IMG/VR virus record: IMGVR_UViG_3300027896_000011
Coordinates: 103,998 to 167,997 of that record
Strand: one strand, 5' to 3'
Length of the DNA stretch: 64,000 nucleotides
DNA from: a virus
Shown: in pieces, positions 1-64,000 of the stretch
How positions within the stretch are numbered: the first letter of the stretch is position 1
How the letters are laid out: each line of letters begins with the position of its first letter
Program-made: the position numbers and the translations under genes
The notes under the pieces: model-generated
The model's database searches: none
What the model saw: only the letters and a program-made list of their open reading frames with translations
What the model was told of the DNA's origin: nothing

Positions 1-342
1 TTCTGTGAGCTGTACCCCACAAAAGACATACTCTGCCCCCAATAACCCGATGGAATTGAAACAATTGGTGCAGCGTACACAGTACGCACAACCGCAACAA
101 TATTTGCAGTCACTGCAATTAGTGCAACTCAAACACAATTCACAATACGCACAAATACTGCACTGTAGGCAATTTATACAGTAACCGCACGTGGTACAGT
201 GCAAACAATTGAAACAGTTATTACACAGAATGCATTCTAAACAATTTTTGCATTCAGTGTTATTTGTTATTTTAAGATTAACTTCCTTCGCAAATTTTTG
301 TAACTCTTCTGTGTTTGCTGCGACTATCTGTTCTCTAGTCAT
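1..342 (-). CDS. (Cys-x-x)n repeat protein, C-terminus beyond window
   Basis: The frame runs from ATG at 342 to the left edge without a stop, so the gene is partial. Residues 1-30 are an ordinary polar helix-like lead. Then cysteine occupies every third residue for 22 consecutive triplets (codons at 250 down to 61, spaced exactly 9 bases), with one extra cysteine inside. After that comes a non-repetitive, more hydrophobic tail. The start overlaps the end of the upstream gene by 8 bases, so it is translationally coupled. I do not recognise the family. The spacing would suit a metal- or cluster-binding rod or a disulphide-stacked helix; that is inference. Confidence 0.85.
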   Translation of the reverse strand, partial: MTREQIVAANTEELQKFAKEVNLKITNNTECKNCLECILCNNCFNCLHCTTCGYCINCLQCSICAYCELCLSCTNCSDCKYCCGCAYCVRCTNCFNSIGLLGAEYVFCGVQLTE

Positions 343-520
343 TTGGTTCTCCGTTTTTTGGTTTCTTTGGTTTTTTATCACGAAGTTTTTCCATGCATTT
401 CTTGCAAAAGCTCAAAGGTCTGCCGGTAGAGGGTGAGCAGATCATCTTGTCTCCTGTAAAGTCCTCCTTGCACTCATAACAATGGAAGAGATTTACTGAG
501 GACGGTAACCCTTTTAACAT
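335..520 (-). CDS. Small zinc-ribbon-like protein
   Basis: A 61-residue protein with CxxC at residues 14-17 and a second CxxC about 23 residues later, a likely four-cysteine zinc site, followed by a lysine/proline-rich tail. GGAGG lies just upstream of the ATG. It sits between a small membrane peptide gene and the Cys-x-x repeat gene, all on the minus strand and overlapping or nearly so, suggesting one operon. Function unknown. Confidence 0.75.
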   Translation of the reverse strand: MLKGLPSSVNLFHCYECKEDFTGDKMICSPSTGRPLSFCKKCMEKLRDKKPKKPKNGEPND

Positions 521-524
521 TCCC

Positions 525-629
525 CTACCTCCGGTTTATGTATTTCTTTAGGAGCATTTGTGCTCCTGCCATCAATAACCCGTAGGCTACTGACCCTGTC
601 AGAATCCAAATTATCATGTGGTTCTCCAT
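525..629 (-). CDS. Small single-span membrane peptide
   Basis: A 34-residue ORF starting MENHM with one hydrophobic stretch (about residues 5-26) and a basic end (KKYINRR). A GGAG-type ribosome site lies about 8 bases upstream. Its stop codon sits inside the ribosome site of the next gene (520), which argues it is real. Function unknown; small phage membrane peptides are often lysis- or exclusion-related, but nothing here shows that. Confidence 0.6.
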   Translation of the reverse strand: MENHMIIWILTGSVAYGLLMAGAQMLLKKYINRR

Positions 630-697
630 TGGTTGTCTCCGGTTATCCGCCGGAGAGAATAATGAGAATTACTTACTGTTCATTCTCATACATATTA

Positions 698-705
698 CTT
701 ATCCC
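698..705 (-). promoter_or_regulatory. Candidate phage promoter element (GGGATAAG, minus)
   Basis: On the minus strand this reads GGGATAAG about 70 bases before the ATG at 629. It is a one-base variant of the GGTATAAG element found upstream of many isolated genes in this window. Confidence 0.4.
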
Positions 706-758
706 CGTTTATCCCTTCTTATTTACACTCTTCCGGCCGGATAGAATATGGATAAAGA

Positions 759-791
759 AAAGGACAGGGGTGCTGTATTCCCCTGTCCTTT
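759..791 (-). terminator. Hairpin terminator
   Basis: A perfect 12 bp stem (AAAGGACAGGGG and its complement) with a 9-base loop lies just past the 3' end of the minus-strand gene ending at 822. In the minus direction it is followed by a T-rich run, as expected for intrinsic termination of that gene chain. Confidence 0.7.
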
Positions 792-821
792 ACTCTTAAT
801 CGGCCGGATAAAGAAGTATTA

Positions 822-1055
822 TTATGATTTTATTTTCTTTGCTGCACCTATATGTTCCCCACGCTCTATAGAGATTGCTAAGCCACTTCCAGTTCGCATT
901 GGCCAATTATGTATATACGCCAACAGATCAGCACGCTCTGGAAGTCGACCATAGTGGCAACACTCGTGCTCCACTACTCCATTGAAGTCATTCCACTCGT
1001 CCTCTGGTCCGGCGGATAGGACCGCAATTTCCTGCTTGCAGATTGCGCATTTCAT
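822..1055 (-). CDS. MKCAIC-family small zinc-binding protein
   Basis: A 77-residue protein starting MKCAICKQE, a CxxC knuckle, with a further Cys pair near residue 33 and a C-terminal half containing RADLLAYI and SIERGEHIGAAKK. It is clearly paralogous to the genes at 1052-1303 and, most closely, 23565-23786, whose C-terminal halves share the same words. The ATG overlaps the previous gene's TGA. It is the last gene of the minus-strand mini-gene chain, ending near a hairpin terminator. Probable zinc-binding protein of unknown role. Confidence 0.8.
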   Translation of the reverse strand: MKCAICKQEIAVLSAGPEDEWNDFNGVVEHECCHYGRLPERADLLAYIHNWPMRTGSGLAISIERGEHIGAAKKIKS

Positions 1056-1303
1056 GGCTTGAACCTCTCAGCCATCCCTTCGTGTAGTCCTCGTTCAATT
1101 ATTTCCGCTACTTGGCCGGATGTAAAAATAGAAGATACTGATCGTAATAATGCCAATACATCAGCACGTTCTTTTTTAACTGCATCTTGCACTAACTGGC
1201 AATTCACATGTGTGATGATGCCTTCCTTTTCTTCATCCCCTGGAGTGGTACAAGCACCAGCCCATGGCAAATCTATATGTTGTTTACAGATTGCGCATTT
1301 CAT
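1052..1303 (-). CDS. MKCAIC-family small zinc-binding protein
   Basis: I start it at the ATG at 1303, which overlaps the upstream TGA and gives the same MKCAICKQ opening as its neighbour; a longer frame upstream is a shadow. 83 residues: CxxC, then KKERADVLALL, then an IIERGLHEGMAERFKP end. The final codons AAG CCA TGA also supply the next gene's start. Unknown function. Confidence 0.78.
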   Translation of the reverse strand: MKCAICKQHIDLPWAGACTTPGDEEKEGIITHVNCQLVQDAVKKERADVLALLRSVSSIFTSGQVAEIIERGLHEGMAERFKP

Positions 1304-1488
1304 GGCCTGCTTCTTCTCTCGAAACGCCAAATCACACAGTCGTCTTTGGTTTGCTCGACCAAAACGCATTCTTCTATGGGCGCGCCAGTCTCCATAAGGA
1401 ATGCCCACAGCAGCGCGTTTTGAAATCGCAGGCGCACACCAGATGCCTCCTGCATTAGATTCGTCGTGCAAAGCTCCAGCAACGTCAT
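1300..1488 (-). CDS. Hypothetical small protein in mini-gene chain
   Basis: 62 residues (MTLLELCTTNL...), placed by ATGA overlap with the genes on both sides. It lacks the CxxC opening of the MKCAIC family and resembles nothing I recognise. The base composition is GC-rich like the rest of the chain. Confidence 0.6.
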   Translation of the reverse strand: MTLLELCTTNLMQEASGVRLRFQNALLWAFLMETGAPIEECVLVEQTKDDCVIWRFERRSRP

Positions 1489-1577
1489 GGCCTGCACCAC
1501 ACTTCAATCACGACCGTCGCGCAGAATGCAGCGGCAACCAGGGCGAAGCCGAGCGCGGGGCGCGCGTCGTATGTCAT
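1485..1577 (-). CDS. Small membrane peptide in mini-gene chain
   Basis: 30 residues, MTYDARP followed by an alanine/valine-rich hydrophobic segment and ending WCRP. The start overlaps the previous stop (ATGA) and its own stop overlaps the next start. Likely a one-span membrane peptide; function unknown. Confidence 0.5.
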   Translation of the reverse strand: MTYDARPALGFALVAAAFCATVVIEVWCRP

Positions 1578-1753
1578 GGCTTCACCTTTCCCGCTGCGCC
1601 TACGTGCTCGCCGCGCTTCTTCAGCTCGACGTCGCACTCTTCGTGCCCATTCGGCATCACCGTCTCGTGCGCGGAGACAATCCCGTGCTGGCGGATGATC
1701 GCGAGCACTGGCTTCCTGGCAGGCACCGGCTTGCCGCAAATTGCACAATTCAT
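1574..1753 (-). CDS. MNCAIC-family small zinc-binding protein
   Basis: 59 residues: MNCAICGKPVP opening, HEECD in the middle, and the end KKRGEHVGAAGKVKP. That end is nearly identical to the end of the protein at 23565-23786 (GDHVGAAGKEKP). The last codons carry GGAAAGGTG 5-6 bases before the next ATG, so the conserved C-terminus doubles as the next gene's ribosome site. Confidence 0.75.
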   Translation of the reverse strand: MNCAICGKPVPARKPVLAIIRQHGIVSAHETVMPNGHEECDVELKKRGEHVGAAGKVKP

Positions 1754-1791
1754 TGTTCCTCCTTCATGTCCGCATAGTCTGCGCGCTTCAT
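1750..1791 (-). pseudogene. Truncated MKRAD-family mini-ORF
   Basis: A 13-residue ORF, MKRADYADMKEEQ, lies between two overlapping genes. Its first nine residues match the start of the 63-residue protein at 24454-24645 (MKRADFEAM). I read it as a decayed or shortened copy of that gene, kept perhaps only for translational coupling: AAGGAGGAACAATGA contains a strong ribosome site for the next gene. Confidence 0.55.
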
Positions 1792-2018
1792 GGCTTCATC
1801 TCTGCTGTAGTATATGTCCACAATTTGTAGCGTAAAACGATTGCGTCATCAGTAAGCTCTTTGTCCGGAGTTGAAGAGAGTTCATTTTTAATCGATTTAA
1901 TGAACTCGATCAAATCTTCTAGAGCTTTTAATCGAGTTGTGCCCGTTCCTATTAAATCTAAGTACTTATCATGGGCCGTCCATATTCCTGGTCCATGGTC
2001 AATCAGTTCAATACTCAT
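1788..2018 (-). CDS. Hypothetical protein
   Basis: 76 residues from MSIELIDHG, start fixed by ATGA overlap with the upstream gene. It has an amphipathic helical middle (LIEFIKSIKNEL) and ends TAEMKP, giving the AAGCCATGA junction seen throughout this chain. No family recognised. Confidence 0.7.
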   Translation of the reverse strand: MSIELIDHGPGIWTAHDKYLDLIGTGTTRLKALEDLIEFIKSIKNELSSTPDKELTDDAIVLRYKLWTYTTAEMKP

Positions 2019-2488
2019 GGCCGCCACGCTATCGTTGCCTCATAGCTTTCATTTGCGCACTCTTTTTCTCTTTCGATGTCTGCATCACTATTTTTCTTTT
2101 GTGCTTCTTGTTTGCGCGTATCTAAGCATTTTACATGACTTCTATGCCCACACTGATTGCAACGATATACTAAGCACTCTATCGCATCAATTGGATGTGA
2201 AGTGTATACCCCTGGACCGGATGGAAATTGATATGACGGGCCAGTAAATCCATTGGCACCGCACTTTTGGCATTTAGCTGAGTGCTCTTCTAGAAGCAGA
2301 GGCACAGTTTCTTCTTTGACTTGCGTCTGAATGCACTCAGGCAGACGTATTGCCCAGCGTGGCTCAGAGGGGTCACGCTCGCGGAGTATTTGATCGAACA
2401 TTTTACACTTTAGTGGTTTGCTAACAAGAAACTGGCAATGCCCACAGGTTTTTTCTTCGCAATTGATGTTAAATGAGATTCTTTTCAT
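2015..2488 (-). CDS. Cysteine-rich, probably zinc-binding protein
   Basis: 157 residues with two cysteine groups: CEEKTCGHC near residue 10, then CQKCG and CNQCGHRSHVKC further on, plausibly two zinc sites. It opens the minus-strand mini-gene chain that runs to 822. It ends AWRP, with the stop overlapping the next ATG. Function unknown. Confidence 0.75.
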   Translation of the reverse strand: MKRISFNINCEEKTCGHCQFLVSKPLKCKMFDQILRERDPSEPRWAIRLPECIQTQVKEETVPLLLEEHSAKCQKCGANGFTGPSYQFPSGPGVYTSHPIDAIECLVYRCNQCGHRSHVKCLDTRKQEAQKKNSDADIEREKECANESYEATIAWRP

Positions 2489-2526
2489 GTTCTCGTCCTT
2501 TCTATTTCAAAGACTAAGTACCAGCG

Positions 2527-2652
2527 TTATTGTAATGACGTTGGAAACTTTGGCGAAGGCTCGCACCATTTACGAATAACCATAATCAGCAGTACAAGAG
2601 GCCAAATCAGAAAAGTCTTAATGGCCATCTTTTTTGGGTGTGGTTCAGCCAT
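2527..2652 (-). CDS. Small membrane peptide
   Basis: 41 residues, MAEPHPKKMAIK then a hydrophobic span and a basic RKWCEPS tail; one transmembrane segment with the N-terminus basic. AGGAAAGG lies about 10 bases upstream. It sits alone between the genes at 2488 and 2688. Function unknown. Confidence 0.6.
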   Translation of the reverse strand: MAEPHPKKMAIKTFLIWPLVLLIMVIRKWCEPSPKFPTSLQ

Positions 2653-2687
2653 GTTTTCCTTTCCTAATCCGCCGGAGAATAGAGGAG

Positions 2688-3344
2688 TTATGCTTTTATA
2701 AGTTTACCTTCTCCATCACAACGATAAAGTACATTCGGCTCAATTCCATTTTCTCCTACATACCCTACCGTGATTCTACGTCTTCCACTGTCATACCAGT
2801 CTAATGCTATGACTCCCCTTTCTCCTGCCGCTGCTCGTGAAAAGTATCCTCCTATATTCTTTGAGTGCTCTCCTCCTATATTTATTGAATGCCTTCCTCC
2901 TATATTCTCTGAATAATCTCCTCCTATATTGCCAGCATTTTCTGTATTGAGACTGTAGGCTATAGCTTTATTCTGCCCTCCATGGTTCTTTATGAACTTA
3001 GTAGCCTCATATTGATCACCACAGAATACAACGTTTCCATATGGAAATTTGATCTTATCGCCGTCTATATTTACTACTTTTTGTAAAGACACTTCTACAA
3101 CCAACCATTTTGCGTCTTTATCCCCTGCTAGAAATGCGCCAATACCTTCCCCCCAAAGCAGCCCATGAAGGCCATGCCCACAATATGGTTGTGGGCTCCA
3201 ATCATCACACTTCACCGGACCAGAAGAAGGCCATTGAAAGCTACCGTAATTACTTTGTAAGTTTTGATCACATGTGCGAAGTACTAATGCTTTGCCTCTA
3301 GGCAGCTTATAGGCCGTTTCTTTTTGTGTTTTCTTTTTTGTCAT
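2688..3344 (-). CDS. Phage accessory protein with CGHGLHGLLWGEG motif and NIGG octapeptide repeats
   Basis: 218 residues. The central CGHGLHGLLWGEG segment followed by KWLVVEV resembles a widespread uncharacterised phage/bacterial family (I believe DUF7666-like; not verifiable here). Residues about 138-165 carry four tandem NIGGxxSx octapeptides. The C-terminus is beta-rich. A GGGATAAG element lies about 50 bases upstream, and the gene's 3' end abuts a CCGCCGGAGAAT motif. Function unknown. Confidence 0.75.
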   Translation of the reverse strand: MTKKKTQKETAYKLPRGKALVLRTCDQNLQSNYGSFQWPSSGPVKCDDWSPQPYCGHGLHGLLWGEGIGAFLAGDKDAKWLVVEVSLQKVVNIDGDKIKFPYGNVVFCGDQYEATKFIKNHGGQNKAIAYSLNTENAGNIGGDYSENIGGRHSINIGGEHSKNIGGYFSRAAAGERGVIALDWYDSGRRRITVGYVGENGIEPNVLYRCDGEGKLIKA

Positions 3345-3391
3345 TGTTTTGTCCTTTGATCATTACAAGGGTATTGTTGCTTCATATGATT

Positions 3392-3399
3392 CTTATCCC
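3392..3399 (-). promoter_or_regulatory. Candidate phage promoter element (GGGATAAG, minus)
   Basis: Minus-strand GGGATAAG, 47 bases before the ATG at 3344, the same spacing seen for GGTATAAG elements elsewhere in the window. Confidence 0.45.
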
Positions 3400-3960
3400 T
3401 GTTATACGTTCTTTTTTGCTGATGAAGCTCTACTAAGACTCATCACTCTTTCCCGGCCGGAGAATAGAGGAAGATTGATACGTGGAGAGTATGGTTCTCT
3501 TCCTGTACTTCCCTAATTCTCCCCATACTCTCCCATTTCCTAATCGGCCGGATAAAGGAGAGAGGGATGTTGGGGGTGGGGATTACTGCTCTTCTATATA
3601 CTACCCATATCCAGTTTCTTCTTGTGCGAGGCGTAAATGATTTCATTTTTTCAGAGAGTTGGTCAGGTTTTTTACAATAGAAAGTATTTATCTGGATGAT
3701 GATCAATTTTATAACGCACTTCCAAATTCCTTAATGATATCATATAGTTAAGTCACTTAGATCTGAATCTTAAAATGGTAATTTCTAAGTGCTTAATATT
3801 ATTTGCTTATTAATTGTGTTTGAGCTATTATTTAAAAAGATTTATGAGGCATTTATTATGAGAGCTGAAGGCATATTACCAATCGATTAGGAAAGGGGAG
3901 ACTTTATCAATCTTTTCTTAACCTATTTACACTGGGAGAGGCATCATCAAGGAGGAGCAT
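3400..3960. other. Divergent regulatory region without genes
   Basis: It separates the minus-strand block from plus-strand genes. It holds CCGGCCGG-type motifs at 3453 and 3545, and an 11 bp inverted repeat (3484-3494 with 3523-3533, GGAGAGTATGG arms). The rest is AT-rich sequence with no convincing ORF. AAGGAGGAG at the right end is the ribosome site for the gene at 3961. Confidence 0.5.
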
Positions 3961-4155
3961 ATGTACAGAACAACGACACAGAGCAACATCAAACCAATAC
4001 ACAAACATACACTAATGATCATATCACCGGGATATGAGGAACAAGAAACAGTAGCAAGGTGTACAGCATGTGATCACATCATATTAATAGAAGCCGGAGA
4101 AACTGAAGAAGTTAATACTTTCAGTTATTCCCGGTCTAGTGATTATAAAAACTAA
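3961..4155 (+). CDS. Small hypothetical protein
   Basis: 64 residues with one CTAC pair, preceded by a strong AAGGAGG ribosome site 7 bases from the ATG. First plus-strand gene after the divergent region. The composition is polar and no family is recognised. Confidence 0.65.
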   Translation: MYRTTTQSNIKPIHKHTLMIISPGYEEQETVARCTACDHIILIEAGETEEVNTFSYSRSSDYKN

Positions 4156-4283
4156 GATATAATTAGCTGATCATAAATATGAAAGTATTTGTGTGCCCAG
4201 TTAGCTATATCCTGTTGAAAAGAGCCACCCTTATTGACCCAGGGTCGGGAGTATTAGGAACTGTAGATGACTTGACATAACAT

Positions 4284-4361
4284 GTCATGATCTACACAGG
4301 GTAGGAGGTATTAGATATTTTGATTGATCTAACTTAACGAGTCATGATCTACATAGGGTAG
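4284..4361 (+). repeat. Direct repeat pair, operator-like
   Basis: Two copies of GTCATGATCTACAYAGGGTAG (4284-4304 and 4341-4361), 57 bases apart. The first is also the right arm of an inverted repeat with GTAGATGAC just upstream. They lie in a 450 bp gene-free stretch upstream of the gene at 4607, as expected of repressor or activator binding sites. No protein partner is evident. Confidence 0.5.
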
Positions 4362-4552
4362 TTATTGCTGGGTATTTTATTTGATCTAATCCATGCAATA
4401 TTGCCTGATCAATCTGATTAATAAAGTATTTAAGTAATCAAGCAGGTAATCTCGGTATGGTAAAAATTTAGGGTATACACAATATGCCCCCAGCCTCAAC
4501 TGGATATAATACTCTTTATCTATTCCGGCGGAGAAAGAAGGGGAGGATGTGA

Positions 4553-4560
4553 GGTATAAG
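4553..4560 (+). promoter_or_regulatory. Candidate phage promoter element (GGTATAAG)
   Basis: GGTATAAG 46 bases before the ATG at 4607, preceded by a CCGGCGGA motif at 4525. One of 11 exact copies in the window. Confidence 0.55.
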
Positions 4561-4606
4561 GAATGTGTAGAGGGAGTTTGGCACTCAATCAAAAGGGGGA
4601 ATAGAA

Positions 4607-4792
4607 ATGTTCAACAAGGTCAAAGTGTTTCATGCAACCACCCGGAGGAATAGGGAGCTACTAGGAGATGTGATCACTGAGTGGTTAAGGAGCTCTGAAG
4701 AAGAAGTAATAGATTATCAGGTTAGACAAACATCAGATAGAGAGTATCACTGTGTCAGTCTGGTATTTTTTCTAAAAGGACAAAACACATAA
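4607..4792 (+). CDS. Small hypothetical protein
   Basis: 61 residues, AAGGGGG ribosome site upstream, own candidate promoter at 4553 and own terminator at 4812, so it appears to be a single-gene transcription unit. Alternating charged and hydrophobic residues suggest a small alpha/beta fold. No family recognised. Confidence 0.7.
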   Translation: MFNKVKVFHATTRRNRELLGDVITEWLRSSEEEVIDYQVRQTSDREYHCVSLVFFLKGQNT

Positions 4793-4811
4793 GACATTCA
4801 GAACTGAATAG

Positions 4812-4837
4812 AACAAATGGATTATTCCATTTGTTTT
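4812..4837 (+). terminator. Intrinsic terminator
   Basis: ACAAATGGA / TCCATTTGT stem with a 4-base loop, followed by TTTT, 20 bases after the stop of the gene at 4607. Confidence 0.7.
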
Positions 4838-4868
4838 AGCCATCTTTCAGAAATTTTAACATTCTTCG

Positions 4869-4876
4869 GGTATAAG
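4869..4876 (+). promoter_or_regulatory. Candidate phage promoter element (GGTATAAG)
   Basis: GGTATAAG followed by a second TATAA-like stretch, 65 bases before the ATG at 4942. Confidence 0.55.
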
Positions 4877-4941
4877 TATAAAAGTAGTAAGGATATTCAA
4901 TTATGAAAGACCTCAACTACGTTTAGACCAAGGAGAGTGAC

Positions 4942-5604
4942 ATGATCAAAGTGGACGTTAAAACAATTGATGTAATAATTCAAGGCAAGCCTGGAAGCCC
5001 ATTAGTTATCCATCAGTTCGGAGAAAAGGTAAAAGAAGAGATACGAAGAAAGCAACAGAAGAAGGCTAAAGCTAAGAAAGATGATCGCCACCCAGAACAA
5101 GAATTTCTAGACGCTCGATACATCAATGATAAAGGACAAGAGTGTGCGCCGATAACAGCATTGAAAAAGTGTATGGTAGCAGCTGGAACGGCTATGGATA
5201 ATCTGACTAAGGTAGCTATTCGGCAGGCATTGTTTGTAATGCCACCAGAAGATACTGCCTCATGGTTGGTGCCGATAAAGACATTGGATGGTAAAGATGC
5301 GGTTGGAGTTATGCGTGAAGACGCTGTGACAATTGGAATTAACACTCGAGGATTAGCCTATCGACCGTGTTATGATCAGTGGCAATTGAAGGTACGGGTA
5401 GAGTATAATCCCAGATTGATATCGAAAGACCAGTTGGAGAGTTTAATAGCGCATGCTGGGTGGGGAGTTGGGTTATGTGAGGGTAGGCCAGAGAGGACGA
5501 GTGCCTTAGGGTGGGGGAGGTTTGATGTAGTCAGTGTTGAAGCTGTTTCAGATGTTCCACCTGGTGGGGTAGAGCATAAGAATAAGATAGAGATTGCGGC
5601 ATAG
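4942..5604 (+). CDS. Unknown protein with RAMP-like glycine-rich C-terminal loop
   Basis: 220 residues, AGGAGAGTG just upstream of the ATG. A lysine-rich helix occupies residues about 30-45. The C-terminal half ends in a glycine-rich segment (GWGVGLCEGRPERTSALGWGRF, with G-W-G ... G-W-G spaced 15 residues), recalling the G-x-G loop of RAMP/ferredoxin-like RNA-binding proteins such as Cas6/Cas7. That resemblance is a pattern match only; no Cas neighbours exist. It has its own promoter element and is followed by a long repeat-rich untranslated tail ending at 6268, all probably one transcript. Confidence 0.8.
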   Translation: MIKVDVKTIDVIIQGKPGSPLVIHQFGEKVKEEIRRKQQKKAKAKKDDRHPEQEFLDARYINDKGQECAPITALKKCMVAAGTAMDNLTKVAIRQALFVMPPEDTASWLVPIKTLDGKDAVGVMREDAVTIGINTRGLAYRPCYDQWQLKVRVEYNPRLISKDQLESLIAHAGWGVGLCEGRPERTSALGWGRFDVVSVEAVSDVPPGGVEHKNKIEIAA

Positions 5605-5612
5605 AATAAAAG

Positions 5613-6185
5613 GTATGGCAGGTACGATTGGGTGCTGAGCAGTAATGTGTTGTATTGTTAGGTAAGGCAGGAGAGGTGAAGTGCAGTATTAAGTGGTCGA
5701 GTAAAATTTGGTAAGGCAGGAGAGGTGAGGTCTAGTGTTAAGTGGTCGAGTCTGATAAGGTGATGTGAGACAGGTGAGGTATAGTGTTAAGTGGTCGAGT
5801 CTGATAAGGTTTAGTGAGGCAGGAGTGGTGGGGAGCGATTAAGTGATGTGAGGTCGAGTGAGGCAGGAAAGGTAAAGTCGGGTTTTGTGTTTTCCAGTTG
5901 AGTAAGATTAGGCAGGACTGGTGCGATTGTGTGAGGTATGATCAAGTGATATAAGGTTTGGCAGGAAAGGTGAGATAGAGTCAGATAATGTGTTGTATTG
6001 TTAGGTAAGGCAGGACTGGTGTTATCTAGTGAGATGGAGCATTATGAGGTATGGTTTAGTGCTATAAGGTTTGGCAGGACTGGCGAAGTGAAGTTTTGTG
6101 AGGTACGGTTAAGTAAGGCAGGAATGGTTTAGTGGCGTGGGGTGTGATCTTTGAGATGTAAGATTTGGCAGGTGGAGTGAGGTCC
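5613..6185 (+). repeat. G-rich imperfect tandem repeats in a 3' untranslated region or ncRNA
   Basis: About a dozen degenerate copies, roughly every 45-55 bases, of a core AGGCAGGAnnGGTG; the best three also share GTTAAGTGGTCGAGT. The plus strand is very poor in C apart from the one in each core. No ORF of meaningful size lies on either strand. It follows the gene at 4942 with no terminator between and ends at a strong terminator, so it is probably transcribed. The core resembles a Shine-Dalgarno sequence. Confidence 0.75.
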
Positions 6186-6218
6186 AGTAATATTTAGTGA
6201 AGTGAACCTAGGTAAGGG

Positions 6219-6268
6219 AATAGGTGTTGATTAAAACCAATTGGTTTTAATCAACACCTATTTTTATT
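6219..6268 (+). terminator. Perfect 40 bp palindromic terminator
   Basis: Bases 6221-6260 form a perfect palindrome (arms TAGGTGTTGATTAAAACCAA and complement) followed by TTTTTATTT. This is a strong intrinsic terminator for the transcript carrying the repeat array; being symmetric it could also stop minus-strand transcription. Confidence 0.85.
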
Positions 6269-6302
6269 TAACCCCCTTCCGGCAAATAAGGAGGATAATT
6301 GA

Positions 6303-6310
6303 GGTATAAG
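6303..6310 (+). promoter_or_regulatory. Candidate phage promoter element (GGTATAAG)
   Basis: GGTATAAG 50 bases before the ATG at 6361, right after the palindromic terminator, at the head of the next gene run. Confidence 0.55.
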
Positions 6311-6360
6311 AAACATATGTGAACTTACTCATATATCTTTTGTGTAGTAGAAAGGATAAT

Positions 6361-6897
6361 ATGCCAAAGGGTGATACCAGAGTCTCTCGAGGGTTTAAAC
6401 CCGACCTGTGTGTTCAATGTAGAACTGGGTTAAGACCCAATCAGATTAAGCTATTCGACCCGAAATGTGAGGGTTGCTATCTCAAAAAGAAAAATGGTCT
6501 ACGAACTGGAACTGAACCAATTCCAAAAAGAAGACTCGGAGAGAAGTTCATAGACTATACAAAATTGAAGAAACAAAGAGACGCATTAGCTAGAGCAAAA
6601 AACCCAATAAAGGAGAGGACCATGTTTACAACATTGATACTATCAGCAATTCTATCGGTAACCCCGGCAAATGATGAAGAGTTAAGGTATGGCAATCCAT
6701 TCAACTCAATAACGGTATCGGCGTTCTATATTAATCCGTTTGAAACAACGGAAGAGAGATTAACTAAATTAGAGAAAGAGCTCATTAAGGATATGCCTTT
6801 GTCAGAGACAGAACGTATTGAAATCTATTATCAGGGTATAGCTGAGCAAATAATCTCAGAATTCATTGATACTACAGCAACCTTAGTGAAGTTTTGA
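6361..6897 (+). CDS. Zinc-ribbon protein fused in frame to a second, possibly exported, protein
   Basis: ATG at 6361 with GAAAGGA upstream. Residues 1-87 contain CVQC and CEGC and the sequence KKKNGLRTGTEP, matching the paralogue at 11572-11817. At 6622 an in-frame ATG has its own AAGGAGAGG ribosome site and begins MFTTLILSAILSVTPA, a signal-peptide-like start followed by a 75-residue helical protein. No stop separates the halves. Either two genes fused by loss of a stop codon, or one reading frame making both a long and a short product. Confidence 0.75.
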   Translation: MPKGDTRVSRGFKPDLCVQCRTGLRPNQIKLFDPKCEGCYLKKKNGLRTGTEPIPKRRLGEKFIDYTKLKKQRDALARAKNPIKERTMFTTLILSAILSVTPANDEELRYGNPFNSITVSAFYINPFETTEERLTKLEKELIKDMPLSETERIEIYYQGIAEQIISEFIDTTATLVKF

Positions 6898-6906
6898 GGA
6901 GAACAC

Positions 6907-7128
6907 ATGAAGAAGATAAGTAAACGTACCTATGAGAAATTCGTAGCGTTAAATGAGGCAATTGAAAGAGGGCTATTCTGTAACTCTGAATTGGTAGAGG
7001 CGAATAAGGATATAGCTCGCATCTTCAAGACCCTTACCAAAAAAGAAAAGAAGCTTTATGAAGAGAATGCTCAAGGTAGTTTAATCAACTTTGATAAAGA
7101 CACTCTACCAAGGTGTAGAAAGGGGTAA
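6907..7128 (+). CDS. Small hypothetical protein
   Basis: 73 residues, basic and helical (KKISKRTYEKFVALNEAIERG), with GAGGAG before the ATG and two cysteines. It is packed directly after the previous gene; its stop codon lies 1 base before the next start. Function unknown. Confidence 0.7.
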   Translation: MKKISKRTYEKFVALNEAIERGLFCNSELVEANKDIARIFKTLTKKEKKLYEENAQGSLINFDKDTLPRCRKG

Positions 7129-7129
7129 T

Positions 7130-7534
7130 ATGGGACCATCTATAAAAGAACAAGATGATTGGATATGTTCTATATGTGGACGGAAAAATTATCCAGAATG
7201 GGTTTGTTGTCCATATGATGGAACGAAGTTTGTCCCACCAAAAGTAAAAACAGGTTCTATAAGAGATGAGGACCTTGCACAAATGTTGTTTGAGGTCTTC
7301 TATAATCAGCCTGTTATAGATGATTGGAATGAGTGTACAAGTAGAGTAAAAGAGAGTTGGGTGCGAATTGTTAAGAAGGCTCGTAGTCTGTTAGAAAACA
7401 AAGTCACTATAGAACCTCTCAGCATAAAAGAAGTAGAAGATGTTTACAATGATTGGTTAAAACGTCCTATACACAGTCTCTTAGATTTGATTGAATACGC
7501 TGCAGCAGCACAAAGAGAAAAGTTAACAAAATAA
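7130..7534 (+). CDS. Zinc-ribbon hypothetical protein
   Basis: 134 residues from the ATG at 7130, preceded by AAAGGGG. The N-terminus has CSICGRKNYPEWVCCPYDG, a CxxC...CCxxD rubredoxin-like knuckle. The remainder is helical with VEDVYNDWLKRP. No family recognised. Confidence 0.7.
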   Translation: MGPSIKEQDDWICSICGRKNYPEWVCCPYDGTKFVPPKVKTGSIRDEDLAQMLFEVFYNQPVIDDWNECTSRVKESWVRIVKKARSLLENKVTIEPLSIKEVEDVYNDWLKRPIHSLLDLIEYAAAAQREKLTK

Positions 7535-7537
7535 GCT

Positions 7538-7576
7538 AAGGAGGTCTATATGTTTGCGTAGGTATATAGACCTCTT
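7538..7576 (+). terminator. Hairpin enclosing an AGGAGG sequence
   Basis: AAGGAGGTCTATAT pairs with ATATAGACCTCTT across an 11-base loop, just after the stop at 7534. There is no clear U-run, so it may stop transcription weakly, protect the 3' end, or mask the enclosed AGGAGG. Confidence 0.5.
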
Positions 7577-7599
7577 AAAGTATCAAGAAAGGACAAAAG

Positions 7600-7926
7600 A
7601 TGAAACTGTTTGAACACTACTTGACACTTTTAGATCGCGATATCGCGACCCTAGAAAAACAACTACAAACCCTATCTAAGATTAAAGCATTACTCACAGC
7701 AGAAACAATAAAGAAAACCACATTCAACTTTGAAGAGGATACTCTACTTAAAGCTTTAATTGACAATAGTATACCTAAAAGCACCACAATAAAGCAATCT
7801 ACAAAAACTACAAAAAAATTCTGTGAGTGTGGTCATGCGCTGCATGGAGCAGAAGGTTGTACTCATCAGCTTGATGAGTTTTCTCGCTGTAATTGTTCTA
7901 AGGTTTTTAATCACACCTCAAGTTGA
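7600..7926 (+). CDS. Hypothetical protein, coiled-coil plus cysteine-rich tail
   Basis: 108 residues. The N-terminal half is a likely coiled coil (LDRDIATLEKQLQTLSKIKALL). The C-terminal part is CECGHALHGAEGCTH ... CNCSK, a compact metal-binding motif seen in many phage proteins. GAAAGGA precedes the ATG. Function unknown. Confidence 0.7.
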   Translation: MKLFEHYLTLLDRDIATLEKQLQTLSKIKALLTAETIKKTTFNFEEDTLLKALIDNSIPKSTTIKQSTKTTKKFCECGHALHGAEGCTHQLDEFSRCNCSKVFNHTSS

Positions 7927-7938
7927 AACAGAGGAAGC

Positions 7939-8115
7939 ATGGACCCGGATGCAAATTTAAAACGACAAAGGCTTCTTCGATCAAAACTTTTAACTCAACC
8001 AGATAACGCCAGATTGGAGATATTTGAAGAATTGTATGAATTGATGGAAGATATGGATGATTGGTTGTCCAACGGTGGGCGTACACCCTATGGTTGGACA
8101 AGCATAGATGATTAG
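7939..8115 (+). CDS. Small acidic hypothetical protein
   Basis: 58 residues (MDPDANLKRQRLLRSKLL...), with GAGGAAG 5 bases before the ATG and tight spacing to both neighbours (12 bases each side). An acidic helical segment (EIFEELYELMEDMDDW) is followed by a short tail. No family recognised. Confidence 0.65.
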   Translation: MDPDANLKRQRLLRSKLLTQPDNARLEIFEELYELMEDMDDWLSNGGRTPYGWTSIDD

Positions 8116-8127
8116 GATAGCACTAAT

Positions 8128-8658
8128 ATGGTGAGCAAAAAATTAGAACAACGTTTAACTGATTGTTGGCAGGCTGAGTATTGTTCTCTTCCATCATGGC
8201 TTTCAGAAGCTGAACGGCAACGCTTAGCTGACCGGGCAATGGAATTAGAACGACAAATGCTCACTACCAGATTCCATACACAAATAGGTCGTCCCTCTAG
8301 GATAGTGCAAAAAAGAAAGCATATCGTAGAGATTCCAAATAACTCAGTAGAACTAATAGCTCTAGCAAATACTAAAGCCGAATCTATATATGAGCATACA
8401 TACCCAAGATGGCGTGCATCAAGAATTAGACGCTTTGTATTTGTTGTTCTAACTAATGTTCCAGCGAAGTCAACTGATGCATCATATGTATGTGATGAGA
8501 AATTAGGTGTAACGCGTGCAGAAGAGATGATGGGACTAATTGATTTTCATAAAAACTTGACAAAGATGGCTAATCGAGAACCTGATAATTACACCTATGC
8601 AGTTGAGTTCGCAAAAACATTAGAAGCAAAATGGCTAGAAAAGGAGGGTGCAAAATGA
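8128..8658 (+). CDS. Hypothetical protein
   Basis: 176 residues, helical and charged, with no cysteine clusters or known motif. Its 3' end carries AAGGAGGG, the ribosome site of the next gene, which overlaps it by 4 bases. Function unknown. Confidence 0.7.
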   Translation: MVSKKLEQRLTDCWQAEYCSLPSWLSEAERQRLADRAMELERQMLTTRFHTQIGRPSRIVQKRKHIVEIPNNSVELIALANTKAESIYEHTYPRWRASRIRRFVFVVLTNVPAKSTDASYVCDEKLGVTRAEEMMGLIDFHKNLTKMANREPDNYTYAVEFAKTLEAKWLEKEGAK

Positions 8659-8855
8659 AGAGCTCGCTAAAAACATTTCTACGTGGGGAGAATCCATTAG
8701 ACGATAGTGGCTATTTTTGTAAACTAAAAGGCAGTCAACTATTGTCAGTAGTTTGTTGTGATGAGTTAACTGGTTGGTTTTTAGATAAAGATGGCAAGTA
8801 CTGGCTCATAGACGTATTAGATGACGGTACAGCCATCACGTACTGTGATACATAG
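8655..8855 (+). CDS. Small hypothetical protein
   Basis: 66 residues from the ATG overlapping the upstream TGA (ATGA). Beta-rich, with CCDELTGWFLDKDGKYWLIDVL. It ends at a double hairpin. Function unknown. Confidence 0.65.
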   Translation: MKSSLKTFLRGENPLDDSGYFCKLKGSQLLSVVCCDELTGWFLDKDGKYWLIDVLDDGTAITYCDT

Positions 8856-8903
8856 TTTCTAGTTATCACAGTACGTATAAAGGCAGCCACATGGCTGCTT
8901 TTA
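8838..8903 (+). terminator. Inverted repeat plus intrinsic terminator
   Basis: A 13 bp inverted repeat (ACGTACTGTGATA at 8838 and its complement at 8864) spans the stop codon. Immediately after, AAAGGCAGCC ACAT GGCTGCTTTT (8879-8902) is a classic terminator. Confidence 0.75.
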
Positions 8904-8938
8904 GCCTTCTTATCTATTGCAAGTTTTAGCATTTAGCG

Positions 8939-8946
8939 GGGATAAG
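8939..8946 (+). promoter_or_regulatory. Candidate phage promoter element (GGGATAAG)
   Basis: GGGATAAG just after a terminator and 40 bases before the ATG at 8987, matching the position of GGTATAAG elements elsewhere. Confidence 0.45.
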
Positions 8947-8986
8947 AATACCAGTATGAGGTGTAATTACCTGTGGAGGCAACAGA

Positions 8987-9292
8987 ATGAAGACACTAGC
9001 TGAAGATTTAGCATTAATCGCTCATAAAGCTAAAAATGAATTAAGGCCAAATGTAGAAGAAGAAACTAAATGGACGTTTAATAATCTAATGACAATCGCG
9101 TTATCCTCGGCAGAGTGTGGGTTAAGTAAGGTAGAGACATTGATTGTCTATCCTAAAACCATTACATCTGCTTTGGCTAAGAATGCCATCAATACGAATC
9201 TCATAGATATGTTGGATGAGAATGGTTTCAAGTACCCGTGCATTATTGAGCAGAATGGTGATACCAAAATTGTTTTTCACTTTGAGGAGTAG
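8987..9292 (+). CDS. Hypothetical protein upstream of radical SAM gene
   Basis: 101 residues, GGAGG ribosome site, stop 2 bases before the start of the radical SAM gene, so the two are probably cotranslated. N-terminal helices, then a beta-rich end (IIEQNGDTKIVFHFEE). It could be a partner or substrate of the enzyme; nothing in the sequence proves it. Confidence 0.7.
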   Translation: MKTLAEDLALIAHKAKNELRPNVEEETKWTFNNLMTIALSSAECGLSKVETLIVYPKTITSALAKNAINTNLIDMLDENGFKYPCIIEQNGDTKIVFHFEE

Positions 9293-9294
9293 AC

Positions 9295-10680
9295 ATGAAG
9301 ATAGACAGTGTCAGATTTCAAGCATTTGCTACTAATAGTAGTTCTGTTCATACTCCTTTTATCCGGACTGATAAAAAGCCGGTAGATTATTTGTTAAGTG
9401 AGGGGTATGAGTTCGGTTGGCAACCATTCATAGCGGCTACTTCTGAAGCGAAGAAGATGTACGCAGCTATGATGTTACAAGAGAATACACGATATTTGGG
9501 TAAGGACATTCAGGAGGCAGTACTTAGGCAGTGGGTAGGACTTGTTCCAGGAGAAGATGATTATATAGACCACCACTCAGTAATAACCCTACCTCGTACA
9601 TTCAAAGGGGAACAAATATCTAAACAATACTTTATGGATTATTTTAAATGGCTTATGCGCCCAGAGATAGCTATTCAGGGGGGCAATGATGACGGTGATG
9701 GTTGTGAAGAGCTTCCTGGGAAACCAGTAGATTTTCGTATTCCAAAATCTGGTTATTTTAATTGCCGGAAAGATGCAAAAGGGTTTTATACTTTATTCAA
9801 TCCGGAAGATGGAACTAAGATACGTATGTCTTTTGATGACAATGTAGATATGAGTAAGTCTACTAATCCGGAACTAGTAGATCTTAAGATCACCGATAGA
9901 TGTCCAAACGGCTGTTCCTATTGCTACCAGAATAGTAAGCCAAATGGTGAACATGCTGCTCGTGATTTGGTGACTACTATATTAGATGTATTAGCTAAGC
10001 TGGAAGTATTTGAAGTGGCATTCGGTGGCGGAGAACCAACAGAACATCCAGACTTTTGGCAGTTTGTTGTCCATGCCCATCGGTTAGGCATCAAACCTAA
10101 TTTTAGTACCCGTAATTTACGATGGCTAGATAATGCATGGAACTTACAGACGTTTAAAAAATGTTGTGGAGCTTTTGCATACTCTGTCGACTCTGTTGGG
10201 GGCGTTCGTACACTCATTAGGGCCATGCATAAATACGAGCTGGAGGATATGGTAACCGTTCAATATATTCCTGAAACAGAAGATGCTGAAATGCTAAAAG
10301 ATGTTATCATCGCTGCTACTGATTACGGCATACCGATTACTTTATTAGGTTTGAAGACAACAGGTCGTGGAAAACTATATACAGCATGTCGTAGTAGTCG
10401 CGCTGGGGTTACAGACGATGATGTAATAGCCGCAGTTAAAGACCATTGGAACATCGGCATAGACACCGCCTTCGCCAATAAATACCAAAAAGCAATTGAA
10501 GAATTAGGTGCAAGCCATTGGAGTTATAATATAAAAGAAGGCGCTCACTCCATGTATATTGATGCGGTCGCAGAACTCACAGGAAAATCTTCGTATTGCG
10601 AAGACCCTTGCCCATTAATAGTATATAACACCATCGAAAACACAGCAAAGCTCATTACTGAAGCTTTTAAAGGTTACTAA
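9295..10680 (+). CDS. Radical SAM enzyme
   Basis: 461 residues. The [4Fe-4S]-binding CxxxCxxC is CPNGCSYC near residue 202, after the strand LVDLKITDR. The SAM-binding GGGEPTEHP follows about 40 residues later. The N-terminal ~190 residues are an extra domain that opens with SVRFQAFATNSSSVHTPF, a serine-rich motif seen in some phage proteins. C-terminal cysteines (SSYCEDPCPL) may bind a second cluster. The substrate is unknown; it could be a peptide, nucleoside or tRNA modification enzyme. The next gene starts on its stop codon (TAATG). Confidence 0.9.
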   Translation: MKIDSVRFQAFATNSSSVHTPFIRTDKKPVDYLLSEGYEFGWQPFIAATSEAKKMYAAMMLQENTRYLGKDIQEAVLRQWVGLVPGEDDYIDHHSVITLPRTFKGEQISKQYFMDYFKWLMRPEIAIQGGNDDGDGCEELPGKPVDFRIPKSGYFNCRKDAKGFYTLFNPEDGTKIRMSFDDNVDMSKSTNPELVDLKITDRCPNGCSYCYQNSKPNGEHAARDLVTTILDVLAKLEVFEVAFGGGEPTEHPDFWQFVVHAHRLGIKPNFSTRNLRWLDNAWNLQTFKKCCGAFAYSVDSVGGVRTLIRAMHKYELEDMVTVQYIPETEDAEMLKDVIIAATDYGIPITLLGLKTTGRGKLYTACRSSRAGVTDDDVIAAVKDHWNIGIDTAFANKYQKAIEELGASHWSYNIKEGAHSMYIDAVAELTGKSSYCEDPCPLIVYNTIENTAKLITEAFKGY

Positions 10681-11015
10681 TGGAACAACATATTCTATCT
10701 AAAGTCGTTGATTGCATACTTTGGTGGAGTCAACGTAGAAACAGATTCCCTACCCTTACAGAAGCGTTAAAAGAGTTCGATATTGCCTTTAATAAAGAAC
10801 ATCTAGAACTTGTATGTGGTTGGTGGAATATAGCGCAAGAAGTATACATAGATCACTTTAAGCCAAATACCAATCGTAAGGTGTCTACAAAAGATGATAC
10901 CTCTATCGCTAGACTTATGGCTTCTTTGATCTACTCTGAGTATGAAGGAGAACCGGGTGATATTAAAAAGGGTAAATGTATTAAAAAGGGTATTATGTTT
11001 CCTACTTGGACATAG
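10680..11015 (+). CDS. Hypothetical protein
   Basis: 111 residues; the ATG overlaps the stop of the radical SAM gene, implying coupling. Helical, with WWSQRRNRFPTLTEALKEFD. Its last 74 bases overlap the next frame. Function unknown. Confidence 0.65.
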   Translation: MEQHILSKVVDCILWWSQRRNRFPTLTEALKEFDIAFNKEHLELVCGWWNIAQEVYIDHFKPNTNRKVSTKDDTSIARLMASLIYSEYEGEPGDIKKGKCIKKGIMFPTWT

Positions 11016-11157
11016 GTTTGTCTTAGTGTGGTATAATACTTCTATAGTAGAGCTACATTGTAGTAGATGTAGGCAGACATTACCTACAGGCACCATAATA
11101 GGAGCCACTCATGAAAGCATTGACCAGAAAATGTCTATGTGGTGCAGAAATAAGTAA
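10942..11157 (+). CDS. Small GHRF/CxxC phage protein
   Basis: 71 residues in a frame overlapping the genes on both sides. The segment CFLLGHRFVLVW ... LHCSRCRQTLP matches a pattern common in small phage proteins (a Leu-Gly-His-x-Phe opening, then CxxC), so I take the frame as real. The true start may be the GTG at 10957. A GTGGTATAATAC extended -10-like sequence at 11026-11037 lies inside it and could serve the next gene. Confidence 0.55.
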   Translation: MKENRVILKRVNVLKRVLCFLLGHRFVLVWYNTSIVELHCSRCRQTLPTGTIIGATHESIDQKMSMWCRNK

Positions 11158-11575
11158 CTGGAGAGCTTGCCCTATCCGTGACTGCGGAGCTGAGGCCGTT
11201 TGGTGCCAAGAGTGCGGAGGAGATGAGAAAGCCTCTACAATCATGCGCCAGCACATCTACGCATTACATACGGACACTATAGTGTCTAAGAAAGCTCTAA
11301 TAGCCTTCAGGTCTAAATTATTGATGCGGTATTACAGAGACCTTCCAGACGGTTTCGATACAGGGTACATGGTAGGGTATACTTTTATGCGCAACCCGGA
11401 GTTCATAGGAACCCCAGTTGCTTTACGAGGAGAGATATTGCCCGATACTGAAATAACACAAATATTTAGATGGGTGTTAGTAGAGAAGGGTAGTAATTGG
11501 GAAGGGTACTATGCATTAAGGGCAGATGAGTCTGGCGGAAATCTACCGGTCATACCTGTGGAGCTAAAACTGTGA
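11111..11575 (+). CDS. Hypothetical zinc-binding protein
   Basis: 154 residues. The N-terminal 40 residues carry CLCG, CPIRDCG and CQECGG, a probable double zinc knuckle; the rest is unrecognised. The stop overlaps the GTG start of the next gene. Confidence 0.7.
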   Translation: MKALTRKCLCGAEISNWRACPIRDCGAEAVWCQECGGDEKASTIMRQHIYALHTDTIVSKKALIAFRSKLLMRYYRDLPDGFDTGYMVGYTFMRNPEFIGTPVALRGEILPDTEITQIFRWVLVEKGSNWEGYYALRADESGGNLPVIPVELKL

Positions 11576-11817
11576 AGTATTGCCGTTCATGCTCATCTGG
11601 AGTAGTACCTGGAACTAGATTGACATTTGATCTGAAGTGCCCAGGCTGTCAGAAAAAGAAAGCTGCAGGTAAAAGAACAGGTCTCGAGCCTATGTCTTTT
11701 AAATTTGGACAAAAGGTTAGATTACCCCCAGACCAATTTGCAGCAAAATGTGCTCGGTTGAAAAAAGTAACAGATAATAAACGTAAAAGATTGATAATGA
11801 ATTATGAGATTAAATGA
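11572..11817 (+). CDS. Zinc-ribbon protein, paralogue of 6361 N-terminus
   Basis: 81 residues, GTG start overlapping the upstream TGA. CRSC near the start and CPGC 19 residues later are followed by KKKAAGKRTGLEP, the same arrangement as residues 15-50 of the protein at 6361. Probably a zinc-binding, nucleic-acid-associated protein; role unknown. Confidence 0.7.
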   Translation: MKYCRSCSSGVVPGTRLTFDLKCPGCQKKKAAGKRTGLEPMSFKFGQKVRLPPDQFAAKCARLKKVTDNKRKRLIMNYEIK

Positions 11818-11828
11818 GGTAGTACACG

Positions 11829-11942
11829 TTGATTGATTTCTTTGATGAACATCCGTATGTGGGATTGATGGCCATCTTAGTGATGGCCATTTTCTTTATA
11901 GCTGTAGGAGCGTATCTAGACCCCCTAATTGGAGGAAACTGA
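11829..11942 (+). CDS. Small membrane peptide
   Basis: 37 residues from a TTG start with GAGGTAG upstream. One hydrophobic span (VGLMAILVMAIFFIAVGAYL). Its stop overlaps the next ATG (TGATG), and it contains the next gene's GGAGG. Function unknown. Confidence 0.55.
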   Translation: MIDFFDEHPYVGLMAILVMAIFFIAVGAYLDPLIGGN

Positions 11943-12136
11943 TGTTTACAATTTCAAATGATGAGTTAGCTAAAGCAGAACCAATGAAGGCCGGAGATAA
12001 GATCAAGTGTAAGTGTGGAAAGAAACATGTTATACGTGGGTCTAAAGGGACGGGGGTAATCCTCTACTACAAATGTGGTAAAGACTGTTTCATGGCCGGA
12101 CTAGATGGTAAATCTATATTGGCAGTCAAAACATGA
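11942..12136 (+). CDS. Small zinc-ribbon protein
   Basis: 64 residues with CKCGKKHVIRG followed by CGKDC, a four-cysteine knuckle, and a GGAGG ribosome site. Function unknown. Confidence 0.7.
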   Translation: MFTISNDELAKAEPMKAGDKIKCKCGKKHVIRGSKGTGVILYYKCGKDCFMAGLDGKSILAVKT

Positions 12137-12240
12137 TTGAGTATTTAATAGCTTTTGGTATTGGGGTGTATATTGGTGTTGGGGTATATGCTGGTGTCAG
12201 TATTGTTTCATGGGCAATACACAGAAAGGATAAGTATTAA
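12133..12240 (+). CDS. Small membrane peptide
   Basis: 35 residues, MIEYLIAFGIGVYIGVGVYAG..., almost wholly hydrophobic with a basic HRKDKY end. The start overlaps the previous stop and the stop abuts the next ATG. One-span membrane peptide; role unknown. Confidence 0.6.
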   Translation: MIEYLIAFGIGVYIGVGVYAGVSIVSWAIHRKDKY

Positions 12241-12522
12241 ATGAAGCCGAGTGAGTTTATATTTAATGATCTGCGTATACCAGAACGTTATTGTGGCGTT
12301 ATCGAAAGATACATCACAGAGCACATGTACCCTGGCTCCTTTTTCAAGGCTGTTCTTTGTAATGATTTAAAGGAGGCGTGTAGTTCGGCAGATGATATAA
12401 ATATTAAATTACTGCCTGTGTATGTTGCCTATTTATACAACTATGCTCCTGCTGGTTGTTGGGGATGCCCGGAGAAATTTGAAGAGTGGCTTGCACAAGG
12501 AAAAGAACAGACAGATGACTAA
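12241..12522 (+). CDS. Hypothetical protein
   Basis: 93 residues, AAAGGA upstream of the ATG, overlapping the next gene by 8 bases. The sequence has MYPGSFFKAVLCNDLKEAC ... YLYNYAPAGCWGCPEKFEEWL, a motif pattern typical of small phage proteins of unknown role. Confidence 0.7.
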   Translation: MKPSEFIFNDLRIPERYCGVIERYITEHMYPGSFFKAVLCNDLKEACSSADDINIKLLPVYVAYLYNYAPAGCWGCPEKFEEWLAQGKEQTDD

Positions 12523-12868
12523 AGTAAAAAAACAACCATGTATTTCTTGCGGTAAATTAGTAGCAGAACAGACAGTACTAGGGCACAGTCCCTCTTGTTC
12601 TTTATTAAGACAATGGATAGGACCACGAAAGGTAATAGCTACTACTGTGTACAATCTACGTACTGATACAGAATCGGTATATATGCTTCCGGCGAAGAAG
12701 GCAGTTATCTATGCGTACGCACAGAGTAAAGGCGATTGGGCTGTAACCGGATATATGAAGAAGTACGGCAAGGAGATTAAGTGTGGGCCTACTAAGGCAC
12801 ATGCTTGGCTTAAGACATGGTTCCTTGGAGACTTTGCGGCAGTGGAAAAGGTGAAAGGGAAGAAATGA
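12515..12868 (+). CDS. Hypothetical zinc-binding protein
   Basis: 117 residues starting at the ATG at 12515. CISCGKLV near the N-terminus and SPSC further on suggest a zinc site. The remainder is a small alpha/beta region. It overlaps the next gene by 4 bases. Confidence 0.65.
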   Translation: MTKVKKQPCISCGKLVAEQTVLGHSPSCSLLRQWIGPRKVIATTVYNLRTDTESVYMLPAKKAVIYAYAQSKGDWAVTGYMKKYGKEIKCGPTKAHAWLKTWFLGDFAAVEKVKGKK

Positions 12869-13149
12869 AACAGGAACAGCTCTTCTCTCGATGTTCTAAG
12901 TGTGAGCAAGAAATTCCATATAATAATTACTCAACTACTCATGTTGTTGATCTACATAGGTGTACGTGGTGTGGTCCTTGTTCTCTTTATTATGAACTGA
13001 GTAATAAGGTACATAGAACTCAGTTTGCTAAGTTTATAGATAGAATGAATGCTAGTGGTTTTATGAAATCTGGAGAACATCCAGTAGATACAGCTTTACG
13101 TCTTATATATGATTTAGCATACTATAAAGCTAAAAAAGAAAGACTGTGA
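12865..13149 (+). CDS. Hypothetical zinc-binding protein
   Basis: 94 residues from the ATG in AAATGA. CSKCEQEIP and CTWCGPC form a four/five-cysteine knuckle; the C-terminal half is a basic helix. Function unknown. Confidence 0.65.
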   Translation: MKQEQLFSRCSKCEQEIPYNNYSTTHVVDLHRCTWCGPCSLYYELSNKVHRTQFAKFIDRMNASGFMKSGEHPVDTALRLIYDLAYYKAKKERL

Positions 13150-13153
13150 AGGC

Positions 13154-13378
13154 ATGAATTTTGAAGATGCATTAAAAGCAATAAAAAGCGGTAAGAGGGT
13201 TACTAGAGCTACGTGGGAACACAGAGCAGTATTGATACGCCTCTTTATTTTTGAAGAACCATACGCAGCAAACCCACCGGATGTAGTGATAGAGTACGCG
13301 CAAAAAGATGGGCTAGTTGTTCCATGGAGACCTGATCGTGGTGACTTGTTAGCAGAGGACTGGGAATTTGTCTCGTAA
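13154..13378 (+). CDS. tad2: DUF2829 / Tad2-like protein (putative anti-Thoeris)
   Basis: 74 residues. MNFEDALKAIKSGKRVTRATW at the start, and PWRPDRGDLLAEDWEFV at the end, are the signature ends of DUF2829. Members of that family known as Tad2 bind cyclic ADP-ribose signals and block the Thoeris defence. Length and motif placement fit a single-domain member. Some DUF2829 proteins may have other roles, so the function is by family. It sits among other small accessory genes. Confidence 0.85.
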   Translation: MNFEDALKAIKSGKRVTRATWEHRAVLIRLFIFEEPYAANPPDVVIEYAQKDGLVVPWRPDRGDLLAEDWEFVS

Positions 13379-13392
13379 CAGAAAGGTAAGCA

Positions 13393-13560
13393 GTGTTCAA
13401 TTTTCTTCGAAGGCTCGGACCAACAGGCGTATGGGGAGTGGTAGTTGATACTTTCATAGTTGCCTTCATAGTAATTTGCGTCGGGGTTACCCTTCATATC
13501 TGTTATAAGATGGGAGGCATTAAGTGGGACAGCCGAACAAACTTCGGTACCCATAAATGA
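13393..13560 (+). CDS. Small membrane protein
   Basis: 55 residues from a GTG start (AAAGGTAAG upstream). One strong transmembrane segment (VDTFIVAFIVICVGVTLHI). The stop overlaps the next ATG. Function unknown. Confidence 0.55.
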   Translation: MFNFLRRLGPTGVWGVVVDTFIVAFIVICVGVTLHICYKMGGIKWDSRTNFGTHK

Positions 13561-13793
13561 TGTGCCGGAAGCCACAAGTAGGTGCCTGTTCTGTTTGTGG
13601 TAGAGCAGTGCCCAGATACTCCAGCCCAATAGCTAATGGCTGGGTAGATGGGCACCTCTACATCGACGGAGTATTAGAAAAGGTACTGTGCTTTCAGCAT
13701 GAGGTAGAGGATGCATCTAACCCTATACACGGCTGGGACACTCAGTCTATAGGCTGCAGCAGACATATCAGCAAAACCAAAAGAATGAACTAA
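13557..13793 (+). CDS. Small cysteine/histidine-rich protein
   Basis: 78 residues. CSVCGRAVP near the start, then HLYIDG...CFQHE and CSRH, fitting a zinc-binding treble-clef-like arrangement. Start by ATGA overlap. Function unknown. Confidence 0.65.
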   Translation: MMCRKPQVGACSVCGRAVPRYSSPIANGWVDGHLYIDGVLEKVLCFQHEVEDASNPIHGWDTQSIGCSRHISKTKRMN

Positions 13794-13836
13794 TGTAACG
13801 CTACGCAATAACTGATGAAATAAGGGCTGACATCTG

Positions 13837-13844
13837 GGTATAAG
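13837..13844 (+). promoter_or_regulatory. Candidate phage promoter element (GGTATAAG)
   Basis: GGTATAAG in the gap after 13793. Its last bases form the left arm of an 11 bp stem (13841-13851 with 13869-13879, TAAGGAAGGTG arms), so a transcript from here would begin with a hairpin. Confidence 0.5.
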
Positions 13845-13891
13845 GAAGGTGCTGAGAATTATTCTTGACACCTTCCTTATCCCGGAGCAGT

Positions 13892-14035
13892 ATGGAATCT
13901 ATGATCAGCAGGCAACATATGACTAGCGGCTTAACCCAACAGGGTTGGGCCAAGGCATATGCACGTTCAAACTCTATTTGCCCCTTGTTTCCAACAAATC
14001 CGGAGAGACTAGGGGAAGGCAAAGAGGGTGGCTGA
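13892..14035 (+). CDS. Small hypothetical protein
   Basis: 47 residues (MESMISRQHMTSGL...), CGGAG ribosome site 7 bases before the ATG, 47 bases after the candidate promoter. SRQHMTSGLTQQGWAKAYARSNSICPLFP looks like ordinary coding sequence, but the segment could instead be a structured leader RNA. Confidence 0.45.
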   Translation: MESMISRQHMTSGLTQQGWAKAYARSNSICPLFPTNPERLGEGKEGG

Positions 14036-14068
14036 GGAAGAACTAGAAGTAGAAAGAGTTCAACCAAG

Positions 14069-14092
14069 GCCACCTCCAGAGGTGGCTTTTTT
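14069..14092 (+). terminator. Intrinsic terminator
   Basis: GCCACC TCCAGA GGTGGC followed by six T. It lies between the 47-residue ORF and the gene at 14108. Confidence 0.75.
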
Positions 14093-14107
14093 AGTTTCGG
14101 AGGTAAG

Positions 14108-14236
14108 ATGGCTAAAAAGAAAAATGAGCAATTGACTAAGGTAGCTGAGGCTATCGTAGAAGCCATTAAGTACGGGCTTACGGGCGAGTCAATAACGAGT
14201 AAACTAATAAAGGAAGTGCCGGGGAAGAAACCATGA
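14108..14236 (+). CDS. Small basic protein upstream of tRNA cluster
   Basis: 42 residues, MAKKKNEQLTKVAEAIVEAIKYGL..., GGAGGTAAG ribosome site. It ends GKKP with AAACCATGA, the same junction used in the mini-gene chains; the frame opened by that ATG runs into the tRNA-Tyr gene and is probably not real. Role unknown. Confidence 0.55.
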   Translation: MAKKKNEQLTKVAEAIVEAIKYGLTGESITSKLIKEVPGKKP

Positions 14237-14272
14237 AACAAGATGATCATTATAAACGCTCGACGAACCTAT

Positions 14273-14353
14273 CCGCTAGAACAGATATGGTATCGACGGG
14301 CGCTGTAAACGCCTTGCCTTCGGGCACAGGGGGTTCGATTCCCTCCTAGCGGA
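14273..14353 (+). tRNA. tRNA-Tyr(GTA)
   Basis: 7 bp acceptor (CCGCTAG/CTAGCGG), anticodon loop CTGTAAA, a class II variable arm with a short stem as usual for bacterial tRNA-Tyr, T loop TTCGATT, discriminator A. No encoded CCA. Confidence 0.9.
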
Positions 14354-14357
14354 CTAT

Positions 14358-14429
14358 GCTGCTCTAACTCAATGGAAGAGGGCCGTCCCTTTAAGTCGGT
14401 GGTTGTGGGTTCGACTCCCACGGGCAGTA
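14358..14429 (+). tRNA. tRNA, probably Lys(TTT), with C33
   Basis: Acceptor GCTGCTC/GGGCAGT pairs with wobbles, and the T arm is canonical. With standard numbering the anticodon loop is CCTTTAA: anticodon TTT but C instead of T at position 33, and a T-T mismatch in the stem. Isotype uncertain. Confidence 0.6.
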
Positions 14430-14460
14430 CAAAAAGATTGACCTGAACTGAAAGGAGAAA

Positions 14461-14835
14461 ATGTCGTATAAAGACCCAGAACATCAACGAGCGTATGCAA
14501 GAAGATGGGTAGCTGATAGGCGTAATGAGTGGTTTAGTAATAAGTGTTGCGTACATTGCGGTTCTAAAGAGTCTTTACAACTAGACCACATTGACCCGTC
14601 ACAAAAAGTAAGTCATAAAATATGGTCTTGGTCCCTTGGGCGAAGAGAAGTAGAGATTGCTAAGTGTCAGGTTTTATGCGAAAGGTGCCATAAGATAAAA
14701 ACACTAGAAGCCCACGTAGCAAAAAGAAAGCACGGAACCATGACTATGCGGAACAATGGCTGTCATTGCGATGAGTGCCGAAGATTTTGGACAGAGTATA
14801 TGAGAGAGTATAGAAGTAAGAGTCGTAAGCTTTGA
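14461..14835 (+). CDS. HNH endonuclease (homing-type)
   Basis: 124 residues, AAAGGAG ribosome site. CVHCG, then LQLDHIDP (the first His of HNH), then CQVLCERCHKIKT form the zinc-bound HNH fold. The N-terminal AYARRWVADRR and C-terminal CHCDECRRFWTEYMREYR patches are basic and DNA-binding-like. It lies between tRNA genes and a structured RNA, the usual setting of free-standing phage homing nucleases. Confidence 0.85.
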   Translation: MSYKDPEHQRAYARRWVADRRNEWFSNKCCVHCGSKESLQLDHIDPSQKVSHKIWSWSLGRREVEIAKCQVLCERCHKIKTLEAHVAKRKHGTMTMRNNGCHCDECRRFWTEYMREYRSKSRKL

Positions 14836-14930
14836 CGGTGAAGCACAGGTCTCTTAAACCTGCTAACTAGCTTCGAGTGCTAGACGGCTCACGAACGAAG
14901 GTCGCTCCTTCGGTTATGTGAAAAGAGAAT
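14824..14930 (+). ncRNA. tRNA-like element
   Basis: Overlapping the end of the HNH gene are a D-arm-like hairpin (GCTT/AAGC), an anticodon-like arm (CAGGT CTCTTAA ACCTG) and a variable-arm-like hairpin (CTAGC TTCGAG TGCTAG). A fourth hairpin, CGAAGG TCGCT CCTTCG, stands in place of a T arm. No acceptor stem can be formed, so this is either a decayed class II tRNA or part of the adjacent ncRNA. Confidence 0.4.
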
Positions 14931-14939
14931 AGTAAACAA

Positions 14940-15368
14940 TGCGGCGGGTGAAACCACACCCGTCTTTATGCCCCGAAAGCTCTCATGGGATGAGCGCTGC
15001 CCTGAAGAGGTAGAGGGTCCAGATCGTTACTGGAGCGGGGCACAACAGAACACCTCCATAAGAACTTAGCAGATGGAAAGTTGACCATCTTTGACGCCCT
15101 GAATTAACAGGAGACGAAAACAGGAACCTAGGCCCTGTAAACTCGTCAAGGCAGCGTGTACACGACTGCAAAGGTAGGCTAACGCTGGAGATATGCCAGT
15201 AGGTGTTCTGTATTATCTCTTAGATCACTGCCCGTTGTTGAAAGACATCGATGGTCTATTGCCGGTATGGGAAAGTGGGCTAGTTAACTTCCCGGCACGG
15301 AATGGCTCTCTGTAGGTGACCTAAAGCAAGGGACTGTGAGCCAAGCTTGACACCCCGGAGAGACGGGG
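14940..15368 (+). ncRNA. Large ornate structured RNA of unknown class
   Basis: About 430 bases without an ORF but full of pairing. GCCCCG (14971) closes with CGGGGC (about 15035) around three hairpins. ACAGAACACC (about 15047) pairs over 150 bases with GGTGTTCTGT (about 15201) around at least five hairpins. TGCCGG and GGCTC helices follow, and the segment ends with a CCCCG/CGGGG hairpin. Position beside phage tRNA genes recalls the giant phage RNAs GOLLD and ROOL, but I cannot assign it to either. Confidence 0.7.
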
Positions 15369-15375
15369 GAATTAT

Positions 15376-15447
15376 TGGGGATTAGCACAGTGGTTTAGTG
15401 TAGCGGTCTCTGACACCGTTGACCAAGGTTCGACTCCTTGATCCCAG
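15376..15447 (+). tRNA. tRNA-Gln(CTG)
   Basis: Anticodon loop CTCTGAC on a GCGGT/ACCGT stem; T arm CAAGG TTCGACT CCTTG; discriminator G. The acceptor begins TGGGGAT like bacterial tRNA-Gln but its 3' strand ATCCCAG appears one C short, leaving a mismatch. Confidence 0.8.
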
Positions 15448-15451
15448 TTAT

Positions 15452-15524
15452 TCCGGTGTGACCTAACGGGATAAGGTATAAGACTTTGACTCTTGGAATA
15501 TTGGTTCAACTCCAGTCACCGGAA
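15452..15524 (+). tRNA. tRNA-Gln(TTG)
   Basis: Perfect acceptor TCCGGTG/CACCGGA, D stem ACCT/AGGT, anticodon loop CTTTGAC, T loop TTCAACT. It contains a chance GGTATAAG in its D arm. Confidence 0.88.
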
Positions 15525-15537
15525 CTAGAAAAAGATT

Positions 15538-15627
15538 ATGCAGGGCTGTAGCATGATGCTACTAGTAGGGTGCTCCGTGCACGGGGTCCTATGGTCTCAC
15601 AAGGTAAGAGTCCTTGGCACCTGCACC
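15538..15627 (+). ncRNA. tRNA-like structured element
   Basis: Hairpins GTAGC/GCTAC, GTGC/GCAC and a T-arm-like CAAGG/CCTTG lie between TGCAGG and CCTGCA ends. It has tRNA size, but no normal anticodon arm or T loop can be drawn. Unassigned. Confidence 0.35.
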
Positions 15628-15640
15628 TTTATATTTCGAC

Positions 15641-15718
15641 ACCTTATTTTGTACTCCTTGTTCAAAATAGGCATAAGGTCAGGTTGGTCCCTTTTCCTGA
15701 GTCGATAAAGAAGGGACA
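15641..15718 (+). ncRNA. Two consecutive hairpins between tRNAs
   Basis: ACCTTATTTTG pairs with CAAAATA..ATAAGGT, then GTCCCTTTT pairs with GAAGGGAC. These may be processing or structural elements of the tRNA transcript. Confidence 0.4.
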
Positions 15719-15724
15719 TCTATT

Positions 15725-15797
15725 GGAGCTGTAGTTTAATCAGTAAAACATTCGCTTGATAAGCGGAAGACAGTTGGGGCAGAGCCAATCAGCTCTA
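15725..15797 (+). tRNA. tRNA-Ile(GAT)
   Basis: Acceptor GGAGCTG/CAGCTCT, anticodon loop TTGATAA, stem TTCGC/GCGGA. The T arm GTTGG/CCAAT encloses GGCAGAG instead of a TTC-type loop. Confidence 0.8.
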
Positions 15798-15807
15798 CTA
15801 AGTTTAT

Positions 15808-15881
15808 GGTGGTTATGGTGTAGCGGCTCTGCACGCCTGTCTGTGAAACAGGAGGTTCGAGATCAACACTCGATAATCACC
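15808..15881 (+). tRNA. tRNA-His(GTG)
   Basis: Anticodon loop CTGTGAA on CCTGT/ACAGG. An extra 5' G can pair with C73 (GGTGGTTA/TAATCACC), the tRNA-His identity element. The T loop is ATCAACA, not TTC-type. Confidence 0.82.
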
Positions 15882-15885
15882 CAAG

Positions 15886-16518
15886 ATGAGGAATAAAATT
15901 CCAATATACGTTTATTACCACATAGCGCAGATGAATAACTGGCGGGAGATATATCAAGAACAGGTTGTCTTTTTATTGAACTCGGGGCTGTATGATCTTG
16001 TAGATGAGATTTGTATAGGTGTGCTAGGCAGTGATGCCTTACCGATTCTTCCGCCCATGTTCAAGATGCTTTTTCAACATAGTGACGTGACTTTGGCAGA
16101 GATTCCAACTTTAGAGTCATTACGAGAAAGAGCAATGGTGGAAGACTTTAATGTTTTGTACTTCCATACGAAAGGAGTATCACACCCTGATACTGACTAT
16201 GATTTCATGCGGAAGTGGCGGAAGTACATGGAGGGGTATTGCATTGGAAAGTGGAAAGAGTGTATTACGCATCTTAAAAGGTTTGATACTGTAGGGTGTG
16301 AGTATCATGCAGCCCCGTTTAAGCATTTCAGTGGTAATTTCTGGTGGAGTAAAGCTTCTTACCTTCGTACGCTTCCAAGATTGAAAGATGTACCTCTACA
16401 TGGGTTTGCTGAATCCCGGATGAAAGCAGAGATATGGGTCGGCACTAATCCAAGGGTGAAGATAAAGTGTTTGAGTACGGTTAACGACAGGTCTTTTCCA
16501 CTAGAAACTGGAGAATAA
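15886..16518 (+). CDS. Glycosyltransferase-like protein
   Basis: 210 residues. IPIYVYYHIAQMNNWREIYQEQ at the start, LYFHTKGVSHP in the middle, and HFSGNFWWSKASYLRTLP later match a family of short glycosyltransferase-like proteins in phages and capsule loci (HTKG and GNFWW motifs). No obvious ribosome site; the ATG is 5 bases after tRNA-His, so translation may start on a processed tRNA 3' trailer. Target sugar or protein unknown. Confidence 0.7.
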   Translation: MRNKIPIYVYYHIAQMNNWREIYQEQVVFLLNSGLYDLVDEICIGVLGSDALPILPPMFKMLFQHSDVTLAEIPTLESLRERAMVEDFNVLYFHTKGVSHPDTDYDFMRKWRKYMEGYCIGKWKECITHLKRFDTVGCEYHAAPFKHFSGNFWWSKASYLRTLPRLKDVPLHGFAESRMKAEIWVGTNPRVKIKCLSTVNDRSFPLETGE

Positions 16519-16664
16519 ATAGAATGCTGTAATAACTTCAAGTGACTAAAAGCAAATAGGTGGATACCACGTGTACTTCTGTCATGCGAGTATACGTCCT
16601 TTCGGTCATCAGCCTTGAGTTGCCTATTTTCTCTGGGGGCTGGAAGATTACAGCATCCTATTTA
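16517..16664 (+). ncRNA. Structured RNA closed by a 16 bp helix
   Basis: AAATAGAATGCTGTAAT at 16517 pairs with ATTACAGCATCCTATTTA ending at 16664. Inside, AAATAGG pairs with CCTATTT and CGTGTACT with AGTATACG. No ORF. It begins at the stop codon of the upstream gene. Class unknown. Confidence 0.65.
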
Positions 16665-16684
16665 TTCTCCGGAAAATATAATAA

Positions 16685-16756
16685 CTGGGTGTAGGGTAAT
16701 GGTTACCCACTTGCCCTGGGAGCAAGTCTATGCAGGTTCAACTCCTGTCGCCCAGA
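16685..16756 (+). tRNA. tRNA-Pro(TGG) with C33
   Basis: Acceptor CTGGGTG/CGCCCAG, stem CTTGC/GCAAG, anticodon loop CCTGGGA: anticodon TGG with C at position 33. T loop TTCAACT. Confidence 0.85.
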
Positions 16757-16766
16757 CTAATACAAG

Positions 16767-16838
16767 GGGGACGTAGTGATAACGATAGCACTCCACGTTT
16801 GCACCGTGGAAGTCGGAGTTTGATTCTCCGCGTCTCCA
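16767..16838 (+). tRNA. tRNA-Ala(TGC)
   Basis: Acceptor GGGGACG/CGTCTCC has the G3-U70 pair that marks tRNA-Ala. Anticodon loop TTTGCAC, T loop TTTGATT, discriminator A. Confidence 0.92.
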
Positions 16839-16842
16839 CTTA

Positions 16843-16935
16843 GATTGCTCGTGAGCTCACCTGGAGGAAGTCCAATTCCTTTACCAGGTATGCGGTCAGC
16901 CGGTGTAAATTGGACTCAGGCTGGTACAAGCAATC
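16843..16935 (+). ncRNA. Structured RNA element
   Basis: GATTGCT (16843) pairs with AGCAATC (16929). AGTCCAATT pairs with AATTGGACT inside it, and CCTGG/CCAGG and CAGCC/GGCTG cross it, suggesting a pseudoknot. tRNA-sized but not a tRNA. Confidence 0.5.
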
Positions 16936-16981
16936 TTTATTTAACGCCGGAAACAAAAGAAGAACAAAGAAAGGTAGGCTA

Positions 16982-17221
16982 ATGGCTAACGGAGAAAACG
17001 TGTGTCCAGTGTGTAAGGGGTCTTTGAAGAAGTCGGATGGTAGAGATTGTACTAATTGTGGCGGGCAATATATGTGGGGAAGTCCTGTTGGTGTTGTTAG
17101 ATTACGAAAAGATGGTACCCCATGTACTCATGAATATACCGGAGCGGTATTAGGTAATTGTTTGCGCGGATACTCTTGTATTCATTGCGGGGACGCATAT
17201 GAAATAGATTCTGGAGATTAG
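16982..17221 (+). CDS. Zinc-ribbon hypothetical protein
   Basis: 79 residues from the ATG at 16982 (AAAGGTAGG upstream). CPVCKGS and CTNCGGQ form one knuckle, with C...CIHCG later, so probably two zinc sites. Function unknown. Confidence 0.7.
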   Translation: MANGENVCPVCKGSLKKSDGRDCTNCGGQYMWGSPVGVVRLRKDGTPCTHEYTGAVLGNCLRGYSCIHCGDAYEIDSGD

Positions 17222-17342
17222 GAGCTGTCAGTCAATACAGCACGGTGGCGTATTGCGAGCCGTTATTATCGTGATACTTACTCCGGAGAAAGTTCCGAGG
17301 GATTACCCGGTCGCCTGGGCTTATGTCCGAAGGACTGGGATT
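17222..17342 (+). other. Inter-tRNA spacer with small hairpins
   Basis: No ORF or tRNA. CTGT/ACAG and CCCGG..CTGGG pairings are visible, but no long-range fold as clear as at 14940-15368. Confidence 0.3.
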
Positions 17343-17414
17343 GGGTTGTTCATCTAGCGGTAAGGATGTCAGTCTCCAAAATTGATCACGGAAGTTCGAG
17401 TCTTCCACAACCCG
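17343..17414 (+). tRNA. tRNA-Trp(CCA)
   Basis: Acceptor GGGTTGT/ACAACCC, anticodon loop CTCCAAA, T arm GGAAG TTCGAGT CTTCC, discriminator G. Confidence 0.9.
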
Positions 17415-17417
17415 CAA

Positions 17418-17500
17418 TCCCCCTCGCCTGGGAACTGGCTCCCCAGGTTCTCTGTGGCGGCATATATTTATTAGAACCGTCGGAGATTGGAAGAGGGGGT
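17418..17500 (+). ncRNA. Structured spacer
   Basis: CCCCCTC pairs with GAGGGGG 70 bases on, enclosing CCTGGG..CCCAGG. A closed domain between two tRNA genes, perhaps a processing element. Confidence 0.4.
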
Positions 17501-17503
17501 GTT

Positions 17504-17586
17504 GGATGGTGAATCCGTCAGGGACGAAACCTGTCTTGAAAACAGTGTGAGCCTTATGGCTTGAGTTTCGAGTACTCCGCCATCCT
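17504..17586 (+). tRNA. tRNA-Ser(TGA)
   Basis: Anticodon loop CTTGAAA on CCTGT/ACAGT, long variable arm GAGCC TTAT GGCTT, T loop TTCGAGT, acceptor GGATGGT/GCCATCC. Confidence 0.88.
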
Positions 17587-17616
17587 CGAGTGTAAATAGA
17601 AAGGAAAACACGAAAT

Positions 17617-18138
17617 ATGTGGCAAAAGATTAGAAGGCATCTACCGAACTGGCTAAAACAAACACTCTATTGGTTGAGGACACGTACGTACAACAAATAC
17701 CATCTACTTGATTGCCGGAGTAAACAAAATGGATATACATGGGGTTGGCAAGACATATGTAGCCGGATAGTATTTGCTAATATGAATATGCTTAAGCTAT
17801 ATGTTGAGCACGAAGCAGATCATATTGATTGGACATCTGATCCAGAACACATACACGCCCGAGCAGAGATGGAAGAGTTATATCAGTGGTGGATGAGAGG
17901 TAGAAAGATTGAACATGATGCATACGATGCATTAATAAACAAAACCTATGGGTTTGAAGGCTGCACTAAGTTAGTATCAGCTAAGGATGGTTTGCAGGGT
18001 CTAGTATTTACTAAGCGTGGAGATTCTGCGTGGGAGGCAGATTGTGATGCTTGTAGTGAGGCGGAAAAAGCATTGACTCAAAAAGATGAGGATATGCTGA
18101 TCAGACTCATTAAGATCAAAAATTATTTGTGGTCATAA
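17617..18138 (+). CDS. Hypothetical protein
   Basis: 173 residues, AGAAAGGA upstream. Basic N-terminus (KIRRHLPNWLKQTLYWLRTRTYNKYH), then an acidic, tryptophan-rich helical body with HEADHIDW and MEELYQWWMRGRKIEHDAYD. Resembles small phage proteins of unknown role. Flanked by tRNA genes. Confidence 0.65.
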   Translation: MWQKIRRHLPNWLKQTLYWLRTRTYNKYHLLDCRSKQNGYTWGWQDICSRIVFANMNMLKLYVEHEADHIDWTSDPEHIHARAEMEELYQWWMRGRKIEHDAYDALINKTYGFEGCTKLVSAKDGLQGLVFTKRGDSAWEADCDACSEAEKALTQKDEDMLIRLIKIKNYLWS

Positions 18139-18164
18139 GGCATAGCTGGGCTTCCCCCAGCTAC

Positions 18165-18252
18165 GGAGAGTTGCCGGAGTTTGGTAAGCGGGTCAGGTTG
18201 CTAACCTGAAGCCAACCGAAAGGTTGCAAATGTTCGATTCATTTACTCTCTT
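18165..18252 (+). tRNA. tRNA-Ser(GCT)
   Basis: Anticodon loop TTGCTAA on TCAGG/CCTGA, variable arm CAACC GAAA GGTTG, T arm AAATG TTCGATT CATTT, acceptor GGAGAGT/ACTCTCT. A hairpin (AGCTGGG/CCCAGCT) lies just upstream. Confidence 0.9.
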
Positions 18253-18345
18253 CAACGGCTTCCCAGCCCTGCGTTGTGGCGGGGCCTCCCACCCTCTCAG
18301 AGGGATGGCAAAGTACACGCCGGGAAAATGGTAAGGGAAGTCTCT

Positions 18346-18416
18346 GGTTACGTCGGCAAGTGGTAAGCCTCCAGTCTGCAAAACTGGCATCGTTGGTTCA
18401 ATTCCAACCGTAACCT
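18346..18416 (+). tRNA. tRNA-Cys(GCA)
   Basis: Perfect acceptor GGTTACG/CGTAACC, anticodon loop CTGCAAA, T arm GTTGG TTCAATT CCAAC, discriminator T as usual for tRNA-Cys. Confidence 0.92.
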
Positions 18417-18430
18417 CGAGCCATACTTAT

Positions 18431-18502
18431 GAGAGAGTGGTGGAAATCTTGGTCCATAACAGGTCGCTCCTGTGATGTCGGTATCAAATCCGACCTCTCT
18501 CT
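18431..18502 (+). tRNA. tRNA-like gene, isotype unclear
   Basis: Acceptor GAGAGAG/CTCTCTC, D stem GTGG/CCAT and T stem GTCGG/CCGAC all form. The anticodon arm is ACAGG TCGCT CCTGT with a 5-base loop, or a 4 bp stem with loop GTCGCTC (anticodon CGC). The T loop has 8 bases. The same GGTCGCTCC hairpin loop occurs at about 14885. Possibly a degenerate or repurposed tRNA. Confidence 0.5.
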
Positions 18503-18526
18503 TCAATTTGAACAAAAGGAGGAACG

Positions 18527-20041
18527 GTGCACCTTACTGCATGTATGCTCGTCCGGAATGAAGAAAGTATAATAGAGGAGAACATTTTCTTTCATAGAAG
18601 GATGGGTGTTGATCGGTTCTTAATTATGAACCACATCTCTACTGACAATACTCTTTCTATTCTTAACCGGCTTAAAGAAGAGGGCGTAGATATTGTTGTA
18701 TACGAACAAAATAGCCCAAAGTATCTTCAAGCAGAGTGGATGTCTTTTCTCTCTCAAGAAGCACATCGACTTGGTACTGATTGGGTAATTATGATTGATG
18801 CTGATGAATTCTTTTTGCCAAAGAAGCCAACCATTAAGGATTACTTAGCGTCAGTCCCGGAATGTATAGATGTTATCCAGTGTCTTTGGTATAACAACTT
18901 TCCGGTTAAAGGAGTAACACCATTCTATTTGAATACCTATTTCGTTCCCTATCTTTACATGTATAAAGTCATTATGAGGGCAAGTCCCAATAGTGGGGTG
19001 GTTATGGGTAATCATGCTCCTACACATACTGATAGATGTGTAAGAGAACATGATGCACTTAGGGTGATGCATTTTCAGCATCGGGATAAGGCCAGTGTAT
19101 ATGGTAAATATGTTTTAGGAGGGGAGGCTCTGGTAAATTCTAATTTACCTGCTGGTGTAGGTTCTCATTGGAGAGACGGACTTGAAGCTTTTCGGAAAGG
19201 TAAGTTTGAAGAGTTTACAGATTACTTTTTCCATTCTGAGGAGGAGGTACAGGCAGTACCTAGAGTTATTGAGGATGGAACATTAAAGAGGTTGTTTCAG
19301 CATAGAAGCAATCATACTACTAAGTGGTTAGAGATCACATCAATGGTAGGTTGTACCAATAGATGTACGTATTGCCCACAGTCTTTATTTACGGCTAAGT
19401 ACCATAAGATGTATTTAGGGACAGCTTGTACTATGAGCCCAGAGGGACTTTCTTCTATACTAGATAATGTAGACCCTATCACTACTGCTATACATTTTTC
19501 AGGGTTTAATGAGATATTTGCTCATCCTGAAGGGCATGAGCTTATTGCCTTTACCTATGAGCGGGGATTTGATATAGCGCTGTTTTCTACTCTAGTAGGG
19601 TTAACTGAAGATAAGGTTGCGTTTCTAGCTGATAGAGGGGTGGAGTTTTCTTGGGTCAGGCTTCATGAGTTTGATGGACCTAAGTTCAATAAAGAGGATT
19701 TTGAGGCTAAGGCTAAGTTGTTAAGAGAGTCGGTACGTATAAACCGCTTTGAGTGTCAACGTGTAGAACATCCTATCTCTAGAGGTGGTTCCTTATGGGA
19801 GCCCGGATATAACAATAGAGGAATTACGTGTTCAAGGTTTGATTGTAATGTGGTATTACCTAATGGAGAGGTGTACCTCTGTTGTTCTGATTGGGGCCTT
19901 CGTCATTATATAGGTAACCTTCTTACAGATCACTATGACGGTGACTTATTCACGTCTGTTCGTAATTCTTTGAGAGAACAAGGAAGAACTCCAGGTACAG
20001 ATATGTTGTGTAAGCATTGTGAGATGGCAGTGCCTATTTGA
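18527..20041 (+). CDS. Glycosyltransferase-radical SAM/SPASM fusion protein
   Basis: 504 residues from a GTG start with AAAGGAGG upstream. Residues 1-~200: glycosyltransferase of the GT92/Glyco_tranf_2_4 type, with ACMLVRNEESIIEENIFFH and the metal-binding WVIMIDADEFF (a DxD). Residues ~265-504: radical SAM, with CTNRCTYC near residue 280 and a SPASM-like C-terminus (CSRFDC...GEVYLCCSDWG...CKHCE) for extra iron-sulphur clusters. Both parts look intact. The fusion suggests coupled sugar and peptide chemistry; substrate unknown. Confidence 0.85.
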   Translation: MHLTACMLVRNEESIIEENIFFHRRMGVDRFLIMNHISTDNTLSILNRLKEEGVDIVVYEQNSPKYLQAEWMSFLSQEAHRLGTDWVIMIDADEFFLPKKPTIKDYLASVPECIDVIQCLWYNNFPVKGVTPFYLNTYFVPYLYMYKVIMRASPNSGVVMGNHAPTHTDRCVREHDALRVMHFQHRDKASVYGKYVLGGEALVNSNLPAGVGSHWRDGLEAFRKGKFEEFTDYFFHSEEEVQAVPRVIEDGTLKRLFQHRSNHTTKWLEITSMVGCTNRCTYCPQSLFTAKYHKMYLGTACTMSPEGLSSILDNVDPITTAIHFSGFNEIFAHPEGHELIAFTYERGFDIALFSTLVGLTEDKVAFLADRGVEFSWVRLHEFDGPKFNKEDFEAKAKLLRESVRINRFECQRVEHPISRGGSLWEPGYNNRGITCSRFDCNVVLPNGEVYLCCSDWGLRHYIGNLLTDHYDGDLFTSVRNSLREQGRTPGTDMLCKHCEMAVPI

Positions 20042-20103
20042 TTTAGATAAACCCTTCTATAGAGGGGTCTGGACAGAGGAAGCTAGCGCCTGTTGTCCAG
20101 TTT

Positions 20104-20175
20104 GCAAAGATGGCAGAATGGTTATGCATCACCTTGCCAAGGTGAATTATGCGGGTTCGAATCCCGTTCTTTGCT
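20104..20175 (+). tRNA. tRNA-Gly(GCC)
   Basis: Acceptor GCAAAGA/TCTTTGC, anticodon loop TTGCCAA on TCACC/GGTGA, T arm GCGGG TTCGAAT CCCGT. Hairpins (ACCCTTC/GAGGGGT and CTGGACA/TGTCCAG) precede it. Confidence 0.9.
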
Positions 20176-20253
20176 CCCGCCACGAGAAATCGTGGATAGT
20201 AGATGCTCCTTCCTACGAGGCCGAAATGGCGAAAGTTATAATGGGAGCAATTT

Positions 20254-20324
20254 GCACCATTGGCCTAGAAGCCGGGCGTCAGCCTTCCAAGCTGAATAGA
20301 CGAGGGCAGTACTCGTATGGTGCT
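20254..20324 (+). tRNA. tRNA-Gly(TCC)
   Basis: Perfect acceptor GCACCAT/ATGGTGC, anticodon loop CTTCCAA on TCAGC/GCTGA. The T stem ACGAG/CTCGT carries the loop GGCAGTA, not a TTC loop. Confidence 0.82.
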
Positions 20325-20421
20325 CTATCTGGATGCTCTTGTTGTTTACGTGTGTGGGCCTTTCAATAAGTTTGTACCTTATTGCTGGGTATTATAAACG
20401 GTCACAGCAAGAGCAATACGT

Positions 20422-20492
20422 GCCGTCATATGTTAATGGTAGACGGTTTCCTCGGTAAGGAAGCGGCGGCAGTTCAATTCTGTCTGACGGCT
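20422..20492 (+). tRNA. tRNA-Thr(GGT) with C33
   Basis: Acceptor GCCGTCA/TGACGGC, anticodon loop TCGGTAA: anticodon GGT with C at position 33. T arm GGCAG TTCAATT CTGTC. Confidence 0.85.
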
Positions 20493-20506
20493 CAAAGGAG
20501 AAACAA

Positions 20507-21610
20507 ATGCTTGAATACGAAGGGAAATATGCCAAGTGTAAAGTAATGACGGATAATATAGAAGAGACGGCTGTAACTCAAATTTATGGATTCCTTAATT
20601 CTCCGGCATTTGAAGGGGCTATTATACGTATAATGCCTGACGTTCATGCAGGTGCCGGAGCAGTAGTAGGATTTACTAGTACGTTAACGGATAAAGTAAT
20701 ACCGAATGTTGTTGGAGTCGATATAGGTTGCGGAATAGAAAGTTATCGTTTAGGTAAGGAGGAAGTGAATTTCTTGGCATTAGATAATTTTATTCGTGCA
20801 ACTATACCTAGTGGATTTAACGTGCATGAAAAGGTTATCCCGCATAGGTACGATGGTTTTGTACAACTTGAGGAGATTACCGAACGAACTGAGCAAGATT
20901 ATGGCAGAGTTTTACGCTCTCTAGGTACTCTTGGGGGAGGTAACCATTTCATAGAATTAGGTGTAGACCAATTTGATGACAAGTGGCTAACTATCCATAC
21001 GGGGTCTAGGAATTTTGGACTCAAGGTCGCCACCTACCATCAGCATATAGCTGAGCTGGCTGTTGGTAAACTAAATGGGCTAGCTTGGTTAGAGGGAACT
21101 ATAGCAAAACAATATCTTTCCGATATGAAAGTGGCTCAAGAGTACGCAGCCCGTAATAGAGAGTATATTGTCGATAGAATTCTACAAGGGTTCTTTGGTA
21201 AGAGTATTGGTTACGTAACTAAAGTAGGAAGTGTGCATAACTACATTGACTTCACGGACAATGTGATACGAAAAGGTGCTATAGCGGCACATGAGCATCA
21301 GTTACTCGTTATCCCCTGGAATATGAGGGATGGGTTAATTATTGGCCGGGGCAAGGGAAATGGGGATTGGAATATGTCTGCCCCTCATGGTGCTGGAAGA
21401 ATAATGGGTAGAGGCGCAGCAAAGAAGACTATTCAGTTAGAGGACTTCCAAGAGTCTATGAAGGGTATTTGGTCTAGTTGCATAAGTAAGGACACATTAG
21501 ACGAGTCACCTATGGTATACAAAAATTCGGAGATGATAAAAGAAGCAATAGCTGATACTGTTGAGATCACAAACGTGGTAAAACCTCTTTACAACTTTAA
21601 GGCAAGTTAA
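20507..21610 (+). CDS. rtcB: RtcB RNA-splicing ligase
   Basis: 367 residues. The family motifs appear in order: DVHAGAGAVVGF, VVGVDIGCGIES (metal-binding Cys), GTLGGGNHFIELG, IHTGSRNFG, HNYID, then RKGAIAAHEH and APHGAGR with the GMP-accepting histidine region. RtcB joins 3'-phosphate or 2',3'-cyclic phosphate RNA ends to 5'-OH ends using GTP and Mn2+. AAAGGAG ribosome site. Its place inside the tRNA region suits repair of tRNAs cut by host anticodon nucleases; this is inference. Full length compared with short-type family members. Confidence 0.95.
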   Translation: MLEYEGKYAKCKVMTDNIEETAVTQIYGFLNSPAFEGAIIRIMPDVHAGAGAVVGFTSTLTDKVIPNVVGVDIGCGIESYRLGKEEVNFLALDNFIRATIPSGFNVHEKVIPHRYDGFVQLEEITERTEQDYGRVLRSLGTLGGGNHFIELGVDQFDDKWLTIHTGSRNFGLKVATYHQHIAELAVGKLNGLAWLEGTIAKQYLSDMKVAQEYAARNREYIVDRILQGFFGKSIGYVTKVGSVHNYIDFTDNVIRKGAIAAHEHQLLVIPWNMRDGLIIGRGKGNGDWNMSAPHGAGRIMGRGAAKKTIQLEDFQESMKGIWSSCISKDTLDESPMVYKNSEMIKEAIADTVEITNVVKPLYNFKAS

Positions 21611-21619
21611 GGAACAAAA

Positions 21620-21991
21620 ATGGAGTATGAAAAGACCATACTTAACTACCCAAAATTTCTGAAGAAGATTGGTGTATATATTAAGGTACAGACATATGAT
21701 CGAGACGGAGGGCACAAACACCCCAGGCATAGAATAGAGCTACGGGGAGCTCCGCCTAAGATTACAGAGGAAGCGTTGGCGTTTGAGATGCCTTGTGTAA
21801 CGTGTGGTCGAACCATTAGCCCGTTTAGACTCTGTAAGGGTAACAAAAATGGGTTTATTGAATCCCGGCGAAGTAGTACGGCTGGTGTATACTTCGCGGC
21901 TACCTGTCCACTTAATACATCAATAGGCTGCTCTCGTTCTAAACAAGCGGCGGAAGAATATGAAAGAGTAGTTAAAAAGTATCTAGGATGA
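21620..21991 (+). CDS. Hypothetical cysteine-containing protein
   Basis: 123 residues, starting 9 bases after rtcB, with AAGGAAC upstream. Basic N-terminus and a CVTCGRTISPFRLC motif with later CPLNTSIGC, a possible zinc site. Possibly cotranscribed with rtcB. Function unknown. Confidence 0.65.
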   Translation: MEYEKTILNYPKFLKKIGVYIKVQTYDRDGGHKHPRHRIELRGAPPKITEEALAFEMPCVTCGRTISPFRLCKGNKNGFIESRRSSTAGVYFAATCPLNTSIGCSRSKQAAEEYERVVKKYLG

Positions 21992-22029
21992 TACAGATGT
22001 GCGTACCCGTGCGTATCTTCACGGGTAAT

Positions 22030-22101
22030 GCTTCTAAAACATTGATGGTGATGTGCCAGTTTCGTAAACTGGAAAATGCCGTTCAAGTCGGCATAGAAGC
22101 T
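22030..22101 (+). tRNA. tRNA-Thr(CGT)
   Basis: Acceptor GCTTCTA/TAGAAGC, D stem ACAT/ATGT, anticodon loop TTCGTAA, T arm TGCCG TTCAAGT CGGCA. First of five tRNAs packed 1-5 bases apart. Confidence 0.9.
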
Positions 22102-22102
22102 C

Positions 22103-22174
22103 TGCGGGTTAGACTAGCGGAACAGTCTCAAGGCTCATACCCTTGCCAGCGCAGTTCAACTCTGCGACCCGCAA
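22103..22174 (+). tRNA. tRNA-Met(CAT)
   Basis: Acceptor TGCGGGT/ACCCGCA, D stem GACT/AGTC, anticodon loop CTCATAC, T arm CGCAG TTCAACT CTGCG. CAT could also be a tRNA-Ile2 precursor (lysidine) or an initiator; there is no obvious initiator GGG/CCC anticodon stem. Confidence 0.85.
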
Positions 22175-22175
22175 C

Positions 22176-22247
22176 GCTCCTCAAGCATTGGTGGCGATGC
22201 ACGGGTTTTGTAAACCCGAGAGAACAGTTCAACTCTGTTGTGGAGCT
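22176..22247 (+). tRNA. tRNA-Thr(TGT)
   Basis: Anticodon loop TTTGTAA on CGGGT/ACCCG, D stem GCAT/ATGC, T arm AACAG TTCAACT CTGTT; acceptor GCTCCTC/GTGGAGC has one T-T mismatch. Confidence 0.88.
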
Positions 22248-22251
22248 CTAT

Positions 22252-22323
22252 TCTCGGGTGGCTGACTAGCAAAGCAGCGCACTGTTAATGCGTCATATGC
22301 AGGAGCGTAACCTGCCCCGAGAG
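22252..22323 (+). tRNA. tRNA-Asn(GTT)
   Basis: Acceptor TCTCGGG/CCCGAGA, anticodon loop CTGTTAA on GCGCA/TGCGT. The T stem GCAGG/CCTGC carries AGCGTAA, not a TTC loop. Discriminator G. Confidence 0.85.
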
Positions 22324-22328
22324 CTTAT

Positions 22329-22403
22329 GCGCTCATAGCTCAGTTGGATCAGAGCAATTGATTTCTAATCAATGGGTCGGGAGTTCGAATCTCTCTGAGC
22401 GTA
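22329..22403 (+). tRNA. tRNA-Arg(TCT)
   Basis: Acceptor GCGCTCA/TGAGCGT, D stem GCTC/GAGC, anticodon loop TTTCTAA on ATTGA/TCAAT, T arm GGGAG TTCGAAT CTCTC. Confidence 0.92.
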
Positions 22404-22438
22404 CAATAGAAATAAAAGTAATAAACTTAAGGAGGCAT

Positions 22439-22600
22439 ATGAAGCCGGAAAACGTAATAGATCAAATACACAGTATTATAAAAGAGTGTATTGGTTTTGA
22501 TGTGAAAGATGCCTACGTAAAGGACGGCATTATATACGCAATTATTAACTGTCCATTGCAGTACATCACACTGACGTTTACTTTATCAGAGGATCAATGA
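22439..22600 (+). CDS. Small hypothetical protein
   Basis: 53 residues from the ATG at 22439, AAGGAGG upstream. MKPENVIDQIHSIIKECIGF then a beta-rich half. Overlaps the next gene by 4 bases. Function unknown. Confidence 0.65.
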   Translation: MKPENVIDQIHSIIKECIGFDVKDAYVKDGIIYAIINCPLQYITLTFTLSEDQ

Positions 22601-22788
22601 CAAAACGAGAAATACTAGATCGCATGCGTGCGGTGCTCCCATATTGTGGGGCCTATGATAATGTCAAGACAGATCTGCATAAAATGGCCGAAGTAATAGC
22701 TGAACTATTTGATATGCAAAATGATCGTATTGATGATTTAGAGATAGAGGTGGTGCGACAGAAGGCGAAGCAAAAAGGGGAGACATGA
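22597..22788 (+). CDS. Small helical protein
   Basis: 63 residues, ATGA start overlap, mostly helix with a coiled-coil-like end (MQNDRIDDLEIEVVRQKAKQK). Function unknown. Confidence 0.65.
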   Translation: MTKREILDRMRAVLPYCGAYDNVKTDLHKMAEVIAELFDMQNDRIDDLEIEVVRQKAKQKGET

Positions 22789-22985
22789 ACAAGAATCACA
22801 CACCACAAATAGCAACCCCGGCAAAGCAGAAGCCGCTAGTGGTCAGGGCTGTTACGTGCGGCATATGTCAGTCACCTGCAGATCGCTACGAATGGGGCTT
22901 CGAGTGTCAAGCAAACCCCAACCATTGCGGGGATCTATACTGTGGTATATTTACTGACCTCACTTATCCGGAGAAAGGTAAGTGA
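22785..22985 (+). CDS. Small zinc-binding protein
   Basis: 66 residues, ATGA overlap. CGICQSPADRYEWGFECQ ... HCGDLYC: a metal-binding arrangement like the MKCAIC family but not an obvious member. It marks the start of the GC-richer mini-gene chain. Confidence 0.65.
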   Translation: MNKNHTPQIATPAKQKPLVVRAVTCGICQSPADRYEWGFECQANPNHCGDLYCGIFTDLTYPEKGK

Positions 22986-23018
22986 GAAAACCATGAGGAC
23001 GGCGAAGAAGGTGCGGAC

Positions 23019-23219
23019 ATGGTGACGAAATCTAATATCGCGATTATTGCAATGCAAGTAGGAGAGACGGACCCATTTAGCGGTGCTGCCTTGGAGAAAG
23101 CGGTAATCATGATGAGTTTTTGGTGGGGGAACATGCTGACCGGTGTAACCCTGACCCGCGCTGAAGCAGTAGCAGTGGTAACGCGATTGAGAGAGGCACT
23201 CGAAGAACTGGACAGGTGA
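23019..23219 (+). CDS. Small hypothetical protein
   Basis: 66 residues (MVTKSNIAIIAMQV...). Helical with RAEAVAVVTRLREALEEL. The 30 bases upstream hold a 10-codon ORF (ATG at 22993, after AAACC) that may act only as a leader. GC-rich codon use. Unknown function. Confidence 0.6.
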   Translation: MVTKSNIAIIAMQVGETDPFSGAALEKAVIMMSFWWGNMLTGVTLTRAEAVAVVTRLREALEELDR

Positions 23220-23223
23220 AACC

Positions 23224-23568
23224 ATGGATGACACAGAATGGGTCAAGTTGAGATTCGGCAATGACTGGGGCCGCAGATACCTGGCCGTTGAGCCGTTGGA
23301 TACTGGGTGTGCCCACTTTAAGCGCGGCATCGTGGCAAAGGAGGGGGAATCAGTCCTGATACGTTGGCCAGACGGCAACGTGGAACATGCGGTCATCACA
23401 AAGATTATGGAGTTGGCGCCGACAAGCCGCGAAGATGTGGGAAGCAGCTATCCCGAAGTGGTCGTGAATCTGCATGGGGGCCGGATACAGATCCCGCTTA
23501 CCCAGGTGGAGGTGCAGCGCAGTTGGGTAGATGCACACACTCCTGGGCGGATGCAGGTGAAGCCGTGA
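23224..23568 (+). CDS. Hypothetical protein in mini-gene chain
   Basis: 114 residues, beta-rich (VLIRWPDGNVEHAVITKIMEL; VVVNLHGGRIQIPLTQVEV), preceded by CAGGTGAAACC. It ends MQVKP; the TGA overlaps a GTG start. Possibly a small SH3/KOW-like barrel; inference only. Confidence 0.65.
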   Translation: MDDTEWVKLRFGNDWGRRYLAVEPLDTGCAHFKRGIVAKEGESVLIRWPDGNVEHAVITKIMELAPTSREDVGSSYPEVVVNLHGGRIQIPLTQVEVQRSWVDAHTPGRMQVKP

Positions 23569-23786
23569 AGTGCGCAATTTGTCAGCAAGAGGTAGAGGGG
23601 TATTGGCAGGAGTGTGAAGTGAGTGATGGCCAAGAGTTGCATACCAGTTGCATCGACGGCCGACTACCAGAGCGCGCCGATGTGATCGCATATCTGCGTG
23701 CTTGGCCTATGCGAGCCGGAAGCGGGCTAGCAATTTCAATCGAACGCGGTGATCACGTAGGCGCAGCGGGAAAGGAGAAGCCATGA
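23565..23786 (+). CDS. MKCAIC-family small zinc-binding protein
   Basis: 73 residues from a GTG overlapping the upstream TGA. (M)KCAICQQE opening, second Cys near residue 29, then RLPERADVIAYLRAWPMRAGSGLAISIERGDHVGAAGKEKP. About 30 residues of its second half are nearly identical to the protein at 822-1055, on the other strand 22 kb away. The final codons GGAAAGGAGAAGCC form the next gene's ribosome site. Confidence 0.82.
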   Translation: MKCAICQQEVEGYWQECEVSDGQELHTSCIDGRLPERADVIAYLRAWPMRAGSGLAISIERGDHVGAAGKEKP

Positions 23787-24022
23787 CGTTCAATAGCTCG
23801 GACGCAGAAATGGACCGGCAAGACGACGCGCACGAACACGGCCGCATAGAAGGCTACCTGGAAGGCCGCAAGAAGGAACGCCAGCTTGTGGTGTATTGGG
23901 TACGCAGGTGGGTAGGCGACGTGGATCCAATAGTGATAGCCCGCATGATCGAAAAGGGCGAGCACGCGGGCGAGGGATTCGGCGATTGCTTCCCAGGGTC
24001 GAAACTGAGGATGAAGCCATGA
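23783..24022 (+). CDS. Hypothetical protein related to MKCAIC family tail
   Basis: 79 residues, ATGA start. Lacks the CxxC opening but shares the tail pattern VIARMIEKGEHAGEG seen as IIERGLHEGM and SIERGEHIGAA in the MKCAIC proteins. Charged helical N-terminus. Ends LRMKP. Function unknown. Confidence 0.65.
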   Translation: MTFNSSDAEMDRQDDAHEHGRIEGYLEGRKKERQLVVYWVRRWVGDVDPIVIARMIEKGEHAGEGFGDCFPGSKLRMKP

Positions 24023-24225
24023 AGGCGGAGATCACTTTGACAGCAGCCAAGTGTCAAGGGAATAACCATGTATATGGCGAAACCTTCCGGTGTAGGTGTG
24101 GAAAGTATCGCTTGAGCTGGGAAGGGCCTAATGCTCCTTGGTCAATTCAAGCGCTTGAGGAATCATTAGACGGACAGCGACAATGCGTTTGGGTAACCAT
24201 AGGACAGCAGGAGGCAAAGCTATGA
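24019..24225 (+). CDS. Small zinc-binding protein
   Basis: 68 residues from the ATG in AAGCCATGA. AAKCQGNNHVYGETFRCRCGKY provides three or four metal ligands. Function unknown; coupled to both neighbours by overlap. Confidence 0.65.
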   Translation: MKAEITLTAAKCQGNNHVYGETFRCRCGKYRLSWEGPNAPWSIQALEESLDGQRQCVWVTIGQQEAKL

Positions 24226-24449
24226 CCCGCGACACCCGCACCGCCCGCAAGGCAGACGCATTACTGAAAATGACCGCAGCACACTCCGACAGCGCTGAGC
24301 GCGCGAAGATTGCAGCGCCATGTACTCACGATAGAGAACCTCCGGTACGTAGCGATTGGGGGCAGTTGTGTTGCTCTAGGTGCGGACGCTATTTGTTTGA
24401 CGATGATTCCATCTGCAGAGACGTAGTTGACGCCGTGACGGGGGAGTGA
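24222..24449 (+). CDS. Small zinc-binding protein
   Basis: 75 residues starting at the ATG overlapping the upstream TGA. Basic helical N-terminus, then CTHDR ... CCSRCGRYLF, a metal-binding pattern. Function unknown. Confidence 0.65.
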   Translation: MTRDTRTARKADALLKMTAAHSDSAERAKIAAPCTHDREPPVRSDWGQLCCSRCGRYLFDDDSICRDVVDAVTGE

Positions 24450-24453
24450 AGTC

Positions 24454-24645
24454 ATGAAGCGCGCGGACTTCGAGGCGATGCAGAAGCGACTGGCTGATGA
24501 GATTGCCCTAAGCGAGAACGAGCTGCGTTTTCTCAGCAAAGAAATCGACCGCGCTGTGAGGAAGGCGCGGAAGGAAGAGCGAATGCGAGCTTGCAAGTAT
24601 TTGACAGGCGTGAGCCGAGACGCCCGGTTGAAGGATTATCGGTGA
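24454..24645 (+). CDS. Small coiled-coil protein (MKRAD family)
   Basis: 63 residues, MKRADFEAMQKRLADEIA..., highly charged helix to the end. Its first residues match the 13-codon remnant at 1750-1791, linking the two mini-gene chains. GAAGTC precedes the ATG. Function unknown. Confidence 0.65.
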   Translation: MKRADFEAMQKRLADEIALSENELRFLSKEIDRAVRKARKEERMRACKYLTGVSRDARLKDYR

Positions 24646-24668
24646 GCCATGAAAACGAAAGGGAACCA

Positions 24669-24998
24669 ATGACCAAACAGAAGACCGCCAAGAACTACGA
24701 CCCGAAGCCCGGAACCTATGTGATCGTGCGCTGCCGCGATGCTGGCGTCCACGCCGGGGAGTTCGTCGCGCACCCCGCCGATAGAACCGTGGTCCTCAAA
24801 AACTCGCGCCGACTGTGGTACTGGAAAGGGGCCGCGTCGCTGTCAGAGTTGGCAGTGTACGGCGCGAAGGATGTCAGCGCGTGCCGTTTCGGTGTGCTCA
24901 TCACTCCGCCGCTCCCACTGCTGGACGCGTGTGAAATCATCGTGTGCCAACCTGCCGCGAAGGGCATGATCGTGCAGTGCCCGGAATGGCGCGCGTGA
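24669..24998 (+). CDS. Hypothetical protein
   Basis: 109 residues from the ATG at 24669 (GGGAACCA upstream; a 7-codon ORF at 24649 overlaps it by ATGA). Beta-rich: TYVIVRCRDAGVHAGEFVAHPADRTVVLKNSRRLWYWKGAASLSELAVYGAKDVSACRF. This resembles the DUF6948-type phage protein pattern, which I cannot confirm. Very GC-rich. Confidence 0.65.
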   Translation: MTKQKTAKNYDPKPGTYVIVRCRDAGVHAGEFVAHPADRTVVLKNSRRLWYWKGAASLSELAVYGAKDVSACRFGVLITPPLPLLDACEIIVCQPAAKGMIVQCPEWRA

Positions 24999-25273
24999 TT
25001 CCGGTTGCGTTCCCAAGCGCTGCTACAGTGGCGCGATCCGGTGACGGTGCCGGTTACGGTGCCGGTTACGGTGCCGGTGACGGTGCCGGTTACGGTGCCG
25101 GTGACGGTTACGGTGCCGGTTACGGTGCCGGTGACGGTTACGGTGCCGGTTACGGTTACGGTGCCGGTGACGGTTACGGTGCCGGTTACGGTGCCGGTTA
25201 CGGTGCCGGTGACGGTTACGGTGCCGGTTACGGTGCCGGTTACGGTTACGATGCCGGTTACGGTTACGGTTAG
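24986..25273 (+). CDS. Glycine/tyrosine repeat protein (GAGYGAG repeats)
   Basis: 95 residues overlapping the previous gene by 13 bases. A short lead (MARVIPVAFPSAATVARS) is followed by about 75 residues of GAGYGAGDGYGAG-type repeats, encoded by hexamer units GGTGCC, GGTTAC and GGTGAC. Because the DNA is a hexamer repeat, two other frames (one on each strand) are also open, and the true frame is not certain. Function unknown; silk-like low complexity. Confidence 0.5.
   Translation: MARVIPVAFPSAATVARSGDGAGYGAGYGAGDGAGYGAGDGYGAGYGAGDGYGAGYGYGAGDGYGAGYGAGYGAGDGYGAGYGAGYGYDAGYGYG
25038..25271 (+). repeat. Hexanucleotide tandem repeat array
   Basis: About 39 consecutive six-base units GGT(GCC/TAC/GAC) with the order changing irregularly. 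Such an array is prone to slippage and in-frame length change, because each unit is two codons. Confidence 0.9.
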
Positions 25274-25396
25274 CACATGACCGCCGCGCTCTTCGTTGTT
25301 GGCTTAAACGCCGTCGATGATCAGTAACTGAACACTAAATACAGGGTGTCTTTACCCACCGCTGGGGCCTCTTAGGGTAGGAGGCCTCAGCATTAT

Positions 25397-25468
25397 CCGA
25401 GCGTAGTTCAGTGGTAGAACGCTATCCTTACACGGTAGATGTCGGAGGTCCAATTCCTTCCGCTCGGA
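25397..25468 (+). tRNA. tRNA-Val(TAC)
   Basis: Acceptor CCGAGCG/CGCTCGG, D stem GTTC/GAAC, anticodon loop CTTACAC on CTATC/GGTAG, T arm GGAGG TCCAATT CCTTC, discriminator A. A GGCCTC/GAGGCC hairpin lies 30 bases upstream. Confidence 0.9.
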
Positions 25469-25591
25469 CATTTTTTATTGACTTATATTTTTTTCTTGAG
25501 TAAATTAGCACTTAGAAAATAGAAAATAGAAAATAGAAGATAGCGCAAATGAGTTAGTCGATTCTAGAAACAATGTAGCAGGAGAAAAGCG

Positions 25592-26428
25592 ATGATTGAA
25601 ACAGTAGTAGGTAGGCCAAAATCTGTACGTTCAAAGGTTAACGTTAGATTTATTGGGTATCTCACCCTATCATTGGCCAAAGAGTGTAAGGCTTGCTTAG
25701 AGGGGCGTCTTGCATTAGAGCAAGATGGCAATAGCAGATCTGAGCTGATCGGTTTGATTAAAATGCTAGATCAGCGTATTCAGGAATTTACTGTTACAGC
25801 AGTGCCTGTAAAGGAACCTGAAAAAGAAGTAGGTAAAACAGTTTGGGAACCGTTGTCTGATCAACCTTTAGAAGAGAAACCAGTTTCTGTTAGGCCGTCT
25901 GTAAAGTTGATTACACGCGATGATATGCCTAATTTTAGTGGTTCTCAGTTACGTGCAATTAAGTCTGCATTGTATGCCGTTGGGCATAGTGAAGCTGTAA
26001 GGGATGCTAGGCTGTCTCCTGGTCTTCCTTTTATTGAACCCTTTGTCATACCCGTAGTTGGTAAACATAGCGTAATTGCGCTAACTACGTTTAGAGATGA
26101 CGATGATATGGGCTGTACAGATTATTATAATTGTACGGTTAATGATGTATTTCTCGGTAAAAACTGTCATATTGAATCTCCTTTAGTATTGAAAGATCCA
26201 ATCGAAGATAGAGAGATGTATTTTTACGATGGCAGTATTCGCGGAGAAAAAGTGAATTGTTACGCCATTCATGCCGTTGATGGAACATTTATTCATTTTT
26301 GGAAATCAAGTATATCTAAAGGAGATAGGATTAACCTTCCCGGTGGAGCAGATTTTGTTGTGCGGGTAAGTGCTAAGGGAGAGGTGTCTTTTGTTCCGAG
26401 TACATCTAGAACAAAAACTGTTTGCTAA
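25592..26428 (+). CDS. Hypothetical protein
   Basis: 278 residues, GGAGAAAAG ribosome site. N-terminal helical region (LAKECKACLEGRLALEQ), a proline/glutamate linker, then a beta-rich C-terminal domain. AT-rich again, unlike the preceding chain. No family recognised. Three AGAAAAT repeats lie about 70 bases upstream. Confidence 0.65.
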   Translation: MIETVVGRPKSVRSKVNVRFIGYLTLSLAKECKACLEGRLALEQDGNSRSELIGLIKMLDQRIQEFTVTAVPVKEPEKEVGKTVWEPLSDQPLEEKPVSVRPSVKLITRDDMPNFSGSQLRAIKSALYAVGHSEAVRDARLSPGLPFIEPFVIPVVGKHSVIALTTFRDDDDMGCTDYYNCTVNDVFLGKNCHIESPLVLKDPIEDREMYFYDGSIRGEKVNCYAIHAVDGTFIHFWKSSISKGDRINLPGGADFVVRVSAKGEVSFVPSTSRTKTVC

Positions 26429-26439
26429 TTGGTGTAGTA

Positions 26440-26802
26440 GTGGTAGGTCCAATTTGTCCATATTGTGGGCAACCGTCTAATCTTGTAAATGGTAAGATAG
26501 TTTACCCACATAGGCATGATTTATATGATAAGCAGTTTTGGTTGTGTCAGCCTTGCGTTGCTTTTGTTGGGTGTTACCCTCACTCAACTAAACCCTTGGG
26601 TAGTTTAGCTAATGCAGAATTGCGGAAAGAAAGAAGTAAAGTACATGCTGCTTTTGATCTGATTTGGAAGCGTGGGGGTACGCCTAGAAGTAAAGCGTAT
26701 ATATGGCTAGCCAATCAATTAGGATTGCCGGTAGAAGAATGTCATATAGGAATGTTCGATGTGCAGTTATGTAGGAGTGCTTTAACACTACTACGTACTT
26801 AA
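26440..26802 (+). CDS. DUF3268-like zinc-finger protein
   Basis: About 120 residues; the start is uncertain (GTG at 26440, or TTG at 26422 overlapping the previous stop). CPYCGQPS, YPHRHDLYDKQFWLCQPCVAFVGCY and KPLGSLANAELRKERSKVHAAFDLIW follow the order of the phage zinc-finger family DUF3268, ending with the WLANQLGL..HIGMFD segment. Probable nucleic-acid-associated protein. Confidence 0.7.
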   Translation: MVGPICPYCGQPSNLVNGKIVYPHRHDLYDKQFWLCQPCVAFVGCYPHSTKPLGSLANAELRKERSKVHAAFDLIWKRGGTPRSKAYIWLANQLGLPVEECHIGMFDVQLCRSALTLLRT

Positions 26803-26833
26803 TGATACTTTGACTGGGAGAAATCCCGGTCGT

Positions 26834-26906
26834 GCCTGTGAGGTTCCCTGGTGGGAACGCTTGCTTGTCAAGCAAGATTGGGCGAGTTCAATTCTCGTCA
26901 CAGGCG
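26834..26906 (+). tRNA. tRNA-Asp(GTC)
   Basis: Acceptor GCCTGTG/CACAGGC, D stem GTTCC/GGAAC, anticodon loop TTGTCAA, T arm GCGAG TTCAATT CTCGT, discriminator G. Confidence 0.92.
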
Positions 26907-26911
26907 CTATT

Positions 26912-26984
26912 CCTCGTGTAATTCAGTGATTAGAATGCGCGCTTTATAAGCGTGAAGCCGTTGGTTTGAATCCAACCACGAGGA
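26912..26984 (+). tRNA. tRNA-Ile(TAT)
   Basis: Acceptor CCTCGTG/CACGAGG, D stem ATTC/GAAT, anticodon loop TTTATAA on CGCGC/GCGTG, T arm GTTGG TTTGAAT CCAAC. A TAT anticodon reads ATA directly, unusual for bacteria, which mostly use a modified CAT tRNA. Confidence 0.85.
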
Positions 26985-27028
26985 CAAATTATTTGCGGGC
27001 ATGATGGAATGCAGACAACAAGGAGAAA

Positions 27029-27517
27029 ATGGGAAAGAAGGTAATCCTAAAAGACATTGTTAGACCAGACGCCCGAGTGTACGGGCCGTATTTTAGAAAA
27101 GATGGAAGAAAGCATGTAGTACTTTGGTGGTCTAAGACAAACATGCGAACAGTGTCCTATCCTAAATGGCTTATGGAGCAGAAATTAGGAAGGGAACTAG
27201 ACCCTGATCTAGAGACAATAGATCATATCGACAGGGACCATACAAACAATACTGATGGTAACCTACAGATACTGCCCAGGTCTGTGCACGCAGGTTTGGA
27301 TGCTAAAAGAGCAGTGCCAGCAAAAATGAAATGCCTATGGTGCTCTAAGTCACTTCTTATAAACAGATCGATGTTCAATCATAACAGAAGGCAACATAGA
27401 GCAGGTCCATTCTGTAGTAAGTCTTGTTCCGGAGGTTATGGTGCTTCTGTACGATTTGGTGGGGCAAAGATATTTAGTAGTTGTGTTAAGCTTAAGCATA
27501 CTATGATAGATAAGTAG
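27029..27517 (+). CDS. HNH endonuclease (homing-type)
   Basis: 162 residues, AAGGAG ribosome site. ETIDHIDRDHTNNTDGNLQILPRSVH carries the H-N-H core in the HNH_3 style. The C-terminal CLWCSK ... CSKSC is a separate zinc knuckle. Sits between tRNA genes, the usual location for a mobile homing nuclease. Confidence 0.85.
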   Translation: MGKKVILKDIVRPDARVYGPYFRKDGRKHVVLWWSKTNMRTVSYPKWLMEQKLGRELDPDLETIDHIDRDHTNNTDGNLQILPRSVHAGLDAKRAVPAKMKCLWCSKSLLINRSMFNHNRRQHRAGPFCSKSCSGGYGASVRFGGAKIFSSCVKLKHTMIDK

Positions 27518-27523
27518 ATCAAT

Positions 27524-27597
27524 GGCGGGCTAGCCCAACTGGAAGAGGCATCGGTTTTAAGCTCCGATCAGTAAGAGTTCAAATCTCTTGCCCGCTA
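27524..27597 (+). tRNA. tRNA with irregular anticodon arm (TAA, Leu?)
   Basis: Acceptor GGCGGGC/GCCCGCT and T arm AAGAG TTCAAAT CTCTT form. Standard numbering gives loop TTTAAGC (anticodon TAA) with a T-T mismatch closing the loop; otherwise the loop is 9 bases. It has a short variable loop, unlike other tRNA-Leu. Isotype uncertain. Confidence 0.6.
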
Positions 27598-27606
27598 CTA
27601 ACTTAT

Positions 27607-27691
27607 GCAACGATGGCGGAACAGGTATACGCACATGCCCTAGAAGCATGCGTCGAAAGACATACGAGTTCGATTCTCGTTCGTTGCACCA
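27607..27691 (+). tRNA. tRNA-Leu(TAG) with C33 and encoded CCA
   Basis: Acceptor GCAACGA/TCGTTGC, anticodon loop CCTAGAA (C33), class II arm CGTC GAAA GACA, T arm ACGAG TTCGATT CTCGT, discriminator A at 27688 followed by CCA. Confidence 0.87.
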
Positions 27692-27705
27692 TCTAACTTA
27701 TTCTT

Positions 27706-27789
27706 GCCGACATGTTGAAACAGGTAGCCAAGCATGTCTCAGAAACATGTGTCTTAAGTGATGTGGGGATTCGACTTCCTCTGTCGGCA
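27706..27789 (+). tRNA. tRNA-Leu(CAG)
   Basis: Acceptor GCCGACA/TGTCGGC, anticodon loop CTCAGAA on CATGT/ACATG, class II variable arm, T arm GGGGA TTCGACT TCCTC, discriminator A. Last tRNA of the region. Confidence 0.88.
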
Positions 27790-27802
27790 CAAGGAGGTAT
27801 TG

Positions 27803-27997
27803 ATGAAAAGATTGATCAGCAGACAGCATGTAATCAACAGCAATAAGTACAATTGTGGTAACTGCGAGTTTAGGTGCGCCATAGATAAGGTTAACGGTAG
27901 ATCCTTTTGTTTATTTTTTGTGACTGAACTAAATGTCAATGATCTTGTAAAAGTAGAGCGGTCTAAACAATGCAAGATGGCGGAGATAGGTAAATGA
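27803..27997 (+). CDS. Small cysteine protein, tandem duplicate A
   Basis: 64 residues, AAGGAGG upstream. MKRLISRQHVINSNKYNCGNCEFRC; the same opening pattern appears in the next gene, so the pair is a tandem duplication. Probable zinc site from CGNCEFRC plus later cysteines. Function unknown. Confidence 0.7.
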   Translation: MKRLISRQHVINSNKYNCGNCEFRCAIDKVNGRSFCLFFVTELNVNDLVKVERSKQCKMAEIGK

Positions 27998-28188
27998 AGA
28001 AATTGATCGTAAGGCAACAAGTGATCAATTGTAATAAAGAGACATGTGGTGCATGTGAGTTTAGATGTCTTCCTCCGGGAAATGATTATGAAGGGGACTA
28101 CTGCGACTTTTGGCAGGAGTTTTTATCTCGTAATGGTAAGTTTGTATGCCGATGTTATCAGTGTAAGAATGCAGAAATGAGTAAATAG
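27994..28188 (+). CDS. Small cysteine protein, tandem duplicate B
   Basis: 64 residues, ATGA overlap with copy A. MKKLIVRQQVINCNKETCGACEFRC then CYQCKNAEMSK; about half the residues match copy A, including the last KNAEMSK/KMAEIGK. Confidence 0.7.
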   Translation: MKKLIVRQQVINCNKETCGACEFRCLPPGNDYEGDYCDFWQEFLSRNGKFVCRCYQCKNAEMSK

Positions 28189-28210
28189 AAGGAAGGAGAG
28201 TTTTCTTGTT

Positions 28211-28732
28211 ATGTCCGTTGCAGTATTAGTTTTAGATGCAGACTGGATGCCTCTACGTATAGAGAGCTGGCAGAGGGCTATTTGTGATGTTTTTACCGGC
28301 AAAGTAGAGATACTTGAACATAGCCGGGATAGAACAATCCAAGGGGTAAATAGAACTTATCCCATGCCCGCAGTAGTAAGAGTCCTCCGCCGCTTTAAGA
28401 GAGAACGGCTACGTATTAAATTTAGCCGTTTGAACATCTATGCTCGCGATAAGTTTGAATGCAAATACTGCGGAATACGGTTCATGTCAGAAGACCTAAC
28501 TTTCGACCATGTTCTTCCGCAGTCACAAGGCGGTAAGACGTGCTGGGAAAATATTGTTGCATGCTGTGGGATATGTAATCGACGCAAGGCTAATAGGACG
28601 CCGGAACAAGCAAAAATGAAGTTACTTAGTAAGCCTAAGAAGCCCTCCTATCTACCGGCGATAACGGTAAAGATGGACCTTAGGCATGTGCCGGAAGAGT
28701 GGAAAAATTATTGGGTTACAGATTTAACGTAG
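28211..28732 (+). CDS. HNH endonuclease
   Basis: 173 residues. CKYCGIRF, LTFDHVLPQSQGG and NIVACCGICNRRKANRTPEQA form the classic bacterial HNH fold with its DHV..S.GG core. It resembles the stand-alone HNH nuclease type common near phage packaging or replication genes. GGAAGGAGAG ribosome site. Confidence 0.88.
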   Translation: MSVAVLVLDADWMPLRIESWQRAICDVFTGKVEILEHSRDRTIQGVNRTYPMPAVVRVLRRFKRERLRIKFSRLNIYARDKFECKYCGIRFMSEDLTFDHVLPQSQGGKTCWENIVACCGICNRRKANRTPEQAKMKLLSKPKKPSYLPAITVKMDLRHVPEEWKNYWVTDLT

Positions 28733-28743
28733 GAGGAATGGTG

Positions 28744-29025
28744 ATGGGTAATCATCCAAGGGGTTGTAAGAGTCCCGAGTGTCCTGTGTGTTCCGATTAT
28801 ACATTAGGTACGGGGTTTAACGTTGCTTATGCTGCAAGTTTTCCAAACACACCAACATATCCGCAGGTTACGTATATATCGTCAGGTGATATGGATATAT
28901 TGTTAAAAGACTTGGAAATTATAAAAGATGGAATTAACCAAGAAAAGATGTGTAAGTTGTTAGATGAGATACTGAAGAAGTTAAATAAGAAGGTTAAACA
29001 AAAGAAAGCTAAACGAAAGAAATAG
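28744..29025 (+). CDS. Hypothetical protein with zinc knuckle
   Basis: 93 residues, AGGAGG 8 bases before this ATG (an in-frame ATG at 28738 is too close). HPRGCKSPECPVC at the start, lysine-rich tail KLNKKVKQKKAKRKK at the end. Possibly nucleic-acid binding. Confidence 0.6.
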   Translation: MGNHPRGCKSPECPVCSDYTLGTGFNVAYAASFPNTPTYPQVTYISSGDMDILLKDLEIIKDGINQEKMCKLLDEILKKLNKKVKQKKAKRKK

Positions 29026-29027
29026 TG

Positions 29028-29069
29028 AAAAGGCTACGTGGGGATAGATCTTCACATAGCCTTTTTTTT
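29028..29069 (+). terminator. Intrinsic terminator
   Basis: AAAAGGCT(A)CGTG pairs with CAC(A)TAGCCTTTT and runs into eight T. It ends the transcription unit before the HAD gene. Confidence 0.85.
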
Positions 29070-29120
29070 AGCTATTAAGTCGTAATACCCATTTATCTGT
29101 AAATCTTGTATACTCGCCGC

Positions 29121-29495
29121 ATGCTCATACGACCTAAGATACTTGCTTTAGATCTGGATAACACAACTCTCCTTGATAAACACCCAGAAATGGGTAAGCC
29201 CATAGGCGATATAGTTAAACAACTAGAAGCCCTTAGAGCTGCAGGTTGGGTGGTCGTAATATGGACCGTTAGAGAAGAACCCCAGAAGATTGCGGAGAAA
29301 TTAAAAGCAGAGGGTGTGCCTTTTGATTATATTAATGAGCACCCTTGGCACCATACGCACAGCAGCCGGAAGATATATGCAGATGTATATCTAGATGATA
29401 GGGCTATTAACTTTGACGGAGAAACAAAGGGATTAGCCGAAAAGATCAATAACTTCAAGCCATGGTTTGAACGTAATCCAGTGGGTAAGTATTGA
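29121..29495 (+). CDS. HAD-superfamily phosphatase-like protein
   Basis: 124 residues from the ATG at 29121. ILALDLDNTTLL is HAD motif I (D-x-D), VVVIWTVRE gives motif II Thr, and DVYLDDRAINFDG is motif IV, fitting a small HAD phosphatase. There is no ribosome site, and TATACT lies 7 bases before the ATG, so the mRNA may be leaderless. Confidence 0.8.
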   Translation: MLIRPKILALDLDNTTLLDKHPEMGKPIGDIVKQLEALRAAGWVVVIWTVREEPQKIAEKLKAEGVPFDYINEHPWHHTHSSRKIYADVYLDDRAINFDGETKGLAEKINNFKPWFERNPVGKY

Positions 29496-29544
29496 CTACC
29501 CTTTTATCGAAAAATAGGATACGCTGAACGTACACGGAGGAATT

Positions 29545-30405
29545 ATGTCAAAAGTATCAATACGTCATACTCTACAGGCAACTGCCGGTCTACTTATGAT
29601 TGTCCTACCATTGGCTCTAGACGCTGCCAAAGCATGGCCAAAATTGCGGTATGTGAGCGCAGGACTCGGCTTTCTTGTAACACTGGTTACTAACGCTAAG
29701 GTGGTAGCACTAGCCAGTACTCTCTTAGACTTAATACTGCCAGAGGCAAAAGAAACAAAATCGCCGGAGATAAAAGAGGTAGAATCACCTATTATTGTAA
29801 AAGAAAGCAAGGGGCTAAAGGTTAAAAATAAGGAGGACAGTGGTTACATTGTGCGGGGCGGGCTTCTTCTTTTAATGCTTACCTCTTTAATGTTTATGCT
29901 ATTTATGTTCTCCCCTAAAGCAGCTCATGCGCAAGGTGGGGAGCAAAGGTATGGTGGATGTTTTACGCCTGCTTCTTATGGCCAATTTTGCGTAGGTCCT
30001 CGAGCAGGTGCCTTAATTACACGTTATGATTTTTCGGGAACTATGAATGGAAAGTTCACAGGTGGTTTTAACCCTGGAGTCGGTTATGGCATTGTTCTTC
30101 AGTCTGTGAATGAAATGACGGACTGGAAAAAGATAGAACTTGATTTGTTCTTCTCTACATTAGTCGGCGGTAGTGCTACTACGATACCTAATAATGTATC
30201 CGTTACCGGTCTTCTTACTTTTTTTGATTACATCAGTGTGGGTGTAGGATCTCAATGGACAGAGCAACTCAGTGGCTCTGCTAAGGCCAATATATACATT
30301 ACTGGGGGTTTATCTTTGAATATTGGTGGTTTAACCCCTTCGCAAGTAGCTAAGCGTAAAGCTGCTTTTAGAAAAGAGTTAGAAGCAGCACAGGTAGCAA
30401 AGTAG
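29545..30405 (+). CDS. Membrane/envelope protein with internal signal-like sequence
   Basis: 286 residues. Two hydrophobic segments near residues 12-55, a charged linker, then RGGLLLLMLTSLMFMLFMFSPKAAHAQ, which looks like a signal peptide with an AHA-Q cleavage site. The remaining ~155 residues are beta-rich with aromatic alternation, like a small outer-membrane barrel. The frame may therefore yield a membrane anchor plus an exported domain. Role unknown. Confidence 0.65.
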   Translation: MSKVSIRHTLQATAGLLMIVLPLALDAAKAWPKLRYVSAGLGFLVTLVTNAKVVALASTLLDLILPEAKETKSPEIKEVESPIIVKESKGLKVKNKEDSGYIVRGGLLLLMLTSLMFMLFMFSPKAAHAQGGEQRYGGCFTPASYGQFCVGPRAGALITRYDFSGTMNGKFTGGFNPGVGYGIVLQSVNEMTDWKKIELDLFFSTLVGGSATTIPNNVSVTGLLTFFDYISVGVGSQWTEQLSGSAKANIYITGGLSLNIGGLTPSQVAKRKAAFRKELEAAQVAK

Positions 30406-30412
30406 AGGTCTT

Positions 30413-30838
30413 ATGAGTACGTCTAAAATATTATTTATTGTGCTCTATATGTCTTGTATGGGTTTTCTTGCGTGTTTTCTTTTATCTATTAATTGCGTTC
30501 ATACTCCTCCAGTTCCGACACTAATAGACGCAGGTCGTCCTTCCGATGCAGATGTGTTGTATGGTATTACTGCGGATTGCGGTCTGTCTATTGTGGCGCA
30601 ACAAAGAAGCGTGATTATCGATAGTGTTCGTACTTGTCTTGACGCTGCAAACACTGGTGTATGTTTGGTGGAATTGTCTAAGACGGCGTCTAAAGACGCC
30701 ATTGTTTGCGTAGTACAGGATTTTGATATGACTTTGCACCATGATATGGCGCTGGGTATAGCCAATAAGGCTATGAAGGTGGAAGCTGCAGCAGCCTCTG
30801 CCTGGATTAGAGCGGAACAAGTAGGGGTCAGGAGATAA
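30413..30838 (+). CDS. Membrane-anchored hypothetical protein
   Basis: 141 residues. N-terminal hydrophobic segment ending SINC; a lipobox-like LSINC may make it a lipoprotein. The remainder carries several cysteines and an alanine-rich helix. With 29545 it could form an envelope or lysis pair; inference. Confidence 0.6.
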   Translation: MSTSKILFIVLYMSCMGFLACFLLSINCVHTPPVPTLIDAGRPSDADVLYGITADCGLSIVAQQRSVIIDSVRTCLDAANTGVCLVELSKTASKDAIVCVVQDFDMTLHHDMALGIANKAMKVEAAAASAWIRAEQVGVRR

Positions 30839-30840
30839 TT

Positions 30841-31653
30841 ATGTCCCATATAAGTAAGCTACCTCTTGGTAAGAAACCATTCTTACCAAAAGCTAAGGAC
30901 TTACATTTAAAAGCATATATAAACAAGGCGGCTGTTATAACTGCAGCATCTGTACCAGCATCTTTAGATTGGTTATCATTTAGTTGCCCGAATGGGGATA
31001 AGCCTCAACCAGATACTGATGCACTGGGTAATGATGCTGTAGGTAATTGTGTATTTGCAGGACCAGGGCACTTAGTCAATATGGTGCGGGCACAAACTGG
31101 GGGTACTTCTCGAGTAACTAGAGAAGATACTATTGCTGCGTATTCTAAGTATGCTGGGTATGACCCTATCACTGGTGCGAACGATAATGGGTTTTATGTT
31201 CGTGATATGCTTGGTATCTGGCAAAAAGATGGGCTATACGGCACCAAGAACTTAGCGTATGCTTTGGTAAATTGGAGAGACCCAGAAGAGGTGGCTATTG
31301 CCTCTTGGTTAGGCTGTGGAACTATAGGTGGGTATCTTCTTCCTATTGCTTCACAAAGTCAGCAAGACGGGGTTGGTAGACAGCTTTGGTACGTTCCTAC
31401 TGGTGGGTGGCCTGTGAAAGAAGGGCCAGGTACTTGGGGTGGGCATTGTATGTGGCTTAGAGGAACGTCCCCTAGGTTATCTACAGCCAATTCTTGGGGG
31501 ATAGATGTGACTTGGACTACTGATTGGCAAAATCAGTGTTGTGATGAAATGTGGGTAGTTATCGTAGACGCATGGCAACTTACCACCGGTCGGGCTCCAA
31601 ATGGTTTTGCGTATGGGGACTTACTGGCCGATGTTAAGGCGCGTACTACATGA
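30841..31653 (+). CDS. Papain-like cysteine peptidase fold protein
   Basis: 270 residues. NDAVGNCVFAG holds the candidate catalytic Cys, GTWGGHCMW the His, and ANSWGIDVTW the Asn-Ser-Trp-Gly motif typical of C1 (papain-like) proteases, in the correct order. The start of the C1 oxyanion Gln motif is degenerate. No signal peptide. It might act as a virion maturation or host-directed protease; unknown. Confidence 0.75.
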   Translation: MSHISKLPLGKKPFLPKAKDLHLKAYINKAAVITAASVPASLDWLSFSCPNGDKPQPDTDALGNDAVGNCVFAGPGHLVNMVRAQTGGTSRVTREDTIAAYSKYAGYDPITGANDNGFYVRDMLGIWQKDGLYGTKNLAYALVNWRDPEEVAIASWLGCGTIGGYLLPIASQSQQDGVGRQLWYVPTGGWPVKEGPGTWGGHCMWLRGTSPRLSTANSWGIDVTWTTDWQNQCCDEMWVVIVDAWQLTTGRAPNGFAYGDLLADVKARTT

Positions 31654-31979
31654 ATTGTGAATTAGTGCCTAAAAAAACGGATAAAGAAACAGTGCTAGAA
31701 GGAGTGGGTCTGTGGCAAGTAGGCTTCTCTTATGATGCTTTAGCACTGATTCCCTGGATGAGCGGATTAGTGAAGATACATGATATCTATTGTAATGATC
31801 ATGGAATCTTTTTTATTATCCGCAGTTTAGATAAGACTTCCTGCTTGTGTGTTACAGGAACTATACGAGGCAGTTCACTTAATTCCGTGAAACTGCCTCG
31901 TCAGGCTTTGTGTGTAGCTGTTACCTCTTCTGTGGCTTCCAACGAGCGACCGTATCAATGTCGGCTAGCAAATTGCTAA
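31650..31979 (+). CDS. Hypothetical protein
   Basis: 109 residues, ATGA overlap with the protease gene. Its last 59 bases overlap the 3' end of the convergent ParB-like gene, and a GAGGCAGTTCAC inverted repeat (31867-31899) lies just before that overlap. Function unknown. Confidence 0.6.
   Translation: MNCELVPKKTDKETVLEGVGLWQVGFSYDALALIPWMSGLVKIHDIYCNDHGIFFIIRSLDKTSCLCVTGTIRGSSLNSVKLPRQALCVAVTSSVASNERPYQCRLANC
31867..31899. terminator. Inverted repeat between convergent genes
   Basis: GAGGCAGTTCAC pairs with GTGAAACTGCCTC with one bulged A. It lies at the meeting point of plus- and minus-strand genes, inside coding sequence; it may slow or stop both transcripts. No U-run. Confidence 0.45.
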
Positions 31980-32871
31980 TAGCCGTATGGCATCTTATCA
32001 GGTCTTCGTGATCTAAATCTTTAAGAACGAGTACTGTCTCTTCAGTTAACTCGCCTTTAAGTGTTTTAGCGTGTTCACATAGTTCTCTACTGAGCACAGT
32101 AATTCGGTCGTAGAGGCGTAAGGCTGGATTTACATTGTGCTTGCCTTTATCTCCGGGAGGTAAAGGTTTCTTAGGCCGTTCATTGATTATGCGTATTCGT
32201 TCTTCTGTTTGTTCTTGTGTCTCTGTGAGCATAATCTGTAATTCTATTTTTTGATCATCTTCACTCATACGAGCGAGCAAGTCTGCTTGTCGCTTAGTAA
32301 TTTGTTCATTCTTATAAGCTTGTGCAGCTTCAAGAATCAATTTATCTAAGGCTATTGCTCGCATAACGGTACGGGCACTGACGTTTTGGTCTTTAGCTAC
32401 TGCTTTAATAGCTTCAGTATCTATGTTTTGAGATGGTCCACTTTTACTGGATTTAAATCTTTCGGGGTCTGGAATGTCTCCTTGATCTCGAAGTAGTTGT
32501 TGCTTTTTTACTTCTACTAGTTCTTTTAGAGCTTCATCTCGTTTAGAGGAGCTCAGGTCTTCTCTACCGAAATTTTCACTTATTGATTCCTGGCGTGCGT
32601 CAAGATCATCCAAGTCTTTAACTAGACAAGGAATCTTGTTCATTTTTAGTTTTCTACATGCCTGGAATCTTCTATCTCCGGTTATGTATTCATAACCTTT
32701 TGCCTCTTTCTTTTTACGAACAACGATAGGATTGATTACTCCTGCGCTTTCGATATGGGTACAGAGTTCATCTAGTTTATCGGTGCTAAATTCTCTGGTC
32801 CAGTGGAGGGGGCTTTTACGAATTTTTGCTGTTTCGATTTCTTGATATTTTGGTTGTTTGAGCTTCGGCAT
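31921..32871 (-). CDS. ParB-like protein
   Basis: 316 residues. TREFSTDKLDELCTHIESAGVINPIVVRKK, GYEYITGDRRFQACRKL and ISENFGREDLSSSKRDEALKEL are ParB/Sulfiredoxin-type motifs: the nucleotide-binding GDRR and ENxxREDLS. A helix-turn-helix-like region (AVAKDQNVSARTVMRAIAL) follows, then a coiled coil. It could bind phage DNA, as in partition or transcription control. No parA is in the window. Transcribed with the gene at 33328. Confidence 0.88.
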   Translation of the reverse strand: MPKLKQPKYQEIETAKIRKSPLHWTREFSTDKLDELCTHIESAGVINPIVVRKKKEAKGYEYITGDRRFQACRKLKMNKIPCLVKDLDDLDARQESISENFGREDLSSSKRDEALKELVEVKKQQLLRDQGDIPDPERFKSSKSGPSQNIDTEAIKAVAKDQNVSARTVMRAIALDKLILEAAQAYKNEQITKRQADLLARMSEDDQKIELQIMLTETQEQTEERIRIINERPKKPLPPGDKGKHNVNPALRLYDRITVLSRELCEHAKTLKGELTEETVLVLKDLDHEDLIRCHTAISNLLADIDTVARWKPQKR

Positions 32872-32872
32872 C

Positions 32873-33328
32873 TTATCCTTTCAATGTGGTAACTGTGCCG
32901 CCTATAGGCGTTTCGGCGGTAATGATAACAGAATAGATCATTATCAGACGGTACATATCTTCCTCAGTTTTTGGAAGTAGGATTTTACGTCCTTCGACTT
33001 TTTTGAATTGAATGGGTATACTATAGTTTTTGCATACAAAACAAGTTTGAACTGCTTTCCAGTAAAGACTGTGGGCTATCCAGCCTTTCTTTTTTGCCAT
33101 CGTATCCCAGTTGTCTTGGATATGCGATAGATTAATCAGTTCAGTGACGGTGATAACGCCGTTGGTTGTAGCCCACAGCGCTACCATGTATTCTTCTCCT
33201 TCATGGCGCACTGCCCCTAGTTTATATGGTAAGGGGCCATGACAAGGATGTAGCCAGTCTTTCATTTCTTTTCCTGTCCACTGGCCTTCAGGTTTTATGT
33301 AGTGGTCTTTGATGTATATGGTGCTCAT
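32873..33328 (-). CDS. Hypothetical protein
   Basis: 151 residues, first gene of a two-gene minus unit with parB. GGAGGGGC lies upstream, with GGTATAAG 36 bases before the ATG. Contains WATTNGVITVTELINL and a CFVCK pair. Function unknown. Confidence 0.7.
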   Translation of the reverse strand: MSTIYIKDHYIKPEGQWTGKEMKDWLHPCHGPLPYKLGAVRHEGEEYMVALWATTNGVITVTELINLSHIQDNWDTMAKKKGWIAHSLYWKAVQTCFVCKNYSIPIQFKKVEGRKILLPKTEEDMYRLIMIYSVIITAETPIGGTVTTLKG

Positions 33329-33363
33329 GCCCCTCCTGGGTTAACCTCTAGAATCGTGAAACA

Positions 33364-33371
33364 CTTATACC
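33364..33371 (-). promoter_or_regulatory. Candidate phage promoter element (GGTATAAG, minus)
   Basis: Minus-strand GGTATAAG 36 bases before the ATG at 33328. It is back-to-back with the plus-strand copy at 33393. Confidence 0.6.
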
Positions 33372-33392
33372 CTGAAAATTTGATCATTTGCG

Positions 33393-33400
33393 GGTATAAG
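33393..33400 (+). promoter_or_regulatory. Candidate phage promoter element (GGTATAAG)
   Basis: Plus-strand GGTATAAG 137 bases before the ATG at 33538, 21 bases from the divergent minus copy. Confidence 0.5.
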
Positions 33401-33537
33401 TTTTTAATCATTACCCTAGGAGTTATGTACGTATTGCGTTACTAAAATATAGAATAATCTATTTGACTCTGCTGATCTAAGGTATATCTTATTATTTGGA
33501 TTGAGGCCGAAAAAGATCAAAAAACAAAGGAGACCGA

Positions 33538-34161
33538 ATGAATTACCGTAAGGATCATATCAAGTTACTTAAAGTATTTGCTGCTGCGCTTCCTAAGAAA
33601 CCAGTACTATCTGTATTGGAACTGTCTAAGGAAGCCTTCTCGGATATCAAAGTTTTGAAGCCTGATACCGATTTGAATCCTGATCGGGCGTGCCGTAATG
33701 CTCTTCGTAAGCCAATAGCACAAAATCATATTGAGATTGTTGATCGAGGGGCATATCGATTGACTACTGAGGGCGCTGCATTTTGTAGAAAGATTGATTC
33801 TTATCCAGTTGCTCCGGATAGTAAGGTTGCGGAGAAGGCTGCAAATAAGATTGAGCATAAGGCTAAGGAGCCTAAAGTGGTTAAGACTGTAGTAGATACT
33901 TCTGTTAAACGTCGTGGTCGTCCACCTAAGAATGCGGCGGTAATTGCAGATGCAGCACCTGCTAAGCGTCGTGGACGTCCACCTAAGGCGAAGCCTATAG
34001 AGGCGGTGGCTGCGCCACAGGTTAAGACAGAAAGTGTTGCACCAGTTCGTAAGCGTAACCTTATTCCTGGATTGAAACCAAAAGAGGAGAAGGTTGAGGC
34101 ACCTGTAGAATCTACGACAACTAAAGCATCAGAAGGAATTGCTCCACAGCTGGGGCTATAG
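33538..34161 (+). CDS. DNA-binding protein with two AT-hooks
   Basis: 207 residues. The first ~90 residues look like a winged-helix domain (HIEIVDRGAYRLTTEGAAFCRKI). Two perfect AT-hook cores, KRRGRPPK, occur about 20 residues apart near residues 122 and 141, in a lysine/proline/alanine-rich tail. AT-hooks bind the minor groove of AT-rich DNA, which suits this AT-leaning phage. Possibly a nucleoid-like or regulatory protein. Followed by a terminator. Confidence 0.85.
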   Translation: MNYRKDHIKLLKVFAAALPKKPVLSVLELSKEAFSDIKVLKPDTDLNPDRACRNALRKPIAQNHIEIVDRGAYRLTTEGAAFCRKIDSYPVAPDSKVAEKAANKIEHKAKEPKVVKTVVDTSVKRRGRPPKNAAVIADAAPAKRRGRPPKAKPIEAVAAPQVKTESVAPVRKRNLIPGLKPKEEKVEAPVESTTTKASEGIAPQLGL

Positions 34162-34181
34162 TAATTATTTGAATTGGTATT

Positions 34182-34216
34182 AAGGGCTTCTTTGAAAGAG
34201 GAAGCCCTTTCTTTTT
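34182..34216 (+). terminator. Intrinsic terminator
   Basis: AAGGGCTTC pairs with GAAGCCCTT across a 10-base loop, then TTCTTTTT. It overlaps the leader of the gene at 34227. Confidence 0.75.
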
Positions 34217-34226
34217 GGAGGAAACA

Positions 34227-34784
34227 ATGGATGATACGCAGATTAAAATGGCTGCGATGGAAGAATATAGAGCAGCTCTTATTGAGTATATGGACGCGCA
34301 AAAGAAATTAAAAGAGAAGTGGCAGAAGTGTTCAAATAAAGGTACAACTTTTTCACCACCGGAGGCATTACGTTTTCGATTGCCGGATGATCGAAGGAGT
34401 CTTACCCATAAAGTACATTTTATGGTTGATGGAGAAGAGCTGAATATGTACATTCAGCCTTCTTTTTTTGAAAATGGTAAGCTTGGTGAGGTATTTTTAA
34501 AGGCAGATAAGCAAGGGTCTTTTGCCTCTGGTCTGGTAGACGGCTTATCCATCCTCATGTCATTAGCGTTACAATATGGTGTTCCTGCGGAACACATTAT
34601 AGAAAAATTGAAAGGCACCTCTTCTAGTGTTATATCTGTAATGGGTGCTCCAGCTAAGGTGCGGATGCCAAAGAGTATACTGGATTATATAGCTCGTTAC
34701 CTTGAACGAGCTATTAAAATTCAAAACGGAGAGATAGGGATTGGTAAGCTGGAAGAGATAAAGATCGATCAGAACATGGGATAA
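34227..34784 (+). CDS. TSCPD-domain-like protein
   Basis: 185 residues, GGAGG upstream. KVHFMVDGEELNMYIQ..GKLGEVFLKADKQGSFASGLVDGLSILMSLALQYGVPAEHIIEKLKG follows the TSCPD domain found at the C-terminus of B12-dependent ribonucleotide reductases and as a stand-alone phage protein. The cysteines of the name are missing. Without a reductase here its job is unknown. Confidence 0.7.
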   Translation: MDDTQIKMAAMEEYRAALIEYMDAQKKLKEKWQKCSNKGTTFSPPEALRFRLPDDRRSLTHKVHFMVDGEELNMYIQPSFFENGKLGEVFLKADKQGSFASGLVDGLSILMSLALQYGVPAEHIIEKLKGTSSSVISVMGAPAKVRMPKSILDYIARYLERAIKIQNGEIGIGKLEEIKIDQNMG

Positions 34785-34875
34785 GTATTATAGTCAGAAA
34801 AGTAATGCTGCTTTTCTAGGGTTGACTCAGAGATCAATCTAAGTCAGTCTAAAATTACATAATACGAGGTGTCAC

Positions 34876-35595
34876 ATGGCTCTATCCCTAATAGTGACGG
34901 CAATTTTGGTGTTGTCCCCTGCAAAGGTTGCAGATGTCGCGATTACTTATGCCGGTAGTATTGAGCGACAGTCTAGGGCGCAATCTTTAGATCCTCTTTT
35001 AACAGCCTCACTTATACATGTTGAGACTGGAGGACAGTGGAGCGCTACCATGGTTAGTAAGAGTAATGACTATGGGCTTATGCAGCCTCATGTAAGTCGT
35101 ACTACTAACTCAGAGTACCTAGGGTATGAAGAATTGTTGTTCATTCCGGAAATAAATATTGCAGTAGGCACTAAGATGCTTGCGTACTGGAAGCAATATC
35201 ATAAGCGATGTAAGACACGTCATCATTGGTGGTCCCATTATAAATGGGGAATAAACGTTAAGAATGACTTATATGGGCAAAAAGTAGCTAGTGTGTATGC
35301 GCGGGTTAAACGAATTAAATTGGTAGCGACGGAGGAACATGATTATAGCAATAGAAGGATTGGATGCTTCTGGGAAAGCGACACAGGCGGAAGCGGTAGC
35401 ACAGGAGTTACAGCCCTCAACCGTTATCTCATTCCCGAGGTACGATGGACCGTTTGGGACCGCCATAATGAATCATTTAAAGGAGAATGTGGTCTTTTGC
35501 GACCGGGATACGACGGGAGCCTTGTCGCCATCACAAGACGACGCCGTAGTGTTCCAGGCGCTTATGACTATGGACAAGTACGATGCAGCATCTGA
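34876..35595 (+). CDS. Lytic transglycosylase (SLT-type) with out-of-frame tail over tmk
   Basis: 239 residues. Hydrophobic start (MALSLIVTAILVLSPAKVADVA, a possible signal). TASLIHVETGGQW has the catalytic Glu, SNDYGLMQPH the second SLT motif and NIAVGTKML the third; WWSHYKWG closes the domain near residue 135. The reading frame then continues 85 more residues through the start of tmk (257-base overlap, different frame). The tail looks unlike a conserved domain, so it is either a real overprinted extension or the frame extends by chance or sequence error. Cleaves peptidoglycan, for entry or release. Confidence 0.8.
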   Translation: MALSLIVTAILVLSPAKVADVAITYAGSIERQSRAQSLDPLLTASLIHVETGGQWSATMVSKSNDYGLMQPHVSRTTNSEYLGYEELLFIPEINIAVGTKMLAYWKQYHKRCKTRHHWWSHYKWGINVKNDLYGQKVASVYARVKRIKLVATEEHDYSNRRIGCFWESDTGGSGSTGVTALNRYLIPEVRWTVWDRHNESFKGECGLLRPGYDGSLVAITRRRRSVPGAYDYGQVRCSI

Positions 35596-35977
35596 ATTGA
35601 TAGCATTAGACCGGAAGGGGCAGTTTGTAATACTTGACCGTTATTGGCCTTCTGCTTGTTGTTATGGGGCGGATGATGGATTGGATTTTGGTTCTATGCT
35701 TAGAATCAATTCTTGTTTACCGCCCGCAGACTTGTATGTGTTGCTAGACATATCTGTTGAGAAAGCAGCAGGTAGAAGGCCTAAAGCTCGAGACCGATAT
35801 GAGCGGGATAAAGAAAAGTTGGCTCGTATCAGAGATCGATATCTGTATATGTGGGACTTAATGGTCAATCGAAACGTGGCCGGGTCTATATGGGTAGTAT
35901 TGAACGGCCATTGTGAGGCTAAAGAAATAACACAAAGAATAGTGGGTTACGCTAAAGAAATAACAGAGTATAGGTAG
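35339..35977 (+). CDS. tmk: Thymidylate kinase
   Basis: 212 residues. P-loop IAIEGLDASGKATQA at the very start fixes the ATG (GGAGGAAC upstream). SFPRYDGPFG, the DRYWPS motif and the RRPKARDRYERD lid region follow. Phosphorylates dTMP to dTDP for phage DNA synthesis. Its first 257 bases lie inside the lytic transglycosylase frame. Confidence 0.9.
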   Translation: MIIAIEGLDASGKATQAEAVAQELQPSTVISFPRYDGPFGTAIMNHLKENVVFCDRDTTGALSPSQDDAVVFQALMTMDKYDAASELIALDRKGQFVILDRYWPSACCYGADDGLDFGSMLRINSCLPPADLYVLLDISVEKAAGRRPKARDRYERDKEKLARIRDRYLYMWDLMVNRNVAGSIWVVLNGHCEAKEITQRIVGYAKEITEYR

Positions 35978-35978
35978 C

Positions 35979-36014
35979 CGAAGGTCCCCAGTTCTTAATG
36001 AATGGGGACCTTCG
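35979..36014. terminator. Bidirectional hairpin between convergent genes
   Basis: Perfect 12 bp stem (CGAAGGTCCCCA and complement) between tmk and the minus gene ending at 36021. Confidence 0.7.
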
Positions 36015-36020
36015 TATCGT

Positions 36021-36530
36021 CTACTTTGTACGAGCTTGTCTTTGTTTTTTATGAGTAGCTAATATTTCCCCTAAAGATACTTCGAGGGGTTTTGCTTCCG
36101 GTCGTTCTGTTTTCTTTGGTACGTTTTCTGGCATAGATGCCTCTGTAATTTCATTTGGAGGAACAAATCCTCTTGGGGCTAACCACGTTCCTATTGTTCG
36201 TATTTTACCGTTTACATAGTCCCATTCTCTAATCACCATTCTTTCTGCTTCTAGAGGATGTGTTCGTATCATTCTATCTATAACTTCCATCATCTCTACG
36301 TCACTTGGTAGCTCTTTTAAATCAAAGATCGGTTCATCATTTCGTGGTTCCGTTAAATCTGAATCTAGTGTTCGCACGCCTCTGCCTAACCCATTGCCCT
36401 TTAGTACAACGGTCCCTACAAGAACTCCTGGGGTAGTGCCACCATTATTGGTTTTGTACGCCTCTACAAATCTAAATCCTGCTCCGACAACTTTACATTT
36501 GATATACTCGAACCCTGGTGTATTACGCAT
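36021..36530 (-). CDS. Hypothetical protein
   Basis: 169 residues, AAGGAGG upstream of the ATG, GGTATAAG 55 bases before it, hairpin after it: a lone minus-strand transcription unit in a plus-strand region. Beta-rich N-terminus and a charged C-terminus. No family recognised. Confidence 0.7.
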   Translation of the reverse strand: MRNTPGFEYIKCKVVGAGFRFVEAYKTNNGGTTPGVLVGTVVLKGNGLGRGVRTLDSDLTEPRNDEPIFDLKELPSDVEMMEVIDRMIRTHPLEAERMVIREWDYVNGKIRTIGTWLAPRGFVPPNEITEASMPENVPKKTERPEAKPLEVSLGEILATHKKQRQARTK

Positions 36531-36584
36531 TCTGCCTCCTTGTATTACGTGGGGAAAAATCTAAAAGAGTTTCTAACTAGTTTC

Positions 36585-36592
36585 CTTATACC
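36585..36592 (-). promoter_or_regulatory. Candidate phage promoter element (GGTATAAG, minus)
   Basis: Minus-strand GGTATAAG upstream of the single minus gene 36021-36530. Confidence 0.6.
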
Positions 36593-36612
36593 GGACAATT
36601 AAGGAGATTTTC

Positions 36613-37209
36613 ATGGAACAAATTGGAATCGATGAGGCGGGGGTAGGTACTTTGGCAGGTCCGTTGGTCGTAGCTATAGTAGTACTACCTATGGGTAGTT
36701 CTTTGCCCGGAGTTAAAGATTCAAAGAAAATGACAGATGCTACTAGAGAAGCTTTAATAGATTCTATTTATGCTACGGCTGAGGATAGCTTTATCAGTTA
36801 TGCTGAAGTGTATGACATAGACCAGTATGGAGTGTGGAATGCTTGGGACCGCTTGTGCGTCGAACTGGTGATGTACGCACAAAGTAGATTTCCGGACAGA
36901 AAAGTGCTAGTAGATGGAGTACGTAAAGTGCCAGAAGTACATAACACGGTGTCAGTTGTTCACGGAGATAGTAAGCACTTGTGTATTTCCGCAGCATCCG
37001 TGCTAGCAAAGTATGGACAATGTCTACATATGGACATATTACATAAAGTGTACCCCATGTACGGTTTTGATAAACACCGTGGTTACGCTAGTGCGGAGCA
37101 CATAGAAGCCATTAAAGAATATGGAGCGATTTTAAACGTACATAGAAAGAAGTACGTAGAAACTTTAGCAAGCAACAAGAGGTTCAAATTAAAATGGAAG
37201 AAGAAGTGA
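36613..37209 (+). CDS. rnhB: Ribonuclease HII
   Basis: 198 residues. GIDEAGVGTLAGPLV (catalytic Asp-Glu), DSKKMT, VLVDGVRKVP, VVHGDSKHLCISAASVLAKY and YGFDKHRGYAS are the full RNase HII motif set. Removes RNA from RNA-DNA hybrids, for example Okazaki primers. AAGGAG ribosome site; overlaps the next gene by 16 bases. Confidence 0.95.
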   Translation: MEQIGIDEAGVGTLAGPLVVAIVVLPMGSSLPGVKDSKKMTDATREALIDSIYATAEDSFISYAEVYDIDQYGVWNAWDRLCVELVMYAQSRFPDRKVLVDGVRKVPEVHNTVSVVHGDSKHLCISAASVLAKYGQCLHMDILHKVYPMYGFDKHRGYASAEHIEAIKEYGAILNVHRKKYVETLASNKRFKLKWKKK

Positions 37210-37469
37210 ATGAGTTGTTTTCAGTGTGTTGGTTTGAGACGAGAACAGCGTCTAAGTATGTGCTACCTGATATGCGGACTACGGACATAGACTGGCTTTG
37301 TAGTCAGTTGGACGATGATAAAAGCGATACTATAACTGCTATAAACGTGAGCGGTGTAGTCATGATTTTACCTAAGAATATTCTTGTAAAAGCAGGAACA
37401 GGTGCTCGTTGTTTTTGGGAGGCAGGATGCAAAAAGTTAACCCCACCAGGGGAATACCAAAAGGATTAG
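37194..37469 (+). CDS. Hypothetical protein
   Basis: 91 residues, overlapping rnhB at its start and the next gene at its end. Beta-rich with VSGVVMILPKNILVKAG. Function unknown. Confidence 0.6.
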   Translation: MEEEVNELFSVCWFETRTASKYVLPDMRTTDIDWLCSQLDDDKSDTITAINVSGVVMILPKNILVKAGTGARCFWEAGCKKLTPPGEYQKD

Positions 37470-37708
37470 AGTGCGTAAATTGTGATGCTTCTTTGAGCAA
37501 CATGGCCAAGGTCAGAAAACTTGATACCATCCTTTTATGTGAGCGGTGTTATGCTATAGCAGACCACCTACTCGAAAAATGTCGTAAAGACTTGGCTAAA
37601 ACGTTAGACGTGTATACTAGAATTCTTGTAGCTGCTGCCATGGAAAAGAGGTTACAATTACCGAATGCCAAAACAAAAGAAAAGGCCCCAATGCCGAGTA
37701 CGGTGTAA
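37427..37708 (+). CDS. Zinc-finger hypothetical protein
   Basis: 93 residues from the ATG at 37427 (GGGAGGC upstream). LECVNCDASL and LCERCYAI form a CxxC-CxxC zinc ribbon, followed by a helix. Overlaps both neighbours. Confidence 0.65.
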   Translation: MQKVNPTRGIPKGLECVNCDASLSNMAKVRKLDTILLCERCYAIADHLLEKCRKDLAKTLDVYTRILVAAAMEKRLQLPNAKTKEKAPMPSTV

Positions 37709-37883
37709 ACATTGTAACGCTGAGTTAGATGTCGATATGGAGCAATACAATGTAGGGGACGAGCTCCTACCCTACGCTGGCGGAGGAAATTATGGGTATT
37801 GCTGGCGGTGTAAGAAAAAAGGGATTATAGTGATCAGTGTACCTAGAAGCCTGCCGAATAAGGCTGTAGGATGGAACCTGTAA
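37665..37883 (+). CDS. Zinc-ribbon protein
   Basis: 72 residues. RCKHCNAEL and YCWRCKKKG flank a beta hairpin, a rubredoxin-like zinc ribbon. Starts inside the previous gene's end and overlaps the next by 13 bases. Confidence 0.65.
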   Translation: MPKQKKRPQCRVRCKHCNAELDVDMEQYNVGDELLPYAGGGNYGYCWRCKKKGIIVISVPRSLPNKAVGWNL

Positions 37884-38302
37884 GTAAAGCTAGCGCTACT
37901 ATAAGCAAGGGAGAGCTGATTGCTACGGCACGGCTCCCCTTGTACTCTTTTTTAGCCCCCTTTTTTCCGGAAGCAGATAAAATAGAGTTGTATTACTTTA
38001 AGACTATCCAGCTCAAGTCTTATATCGTTTATGAACATATGGCAGGTAGAGCTTTATCATACTATCTGGATGGTTCAGACCTCTTAATAGATAAACCGGG
38101 AGAGCCGGAAAAGACAATATCAGATCTAAAGTTCATTCATGGTCGTAGCGAGGTTATGCGTGGAAGACAAACGGTATCCGCAGTTTTACTTGCTAAATTG
38201 CACTTCGTTACCCCTACGGTAGACCCATCCTGGCAGTTTAATATTCCGGAAATCTATAAGAAATTCATGATGTTACCTGAGTCAGAAAAAATAAGTACTT
38301 GA
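37871..38302 (+). CDS. Hypothetical protein
   Basis: 143 residues, GTAGG upstream, mixed alpha/beta, with KTISDLKFIHGRSEVMRGRQTVSAVLLAKLHF. Function unknown. Confidence 0.65.
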   Translation: MEPVSKASATISKGELIATARLPLYSFLAPFFPEADKIELYYFKTIQLKSYIVYEHMAGRALSYYLDGSDLLIDKPGEPEKTISDLKFIHGRSEVMRGRQTVSAVLLAKLHFVTPTVDPSWQFNIPEIYKKFMMLPESEKIST

Positions 38303-38335
38303 CGAGTACATACGTTGTGTGTATTCTTTGAGGAC

Positions 38336-38617
38336 ATGAGAGAAGCATTACCTCCTACCTCTGCAGATCAAGTACGCCCCCCAATAAAGCCGTGCATCAC
38401 CCAAGATCAACTTGATGAGTATTGGGATCAACGGGGATTGAAGTATCAGATTGACGCCCTACATAGGACTTGTCTGAGCTTTGGAATGAATGTGGCCGTA
38501 GATCGCCCTAAGTTTAGAGGGATGCTCTACAGCCTACTACAGAACTTTTTAGTTCTTGGGCAGTCTAAGCTGGACCCCAAAAAAGAACCATTACCGCGCT
38601 GGCCAAAGGTTAGATAA
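38336..38617 (+). CDS. Hypothetical protein
   Basis: 93 residues from the ATG at 38336 (TGAGGAC upstream). Helical: QDQLDEYWDQRGLKYQIDALHRTCLSFGMNVAVDRPKFRGMLYSLLQNFL. It directly abuts the next gene, so both are probably coupled. Confidence 0.65.
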   Translation: MREALPPTSADQVRPPIKPCITQDQLDEYWDQRGLKYQIDALHRTCLSFGMNVAVDRPKFRGMLYSLLQNFLVLGQSKLDPKKEPLPRWPKVR

Positions 38618-39673
38618 ATGAATACAAAAGATCGAAATACTGTGAGTTTTTCTAAACCACCTGTAGAGGTAATCAAGAGTATGCCTAATAGAAATCTATC
38701 TTCAGAACAACAGGCCCAAAGAGATATGATGGATCAGATCAAGTCTGGAGGTAGACCTGTAGGAGGAGTTCCTCCTGTTAAAATTCCTCCGCTAGATGCA
38801 GAGCCATTGAAGGGTGGAGGCACTATGGCATCTCAAGCAGTCCCTCTTTCAGACCCGAGAAATCCTCTTAGCCCCATATACAGCCCAGAATTAGCGGCTA
38901 TGGCGGCTAAACAAGGTGGTCCATTTACTACGTTGCCAGAAGAAGCTAAGCAAGACCCACGTTTTAGACCAGGCGTGGGTTCTATGATTGCCGAGAATCA
39001 ACCACAGCTAGCTGCACCACCTGCTCCTTCAGCAGAGCGTAAACCTATTTTGCGGGAAGAAACAAAAAGAGATTTAGAGAAGTTAGCTTCTTTCCAGCAA
39101 ACAGCTGAGAATATCCAACAGAAGACATTAGATGAACAAGACAAAAAGATCGAAGAAGAAATTACTAAAGATTCAGCAACGTACTCTACAGAGATAAACG
39201 CTATTCTTAATGATGATGACATTAACCTTCTTAATAATCCGACTCGTCGTAAAGATATAGAAAGCAGGTTGTCCCCTCTTAATATAGAAGACATTTTGAT
39301 CTATGGGGAGTTGAGACAAGAAGTGTCTGTAGTGCCGGGTAAGACTAAATACGAGTTCAGGTCTACTACTGGAGAAGAAGATCTAGCGGTTAAACGTATG
39401 ATGTATGGTGAAACTGGTGGGGATAGATACATGATAGATAAGTTCGGTTTGATGAACTTAGCTTTAGGGTTGGTATCTTTAAATGGTATGGCTCTTCCTT
39501 CTCATCTTAATGATAAAAAGCGTTTTGATGAGACCTTGTTCATTAGGAAGTATGAAGCGTTAATGAAGTTCCCGGTACAGTTATTGGCAGATTTATCTGT
39601 CCAGTATATGTGGTTTGATCAGCGTATACGGAGGTTATTTGTTAAGTCTGCGGAGGCGTTAAAAAACTCTTAG
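38618..39673 (+). CDS. Probable tail/baseplate assembly chaperone, short (unshifted) form
   Basis: 351 residues. A long proline/glutamine-rich linker region (residues 1-~150) leads to a folded C-terminal half. That half has MNLALGLVSLNGMALP...RFDETLFIRKYEALMKFPVQLLADLSVQYMWFDQRIRRLF, a pattern I associate with T4 gp26-like baseplate chaperones (NG, then a hydrophobic -L-x-MP/FP-x-x-L block). It ends in KNS-stop immediately after a frameshift signal at 39661 that would join it to the next frame. The domain assignment is tentative; the frame is secure. Confidence 0.8.
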   Translation: MNTKDRNTVSFSKPPVEVIKSMPNRNLSSEQQAQRDMMDQIKSGGRPVGGVPPVKIPPLDAEPLKGGGTMASQAVPLSDPRNPLSPIYSPELAAMAAKQGGPFTTLPEEAKQDPRFRPGVGSMIAENQPQLAAPPAPSAERKPILREETKRDLEKLASFQQTAENIQQKTLDEQDKKIEEEITKDSATYSTEINAILNDDDINLLNNPTRRKDIESRLSPLNIEDILIYGELRQEVSVVPGKTKYEFRSTTGEEDLAVKRMMYGETGGDRYMIDKFGLMNLALGLVSLNGMALPSHLNDKKRFDETLFIRKYEALMKFPVQLLADLSVQYMWFDQRIRRLFVKSAEALKNS

Positions 39674-39760
39674 CGACTCCACTAGGATGGGCTCGAGCTA
39701 ACTTATTTTATGACAAGCTAGTAGAGCCTCCTACGCCAGGTACTATGTTGGAGTCGCTAA
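39661..39760 (+). promoter_or_regulatory. Programmed -1 ribosomal frameshift signal
   Basis: The canonical slippery heptamer A_AAA_AAC (39661-39667) is in register with the upstream gene (tta aaa aac tct tag). Two bases later a perfect 12 bp stem starts (TTAGCGACTCCA at 39670-39681 with TGGAGTCGCTAA at 39749-39760), with an inner GGCTC/GAGCC helix. The 0-frame stop is at 39671, inside the stem. A -1 shift continues in an ORF open to 40059. Confidence 0.88.
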
Positions 39761-40059
39761 TGTTGTTGGTATGGAAATCAAGGCAAGAAATACGGCTGTA
39801 TGAGACAAAGGCAGTAGTTAACGCGATTATGATTGCTGGACAGCCACCTAAAGATGAGCTCAATAAGCTCATGCAAGAAAGCTGGGATGCATATATAGAC
39901 AACATTTATCCATATAGTAAGGGTAAAGCAAAGACTCAAGATCAAAAGGCTATAGAATTTATGAGACAAGAAATCAGTAAAGGACCTTTGAAAGTTACAC
40001 CACTTGAGCCATTAACTAATGCGGGTAAACGTAGGAGAAAGGATATGCGTCATGGGTAG
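39667..40059 (+). CDS. Frameshift extension of the 38618 protein
   Basis: In the -1 frame after the heptamer, 130 codons follow (LLATPLGWARANLFYDKLVEPPTPGT...). The region before its first ATG (39745) reads like protein, not spacer, and no upstream start codon with a ribosome site exists. So this is best seen as the C-terminal part of a ~480-residue fusion, like G-GT tail chaperones of other phages. An internal start at 39745 could also give a 104-residue product. Ends in a basic KRRRKDMRHG tail. Confidence 0.8.
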   Translation, partial: LLATPLGWARANLFYDKLVEPPTPGTMLESLMLLVWKSRQEIRLYETKAVVNAIMIAGQPPKDELNKLMQESWDAYIDNIYPYSKGKAKTQDQKAIEFMRQEISKGPLKVTPLEPLTNAGKRRRKDMRHG

Positions 40060-40435
40060 CGTCCGACTATGTCCTGTGTGTGGTTCTGGTAAGGTTTTGG
40101 TTGCCAGAGATATTAAAAGTAGATTAGCGACAACTCCTAATGGGCATTGCAGTTCGTGTAAGTGGGTAGGTCCAGAAAAAGATTTGGTTGTACGTGAATT
40201 AGAATTAGGTCAAGCAGATGAGATTGCAAAATCAGTAGCAGAAGATCTGGTGATGCAATTAGCCATTAAAGCCGGAGTAGGTATAGGAGATGCGATTATT
40301 ACAGCAGGCTTAATAGGTAAAGATGAAAGTAAAGTGTTGGCTCGATTAATACGCACAGCAGTCTTTGCTGCGTATAAAGCAGTGCTTGAAGAGGTAGATA
40401 TGATGCAACAGGAGATTAAACATGATTCGCAATGA
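40052..40435 (+). CDS. Zinc-finger hypothetical protein
   Basis: 127 residues from the ATG at 40052 (AGGAGAAAGGA upstream). LCPVCGSGKVLV and GHCSSCKW form a zinc ribbon; the C-terminal part is helical. Overlaps the frameshift ORF by 8 bases. Confidence 0.65.
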   Translation: MGSVRLCPVCGSGKVLVARDIKSRLATTPNGHCSSCKWVGPEKDLVVRELELGQADEIAKSVAEDLVMQLAIKAGVGIGDAIITAGLIGKDESKVLARLIRTAVFAAYKAVLEEVDMMQQEIKHDSQ

Positions 40436-40706
40436 AGATGATGTACCGTTTTTACATCGTCCGGAAGAACATGAGGTGGGTGCAGTAGATGAGTTGTACT
40501 GTTGGCTACCTGGTTCTGGAGATAGAGAATGTAATGGTAGTTGTGTGGCGTATGACAACAGGTATCTATCAGATCAGAAATTCACATCCTGTATGGCGCT
40601 GAACACTATACGGTCTATGGGGTTATCTATTGGTAAACAGGCGAATGCAGCTACAGCGCATCTAATTAAAGTTGATGCACCTAAGCCTCCAAAGGTGGGT
40701 CCATGA
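40422..40706 (+). CDS. Hypothetical protein
   Basis: 94 residues with CWLPGSGDRECNGSCVAYD and a later Cys, a possible compact metal site. Overlaps both neighbours. Function unknown. Confidence 0.65.
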   Translation: MIRNEDDVPFLHRPEEHEVGAVDELYCWLPGSGDRECNGSCVAYDNRYLSDQKFTSCMALNTIRSMGLSIGKQANAATAHLIKVDAPKPPKVGP

Positions 40707-41089
40707 GAATAGTAGGTTTTGCGCAAACAATGCGTCTTGATAGCAGTAATGCACAAGAAGGCTATGAGATCAAACTTCTTTTAGATAGTGGTCTGGAGGC
40801 GACTCTCCCAACTAGTCAAGAGACAGTGTTAGCACTTACTAAGTTGTGGGCAGAGAATAGAAACGCAATATCGAAAATACGCCCTAAGCCTGCTCAAGAA
40901 GTTGAAGACGTACAACACTTTTCTCCCCCTCCACCTATTGATAATGTTGAGGAAGAAACTGTTGTCTTTGGTGGGTCTTCTACAGTGGTGACGGATGAAA
41001 TGGGATACCCAGTGGTACCTCCAAAAGTAGAGAGTATGCCGCGTCCTAGGTTTTTAGATAATGATGATGAGGATGGCAAGCAGGTATGA
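40703..41089 (+). CDS. Hypothetical acidic protein
   Basis: 128 residues, ATGA-coupled. Small beta-rich N-terminal half, then an acidic, proline-rich tail. Function unknown. Confidence 0.65.
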   Translation: MRIVGFAQTMRLDSSNAQEGYEIKLLLDSGLEATLPTSQETVLALTKLWAENRNAISKIRPKPAQEVEDVQHFSPPPPIDNVEEETVVFGGSSTVVTDEMGYPVVPPKVESMPRPRFLDNDDEDGKQV

Positions 41090-41442
41090 GTGAGAAAGAG
41101 ATGAATACGTTAGTCCTAGAGTATAGTCGAAAACCTATGACTACTAATTACACAGCTACAGTACATGGAGGTTATACGGATGAGGTAACAAAGTCAGTAG
41201 ATTGTACTAGTACGCTCCGTGTATTAACTGAAGTGAAGATTCCAGATATTTTAGAAGTGTTACAGAGTTACATTATCGAGTACCCAGATGCTCGAGTATT
41301 TATGCTGCAAACGCCATATCAGGATAAGTTTACACGAGTATTACCAATGCATGAATTAAGTGACTCTATGAAAGAGCTAATTCGTGATCAGTTACCAGAA
41401 GCGATACGGGCATTTTCGCCCATAATAGTCAAAAAGGAGTAG
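41086..41442 (+). CDS. Hypothetical protein
   Basis: 118 residues, ATGA overlap. Alpha/beta (LTEVKIPDILEVLQSYIIEYPDARVFML). Function unknown. Confidence 0.65.
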   Translation: MSEKEMNTLVLEYSRKPMTTNYTATVHGGYTDEVTKSVDCTSTLRVLTEVKIPDILEVLQSYIIEYPDARVFMLQTPYQDKFTRVLPMHELSDSMKELIRDQLPEAIRAFSPIIVKKE

Positions 41443-41445
41443 ACA

Positions 41446-41766
41446 ATGAGCAACCAACGAAATCGATTAATGGAACAACCTAGTGAACCTAATTATAAGA
41501 GTGCAGGTGCTGTTGCCCCACTAGAGCTTTATGTAGTGGGTGATATCACTGATGGTGAGGGGCAGGTTACTCCTTCGCGTGTTGTGTGCCGTATTAAAGG
41601 CACTCAGAAGTTTTTCTTCCCCTTTGTTAAGGGAGTAGAGGAAACCATGAAGTCTGTGGCTCCTTGGCTACAGAAAATACTGGAGGAGAAACTATCTCCT
41701 GAGGGTAGCAAGGCTGCTGTTCCATCAGATATGGATTCGTCAATAGCTACAGGGAGTCCTCTATAA
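41446..41766 (+). CDS. Hypothetical protein
   Basis: 106 residues, AAAGGAG upstream, beta-rich (PLELYVVGDITDGEG; RVVCRIKGTQKFFFPFVKGVEE). Its stop overlaps the groES-like start (TAATG). Confidence 0.65.
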   Translation: MSNQRNRLMEQPSEPNYKSAGAVAPLELYVVGDITDGEGQVTPSRVVCRIKGTQKFFFPFVKGVEETMKSVAPWLQKILEEKLSPEGSKAAVPSDMDSSIATGSPL

Positions 41767-42104
41767 TGAAGTTATTGGGAGACGGTATATTAGTGTCTTT
41801 AGACCCGGAGAAGGACACTATGGCTTCGGGTTTACTTATTAAACCAGAGACCGCACATGAACATGTCTTTCGTACTGCAAAGGTAGTTCAAGTAGGCCCC
41901 GGCAAATATGTGCCAGGTAAGTCAATACGTCAACCAATGGAAGTGTCTCCTGGGGATGGGGTAGTCTTCATTAAGTTTGTAGCTACTAGTACAGAAACAG
42001 CTAAAGCAATTCAAAAAGAAATTGGTCAAGATCAGGCTATCATCCACCCAGATGACGTATTGCTTGTTTTTGATCATGATAATCATCCGGAGTTTAATCA
42101 ATGA
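41766..42104 (+). CDS. GroES-like co-chaperonin
   Basis: 112 residues. LGDGILVSLDPEKDTMASGLLIKPE (the mobile loop region), TAKVVQVGPGK, and SPGDGVVFIKFVAT are the Cpn10 signature segments. Length fits the family (about 95-115). Phage co-chaperonins work with host GroEL to fold capsid proteins (compare T4 gp31). Confidence 0.88.
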   Translation: MKLLGDGILVSLDPEKDTMASGLLIKPETAHEHVFRTAKVVQVGPGKYVPGKSIRQPMEVSPGDGVVFIKFVATSTETAKAIQKEIGQDQAIIHPDDVLLVFDHDNHPEFNQ

Positions 42105-42358
42105 GGGTAGTGAACGTAGGAGATACTGGAGTTGTTGAGCTCAATTTCATGTGGCTCCCTACGTTCATTAGTCAAAATATACCAATTATGCGAGAGCTTA
42201 AGAGAGATCTAGAGAAAGAATTTATAGGTAAGCAAATAACAGAACATACATTACACGCTATGCATAATTCAGTTATTTTATGGCTTCGTGCAAAGTTTCC
42301 TTTTGAGGGTCTTGATAAGTATTTGCATGCTATTGAAGAGGTAAGGGATGGCCAGTAA
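42101..42358 (+). CDS. Hypothetical protein
   Basis: 85 residues, ATGA-coupled to the groES-like gene. Helical: LKRDLEKEFIGKQITEHTLHAMHNSVILWLRAKFP. Function unknown. Confidence 0.65.
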   Translation: MRVVNVGDTGVVELNFMWLPTFISQNIPIMRELKRDLEKEFIGKQITEHTLHAMHNSVILWLRAKFPFEGLDKYLHAIEEVRDGQ

Positions 42359-42536
42359 GGGTGTAACAGTACGCTCTAGACTCAATCTTAAGATTGATAA
42401 TGATCTGAAGGACTGGTCTATGGAGTATGCGCGTAAACGAAAGACTACTGTCACTAGTCTTATTTGTGCGTACTTTGCAGACTTAAGAGAAGAAGAACAG
42501 CGTGAAGCAAATGGAGAGCTAGTAGAGCAGATATGA
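42348..42536 (+). CDS. Ribbon-helix-helix DNA-binding protein
   Basis: 62 residues. VTVRSRLNLKIDNDLKDWSMEYARKRKTTVTSLICAYFADLREEE matches the Arc/MetJ ribbon-helix-helix pattern: one strand, two helices. Probable dimeric repressor. No clear operator is seen nearby. Confidence 0.75.
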   Translation: MASKGVTVRSRLNLKIDNDLKDWSMEYARKRKTTVTSLICAYFADLREEEQREANGELVEQI

Positions 42537-43186
42537 GTGGTCTTGGAGGTACAACCCTACTGCAATTAGCTACCGCACAAGTAGAGTTGCCGGACAATAT
42601 AGATGGTATTGTTGAAAAGGTTAGAGAGATATTAATTAAAGGTAATATCCAGTCTATATCTATCCGGGAAGGGGAACCCATCACATATCAAAGAATGGCT
42701 TCTCCAGATGAAGTGGGGGTAGATCCGTTAGAGGAATGGACCTCAGATATCACATTAAGGGATATGTATCGAAACATAGAGATGGAGGAGTTTGATCTAA
42801 AAGAACAAGGGCTTGTAGGAGCTACTCCTCAGACTATATTGTTCTGGTCTATCTTTTACATAGAGCATGAAAATTTGATTCCAACGTATATGTTGATAAG
42901 TAAAGATAGTGACTTATGGCCCTGGGTCGGCTTGTCTAAAAGACAGGGACGTAAATTAAGTCGATTTATGGGGTTAAAGATAGAGAGAGATGAAACAGTT
43001 CCACCTAGTGCCATTATTTTTTTTGGGGCTAACTATCCAGGTGCGGGTGTTGGAGACGTTAAATTTGCATTGAAAGTAACTGCAGAGGTATCAAATGCAC
43101 AAACTGACAGAAAAGCTATTAGCAGCGGGAGTAATTCCGACTCAGGCGGTAGGTCTATTGAAGTTGTGGAACAGCCTTCCCGATGA
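42533..43186 (+). CDS. Hypothetical protein
   Basis: 217 residues, alpha/beta with WPWVGLSKRQGRKLSRFMGLKI and VPPSAIIFFGANYPG. Its last 92 bases overlap the next gene in another frame. Function unknown. Confidence 0.65.
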   Translation: MSGLGGTTLLQLATAQVELPDNIDGIVEKVREILIKGNIQSISIREGEPITYQRMASPDEVGVDPLEEWTSDITLRDMYRNIEMEEFDLKEQGLVGATPQTILFWSIFYIEHENLIPTYMLISKDSDLWPWVGLSKRQGRKLSRFMGLKIERDETVPPSAIIFFGANYPGAGVGDVKFALKVTAEVSNAQTDRKAISSGSNSDSGGRSIEVVEQPSR

Positions 43187-43595
43187 TATGGCGGAAGACA
43201 TTAAACAGGCTAAGACTCAAGAAGAGCTTCTAAAATTAGTAGATGAGATGGCAGAAGTATTGGAAAAGGAAGAAGAAATACCTGAGCTTAGAGAAACAGA
43301 TCTAGATATTGAGCACACTAGAAAGACAGCTGTCGATGCGGCTATTGACGTTGATGTAGGACAGCATCAAAAATTGTACATAAATTCCCTACTAGGGGTT
43401 GCTAGGAATAACAAGTATGTTTATTTTATTGATTATTCGACACCAATGAAGAGAGCCGAAAGCAATTTGGTGGCCCGGAGAGGGAATATAATACGTATAG
43501 ATCAAAATAGGTATATGGTCGTTTCAGTAGAACCTAGGTATGTAGATGAAGCACTTAAGTACTATGTTCTAACTACGGAGAGTATGAATGCCTAA
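43095..43595 (+). CDS. Hypothetical protein
   Basis: 166 residues, starting inside the previous gene (AGAGGTATCAA upstream). Helical N-terminal half, then a beta domain (YINSLLGVARNNKYVYFIDYS). Function unknown. Confidence 0.65.
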   Translation: MHKLTEKLLAAGVIPTQAVGLLKLWNSLPDDMAEDIKQAKTQEELLKLVDEMAEVLEKEEEIPELRETDLDIEHTRKTAVDAAIDVDVGQHQKLYINSLLGVARNNKYVYFIDYSTPMKRAESNLVARRGNIIRIDQNRYMVVSVEPRYVDEALKYYVLTTESMNA

Positions 43596-43920
43596 GTGTC
43601 ATGTGTGCCGTGGTTCAGTGAATTCGAATGATTTGATCTGGGTAGGTGATGCCCTTGCCTGCAGCAGTTGCCGAGAATTAAAAAGGGTAAAAGAGGAGAG
43701 TACAATGGCTGAAGAGAACAAGGCTGAGAAATTGATTGCGTCGTTTAGTATTAATGAGATATCAAGAGCTGACGGCACTAAAGACCATAAGTTCACCACT
43801 CAAGTTGGCTTTGGCGCATTTAATATGCAGTGGGAAGCCACCTTTGACCAAGTTCGGGATTTCTTTACTAAGCGCCGGGAAATTGAAAAGAATAAGAAAG
43901 CAAAGTTAACATCAGTTTAG
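43588..43920 (+). CDS. Zinc-ribbon protein with possible internal start
   Basis: 110 residues. CHVCRGSVNSNDL and CSSCRELK form a zinc ribbon in the first 35 residues. An in-frame ATG at 43705 has GAGGAGAG upstream and begins MAEENKAEKLIASF, so a shorter protein lacking the ribbon may also be made. Confidence 0.7.
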   Translation: MPKCHVCRGSVNSNDLIWVGDALACSSCRELKRVKEESTMAEENKAEKLIASFSINEISRADGTKDHKFTTQVGFGAFNMQWEATFDQVRDFFTKRREIEKNKKAKLTSV

Positions 43921-43928
43921 GAGGGCCA

Positions 43929-44309
43929 ATGGGCTTTAATATCTGCGGTATCTACGAGAAAAGGCCAGCTATGTGTAGGCATTACCCCCAACTTCTTGGT
44001 GAAGGACGTGTCTCTTACATGCCTGCAGGGTGTACCTATTGGTTTGATGGGGAAGGTAGGCGGCATGGAGAGTGCGATCCGTATTGTAGGGCGGCTTGTT
44101 GTCTTGTTGAAAGAGTTGGAGGAGAGCCGGAAGGTGAGAGGTTAGATGGAGCTGCTGGAGGATTGCCCTGTAAACATCTAGTCTGGTCAGATACGCATCC
44201 AAGTTTACGAACAGATACCGTTGATGTAGAAGATAAAGAGGAAGTTGGGGAAGGTCCTAGTGCCCTCCAACAAATACTTCCTCAGGTAAGTAATAAAGAT
44301 AGTGATTGA
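43929..44309 (+). CDS. YkgJ-like metal-binding protein
   Basis: 126 residues, TAGGAGG upstream. CGIYEKRPAMCRHYP is the central motif of YkgJ-type (zinc/iron-chelating) proteins, followed by CTYW and CDPYC. The usual N-terminal CxxCC is absent, so it is a shortened or divergent member. Acidic C-terminal tail. Confidence 0.65.
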   Translation: MGFNICGIYEKRPAMCRHYPQLLGEGRVSYMPAGCTYWFDGEGRRHGECDPYCRAACCLVERVGGEPEGERLDGAAGGLPCKHLVWSDTHPSLRTDTVDVEDKEEVGEGPSALQQILPQVSNKDSD

Positions 44310-44338
44310 GTTAGTTTTAATACATTTTGGAGGAACTT

Positions 44339-44809
44339 GTGAATGATGAACGTAACTTTGGAAGTGATAAACCAATACACTCAAACACTGGGGACAGTAT
44401 TCCCTGTGTGGAGTGCAATGAGGAACATGTCCGATGCAACAGCGATGACGGTGAACGGAGTGATGACGGAGGTAGTGCAAGGTCTTTCGAGGGAGGTGAA
44501 ATTGTTGCGCTTCCTACGAGAAGAACAAAATCCGGCATATCAAGATCACACGTAACCCTTGAACTACAAGAACATATCAAAGACTTGGTAGCCTTTAAAG
44601 GGGCATACCATCAAATACACAGCCGGGTGTTAGAAGTACAAGACGCCGGAAGATTAATGAAGTTAGTAAACTGGTCAGGTACTGCAGCAGTAATGGGTTC
44701 TCTTGAGCTGACTATACACGCTATAGAGAGAACAGTAGATGAACTTAAAGACCTGCTGAAGAGAATTGATGCAGGAGCAATTATTGATAGTGACCTTACC
44801 GGAGGGTAA
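44339..44809 (+). CDS. Hypothetical protein; start uncertain, possible second frameshift
   Basis: Open frame with GTG at 44339; about 90 of its residues after 44555 look conserved-type helical (LELQEHIKDLVAFKGAYHQIHSRVLEVQDAGRLMKL). The first 70 codons share DNA with the ATG-started frame above, which sits in the +1 register relative to it. Either both are translated from the same ribosome site, or ribosomes shift -1 from 44343 into this frame. No textbook slippery heptamer is visible. Confidence 0.55.
   Translation: MNDERNFGSDKPIHSNTGDSIPCVECNEEHVRCNSDDGERSDDGGSARSFEGGEIVALPTRRTKSGISRSHVTLELQEHIKDLVAFKGAYHQIHSRVLEVQDAGRLMKLVNWSGTAAVMGSLELTIHAIERTVDELKDLLKRIDAGAIIDSDLTGG
44343..44555 (+). 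CDS. Small helical protein overlapping the next frame
   Basis: 70 residues, MMNVTLEVINQYTQTLGTVFPVW..., with GGAGGA 8 bases before the ATG, an ideal spacing. It lies wholly inside another open frame (44339-44809). Confidence 0.55.
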   Translation: MMNVTLEVINQYTQTLGTVFPVWSAMRNMSDATAMTVNGVMTEVVQGLSREVKLLRFLREEQNPAYQDHT

Positions 44810-44810
44810 A

Positions 44811-45305
44811 ATGGCTACGGCTGATAACACTGCTGATAAACTAGTAGGAGTCATAGAGGAAAGTGGCATTGTTACTGTTCTCCGCAATACAGAAGCTTCA
44901 GGTTCCCTTCGTTTACTCTGCCGGGTAAGTGATAAGAAGAGATGGTGTGCTGTATTAGAATATGTTCTGGCTAAAAAAGAAGGATGGACTGAACATATTT
45001 GTCAGCAGTACTTTATGAAGGAAGATCAACTAGTGTACGGTTGGAATCTTATATTAACTTCTGAAGACTTGCCTGCCGCGTATAGTAATGCGTGTAAGTT
45101 ATTTAAAGCCGCAGTTAATGCTGTACAGGCTGGCATAGGTAGAACTAAAAAAGAAAAAGGACGTAAGGAACCAGTAGATAGCATGCCGCTAATAGGAGCA
45201 TCTCCTAGAAGAACCATGCAACTATCTTTTGATCCGAGATTGCCAGGTCCTAGTAAAGGTGGACCTAGTCATAAAGGCGCATTTTCTATTGGAGGAGGCG
45301 GTTAA
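44811..45305 (+). CDS. Hypothetical protein
   Basis: 164 residues from the ATG at 44811 (GGAGGG upstream). Alpha/beta N-terminal domain, then a basic, glycine/proline-rich tail ending AFSIGGGG. The stop overlaps the next ATG. Function unknown. Confidence 0.68.
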   Translation: MATADNTADKLVGVIEESGIVTVLRNTEASGSLRLLCRVSDKKRWCAVLEYVLAKKEGWTEHICQQYFMKEDQLVYGWNLILTSEDLPAAYSNACKLFKAAVNAVQAGIGRTKKEKGRKEPVDSMPLIGASPRRTMQLSFDPRLPGPSKGGPSHKGAFSIGGGG

Positions 45306-45997
45306 TGCCTTTTCATGGACCGGAGGCTAGCGCTCTATTACGAGAGAGATTAGGTGATCAAGACCTAGGTAAACTTAATGAAAGAGAAGAAGGCGTCATC
45401 AAAGAGAAGATGGCTGCCGTAGATAAGTTCTTCCAATCTAAGATTAGCGCTAGATATAAGCTTGAAATACAGTTCCACGAAAAAAGATCATATAGAGACC
45501 CTTTCATGGGTATCATGTACTTCATGTCTAATGGAGACAAGTTCCATGGCGGTGGGGACAGTAAAGTATATCTTTGTGACGTAGATACTTGTCGGGGTGT
45601 AGTAGTTCCTACAGAGCATTCAGTAGTAGACCTTAATGAGGACCCGGAGCAAAATAAAGCACTTAAAGTAGTGTGTCCTAAGTGCAATAAGATATCATTT
45701 GCTCAAGATCTTTTGGGAGAGCGACTACTTAGATTGAATGTAAATGATTGGGCAACTGCTATTCTTAATAACTTTCGTTATTTGGGAAGTAATGCTGATG
45801 TCCGCTTGATTTTCCACCATTCTGATTTACAACAGCATACTGCTCTAGAAATGGAGAAAGGTGCAGGTGGGGATATAATCAATAAGGCAAGGCGGAATAG
45901 AACTAAAGCGATATACCCCTTAAAAAATATTATCCAAGATACGGCACATGGCGCTGATTTATATGGGCGTTTTCTAGCATTTCTAAAAGGGAGCTAA
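45305..45997 (+). CDS. Hypothetical protein with zinc site
   Basis: 230 residues. N-terminal helices, YLCDVDTCRGVVVP and VVCPKCNKIS give a CxxxxC/CxxC metal site near the centre, then a helical C-terminus with HHSDLQQHTALEMEKG. No family recognised; length and place among virion genes would suit a structural or assembly factor. Confidence 0.65.
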   Translation: MPFHGPEASALLRERLGDQDLGKLNEREEGVIKEKMAAVDKFFQSKISARYKLEIQFHEKRSYRDPFMGIMYFMSNGDKFHGGGDSKVYLCDVDTCRGVVVPTEHSVVDLNEDPEQNKALKVVCPKCNKISFAQDLLGERLLRLNVNDWATAILNNFRYLGSNADVRLIFHHSDLQQHTALEMEKGAGGDIINKARRNRTKAIYPLKNIIQDTAHGADLYGRFLAFLKGS

Positions 45998-46009
45998 TAC
46001 AACCGTGTC

Positions 46010-46150
46010 GTCGAATCCATTCACCAACGACCCTCGCTGTACGTTCCTCTGGCTGGGGTTTCAACCCTGCATCTCCCAGTCGGAGCTCTCTGTTTTACCA
46101 GGTGATCTGAGTGACTTCGTTCGTCCACAGCTGAACAAATAGCTTATACC
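46010..46150 (-). ncRNA. Candidate minus-strand small RNA
   Basis: GGTATAAG on the minus strand at 46143-46150 points into a 185 bp gap with no minus gene. The transcript would carry GGGTTGAAACCCC-like pairing (a T-arm-like hairpin) and other short stems, and end near 46010. A similar arrangement is at 50632-50717. Confidence 0.5.
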
Positions 46151-46182
46151 AGTGATTCTTCATTTTTTGCACAGAGGGTATT

Positions 46183-46542
46183 ATGTCTGAACGTACTTTT
46201 GCAGATCAATTAAAAGAACGCAATGTGTATTTACATGAACTTGCTGTATGGAAAGAACTAGATGAGCATTTATCTAAATTTATGGATAGTGACGCAAATC
46301 CTACTAAACTGGGTATCCGGTCTAAAGGGGATACTCTTGTAGTACCACAATCAATAGTTGGCGGAGTTAGAGCAAGACTGAGTGTAAAAATAGCTGAGGT
46401 AGAGAGATTAATTCAAACCATTGATGGGACAAGGATTGTAGCCGATGAGAAACAAACAGCTGAGGAATCAAAAGAAGCTAAAGAGAAGGGAACACCGAAT
46501 GGGAAAGCGCCAAGACGTAAAGGAGACGCAAATGGGAACTGA
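46183..46542 (+). CDS. Hypothetical helical protein
   Basis: 119 residues, AGAGGG upstream. Helical with a coiled-coil region and a lysine-rich tail (KEKGTPNGKAPRRKGD). Overlaps the next gene by 11 bases. Confidence 0.68.
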   Translation: MSERTFADQLKERNVYLHELAVWKELDEHLSKFMDSDANPTKLGIRSKGDTLVVPQSIVGGVRARLSVKIAEVERLIQTIDGTRIVADEKQTAEESKEAKEKGTPNGKAPRRKGDANGN

Positions 46543-47173
46543 TGATGGAGATATGAATAGTTTAAGATTAGCCATATCTCAGTTATATCAGAACCAAATA
46601 GTTATGAAGGAGGGGCTTGACGCTGCTGAGGTTAATCTACGTGCTTTTCAAAAAGTACTTAATGATATTGTAAGCGGTAAACCGAATCGTATTGTTACGA
46701 CGCTTAATGGAGAGCAGGTATATCAGATTAATTGGGAAGAGTATTATAAACTTGTAGACGCTGAAATGGCTGCAATGGCTGCTGCTGTAAAAGAAGCAGA
46801 AGATACTAAGATCAAGACTATTGTAGAAGAGCTCGCTGATGGTACTAAAGTCACTTGGCTAAAAGAAAGAATCACAAATCATATTGCCGGAGAGCAAGTA
46901 GATGCGACTACTATGGCTATTCGTATGCAGAACACTCAAAAGTTTTTTGAAGTGTTAGAAACTGAATTAGATAATGCCAAGCAAGGTAAATCTTTTAGTG
47001 CAGAAAAAATAGCACAGCTCTATCATTTAATTTCCGCCGAAGAAAAGAGAGCAGAAGCGGAGAAACAAGCAACTGAAGATGGAGTAGCTCCTAGTAGTAT
47101 TGGTCATCTTGCAGAAGAACCTGTAGAGAACACAGAAGTAGTGTTCGGTGGAGAACCAAATAATGCCGGTTAA
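46532..47173 (+). CDS. Hypothetical coiled-coil protein
   Basis: 213 residues from the ATG at 46532 (AAAGGAG upstream). Long charged helices, then an acidic tail. The end VVFGGEPNNAG resembles the internal VVFGGSS of the protein at 40703. Function unknown. Confidence 0.68.
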   Translation: MGTDDGDMNSLRLAISQLYQNQIVMKEGLDAAEVNLRAFQKVLNDIVSGKPNRIVTTLNGEQVYQINWEEYYKLVDAEMAAMAAAVKEAEDTKIKTIVEELADGTKVTWLKERITNHIAGEQVDATTMAIRMQNTQKFFEVLETELDNAKQGKSFSAEKIAQLYHLISAEEKRAEAEKQATEDGVAPSSIGHLAEEPVENTEVVFGGEPNNAG

Positions 47174-47333
47174 ATCAAAGACACCAGTAGTTATTTCTTA
47201 TACAGGACATCCTGCTGCATTCAAAAAGATCAGATGCCCACACTGCCAAGGCTACGCATCTGCAGGACCCCACAACGACAACATTTTTAAATGCGGCCGT
47301 TGTGGGAAGTCCTTCAAGAATACAAAGTTTTAA
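47163..47333 (+). CDS. Zinc-ribbon protein
   Basis: 56 residues. IRCPHCQGYASAGPHNDNIFKCGRCGKSFK is a standard CxxC-CxxC zinc ribbon. It is the last gene of the plus-strand run and ends at a bidirectional hairpin. Confidence 0.7.
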   Translation: MPVKSKTPVVISYTGHPAAFKKIRCPHCQGYASAGPHNDNIFKCGRCGKSFKNTKF

Positions 47334-47341
47334 CGCATCTA

Positions 47342-47370
47342 GTAGATTTCGGCACGGTGCCGAAATCTAC
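47342..47370. terminator. Bidirectional hairpin between convergent genes
   Basis: Perfect inverted repeat GTAGATTTCGGCAC/GTGCCGAAATCTAC with a one-base centre, separating the plus run from the minus ligase gene. Confidence 0.75.
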
Positions 47371-47384
47371 CGATTGCGTCATAT

Positions 47385-48728
47385 TTAGAGCTCTGGGTTG
47401 ATGCATTCATCTACAGATTTATCTTGTCGTAGGCCTTTATATCGTGGGAGTTGAAGAGCGTTAGTATCATCTCCAGCGCTAGTATAGAAGCGTTCTTCAT
47501 ATTCTATCTGAACACATTGAGGCCATTTCCAAGTCATCATTGATTCTCGATCAAGGTCTGTTAGCCCTGTACCGACTTCACTGATGTATACTTCTTCTCC
47601 AGCTTCATTGAGTTGATAGAGAGATAGAGTTCCTACTCTCCCTCTATTTTTGCCGGAACCAAAAGAACCCATTGGACGTTCTTTAGTGCTCTCAATGGGA
47701 GAGAAGTAAGCAATGAAGTCATCTTCTTGTGTTGGCTTCAGTTTGAAACAAGAGGCTGGCCTGTCTGGTTTTCCATTGAAGCTGTAACTCTTATCTCCAA
47801 TAATAGCATCTTTATCATAAACTACCCAGCCTTCCCAACCATTAGCTACTGCTGATATTTTGGCTTCTTCTATTGTTCTGAATTGTTGTATTTCTGCACA
47901 ACTGAGGAATTTTCCATTAAGTTTTTGACTATGACGACGATGTTTGAACATATCTGTGAATGTATTCTGCATTGCCCATAGATTATCTTCGTTTGTATTA
48001 ATTGCTTCAAGATGTATTCCATTCATAATGGGAACTCTGAATAGGTAGAACTTTACCCAACCTAATTTGTTCTGCCTTTCTATTGCTTTTGCATTATGGG
48101 CGTTCATTATGGTCTGCAAGAGTTTCATATCTCGTTTAGTATTGCCTTCACCCATATACGCTTCAAAAAGCATTATAGTTTTGCGGGGTATTGGTAGTTC
48201 TGTAATAGCCAGTACAAGGTGCCCGAATTTTTCAGAAACTGAATCCATTCTGCGGGTATATATATTGACATATCCATCCGCGTCTTTATGGGCAATTACG
48301 CACATGCCATTCACTTTGCGGGTATAGAGAAGACGACCGTCTCTATCCAGCTTATTCATTGCCTTATCGCTAATGGTGTTGTTCGGTTTACTGAATGCTA
48401 GATTTTTGGGTAGGCTTTTATTGTGGTCGATTTCACAAATAGTATCTTCCATTAGTGTTTTTCCACTGAGACCTATTTCTACATAACCCTCTTCTGTTTT
48501 CTTTCTAATGGCCCGGTCAAAGATAAATTGAGCATTGTCTTCAGCGGAGACAAAAGTTTTAGTATTTACTTTTCCTTTAGGTTCAATAGCATCAGTAACT
48601 GTGCCGTGTTGTATATGAGTGCCTTCGGCATTAAGGGCACCCCAGATAGTTGTAACTTTATTTTTCTTTACATCGATGATCCAATAACGTTCTTGCCCTC
48701 GTGTTTCTCGTTGACGAAATTCTCTCAT
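47385..48728 (-). CDS. ATP-dependent DNA ligase with N-terminal WGR-like domain
   Basis: 447 residues from the ATG at 48728. Residues ~5-95 look like a WGR domain (ERYWIIDV..KVTTIWGALNAEGTHIQH ... KTEEGYVEIG). The ligase domain follows: RKVNGMCVI (motif I, K-x-N-G with the lysine that is adenylated), MLFEAYMGEG (motif III), GWVVYDKD (motif IV) and CFKLKP (motif V), then an OB-fold-like C-terminus. Seals nicks during replication or repair. Single-gene minus unit with its own GGTATAAG. Confidence 0.88.
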   Translation of the reverse strand: MREFRQRETRGQERYWIIDVKKNKVTTIWGALNAEGTHIQHGTVTDAIEPKGKVNTKTFVSAEDNAQFIFDRAIRKKTEEGYVEIGLSGKTLMEDTICEIDHNKSLPKNLAFSKPNNTISDKAMNKLDRDGRLLYTRKVNGMCVIAHKDADGYVNIYTRRMDSVSEKFGHLVLAITELPIPRKTIMLFEAYMGEGNTKRDMKLLQTIMNAHNAKAIERQNKLGWVKFYLFRVPIMNGIHLEAINTNEDNLWAMQNTFTDMFKHRRHSQKLNGKFLSCAEIQQFRTIEEAKISAVANGWEGWVVYDKDAIIGDKSYSFNGKPDRPASCFKLKPTQEDDFIAYFSPIESTKERPMGSFGSGKNRGRVGTLSLYQLNEAGEEVYISEVGTGLTDLDRESMMTWKWPQCVQIEYEERFYTSAGDDTNALQLPRYKGLRQDKSVDECINPEL

Positions 48729-48765
48729 ACATTTGCCTTTCAAATAAGAGTGGGTAATCAGATTA

Positions 48766-48773
48766 CTTATACC
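48766..48773 (-). promoter_or_regulatory. Candidate phage promoter element (GGTATAAG, minus)
   Basis: Minus-strand GGTATAAG 38 bases before the ligase ATG, just downstream of the lipoprotein terminator. Confidence 0.6.
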
Positions 48774-48809
48774 CGGAGAAGAAGGAATATTGCAGTGAGG
48801 TTATGGGCT

Positions 48810-48846
48810 AAAAAAGAAGCCACCAACCTTGTGGGTTAGTGACTTC
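48810..48846 (-). terminator. Intrinsic terminator (minus)
   Basis: GAAG(T)CACTAACCC pairs with GGTTGGTGGCTTC, followed on the minus strand by six T. It ends the lipoprotein gene before the ligase promoter. Confidence 0.7.
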
Positions 48847-48876
48847 TTTAATAAAGTCAGTGATCTCTTCAATAAT

Positions 48877-49977
48877 CTATGGGCAGATCCATTGGACCCC
48901 GTTGTCATACGAATTGGATGGATATACTAATGATACCTTGCAGCTTGGTGTTATCACCGTGCAGGTAGCTTTCATTTTTACTATATCGTTTATCCAATCC
49001 AGATTTCCTTGTAGAGTGTTTATTGCACAATACACAGGGTTGCCTGCTCTGTCATGGGACGCACAATCTAGACTTTGTTCCCATTGCCAGTAACCGTCCC
49101 CTGTTTTAACGTATACTGGTGGACGTGCACAGCACGGTTGCCCTACATTACCGCAAGCTACAACAGTATCCGTAGAGGATACTGTGTCTGGCGGAGAAGC
49201 ATCAGGAGAAGATATACGTCCACCAGTACCTATCATTCCTCCTGTCTCAATATTACCCCCGGTACCTGCAAATCCACCCGTACCTGCAAATCCACCCGTA
49301 CCTGTTGCTCCTCCGACACCAATGGGCAGGTCTTGTATGATTTCCCCTGTGCTACTACAATGGCAACTACACGTATTGCCCATAACAAGGCAATTGCTAC
49401 AGAGTAAGGTGTCTCCCGGATAGTAGAATTTACCGCCGTAGAGGCACCACACTGCCGGAGTGGTGCTTCCACCAACCCCAATAGCTCCTCCGGTGCCTGG
49501 GGTACCCCCTGTACCAGATAGATTGATAGTACCACCCATACCTATGGTTCCACCTGTACCTGTAGATCCACCAGTACCTATGAACTCGAACCCACCCGTA
49601 CCCATTGTTCCTTCGATGCCTGGGTTACCCCCAGTACCAGAGGGATTGATGTTGCCACCTGTACCTGGGGTTCCACCAACCCCAATAGCTCCTCCTGTAC
49701 CTGTGGTACCGCCAGTACCTGGTGTTCCCCCCGTACCTGGTGTACCACCTGTACCTGGTGATTCTACTGTTCCACCAGTACCCATTACATCTACCATACC
49801 TGTGGTTGAGGTTACTGTTGTAATGCCACCAGTGCCGTTACTGATAATTACTCCGGCTGTACCTCTAGTATCAGGGGTATTTCTTACGCTGTTTATTCCA
49901 CCGTCATTGGTGGAGTGAAATCCGGCCGTATCCATCGTACAGCCTGCTAGCATGATCAGACCGATTAGGTGTTTCAT
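48877..49977 (-). CDS. GTGG-repeat lipoprotein
   Basis: 366 residues. MKHLIGLIMLAGC is a short lipoprotein signal with a cysteine lipobox. Residues ~48-180 and ~225-260 are made of GTGGTPGTGG-type repeats, broken by a cysteine-rich module (WCLYGGKFYYPGDTLLCSNCLVMGNTCSCHC). A C-terminal cysteine-rich domain ends at 48877. This style, lipobox plus GTGG linker plus Cys-rich domains, is common in Myxococcota surface proteins. Probably exported to the host envelope. AAGGAG and GGTATAAG lie just upstream. Confidence 0.8.
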   Translation of the reverse strand: MKHLIGLIMLAGCTMDTAGFHSTNDGGINSVRNTPDTRGTAGVIISNGTGGITTVTSTTGMVDVMGTGGTVESPGTGGTPGTGGTPGTGGTTGTGGAIGVGGTPGTGGNINPSGTGGNPGIEGTMGTGGFEFIGTGGSTGTGGTIGMGGTINLSGTGGTPGTGGAIGVGGSTTPAVWCLYGGKFYYPGDTLLCSNCLVMGNTCSCHCSSTGEIIQDLPIGVGGATGTGGFAGTGGFAGTGGNIETGGMIGTGGRISSPDASPPDTVSSTDTVVACGNVGQPCCARPPVYVKTGDGYWQWEQSLDCASHDRAGNPVYCAINTLQGNLDWINDIVKMKATCTVITPSCKVSLVYPSNSYDNGVQWICP

Positions 49978-49995
49978 GGTGTTCTCCTTATTATT

Positions 49996-50003
49996 CTTAT
50001 ACC
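49996..50003 (-). promoter_or_regulatory. Candidate phage promoter element (GGTATAAG, minus)
   Basis: Minus-strand GGTATAAG only 19 bases before the lipoprotein ATG, so transcription would start close to the ribosome site AAGGAG. Confidence 0.6.
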
Positions 50004-50064
50004 TTTTTAGCAGGCAGTATTTTCACCTATTGCGCTATTTGTATAAATAGTTCATTATCAGCTT

Positions 50065-50313
50065 ATGACAGCACAACAGGCCATTTATATCTCTCTGGCA
50101 AAACCCCAAGGTAAAGAGTATTCTGAGTGCAATATTAATGAGCGTATAGCTGCAATGGCTTCTGAGCTCGAAGAATTTAATAAGTACATGCGCAATTTAC
50201 CACCGGAGAAGGGTGGAGGAGCGCTGGCTCCATTAGAGATGACTCTTATTAGAACGTATCTTGCGTGGAAGCTGAGTAATGTCACGCAGACAGCTAACAG
50301 TATTAAGGATTGA
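50065..50313 (+). CDS. Hypothetical protein
   Basis: 82 residues, helical, no ribosome site stronger than weak AT-rich sequence. MTAQQAIYISLAKPQGK...LAPLEMTLIRTYLAWKLSN. Start of the virion gene block. Confidence 0.6.
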   Translation: MTAQQAIYISLAKPQGKEYSECNINERIAAMASELEEFNKYMRNLPPEKGGGALAPLEMTLIRTYLAWKLSNVTQTANSIKD

Positions 50314-50323
50314 AGGTGGACAA

Positions 50324-50629
50324 ATGGGTCGAAAAGTAGTTGTAGAAATCAAATGTGATCGATGTGCTCGTACAGAACATTTACCCGCTAATGGTTCTCA
50401 AGTACAAGGGGAAGAGCCTATATTCGAAGGTAGTTTTCAGGGGGTAGCGGTAGAGTTTAAAGATCTGTGTACTTCGTGCAAAGAGATCGTAGCAATGCGG
50501 TGGAATGAAATAGCTAAATCACTACTTAAAGCTTCTCCGCAAAGAAATAGATTAGATAAGTTGGCTAAAATAGAAGCAGCAAAACCTACAGCAAAATTGA
50601 GTCCGCACGGTACCTCCCCGAAGTCCTGA
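50324..50629 (+). CDS. Zinc-binding hypothetical protein
   Basis: 101 residues from the ATG at 50324. IKCDRCARTEHL and LCTSCKEIV form a zinc ribbon with an intervening beta segment. Function unknown. Confidence 0.65.
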   Translation: MGRKVVVEIKCDRCARTEHLPANGSQVQGEEPIFEGSFQGVAVEFKDLCTSCKEIVAMRWNEIAKSLLKASPQRNRLDKLAKIEAAKPTAKLSPHGTSPKS

Positions 50630-50631
50630 CT

Positions 50632-50717
50632 CACTTAGCTCTCTCGAGCAGTGGCTCTCACCAAGGGCTGCGTTCCCATGCTCTTCAGGCGTCCCTGTAG
50701 AACAAAGTACTTATACC
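50632..50717 (-). ncRNA. Candidate minus-strand small RNA
   Basis: Minus-strand GGTATAAG (50710-50717) with no minus gene below. The 80-base region has short GC-rich stems (GTGGCTCTCACC/GGTGAGAGCCAC overlap; AGGGACGCCT) and no ORF. The same promoter-plus-structured-gap layout occurs at 46010-46150. Confidence 0.5.
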
Positions 50718-50757
50718 TTAGCTTCTAGATGTTTTTCGCCATAGGATGGTCTAGAGA

Positions 50758-53700
50758 ATGCCAGTATATAGTGGCCAGACAAGTGGAATGATATCCCAGC
50801 AGAATCAAATGTTTGCTGGGTATGGTTCGTATGCTGGAACATTCTCCCCTGGAGCACCTCCAGGAATGATGAATTACGGGGAACCTAATAGCCAGCAAGG
50901 TCCATATGGTGGGGCATATCCTACATTCCCTACCGCTCAATATGAAGCAGGACAGCATGTATTAGGCGGTATACATGCCGCGTTACCTACTGCTATTGGT
51001 GCTGCTACTTTTGCTGGTGCCTTTCTACCCGGATTTGTTGGAACATCAATAGGTAGATTAGACCCCTTCCAGGCAGCATTAAGTGGGTTTGGCAGAGCTT
51101 CTGGGGTATCCAGGGGTATTGCTGGTATGGGCGTAATGGACTCCATAGGCACTATGGGGGCTAATATAGGGCGTATTGGAGCTGGTGGCGTAGGTAATGT
51201 GTTCCGGGCAGGATTAACAGGAATTGGTGGAGCTGCAGCTGCTTCTTTTTTGCCATTAGCTGGTTTAGCTGCAGTTCAACATGCTACAGGGCAAATGGCT
51301 GAAGGGGCTCAGTTTACTGGGCAGGTACAACGGACTCTTGGGCAGAACTTCCGTTTCTTGAACCCACAATCTCAGACGGGTTATGGATTTAGTAGAGAGC
51401 AGGGGGCTGAGATAGCGGATACTATCCGGACAATGGGGAATAAAGACATAATGTCCTCTCCTCAAGAGATGCTCCGGATAATGAATCAAAGCATTCAGGG
51501 AGGTCTATTCAGGCCGGTACAGGATGCAAAGGCTTTTCAGGAGAAGTTTAAAGAGGTAGTTGCGGCGGTAAAAGAGATAGCAAAGACGTTCAATACTACG
51601 CTCGAGGGGGCTATGCCTTTCTTACAAGAGGGCAGGCGTATGGGGTTCTGGACACCTGCGGATATACAGAGGATGGCAGGGTCTACATTAGGTACTGCCA
51701 AGATTACTGGTTTATCGGTAGCTCAAGTGCAACAGATGCAGCAGCAGGGTGCAGATATGGCTCGTCAGGTAGGGGCTGTAGGGGCTACTGGAGCTAGAGG
51801 GATGACGGGTAGTTTAGGTTTAGTGGGTGGGGCTATTAGAGGTGGGGTTTTGTCTGAGCAAGCACTGTCGGATATGACTGGTGGGTTAACTGGCAGTGAT
51901 GCAATACAGGCATTTGCTGGACAGTTGCAGGCATCAGCGACTAGGTTTTCTGCTTCTGGTACTGGTCGTTGGTTATTGGCTGGATTAGCCGGAAAGGATA
52001 TGAGGCATTTAGATAAGGGAAAGCTTGCTATGTTGGCGTCGGGGCAGATAAGTGCTGGAGATCTTAGAGGTATGGCAGAGAAAAATGTTCAGGGGCGTGG
52101 TGCTGCTTTCCGGATGGGAGAGGAGGAGATGCGTGGTGATTTGTTAGAGATGGGGTTTGAAGGTCAGGCCGGATTTTTAAAGGGATTAGTAGGTGATCGT
52201 CTTTATGGTAAATCTGATATGGATAAGTACGTTACACGTAGGCTTATTCAGCGGTTTACAGGTGGGACATCTAAAGAAGCTGATGCTAAAGCTGAGATGC
52301 TCAGAAATATGGAGCAAACTCTACGGGAGAATAAACAAAATAGTGAGGCTCTTTTTGATCAAAAGGCACGAGATCAAAAAGAATTGATGGATCATTCATA
52401 TGAGGGTCTTAAACGTAAAGTAACTTTGTGGTGGAAGAGTAATATAGATGATCCGTTACAGGAAGTTGGATCTAAGCTTTCTGAGGATATAGGGGATACT
52501 GTAGAGAGTTTTTCAGATAAGTTTTGGGGAAGGTCTCCTAGAGCATTGCGGAATATGGGAATAACCAGTGGTATGGCTAGAGCTATGCGTGCTGGAGCGT
52601 TTGGAGATTTAAAGACAGAACGTAACACATTTGCTTCTAAACAGGAGATGATTGATTTATTTGGTAAACCTCAGTCAGGGGCAGTTCAAGAACGACTTTT
52701 AAGTACTCCTGGGGGGAGAGATAGTGCTAAAGGGTATGCTTTGTTAGATGCAACTTCTGGGTCTTTGAGTGCTGAAAGAGCTAAGGCTCTTGGATACAGT
52801 AGTCAGGATGCTGCCAGTAAAGGATTAGCGACAATATCTGAAGCATGGGGAACTCCCGGTATAATAGATGCACTTGAGGCATCGAAGAGTGAAAGTGCAT
52901 TTTCCAGGGGGGGTGACGTAGTTGCAGCTATGTCGGCTAGTAAGTATGTGTCCGCAGAAGCAAAAAAACAATTTTTAGGTATTACTGCTGCACAGCAGGA
53001 AGCACGTGTAATTGCCTCTGCATCTTTAAATATCAGAAAGAGAGGTAGATTACAAACTTCAGAAGAAGCTGAAAGAGTACGTAAGTCAGTAGGGTTAGGT
53101 TCTGGGCAGGATGATAATACTACGGAACAAAAAATTAATGAGCGTTGGGATACTGCTTTAAATAAGTTAGGGGGCGATTATGTAACTCAAAGCCCAGAAG
53201 AGAGGGGATATGGGTTAAAAGGAATTATTTGGGGTCTAAAAGGAAATGTTCGAGGTGTTTTTGAACAGCTTAATGATTTCGGTTTTGGTAATAATACATT
53301 AGGTAACGATGTATTATTAGGTTCATTTGTTAGAGCTGGAACGAAGGTGGGAACATCTAATCCAAAAGCCGACGTTCATAAGCTTATGACTAGCGAGGAT
53401 GGAGAGCAGTTTAAGGGAATATTAGGGAAATTGGGTAGGGGTGATGTTGAGGAAGCCAGTGTAGAAGCTGCTAAGTTAGCTAGTAAATATTATGGTAAAG
53501 AGGGAGAGGAAGGTAAACATAAGATATTAAATGACATAGCTCATAAGGAAAATATTGAGGCGTATACTGAGTTAGGTAAAATGCAACAAGCTAGGAGTAC
53601 GTTGCAGAGAGATGATACTTTTCAAAAAAGATTGGGACAAGTTAAGTCAAGTTTAGAGAGTCATGGAGATCTTGCGGGGGTAATGGAGGGTCTTACAGGT

Positions 53701-54381
53701 GCTGGGCTTGGAGGTTTGGCGGATTTAATTGGTAAAGGCAATGTTGGTCAAAGTGCTCCAGATATTGTAAATGCGGCAATGGCTGCAGTAGAAGGAGTTA
53801 CTGATCCAAAGCAGTTAGCACGTGCAGCTGCATTGTTAAAAGAATCGGGGGCAGTAGGTGCTGGTTTTATAGAACAGGCAATTGGAGGTAGAGCACATAA
53901 ACTTAGTATTAGTAAGTCACTTAAAGGGCATAGAGGTATAAGTGCTACTGATCTTGATTATGTAGGTAAAAGTTTACTGGGTAGGGAGTTTACTCCTGAT
54001 GAACTTAAAAAATCGTTAGGAAGTAAGGGTGGGGAGTATATTAAACATTTTGTTGCTGGTGAAATAAGTACAAAGCATATAGATGCTCAACAAGGAAAAA
54101 TATTAGAAGAGTTTCTACAAGGTAGAAGACATGGGGATGGAGGAGTATATAGTGCTGTAGATAAAATAACTAAAGCGCATATGGTAGGTGCTTTAGGTGG
54201 TGGTGCTGAAGGGGCAAGAACATTAGCAGGAAGAGGTACTCTTCCTGGTATTCATACGACACTTTTAGATATTCTGTCTGCTGTAAAAAGCGATAAGAAA
54301 GAGCCACCGCAGGGTACTAATGCTGCTAATGGGTTCGATCCTGCGCCTAAAAAGGATTTTTCACCCCTCAAACCTGAGTAA
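50758..54381 (+). CDS. Large structural protein, probable tape measure
   Basis: 1207 residues. N-terminal ~65 residues are glycine/proline/tyrosine-rich (VYSGQTSGMISQQNQMFAGYGSY...). Then hydrophobic alanine/glycine segments (residues ~70-180) with membrane-like runs, followed by long helical, coiled-coil-rich sequence with glycine-rich interruptions. Size, membrane-like stretch and helical repeat content fit a phage tape measure protein that sets tail length. Followed directly by tail/baseplate-like genes. Weak ribosome site. Confidence 0.7.
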   Translation: MPVYSGQTSGMISQQNQMFAGYGSYAGTFSPGAPPGMMNYGEPNSQQGPYGGAYPTFPTAQYEAGQHVLGGIHAALPTAIGAATFAGAFLPGFVGTSIGRLDPFQAALSGFGRASGVSRGIAGMGVMDSIGTMGANIGRIGAGGVGNVFRAGLTGIGGAAAASFLPLAGLAAVQHATGQMAEGAQFTGQVQRTLGQNFRFLNPQSQTGYGFSREQGAEIADTIRTMGNKDIMSSPQEMLRIMNQSIQGGLFRPVQDAKAFQEKFKEVVAAVKEIAKTFNTTLEGAMPFLQEGRRMGFWTPADIQRMAGSTLGTAKITGLSVAQVQQMQQQGADMARQVGAVGATGARGMTGSLGLVGGAIRGGVLSEQALSDMTGGLTGSDAIQAFAGQLQASATRFSASGTGRWLLAGLAGKDMRHLDKGKLAMLASGQISAGDLRGMAEKNVQGRGAAFRMGEEEMRGDLLEMGFEGQAGFLKGLVGDRLYGKSDMDKYVTRRLIQRFTGGTSKEADAKAEMLRNMEQTLRENKQNSEALFDQKARDQKELMDHSYEGLKRKVTLWWKSNIDDPLQEVGSKLSEDIGDTVESFSDKFWGRSPRALRNMGITSGMARAMRAGAFGDLKTERNTFASKQEMIDLFGKPQSGAVQERLLSTPGGRDSAKGYALLDATSGSLSAERAKALGYSSQDAASKGLATISEAWGTPGIIDALEASKSESAFSRGGDVVAAMSASKYVSAEAKKQFLGITAAQQEARVIASASLNIRKRGRLQTSEEAERVRKSVGLGSGQDDNTTEQKINERWDTALNKLGGDYVTQSPEERGYGLKGIIWGLKGNVRGVFEQLNDFGFGNNTLGNDVLLGSFVRAGTKVGTSNPKADVHKLMTSEDGEQFKGILGKLGRGDVEEASVEAAKLASKYYGKEGEEGKHKILNDIAHKENIEAYTELGKMQQARSTLQRDDTFQKRLGQVKSSLESHGDLAGVMEGLTGAGLGGLADLIGKGNVGQSAPDIVNAAMAAVEGVTDPKQLARAAALLKESGAVGAGFIEQAIGGRAHKLSISKSLKGHRGISATDLDYVGKSLLGREFTPDELKKSLGSKGGEYIKHFVAGEISTKHIDAQQGKILEEFLQGRRHGDGGVYSAVDKITKAHMVGALGGGAEGARTLAGRGTLPGIHTTLLDILSAVKSDKKEPPQGTNAANGFDPAPKKDFSPLKPE

Positions 54382-54399
54382 ATGAGGAATTGCAATATA

Positions 54400-54609
54400 A
54401 TGGCAAGAACTGAAGTAGTAAAGAATTACTCATTGGCTAACGGTAGACTGTTTACTGTTATTCTCCGGGATACTATTGTTCCGGAAGACCCATACATCAA
54501 TATGGCCAGAGCTAAAGCATTATCTCTGCGAACAAAAGAACCATATGATGCTGATAGAGTAGATCAAAGTGTAAAGCAGTATCTAATCAAAACGAATATC
54601 ACTGCTTAA
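54400..54609 (+). CDS. Small virion-block protein
   Basis: 69 residues from the ATG at 54400 (GAGGA upstream; an earlier in-frame ATG at 54382 lacks one). LANGRLFTVILRDTIVPEDPYINMARAKALSLR looks like a small baseplate or tail-associated (LysM-like loop) protein; uncertain. Confidence 0.6.
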   Translation: MARTEVVKNYSLANGRLFTVILRDTIVPEDPYINMARAKALSLRTKEPYDADRVDQSVKQYLIKTNITA

Positions 54610-54617
54610 AGGCAATT

Positions 54618-55910
54618 ATGGCTTTTATAGAAATACGTACAGATAGCTTCGCAAATAATCTAAAGGGCCTAAAATATCAAACTAGGCAAGCTGATACTCC
54701 TGTACGTAGACCTTTGCGTGGTATTGAGATCAAGGATGATAGATATGCCACTATTCGTATTCGTAGAGCTGATGGCACTGATATTCCATTAACAGACACT
54801 GGAGCGTTTAATGCCTCAGTATCAGGAACTGCAGCTCCTGCAGGTTCTAATATTCCAGAAAGTGGTCCTGTTTCCTCTAAGTCAGCTACGTCGGTAGTGT
54901 ATTCAAATTTTATTATAGAGAGTATTTTAGATTCCCGGCAAGAGAAGACTCAAATTATGGAGACTTTTGGGGAACCTTATATATTCTTTTTTGGTGAACA
55001 ACCTAGAGTTTTACAAGTCAGTGGTATCCTTTTTAATACACTAGATTTTAATTGGCGTACTGAGTTTTGGGATAATTATGAAAAACGTCTAAGAGGCACT
55101 AAACTAGTAGAGCAAAATGCCAGGATGTACCTTCACTGGGATGATATTATTGTGGAGGGGTATCCGTTAGGTGCTCAGGCATCTGAAGTGGCGGATATGC
55201 CGTATCATGTACGTTTTTCATTTACTCTGTTTGTTACTAATCACACTTATTTAAGTAATATAGAAAGTAATGATTATCCAATGCATATTGGTGCTTCAAA
55301 TCCAGATATGATGGCTGGTATTGCATCAAATCCTAATAATGCTGGTACACTGGATGGAACGGCTGCTACTAAAGGTATAGCTAATTTAACGAATTTGGGG
55401 AAAGCTGCTGGTTTAGCTCTTACAGCAACAGCGTTAGTTGAGGGTATGAATACTATGACTGGTACGAATACTAAGACTAAAACCCCTAGTACAAGTATAA
55501 TGAAGCAAGCTCTAAACCTTGGTCTTTTTTCGGCTAGTATGACGTTTATGAATGTAGTAGCTGAGTACTTTAGTAATAAACGAATAGCGCACCCAAAGAG
55601 AACGTTGAAATGGCGTTCTAAGATAAGTGATAACTTTGATGAGTATATTAAGAATGGTGAGATGGCCACTCAATGGTCTCCGGCATGGGATGAAGACTAT
55701 ATACGTTATATGCAAATTCGACAGCAAACGTTAGATACCTATTATAAGGTTAGCTCTGTAGTTCAGACCACTTTAACTACTACAGGTATAGACCCGATAA
55801 CACTTACAACAAATGTGATCAAGTCTCCTTTTACTGGTAGAGGCCACGTAATGACTACAACTGGAAAGGCTACAGCCAATGTTACTGCGTGGAATACCAC
55901 TAAGCCTTAA
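54618..55910 (+). CDS. Tail/baseplate structural protein
   Basis: 430 residues. The middle (FIIESILDSRQEKTQIMETFGEPYIFFFGEQPRVLQVSGILFNTLDFNWRTEFWDNYEKRLRGTKLVEQNARMYLHWDDIIVEGYPLGAQ) is typical of phage baseplate or tail-tube-initiator proteins: G.P...FFGE.P, a 'DF.W' block and 'RGT'. The C-terminus has a hydrophobic stretch. Between the tape-measure-like gene and a 1048-residue hub-like gene. Confidence 0.7.
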   Translation: MAFIEIRTDSFANNLKGLKYQTRQADTPVRRPLRGIEIKDDRYATIRIRRADGTDIPLTDTGAFNASVSGTAAPAGSNIPESGPVSSKSATSVVYSNFIIESILDSRQEKTQIMETFGEPYIFFFGEQPRVLQVSGILFNTLDFNWRTEFWDNYEKRLRGTKLVEQNARMYLHWDDIIVEGYPLGAQASEVADMPYHVRFSFTLFVTNHTYLSNIESNDYPMHIGASNPDMMAGIASNPNNAGTLDGTAATKGIANLTNLGKAAGLALTATALVEGMNTMTGTNTKTKTPSTSIMKQALNLGLFSASMTFMNVVAEYFSNKRIAHPKRTLKWRSKISDNFDEYIKNGEMATQWSPAWDEDYIRYMQIRQQTLDTYYKVSSVVQTTLTTTGIDPITLTTNVIKSPFTGRGHVMTTTGKATANVTAWNTTKP

Positions 55911-55913
55911 CCA

Positions 55914-58900
55914 ATGTCTATAGGGCACAAACTAGGATTGCGTTTATTTATGGAGGGTATTGAGGTACCCGTCATAAGTGCGCAAATTCAATGTATTGCA
56001 GATGCTACTGCTGCGGCTTCTATTCAGATCATAGCTACAGATAAAGCATTAGAGTTTATGCCCCGCACTATGGTGCACCTATTTTTCTATGATTTTATAG
56101 GTGCTGAAATGTCTGGGGGAGCTGTTACTACAGATCAAATAGAGTTTGATTATAAACAGTATAAACTGTTGTTTATGGGGGAGGTACAAGGATTTTCATT
56201 TGCTAAGTCAGCAGGCAGCAGATCTGTTATGCTTAATTGCGTAGACTTCTCTTGTTATTGGGACACTACTTATCAGTATAACTTCCAAGGGCAATTACTC
56301 GGTGGGCGTAGAGAAGCAGCATTTATAGGTGCTAATGCTAATTTGTTCACTGGGGTGCTTGGTCATGGTGTTGGATTTATTTCAAGATTATTATCAGGAA
56401 AGCCTGTCAGCTTCCCACAATTAGAAGGGTTGCTTGGTGGGATTATCCATGTTCTCGAGGCTATAGGCGGGGCGTATTATGGTGCAGATACATTTAAAGG
56501 TGCTAATGATTTTACTGCTTTAGCTGAACTTAGAATCAAACTACTTCAGCAAATTTGGGCAGCGGAAAAGGACACAAGTACTAAGAATCTTTTTAATCAT
56601 AAAACATTTAATATGTGGATGAACCGGGAGATTGGTGGGTTAGATAAGTTAGTTACTTTCCGGGGCTTAGTTCAGCTTATGCAGAGGTTTATATACCATG
56701 AGGTGTATCCTAACCCTGCAGCGTATTTTGTGCCTGGTGTAGAGGGATTAAAACGTCCAGGTACATCTATAACAGATATAGCTAAAGACCCAAGAACAGC
56801 TGCTTTTTGGGCGGATATGCAAAGAGTAGAAAAATCACGACAAGTAGCACAGTCAGGAATTAATGGAGCTAAAGAGGGGTTAGAGGTACCGAAAGAAACT
56901 ACTCAAGCTCTTCAAGAGATACAAAATATACTGGGAAAAGTAGCTCGTACTGTTCCTAATGTGCCGGGATTAGATCTGGTCAAAAACGTCACTATTATGC
57001 AAGATAGTCTTAAGTCTATTAACACGGCCTTATTTACGGGTAATAATTTCGAGCCAGACCCACAAAAGCTAAATAGTCCAAATGCTGCTGCTGCTAGTGA
57101 TGCATTAATGAGTTTGTATAATGCTTGGTTTACTATGTTTGATTCTAAGATCAAAAATAACATTGTTATTACATACAATAAATTAGATCGGATTAATAAT
57201 CAGTTATACCGTCCAGATATTTGGTTCGGAGCAGCTCCTAGATGTAATGTACTTTTCCCTGAAATGTATGAGTCCTTTCAATGGACTAGAAATTATTTGC
57301 GGGAAATAACTAGATTAGAGTTGCAATTAACACATGAGCTTCTTGGCGATGATGCTTTATTCAATCAACGTAACTATGCCCCTGACGTAGCTGATGTTCG
57401 TAAAGGGATAAAGCTTAGTAGCCGGAAGTTTAATAATTTCATCATGTACCATGAGTTGATGACAGGCATCATCCCTATGTACGAGAAGATGACTCAGGCT
57501 AATTTATTTGCCATGAAGTCTAAGGCTGTGTCTGCTTCCGGTGGTGATAAAGTTAGTTATGCGCAGAGAGCAGTCAATCATCAGTACTTCAAACATAGAT
57601 TTGCAGCAAGACAAATGAATGCGAATGGGCGGTTTAATCCTTGGTTCGTTCCAGGATTCCCTGCAGTCATAATTGATCGACCAATGACTATGAGTGACTT
57701 AGTTGATGCGGCACTTCCTATAGATCAATTATTAGCTAAATTAAAAGAACGTCCTGGGTTTGAAGACGTAACGGGAGACCCTAAGACAGGTACTCCACCT
57801 AGTAGAGCAAAGGTATTGAAAAATCTAGTAGGACCACAATACACGGGTGTTTGTGTTCAGTTAGCGCACTCTTTGTCTCAAGAGGGAGGAACAACTTCTT
57901 ATGCTTTCTCGGAGGCTAGAATACACCGGGAAAGTACAGAGTTCTTAGGAGTTGATAAGATATATACCTCTGTAGGGACCGGAAAGTTTGGTACAAAGCA
58001 TACTGTAGTAGCTTGCTTATCGGATAATATACCTAAGATAAAGGGTAGGGGTCCTTGTCATGGGGTTATTACAAAAGTATCTGAAGATCTTACATCTAAA
58101 TTTAATGGCCAAGAATTCCCAGTATACCCTGGTCCAGGAACGGCAACAGTAGGGGAATTTACAACAGGACCTAGTAACACAGAAGGACAAGTAGGGCCTA
58201 GTAATTTTTATCGAGCACGGAGGGTTACAGAAGAAGTAGAGGTGCGCAAGAAGATAGCCACAACTAGACCAATGGAAGATGCAATAGCTCCTCCATGGAT
58301 ATGGGATGGCTGGAAGAATCTCAAAATTGGAGAAACCTATAAGGAGATGATAGGAACGTACGCTATCACTGATGTTCAGGGTGTAATTTCAACGGAGTTG
58401 GTGGGCAACGCTCTATTGGCGGATAAAGAGTTACAAGCGTTATATGATACTGAGTTAGGGTATCAGACAGGTAGTGGGGCTTATTTAGATAAAGATAATA
58501 CAGGAGACTACCAATCAAGGCCAAGTGTGCCGGCGCAAGATAAAGTAGTTACGAATAGACGTAAAAGGAAAGGTAAGCAACCACCGCCTACTGTGTCTCA
58601 AGAAGCAGCTTCTGGAGAACTCAGTGCTGCAATGATGCTAGCTATAGATACTGATAAAACTATTGAAGCTAGTATTGATTTTCTTGTTCGTGTTTACAGC
58701 ATGGTGCGTACTGGAGGGTTTGATGTAGGTGAGTTTATACGTCAATACACTTGGCGTCCCATAGCCACTATTGATCAGATACTTGGTACTTCAGATCTGA
58801 TTATAGAGGAAGCATATAAAAATAATGGAAAAAATGGAGTCATTCAAGGAACAGAAGGATTCCATAGTAGAGCGTTTGGCAATGTGGCTGGGTTAGAAAA

Positions 58901-59060
58901 TTTAGTAAATGCTTCAGTGCATAAAGTACTAGGGTTATCTGTGGATAAAAATCATGCTACGTTAGTACGATTAGACAATCGAGCTCGAAAGTGGACAGCC
59001 GTAATGGCTTATGCTGACGAACTTGTTGGGGAAAAAGGTTCTAGAGGGCTACTTGGATGA
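55914..59060 (+). CDS. Large baseplate/tail hub-like protein
   Basis: 1048 residues, starting 3 bases after the previous stop. The first ~130 residues (LRLFMEGIEVPVISAQIQCIADATAAASIQIIATDKALEFMPRTMVHLFFYD) look like a baseplate hub beta-barrel of the gp27 kind. Long helical and beta regions follow. No enzyme motif recognised. Part of the virion block. Confidence 0.7.
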   Translation: MSIGHKLGLRLFMEGIEVPVISAQIQCIADATAAASIQIIATDKALEFMPRTMVHLFFYDFIGAEMSGGAVTTDQIEFDYKQYKLLFMGEVQGFSFAKSAGSRSVMLNCVDFSCYWDTTYQYNFQGQLLGGRREAAFIGANANLFTGVLGHGVGFISRLLSGKPVSFPQLEGLLGGIIHVLEAIGGAYYGADTFKGANDFTALAELRIKLLQQIWAAEKDTSTKNLFNHKTFNMWMNREIGGLDKLVTFRGLVQLMQRFIYHEVYPNPAAYFVPGVEGLKRPGTSITDIAKDPRTAAFWADMQRVEKSRQVAQSGINGAKEGLEVPKETTQALQEIQNILGKVARTVPNVPGLDLVKNVTIMQDSLKSINTALFTGNNFEPDPQKLNSPNAAAASDALMSLYNAWFTMFDSKIKNNIVITYNKLDRINNQLYRPDIWFGAAPRCNVLFPEMYESFQWTRNYLREITRLELQLTHELLGDDALFNQRNYAPDVADVRKGIKLSSRKFNNFIMYHELMTGIIPMYEKMTQANLFAMKSKAVSASGGDKVSYAQRAVNHQYFKHRFAARQMNANGRFNPWFVPGFPAVIIDRPMTMSDLVDAALPIDQLLAKLKERPGFEDVTGDPKTGTPPSRAKVLKNLVGPQYTGVCVQLAHSLSQEGGTTSYAFSEARIHRESTEFLGVDKIYTSVGTGKFGTKHTVVACLSDNIPKIKGRGPCHGVITKVSEDLTSKFNGQEFPVYPGPGTATVGEFTTGPSNTEGQVGPSNFYRARRVTEEVEVRKKIATTRPMEDAIAPPWIWDGWKNLKIGETYKEMIGTYAITDVQGVISTELVGNALLADKELQALYDTELGYQTGSGAYLDKDNTGDYQSRPSVPAQDKVVTNRRKRKGKQPPPTVSQEAASGELSAAMMLAIDTDKTIEASIDFLVRVYSMVRTGGFDVGEFIRQYTWRPIATIDQILGTSDLIIEEAYKNNGKNGVIQGTEGFHSRAFGNVAGLENLVNASVHKVLGLSVDKNHATLVRLDNRARKWTAVMAYADELVGEKGSRGLLG

Positions 59061-59074
59061 GGTAGTATACCTAT

Positions 59075-59317
59075 ATGACAAAGATTGGAAGACTCATACC
59101 CTTAGCGGAATTTGAAAAGACTGCAATTACTGCAGCACTTTCAAACTTTCCTCAACTTCGTCAGGGTAGACGACCTATCAGGGTTCATAATGCCTTGGCC
59201 TTAGAGAATCAACGGGATAGAGGAGACCCTAAAGCAGTAGAACTTGATAAGCCGGAAGAACGGGGAGTAGAGTATGAGGCGGGTTCTGGTATGGATACTA
59301 GTATGGGAATACCCTAG
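59075..59317 (+). CDS. Small virion-block protein, GRLI..EFEK family
   Basis: 80 residues. The opening MTKIGRLIPLAEFEKTA matches the next gene's MSTGRLISRGEFEKAA, so the two share a short N-terminal motif, perhaps a binding or packaging tag. The rest is polar and unlike. Confidence 0.6.
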   Translation: MTKIGRLIPLAEFEKTAITAALSNFPQLRQGRRPIRVHNALALENQRDRGDPKAVELDKPEERGVEYEAGSGMDTSMGIP

Positions 59318-59325
59318 GAGGGGCC

Positions 59326-59574
59326 ATGAGTACCGGAAGATTAATATCTAGAGGTGAGTTTGAGAAAGCTGCGGCACTCGGCATGGACCTACGCCAGAAT
59401 GGGAATGGTGGTGTAAAGAGACCTAATTTTGATACTGAAGACAATAAAGCAGTGTCTTTTGGTCTGCTTAGAAATAGTCAGGCAGTAGGTAAGTTTAACA
59501 ACATTGCTAAACCGCATAATCTAGTTAAGCCTGGACCATCTATTCAACAAGTAGCTCCTATACCTCCCACATGA
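59326..59574 (+). CDS. Small virion-block protein, GRLI..EFEK family
   Basis: 82 residues, AGGAGGGG upstream. Shares the GRLI-x(3,4)-EFEK-x-A opening with the preceding gene. Polar tail ending in proline-rich sequence; its stop overlaps the sigma factor start. Confidence 0.6.
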   Translation: MSTGRLISRGEFEKAAALGMDLRQNGNGGVKRPNFDTEDNKAVSFGLLRNSQAVGKFNNIAKPHNLVKPGPSIQQVAPIPPT

Positions 59575-60335
59575 ATCCAGTAGAAGACTTTCTTAATTTC
59601 TGCGGCATAGAAAAGGTTGCCGTAGATGATCTGCGTGACATCCAGAGTAAAGAACTCGAGATGTGGCATACATGGAATAATAATGGGCGTACACAAGAAC
59701 ATATGCGCCCATTACTTAATTCTATGCGTCCGTTAATCCAAAAGCATATTAAGCAGTGGAGTAGTGTTCGAGACGTACCACCTGCAGCAATAAAAGCAGA
59801 GTTCACTAATCAGGCAGTAAAAGCACTTGAGAATTTCGATCCGAATAGGGGAGTTAAGCTCTCTACCTTTTTGACCGGCCAAATGAGACAAGCACAGAGG
59901 TTCATTACCACATATCAAAACACTGCCCGTATTCCAGAGAGTCGTGTTTATAGCGTAGGTAAATTGAACAATGCAGAGCAGCAGCTATCAGAGACGCTAG
60001 GAAGACCCCCAACACAATTAGAACTGGCAGATAAGCTTCAGTGGGAACCACGTAAAGTAGGAATACTACAGTCAGAAATAAAGAAAACATATCCAACAAG
60101 TCATTTTGCTTCTGATGCTGCAGCGTATACCCCATCTCGGCAACAAGAGATTTTTAGATTATTGCCGTATGAGCTATCTTCAGATGAACGTGCAGTGTTT
60201 GAACATATTTACGGATTAAATGGTAAACAACAACTTTCACCAGGGGCTATTGCAGTTAAATTGAATATGAGCGCCCCTAAGGTGTCTAGATTAAAAGCGG
60301 CTATAGCTGAAAAATACGAGAAGTATGTCAAATGA
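59571..60335 (+). CDS. Phage sigma-70 family sigma factor
   Basis: 254 residues. PLIQKHIKQWSS...AIKAEFTNQAVKALENFDPNRGVKLSTFLTGQMRQAQRFITTYQN is sigma region 2 with the DPxRGxxFxTFL-type core. SETLGRPPTQLELADKLQWEPRKVG is region 3, and LSSDERAVFEHIYGLNGKQQLSPGAIAVKLNMSAPKVSRLKAAIAEK is region 4 with its helix-turn-helix. It could direct host RNA polymerase to the GGTATAAG elements; inference. Overlaps both neighbours by 4 bases. Confidence 0.88.
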   Translation: MNPVEDFLNFCGIEKVAVDDLRDIQSKELEMWHTWNNNGRTQEHMRPLLNSMRPLIQKHIKQWSSVRDVPPAAIKAEFTNQAVKALENFDPNRGVKLSTFLTGQMRQAQRFITTYQNTARIPESRVYSVGKLNNAEQQLSETLGRPPTQLELADKLQWEPRKVGILQSEIKKTYPTSHFASDAAAYTPSRQQEIFRLLPYELSSDERAVFEHIYGLNGKQQLSPGAIAVKLNMSAPKVSRLKAAIAEKYEKYVK

Positions 60336-60559
60336 GCACTGAAGACGATCAATTAGCAGCGCGTAATAAGCGTTTAGATGATTTGAAGGCCGCTACAGAT
60401 AACTGGGCGGATAAGGAAATTACTAGGCTAAAAAATGAATCTGCGTTCTTAACCTCAATAATTAAGGGACGTACAGGAGCCGGAAAACTTACGTCTCAAA
60501 ATGTTACTGATTCTACTAAATTAACTGTGACTGCAATTAATCAATTTTTAACAGGTTGA
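60332..60559 (+). CDS. Small helical protein
   Basis: 75 residues, ATGA overlap with the sigma gene. Helical; function unknown, possibly a sigma partner by position only. Confidence 0.6.
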   Translation: MSTEDDQLAARNKRLDDLKAATDNWADKEITRLKNESAFLTSIIKGRTGAGKLTSQNVTDSTKLTVTAINQFLTG

Positions 60560-60570
60560 GGAGAGATCAA

Positions 60571-60840
60571 ATGAGTGACCAGATAAACACATCAGAGAGT
60601 ACTGTTACTTTAGAACCGATTATGATCCGAGATATTGAAAATCTTATTTTATCCAAGCAATTAGTTGAAACTGAAACTAAGTTAGCACAGTTGATGGCAC
60701 AAGAAGTAGATCATAAGAGGCAGTCTCTACAAGCCGTAGAGGCAGCAATTATGATGAAGCTAGAAAAACAAGTAGGACGGAAATTATTAGGGAAGATTGA
60801 ATTGTTAGATAAGGAAGCAGGCCTATGTAGGCTTACTTGA
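60571..60840 (+). CDS. Small coiled-coil protein
   Basis: 89 residues from the ATG at 60571 (GAGGAGAG upstream). Long helix IMIRDIENLILSKQLVETETKLAQLMAQEV. Function unknown. Confidence 0.65.
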   Translation: MSDQINTSESTVTLEPIMIRDIENLILSKQLVETETKLAQLMAQEVDHKRQSLQAVEAAIMMKLEKQVGRKLLGKIELLDKEAGLCRLT

Positions 60841-60877
60841 GTAATACCACGGTTATAAGCCGTAGAAACGAGGCGAT

Positions 60878-61285
60878 ATGTCCTCTAGAAAAAAAAGTGA
60901 TACCCCAACTCCTACTACAAATGTCAATACATTTATGGAGCAGGTTTCTGATGAGAGACGTACGCGTTCTGAACAGCAAAACTCTGAAGTACACGATAAA
61001 ATTTGGATGGCATTAGGTGAGTATGGTGTTCAACTTAAGACGGTCACAGGTAAGATGGATCGTATTTATGGAGCATTGGCTATTTTAGTTATTATTTTGG
61101 GCGTAGGTATACCAGTTTGCTACTACGCGCTTAAAGGCGTAATAACGGAAGAGTTAGATAAACGAATACCACTTGTAAGTACTAAATGCTCTTCAGATTT
61201 ACAGAAGAAAGAAGCTAATGCTGTGGCAGTTATTGTGCCCGTAGTTCCTTGTACAATTGTTCCTACAGCGCAAGTTAGTAAATAG
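60878..61285 (+). CDS. Single-span membrane protein, holin/spanin-like size
   Basis: 135 residues. A charged coiled-coil N-terminal half (residues ~15-60), one transmembrane segment (ALAILVIILGVGIPVCYYAL), then a polar tail. A short hydrophobic VAVIVPVVPCTIVP near the end. Layout suits a phage membrane protein; whether it is a holin is unknown. Confidence 0.6.
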   Translation: MSSRKKSDTPTPTTNVNTFMEQVSDERRTRSEQQNSEVHDKIWMALGEYGVQLKTVTGKMDRIYGALAILVIILGVGIPVCYYALKGVITEELDKRIPLVSTKCSSDLQKKEANAVAVIVPVVPCTIVPTAQVSK

Positions 61286-61296
61286 GGGGGATATTA

Positions 61297-64000
61297 ATGG
61301 CTGCCCCGATAATGATAGGCGCTGATGAGCTTAAACCCATATTAGGTGCCCCGCTTGAGCCAACGGTTAATACATCTAGTTCGGATGTACAACAAGTACC
61401 GTGCGTTGAAGTAGACTTTAGTATATCTTCTCGGCCGGAAGGTATAGGTACACAAGGTAGTCAGGGATATCAGAGCCTTATAAGGGCAGCAACCATTCCG
61501 CTAATGGTAGGCTCTGATGAGATTAAACCCATATTAGGGGTTCCTCCTGATTTAGTACCTAGTACGTTTTGCTCGAGTGAGCAAGCGTTGAATGCTGAGG
61601 TAGATTCTGATACACCTCCTCAGCCAGGTCCTATAGGACCACAAGGTATTCAGGGGCAACAAGGACTTCAGGGCACTAATCCTGGTGTGCAGGGGGATAT
61701 AGGTGCGCAAGGATTACAGGGGTATTCAGGAGATCAAGGATACCAAGGTAGCCAAGGTATTCAAGGTCTGCAAGGAACTAACCCAGGACCACAAGGTGAT
61801 CAAGGGTTAGAAGGTGCGCAAGGTAATCAAGGATGGCAAGGTAATCAAGGCAACCAAGGCAATCAAGGTTCACAAGGGAATCAAGGTAAACAAGGGCTTC
61901 AAGGGGATGTTGGGGACACCGGAATTCAAGGGGCGGAAGGTACACAAGGAAATCAAGGTGAGCAAGGGGAACAAGGCTTAACTGGACCTCAAGGACGACA
62001 AGGACGGTTAGGCTTTCAAGGCTATCAAGGTGATAAAGGCGATCAAGGTGATCAAGGTTTGCAGGGGTTCCAGGGGGTTCAAGGTAATCAGGGAGCTCAA
62101 GGCAATCAAGGATTACGTGGTAATCAAGGAAACCAGGGGTGGCAAGGAGATCAAGGAAACCAGGGCCTACAAGGAGAGCAAGGGAACCAAGGAAACCAGG
62201 GTCAGCAGGGTGATCAAGGACTACAAGGCAACCAAGGTCTGCAAGGTAATCAAGGCAGTCAGGGGTTGTTGGGTAATCAAGGTGATCAAGGTGTTCAAGG
62301 TAGGCAAGGTAGGTTAGGCTTACAAGGAAATCAAGGTGCCCAAAGTCTACAAGGAAGTCAAGGACAGCAAGGGCAACAAGGTATCCAGGGGCTGCAGGGT
62401 ACTAATCCAGGTGTTCAAGGCATACAAGGCCTACAAGGAGTACAGGGCGCTAGTGGCTACTTAGGCTTAGATGGCCCACAAGGAAATCAAGGACTACAGG
62501 GGTATCAAGGACAACAAGGTAGCCAAGGCGTAGATAATGGACTTAGTCAAGCCCAAGTCCTAGCTAGAATTTCTGTTCGAGGAATAGTTCTTGATTCTAC
62601 TTCTCGTAAACTTCAGTTAGTTCTAGATGCTCCTGAAACAACTAAAGCTCTTCCATTCGTTACTGGGTATACAGATTACAATACTGGATTCGTTTCCGGA
62701 GCTAATAATGGAACCTCTACAGGAACTACACCAGTTGATATCGTTACCTTTCCGACATCTTCAACTACTCGTGAAGTTAAGATGCTGTCAGTATATAATG
62801 CTGACTCGGTTAGTTCTAATGCATCTATTCTTTATTATGATGGCGGAGTAACAAGAATAGTTTGGAGGGGGGCGTTATCCCCAGGAGATTGTCTGCAGTA
62901 CGCAGATACTACTGGTTTCTATGTTATTGATGTTTATGGCCAGATCAAAACGTCAGGTTTAGTTGGAAGTCAAGGTGATCAAGGTGGTCAAGGGGTACAG
63001 GGGAATCAAGGCAATCAAGGTATGGATAATGGGCTTAATCAAGCCCAAGTTTTAGCACGTATTTCTTATCGAGGAATTATACTTGATACAGTTACTCGTA
63101 AAATACAGTTAGTCTTAGATTCCACAGAAACAACTACGGCACTACCCTTCGTTACTGGGTATGTAGATTATGGTGTTGGGTATGTTCCCGGAGCTAGTAA
63201 TGGTAATACTTTTGGAACTACTCCTGTTGATGCTGTCTTGTCTCCAGCATCTTCAGTTGTTCGTGAGGTCAAGATGTTATCGGTGTATAACACCGATTCT
63301 CTTTCCTCTAATGTATCTGTTCTTTATTACGATGGCGGAATAACAAAAATAATTTGGAAGGGAATATTATTTCCGGGGGATTGCCTTCAGTATGCTGATA
63401 CTACTGGGTTTTATGTTACTGATTCTTATGGACAAATTAAGACTTCAGGTTTGATTGGAAGTCAAGGGAATCAAGGATTCCAAGGTAATCAAGGTAATCA
63501 AGGGCAACAAGGTAATCAAGGATTACAGGGCTCTGGTAATCAAGGAAATCAGGGTAACCAAGGATTCCAAGGTAATCAAGGATTACAAGGTAATCAAGGA
63601 TTCCAAGGTAATCAAGGAAATCAGGGTAATCAAGGCAATCAAGGATTACAGGGCAACCAAGGGTATCAAGGAGATAAAGGATTCCAAGGTAATCAAGGTA
63701 ATCAGGGGTTACAAGGAAATCAAGGTAATCAGGGAAACCAGGGTTTACAAGGTAATCAAGGTCTGCAGGGTAATCAAGGCAATCAAGGATTCCAAGGTAA
63801 TCAAGGAAATCAGGGTAATCAAGGCAATCAAGGATTACAGGGCAACCAAGGGTATCAAGGAGATAAAGGATTCCAAGGTAATCAAGGTCTGCAGGGTAAT
63901 CAAGGCAATCAAGGATTCCAAGGTAATCAAGGAAATCAGGGTAATCAAGGCAATCAAGGATTACAGGGCAACCAAGGGTATCAAGGAGATAAAGGATTCC
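61297..64000 (+). CDS. Collagen-like tail fibre protein, open at right edge
   Basis: At least 901 residues without a stop. Two related N-terminal segments share IxADELKPILGxP / VGSDEIKPILGVP. Then long GxQ repeats (GNQGNQGLQG-type), with glycine every third residue and glutamine usually in the third place. Two ~146-residue globular modules (62533-62969 and 63025-63461, VDNGLSQAQVLARIS..., MDNGLNQAQVLARIS...) interrupt the repeats. Collagen-like triple helices are known in phage fibres; this glutamine-rich version is unusual. Confidence 0.9.
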   Translation, partial: MAAPIMIGADELKPILGAPLEPTVNTSSSDVQQVPCVEVDFSISSRPEGIGTQGSQGYQSLIRAATIPLMVGSDEIKPILGVPPDLVPSTFCSSEQALNAEVDSDTPPQPGPIGPQGIQGQQGLQGTNPGVQGDIGAQGLQGYSGDQGYQGSQGIQGLQGTNPGPQGDQGLEGAQGNQGWQGNQGNQGNQGSQGNQGKQGLQGDVGDTGIQGAEGTQGNQGEQGEQGLTGPQGRQGRLGFQGYQGDKGDQGDQGLQGFQGVQGNQGAQGNQGLRGNQGNQGWQGDQGNQGLQGEQGNQGNQGQQGDQGLQGNQGLQGNQGSQGLLGNQGDQGVQGRQGRLGLQGNQGAQSLQGSQGQQGQQGIQGLQGTNPGVQGIQGLQGVQGASGYLGLDGPQGNQGLQGYQGQQGSQGVDNGLSQAQVLARISVRGIVLDSTSRKLQLVLDAPETTKALPFVTGYTDYNTGFVSGANNGTSTGTTPVDIVTFPTSSTTREVKMLSVYNADSVSSNASILYYDGGVTRIVWRGALSPGDCLQYADTTGFYVIDVYGQIKTSGLVGSQGDQGGQGVQGNQGNQGMDNGLNQAQVLARISYRGIILDTVTRKIQLVLDSTETTTALPFVTGYVDYGVGYVPGASNGNTFGTTPVDAVLSPASSVVREVKMLSVYNTDSLSSNVSVLYYDGGITKIIWKGILFPGDCLQYADTTGFYVTDSYGQIKTSGLIGSQGNQGFQGNQGNQGQQGNQGLQGSGNQGNQGNQGFQGNQGLQGNQGFQGNQGNQGNQGNQGLQGNQGYQGDKGFQGNQGNQGLQGNQGNQGNQGLQGNQGLQGNQGNQGFQGNQGNQGNQGNQGLQGNQGYQGDKGFQGNQGLQGNQGNQGFQGNQGNQGNQGNQGLQGNQGYQGDKGF
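62533..63461 (+). repeat. Duplicated globular module inside the fibre gene
   Basis: Copies 62533-62969 and 63025-63461, offset 492 bases, sharing words such as QAQVLARIS, LPFVTGY, REVKMLSVYN and GDCLQYADTTGFYV. An in-frame duplication separated by GxQ repeats. Confidence 0.85.
63601..64000 (+). repeat. Exact 85-base repeats in the collagen-like region
   Basis: Copies beginning at 63601, 63790 and 63916 appear identical over 85 bases (spacing 189 and 126, both multiples of 63 and of 9). The third copy ends exactly at the window edge. Recent in-frame amplification is likely. Confidence 0.85.

Follow-up and report, generated by a model that had tools for sequence, protein, structure and literature searches.

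In phage lambda, the genes for the tail assembly chaperone pair gpG/gpGT lie directly before gene H, which encodes the tape measure protein. The short form and the fusion both bind the tape measure, and the T part of the fusion binds the tail tube (PMC5009743). Pairs of such anatomy joined by a -1 frameshift are widely tail chaperones in tailed phages (PMC5009743). In most tailed phages the pair is located between the genes for the major tail protein and the tape measure, and this order is strongly conserved (PMC3025963). Bacillus phage G has two proteins with the annotation tail assembly chaperone: gp181, which ends in TTA AAA AAC TAG (LKN), and gp182, the product of a joined gene with the tape measure adjoining.

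The locus described here lies in a 64,000-nt stretch of DNA (the window), corresponding to bases 103998-167997 of the 168-kb IMG/VR record IMGVR_UViG_3300027896_000011. With a probability of about 0.86, it encodes a G/GT-type tail assembly chaperone pair made by -1 programmed frameshifting. It was classified as a variant of the G/GT type because it does not occupy the usual position and matches no known sequence family. On comparative sequence grounds the frameshift is considered real with high confidence, and a tail-chaperone role is likely, judging from the predicted structure.

The source is a large uncultured tailed phage, and the pair belongs to an undescribed lineage with contigs of up to 150-210 kb. 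Encoded in the same record are a Baseplate_J protein and a GpA-type terminase with an intein insertion, which fits a contractile-tailed phage; a search for the phage sheath family PF04984 in 15 records gave only a sub-threshold match, in G005. Intein and LAGLIDADG domains occur in three large genes on G000:C1 (44289-50465, L013; 65107-68217 and 71321-74269, L014), one of which is the GpA-type terminase large subunit. In the window, Pfam matches were obtained for a GroES-like co-chaperonin (41766-42104), a sigma-70-like factor (59571-60335) and a ParB-like protein (31921-32871), and a single ORF at 18527-20041 fuses a glycosyltransferase family 2 domain to a radical SAM/SPASM-like domain. An array of 23 tRNA genes extends over 14273-27790, with Lys-UUU and Lys-CUU present and Asn absent, and a gene for an RtcB-type RNA ligase is found inside the array region at 20507-21610. 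The phage Lys-UUU tRNA would decode the P-site codon of the slippery site described below. The features of the locus, in window coordinates, are as follows.

38618-39673, plus strand: 0-frame gene, 351 aa, putative 'G-like' tail assembly chaperone, from the ORF reading, an AlphaFold2 model and Foldseek matches
39661-39667, plus strand: slippery heptamer A_AAA_AAC in X_XXY_YYZ register; an in-register heptamer of one of five types occurs in all 17 sequences
39671-39673, plus strand: 0-frame stop TAG, within the 5' arm of the stem
39667-40059, plus strand: -1 frame extension, putative 'T-like' part, 130 codons plus stop, conserved from the junction (LLATPLGWARANL)
39670-39681, plus strand: stem 5' arm, TTAGCGACTCCA, conserved core 39672-39680
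39749-39760, plus strand: stem 3' arm, TGGAGTCGCTAA, conserved core 39750-39758
39682-39748, plus strand: 67-nt loop; more helices are predicted inside it, one of them extending the main stem inwards

The 0-frame ORF ends ...GCG TTA AAA AAC TCT TAG, and the -1 frame opens at 39646 and continues to a stop whose last base is 40059; two overlapping ORFs, the second in -1, are thus joined at an in-register X_XXY_YYZ site near the end of the first. A first-pass annotation had placed A_AAA_AAC in the correct register at 39661-39667, and recomputed coordinates and register agree. Its further statements that the -1 frame runs open for 130 codons past the heptamer and has no good start of its own were also borne out: the first post-junction ATG in this frame, at 39745, lacks a Shine-Dalgarno match, and neither a -1 start codon nor such a match is conserved across the family. 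The site is rare by chance. When 305 stop-ended frames in the window were scanned (frames of at least 60 codons, a strict XXXYYYZ heptamer ending no more than 5 nt from the stop, and a -1 frame open for at least 60 codons), exactly one site passed, A_AAA_AAC at 39661-39667; Markov-simulated sequence gave one such site in 15 × 64 kb (960 kb). The predicted peptide at the junction had to be revised. The annotation gave LKK-LLATPLG, which would need slippage before AAC is decoded, whereas simple tandem slippage is expected to yield LKN-LLATPLG (tryptic peptide NLLATPLGWAR), because the A-site Asn has already been decoded. A GGAGG motif occurs at 39652-39656, 4 nt before the heptamer, and also in L021 and L023, with none in L022 or the marine group. 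We do not claim it as a stimulator, as only some relatives carry it and its spacing is shorter than in dnaX, where the stimulatory element sits farther from the shift site.

Homologues were collected stepwise: single proteins retrieved two contigs, a three-sequence profile retrieved a third, and a four-sequence profile of the -1 frame retrieved 16 IMG/VR contigs. By sequence, neither the 0-frame nor the -1 product matched anything in Pfam, PHROGs, PDB sequences, GenBank phages or GTDB genomes; none of the 16 members has a significant Pfam or PHROGs family match, and a sequence-profile comparison of the 0-frame product with phage G gp181 was not significant. The AlphaFold2 model of the 0-frame product, built from a 16-sequence alignment, contains a confident alpha/beta domain at residues ~208-350, preceded by a mostly low-confidence, Pro-rich extension at residues ~1-200. 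The long linker that had been remarked on as unlike lambda gpG is real and occurs lineage-wide, its N-terminal part being modelled mostly at low confidence. The product varies in length, from 351 aa in the window to 236-261 aa in the marine relatives.

Among viral predicted structures, the closest Foldseek match to the 0-frame product is a 91%-identical protein of an uncultured phage. Next come, in this order, the tail assembly chaperone of Rhodococcus phage Finch (A0A2P1JXC0; E 1.2e-3, prob 1.00) and the two phage G proteins, gp181 (prob 1.00, TMt 0.73) and, slightly lower, gp182; further down, with low probabilities, are the chaperones of Salgado and CcrColossus, the latter a pre-tape-measure chaperone. 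Wherever one of the first 16 viral matches carries a name, it is gp181 or gp182 of phage G or else a chaperone of the tail assembly or pre-tape-measure kind. Among 350,542 PDB chains, 2OB9, the tail assembly chaperone of HK97, ranked first, with a weak score (E 0.47, prob 0.41, rmsd 6.2). On its predicted structure, the first product thus has a tail-chaperone fold, and the earlier proposal that it is a tail assembly chaperone is supported by the matches to the Finch protein and gp181/gp182. The -1 extension is modelled as helical (pLDDT 73), and no useful structural match was found for it.

Two genes of the putative tail module lie further downstream.

50758-54381, plus strand: putative tape-measure gene, 10.7 kb beyond the pair; product of 1207 aa, rich in Gly and Ala
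55914-59060, plus strand: possible baseplate hub, 1048 aa, from its position and the look of its sequence; a weak tail-module context

Size, composition and position make the ORF at 50758-54381 the only candidate for the tape measure; its product has no PHROG match, and the 1048-aa protein has no database match. The pair is therefore not found at the usual site between the major tail protein and the tape measure, adjoining the latter. The first-pass annotation had put the tape-measure-like gene 10 kb further on; computed from coordinates, the gap is 10.7 kb in the window, and in each of the nine genomes where relatives of the 1207-aa ORF were found, these share the strand of the pair and follow it at a distance of 6.6-28.5 kb. 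Beside the putative tape measure we found no slippery site that would mark a second chaperone pair: the gene at 50065-50313 and the next small gene, considered as such a pair, look like ordinary neighbouring genes and lack a slippery site. Also upstream of the putative tape measure, the minus-strand ORF at 48877-49977 encodes a 366-aa protein composed largely of TGTGG-type repeats, collagen- or spacer-like in character. In the marine relatives, an endolysin-like gene is located directly upstream of the pair (6437-7291 in L025, with equivalents in L026, L027, L029, L030 and L032).

The distance of 6.6-28.5 kb from the putative tape measure supports another reading, in which the frameshift is real and the pair serves, for instance, head assembly, scaffolding or a lysis-linked function. 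The endolysin-like neighbour in the L025 group and the long N-terminal extension point the same way. However, such a role would not account for the tail-related identity of the named proteins among the first 16 viral matches and of the first PDB match, nor for the wide use of -1 pairs of this anatomy as tail chaperones (PMC5009743). Adjacency to the tape measure is a typical feature of these pairs and not a mechanistic one, and we regard a role outside tail assembly as improbable.

The RNA downstream of the heptamer forms a second line of evidence for the frameshift. As first reported, TTAGCGACTCCA at 39670-39681 is exactly complementary to TGGAGTCGCTAA at 39749-39760, giving a perfect 12-bp stem that begins two bases after the heptamer and covers the TAG at 39671-39673. 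The spacer is short: the full stem begins after 2 nt and its conserved core after 4 nt; in L024 and L031 the spacer is 1 nt. With so little room, the lowest base pairs would need to melt before a ribosome could pause. The 99-nt segment that follows the heptamer (39668-39766) folds with z = -3.4, better than 199 of 200 shuffles, and RNAalifold recovers the stem unprompted both in 4 sequences and in 15. For the latter comparison we used the 15 distinct complete sequences, L026 being equal to L028 in this region and L035 incomplete. In the nine-pair core, 90.4% of cells are paired; sliding the partner by 1-3 columns lowers this to 36-51%. Two pairs are altered on both sides (A-U/C-G and U-G/A-U), and the covariation score is 0.166 versus 0.081 in shuffled alignments, a value reached by 1 of 500 shuffles; because the sequences are related, this figure should not be read as a probability, and more weight goes to the slide control. 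Where residues are identical, codon identity is also raised in the two arms, at 0.67 and 0.74 versus 0.36 elsewhere in the near group and at 1.00 and 0.87 versus 0.56 elsewhere in the marine group. The stem is imperfect or shifted in three diverged contigs (L024, L033 and L034) and has a 2-nt bulge in L031; the lone minimum-energy fold of L023 prefers local hairpins though its arms are complementary. The proposed check in homologues thus showed a stem kept with compensatory changes outside those three contigs, and a conserved base-paired structure lies a few nucleotides 3' of the heptamer, as in -1 elements with a 3' stimulator.

The overlap and an in-register heptamer were retained in 17 of 17 sequences (the window and 16 contigs). 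In each, the stop of a long 0-frame ORF comes 7-10 nt after the first base of the heptamer, and the -1 frame continues open past it. The window shares AAAAAAC with three relatives, ten others have AAAAAAT, and GGGTTTT, GGATTTT and GGGAAAC occur once each. Of these, GGATTTT is a heptamer of the G_GA type described in dianthoviruses (PMC5009743). Among the relatives the 0-frame product is as little as about 20% identical to that of the window, and the -1 peptide is conserved from the junction onwards. Homologues with separated frames and ribosome sites of their own, which the first-pass annotation had named as evidence against its reading, were looked for and not found in the 16 contigs. Comparison across the family thus shows the heptamer to be in register, the fusion frame to be selected and the stem to be conserved. 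The strongest evidence that ribosomal slippage itself is a selected trait is that the heptamer type changes while the protein frame stays.

The same comparison bears on the readings that dispense with ribosomal slippage. The -1 frame might be a separate gene of 104 aa starting at ATG 39745, with the stem, whose 3' arm comes just after this ATG, regulating the start and the overlap being incidental. However, conservation in the -1 frame is highest ahead of ATG 39745; this codon is not conserved in relatives and has no preceding Shine-Dalgarno match, and none of the 17 sequences has its heptamer out of register. Conservation from the junction onwards, together with the lack of a conserved start, argues against independent initiation, which we consider very unlikely. 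RNA-polymerase slippage on the six consecutive A of the window could also join the frames, yet relatives use GGGTTTT, GGATTTT and GGGAAAC, always in X_XXY_YYZ register and with an RNA stem found family-wide. The changing shift site argues against transcriptional slippage on an A run, and this reading retains hardly any probability. Both were rejected on comparative evidence. A sequencing or assembly error in one intact gene, conceivable at a homopolymer where frames join, is refuted because all 17 sequences, taken from separate contigs, break frame at the same point, even where the site contains no A6.

Under programmed -1 frameshifting, most ribosomes would stop at 39673 and release the 351-aa protein. 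A smaller share would pause at the stem, slip by -1 on A_AAA_AAC and produce a fusion of ~480 aa, which carries the helical extension of 130 aa. By analogy with lambda, the short form would coat the tape-measure protein and the rarer long form would recruit the tail tube, with the slip rate setting the ratio of the two chaperone forms; it is from this analogy that we infer the binding partners, the short:long ratio and a role of the pair in tail length. As a tentative and rather doubtful extension, the lineage may have moved the chaperone away from the tape measure and added a long N-terminal arm, with a branched, covarying RNA that lies over the stop, close behind the slippery site, driving the shift so that slipping and termination compete there. 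If true, the chaperone pair would be dosed independently of its client.

A likely function can thus be named for a gene pair missed completely by current family libraries. The locus also offers a clean comparative case of frameshifting, since five different shift sites share one homologous position with a covarying stem. Genes of this kind are often sought next to the tape measure; on this evidence such a rule can fail across a lineage, so annotation by position would overlook the pair.

When compared with described systems, the pair resembles lambda gpG/gpGT in having a short form and a -1 fusion made near the end of the first gene by low-level slippage (PMC5009743). It differs in the gap of at least 6.6 kb to the putative tape measure, the long N-terminal extension and the covarying stem. 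Structural matches show a similar mixture. HK97 gp13 (PDB 2OB9) is the best PDB fold match of the 0-frame product, with a weak score, but is a protein of 107 residues as compared to 351 aa here; the Finch chaperone A0A2P1JXC0 is the best named viral structural match, yet shares 15% sequence identity. Phage G gp181 has 115 aa and is without the ~200-aa N-terminal part of the window protein, and the phage G pair, unlike that of the window, lies ~30 bp from its tape measure. In other respects gp181/gp182 is alike: the predicted fold, a short and an extended product, LKN encoded at TTA AAA AAC, and a large phage as the carrier.
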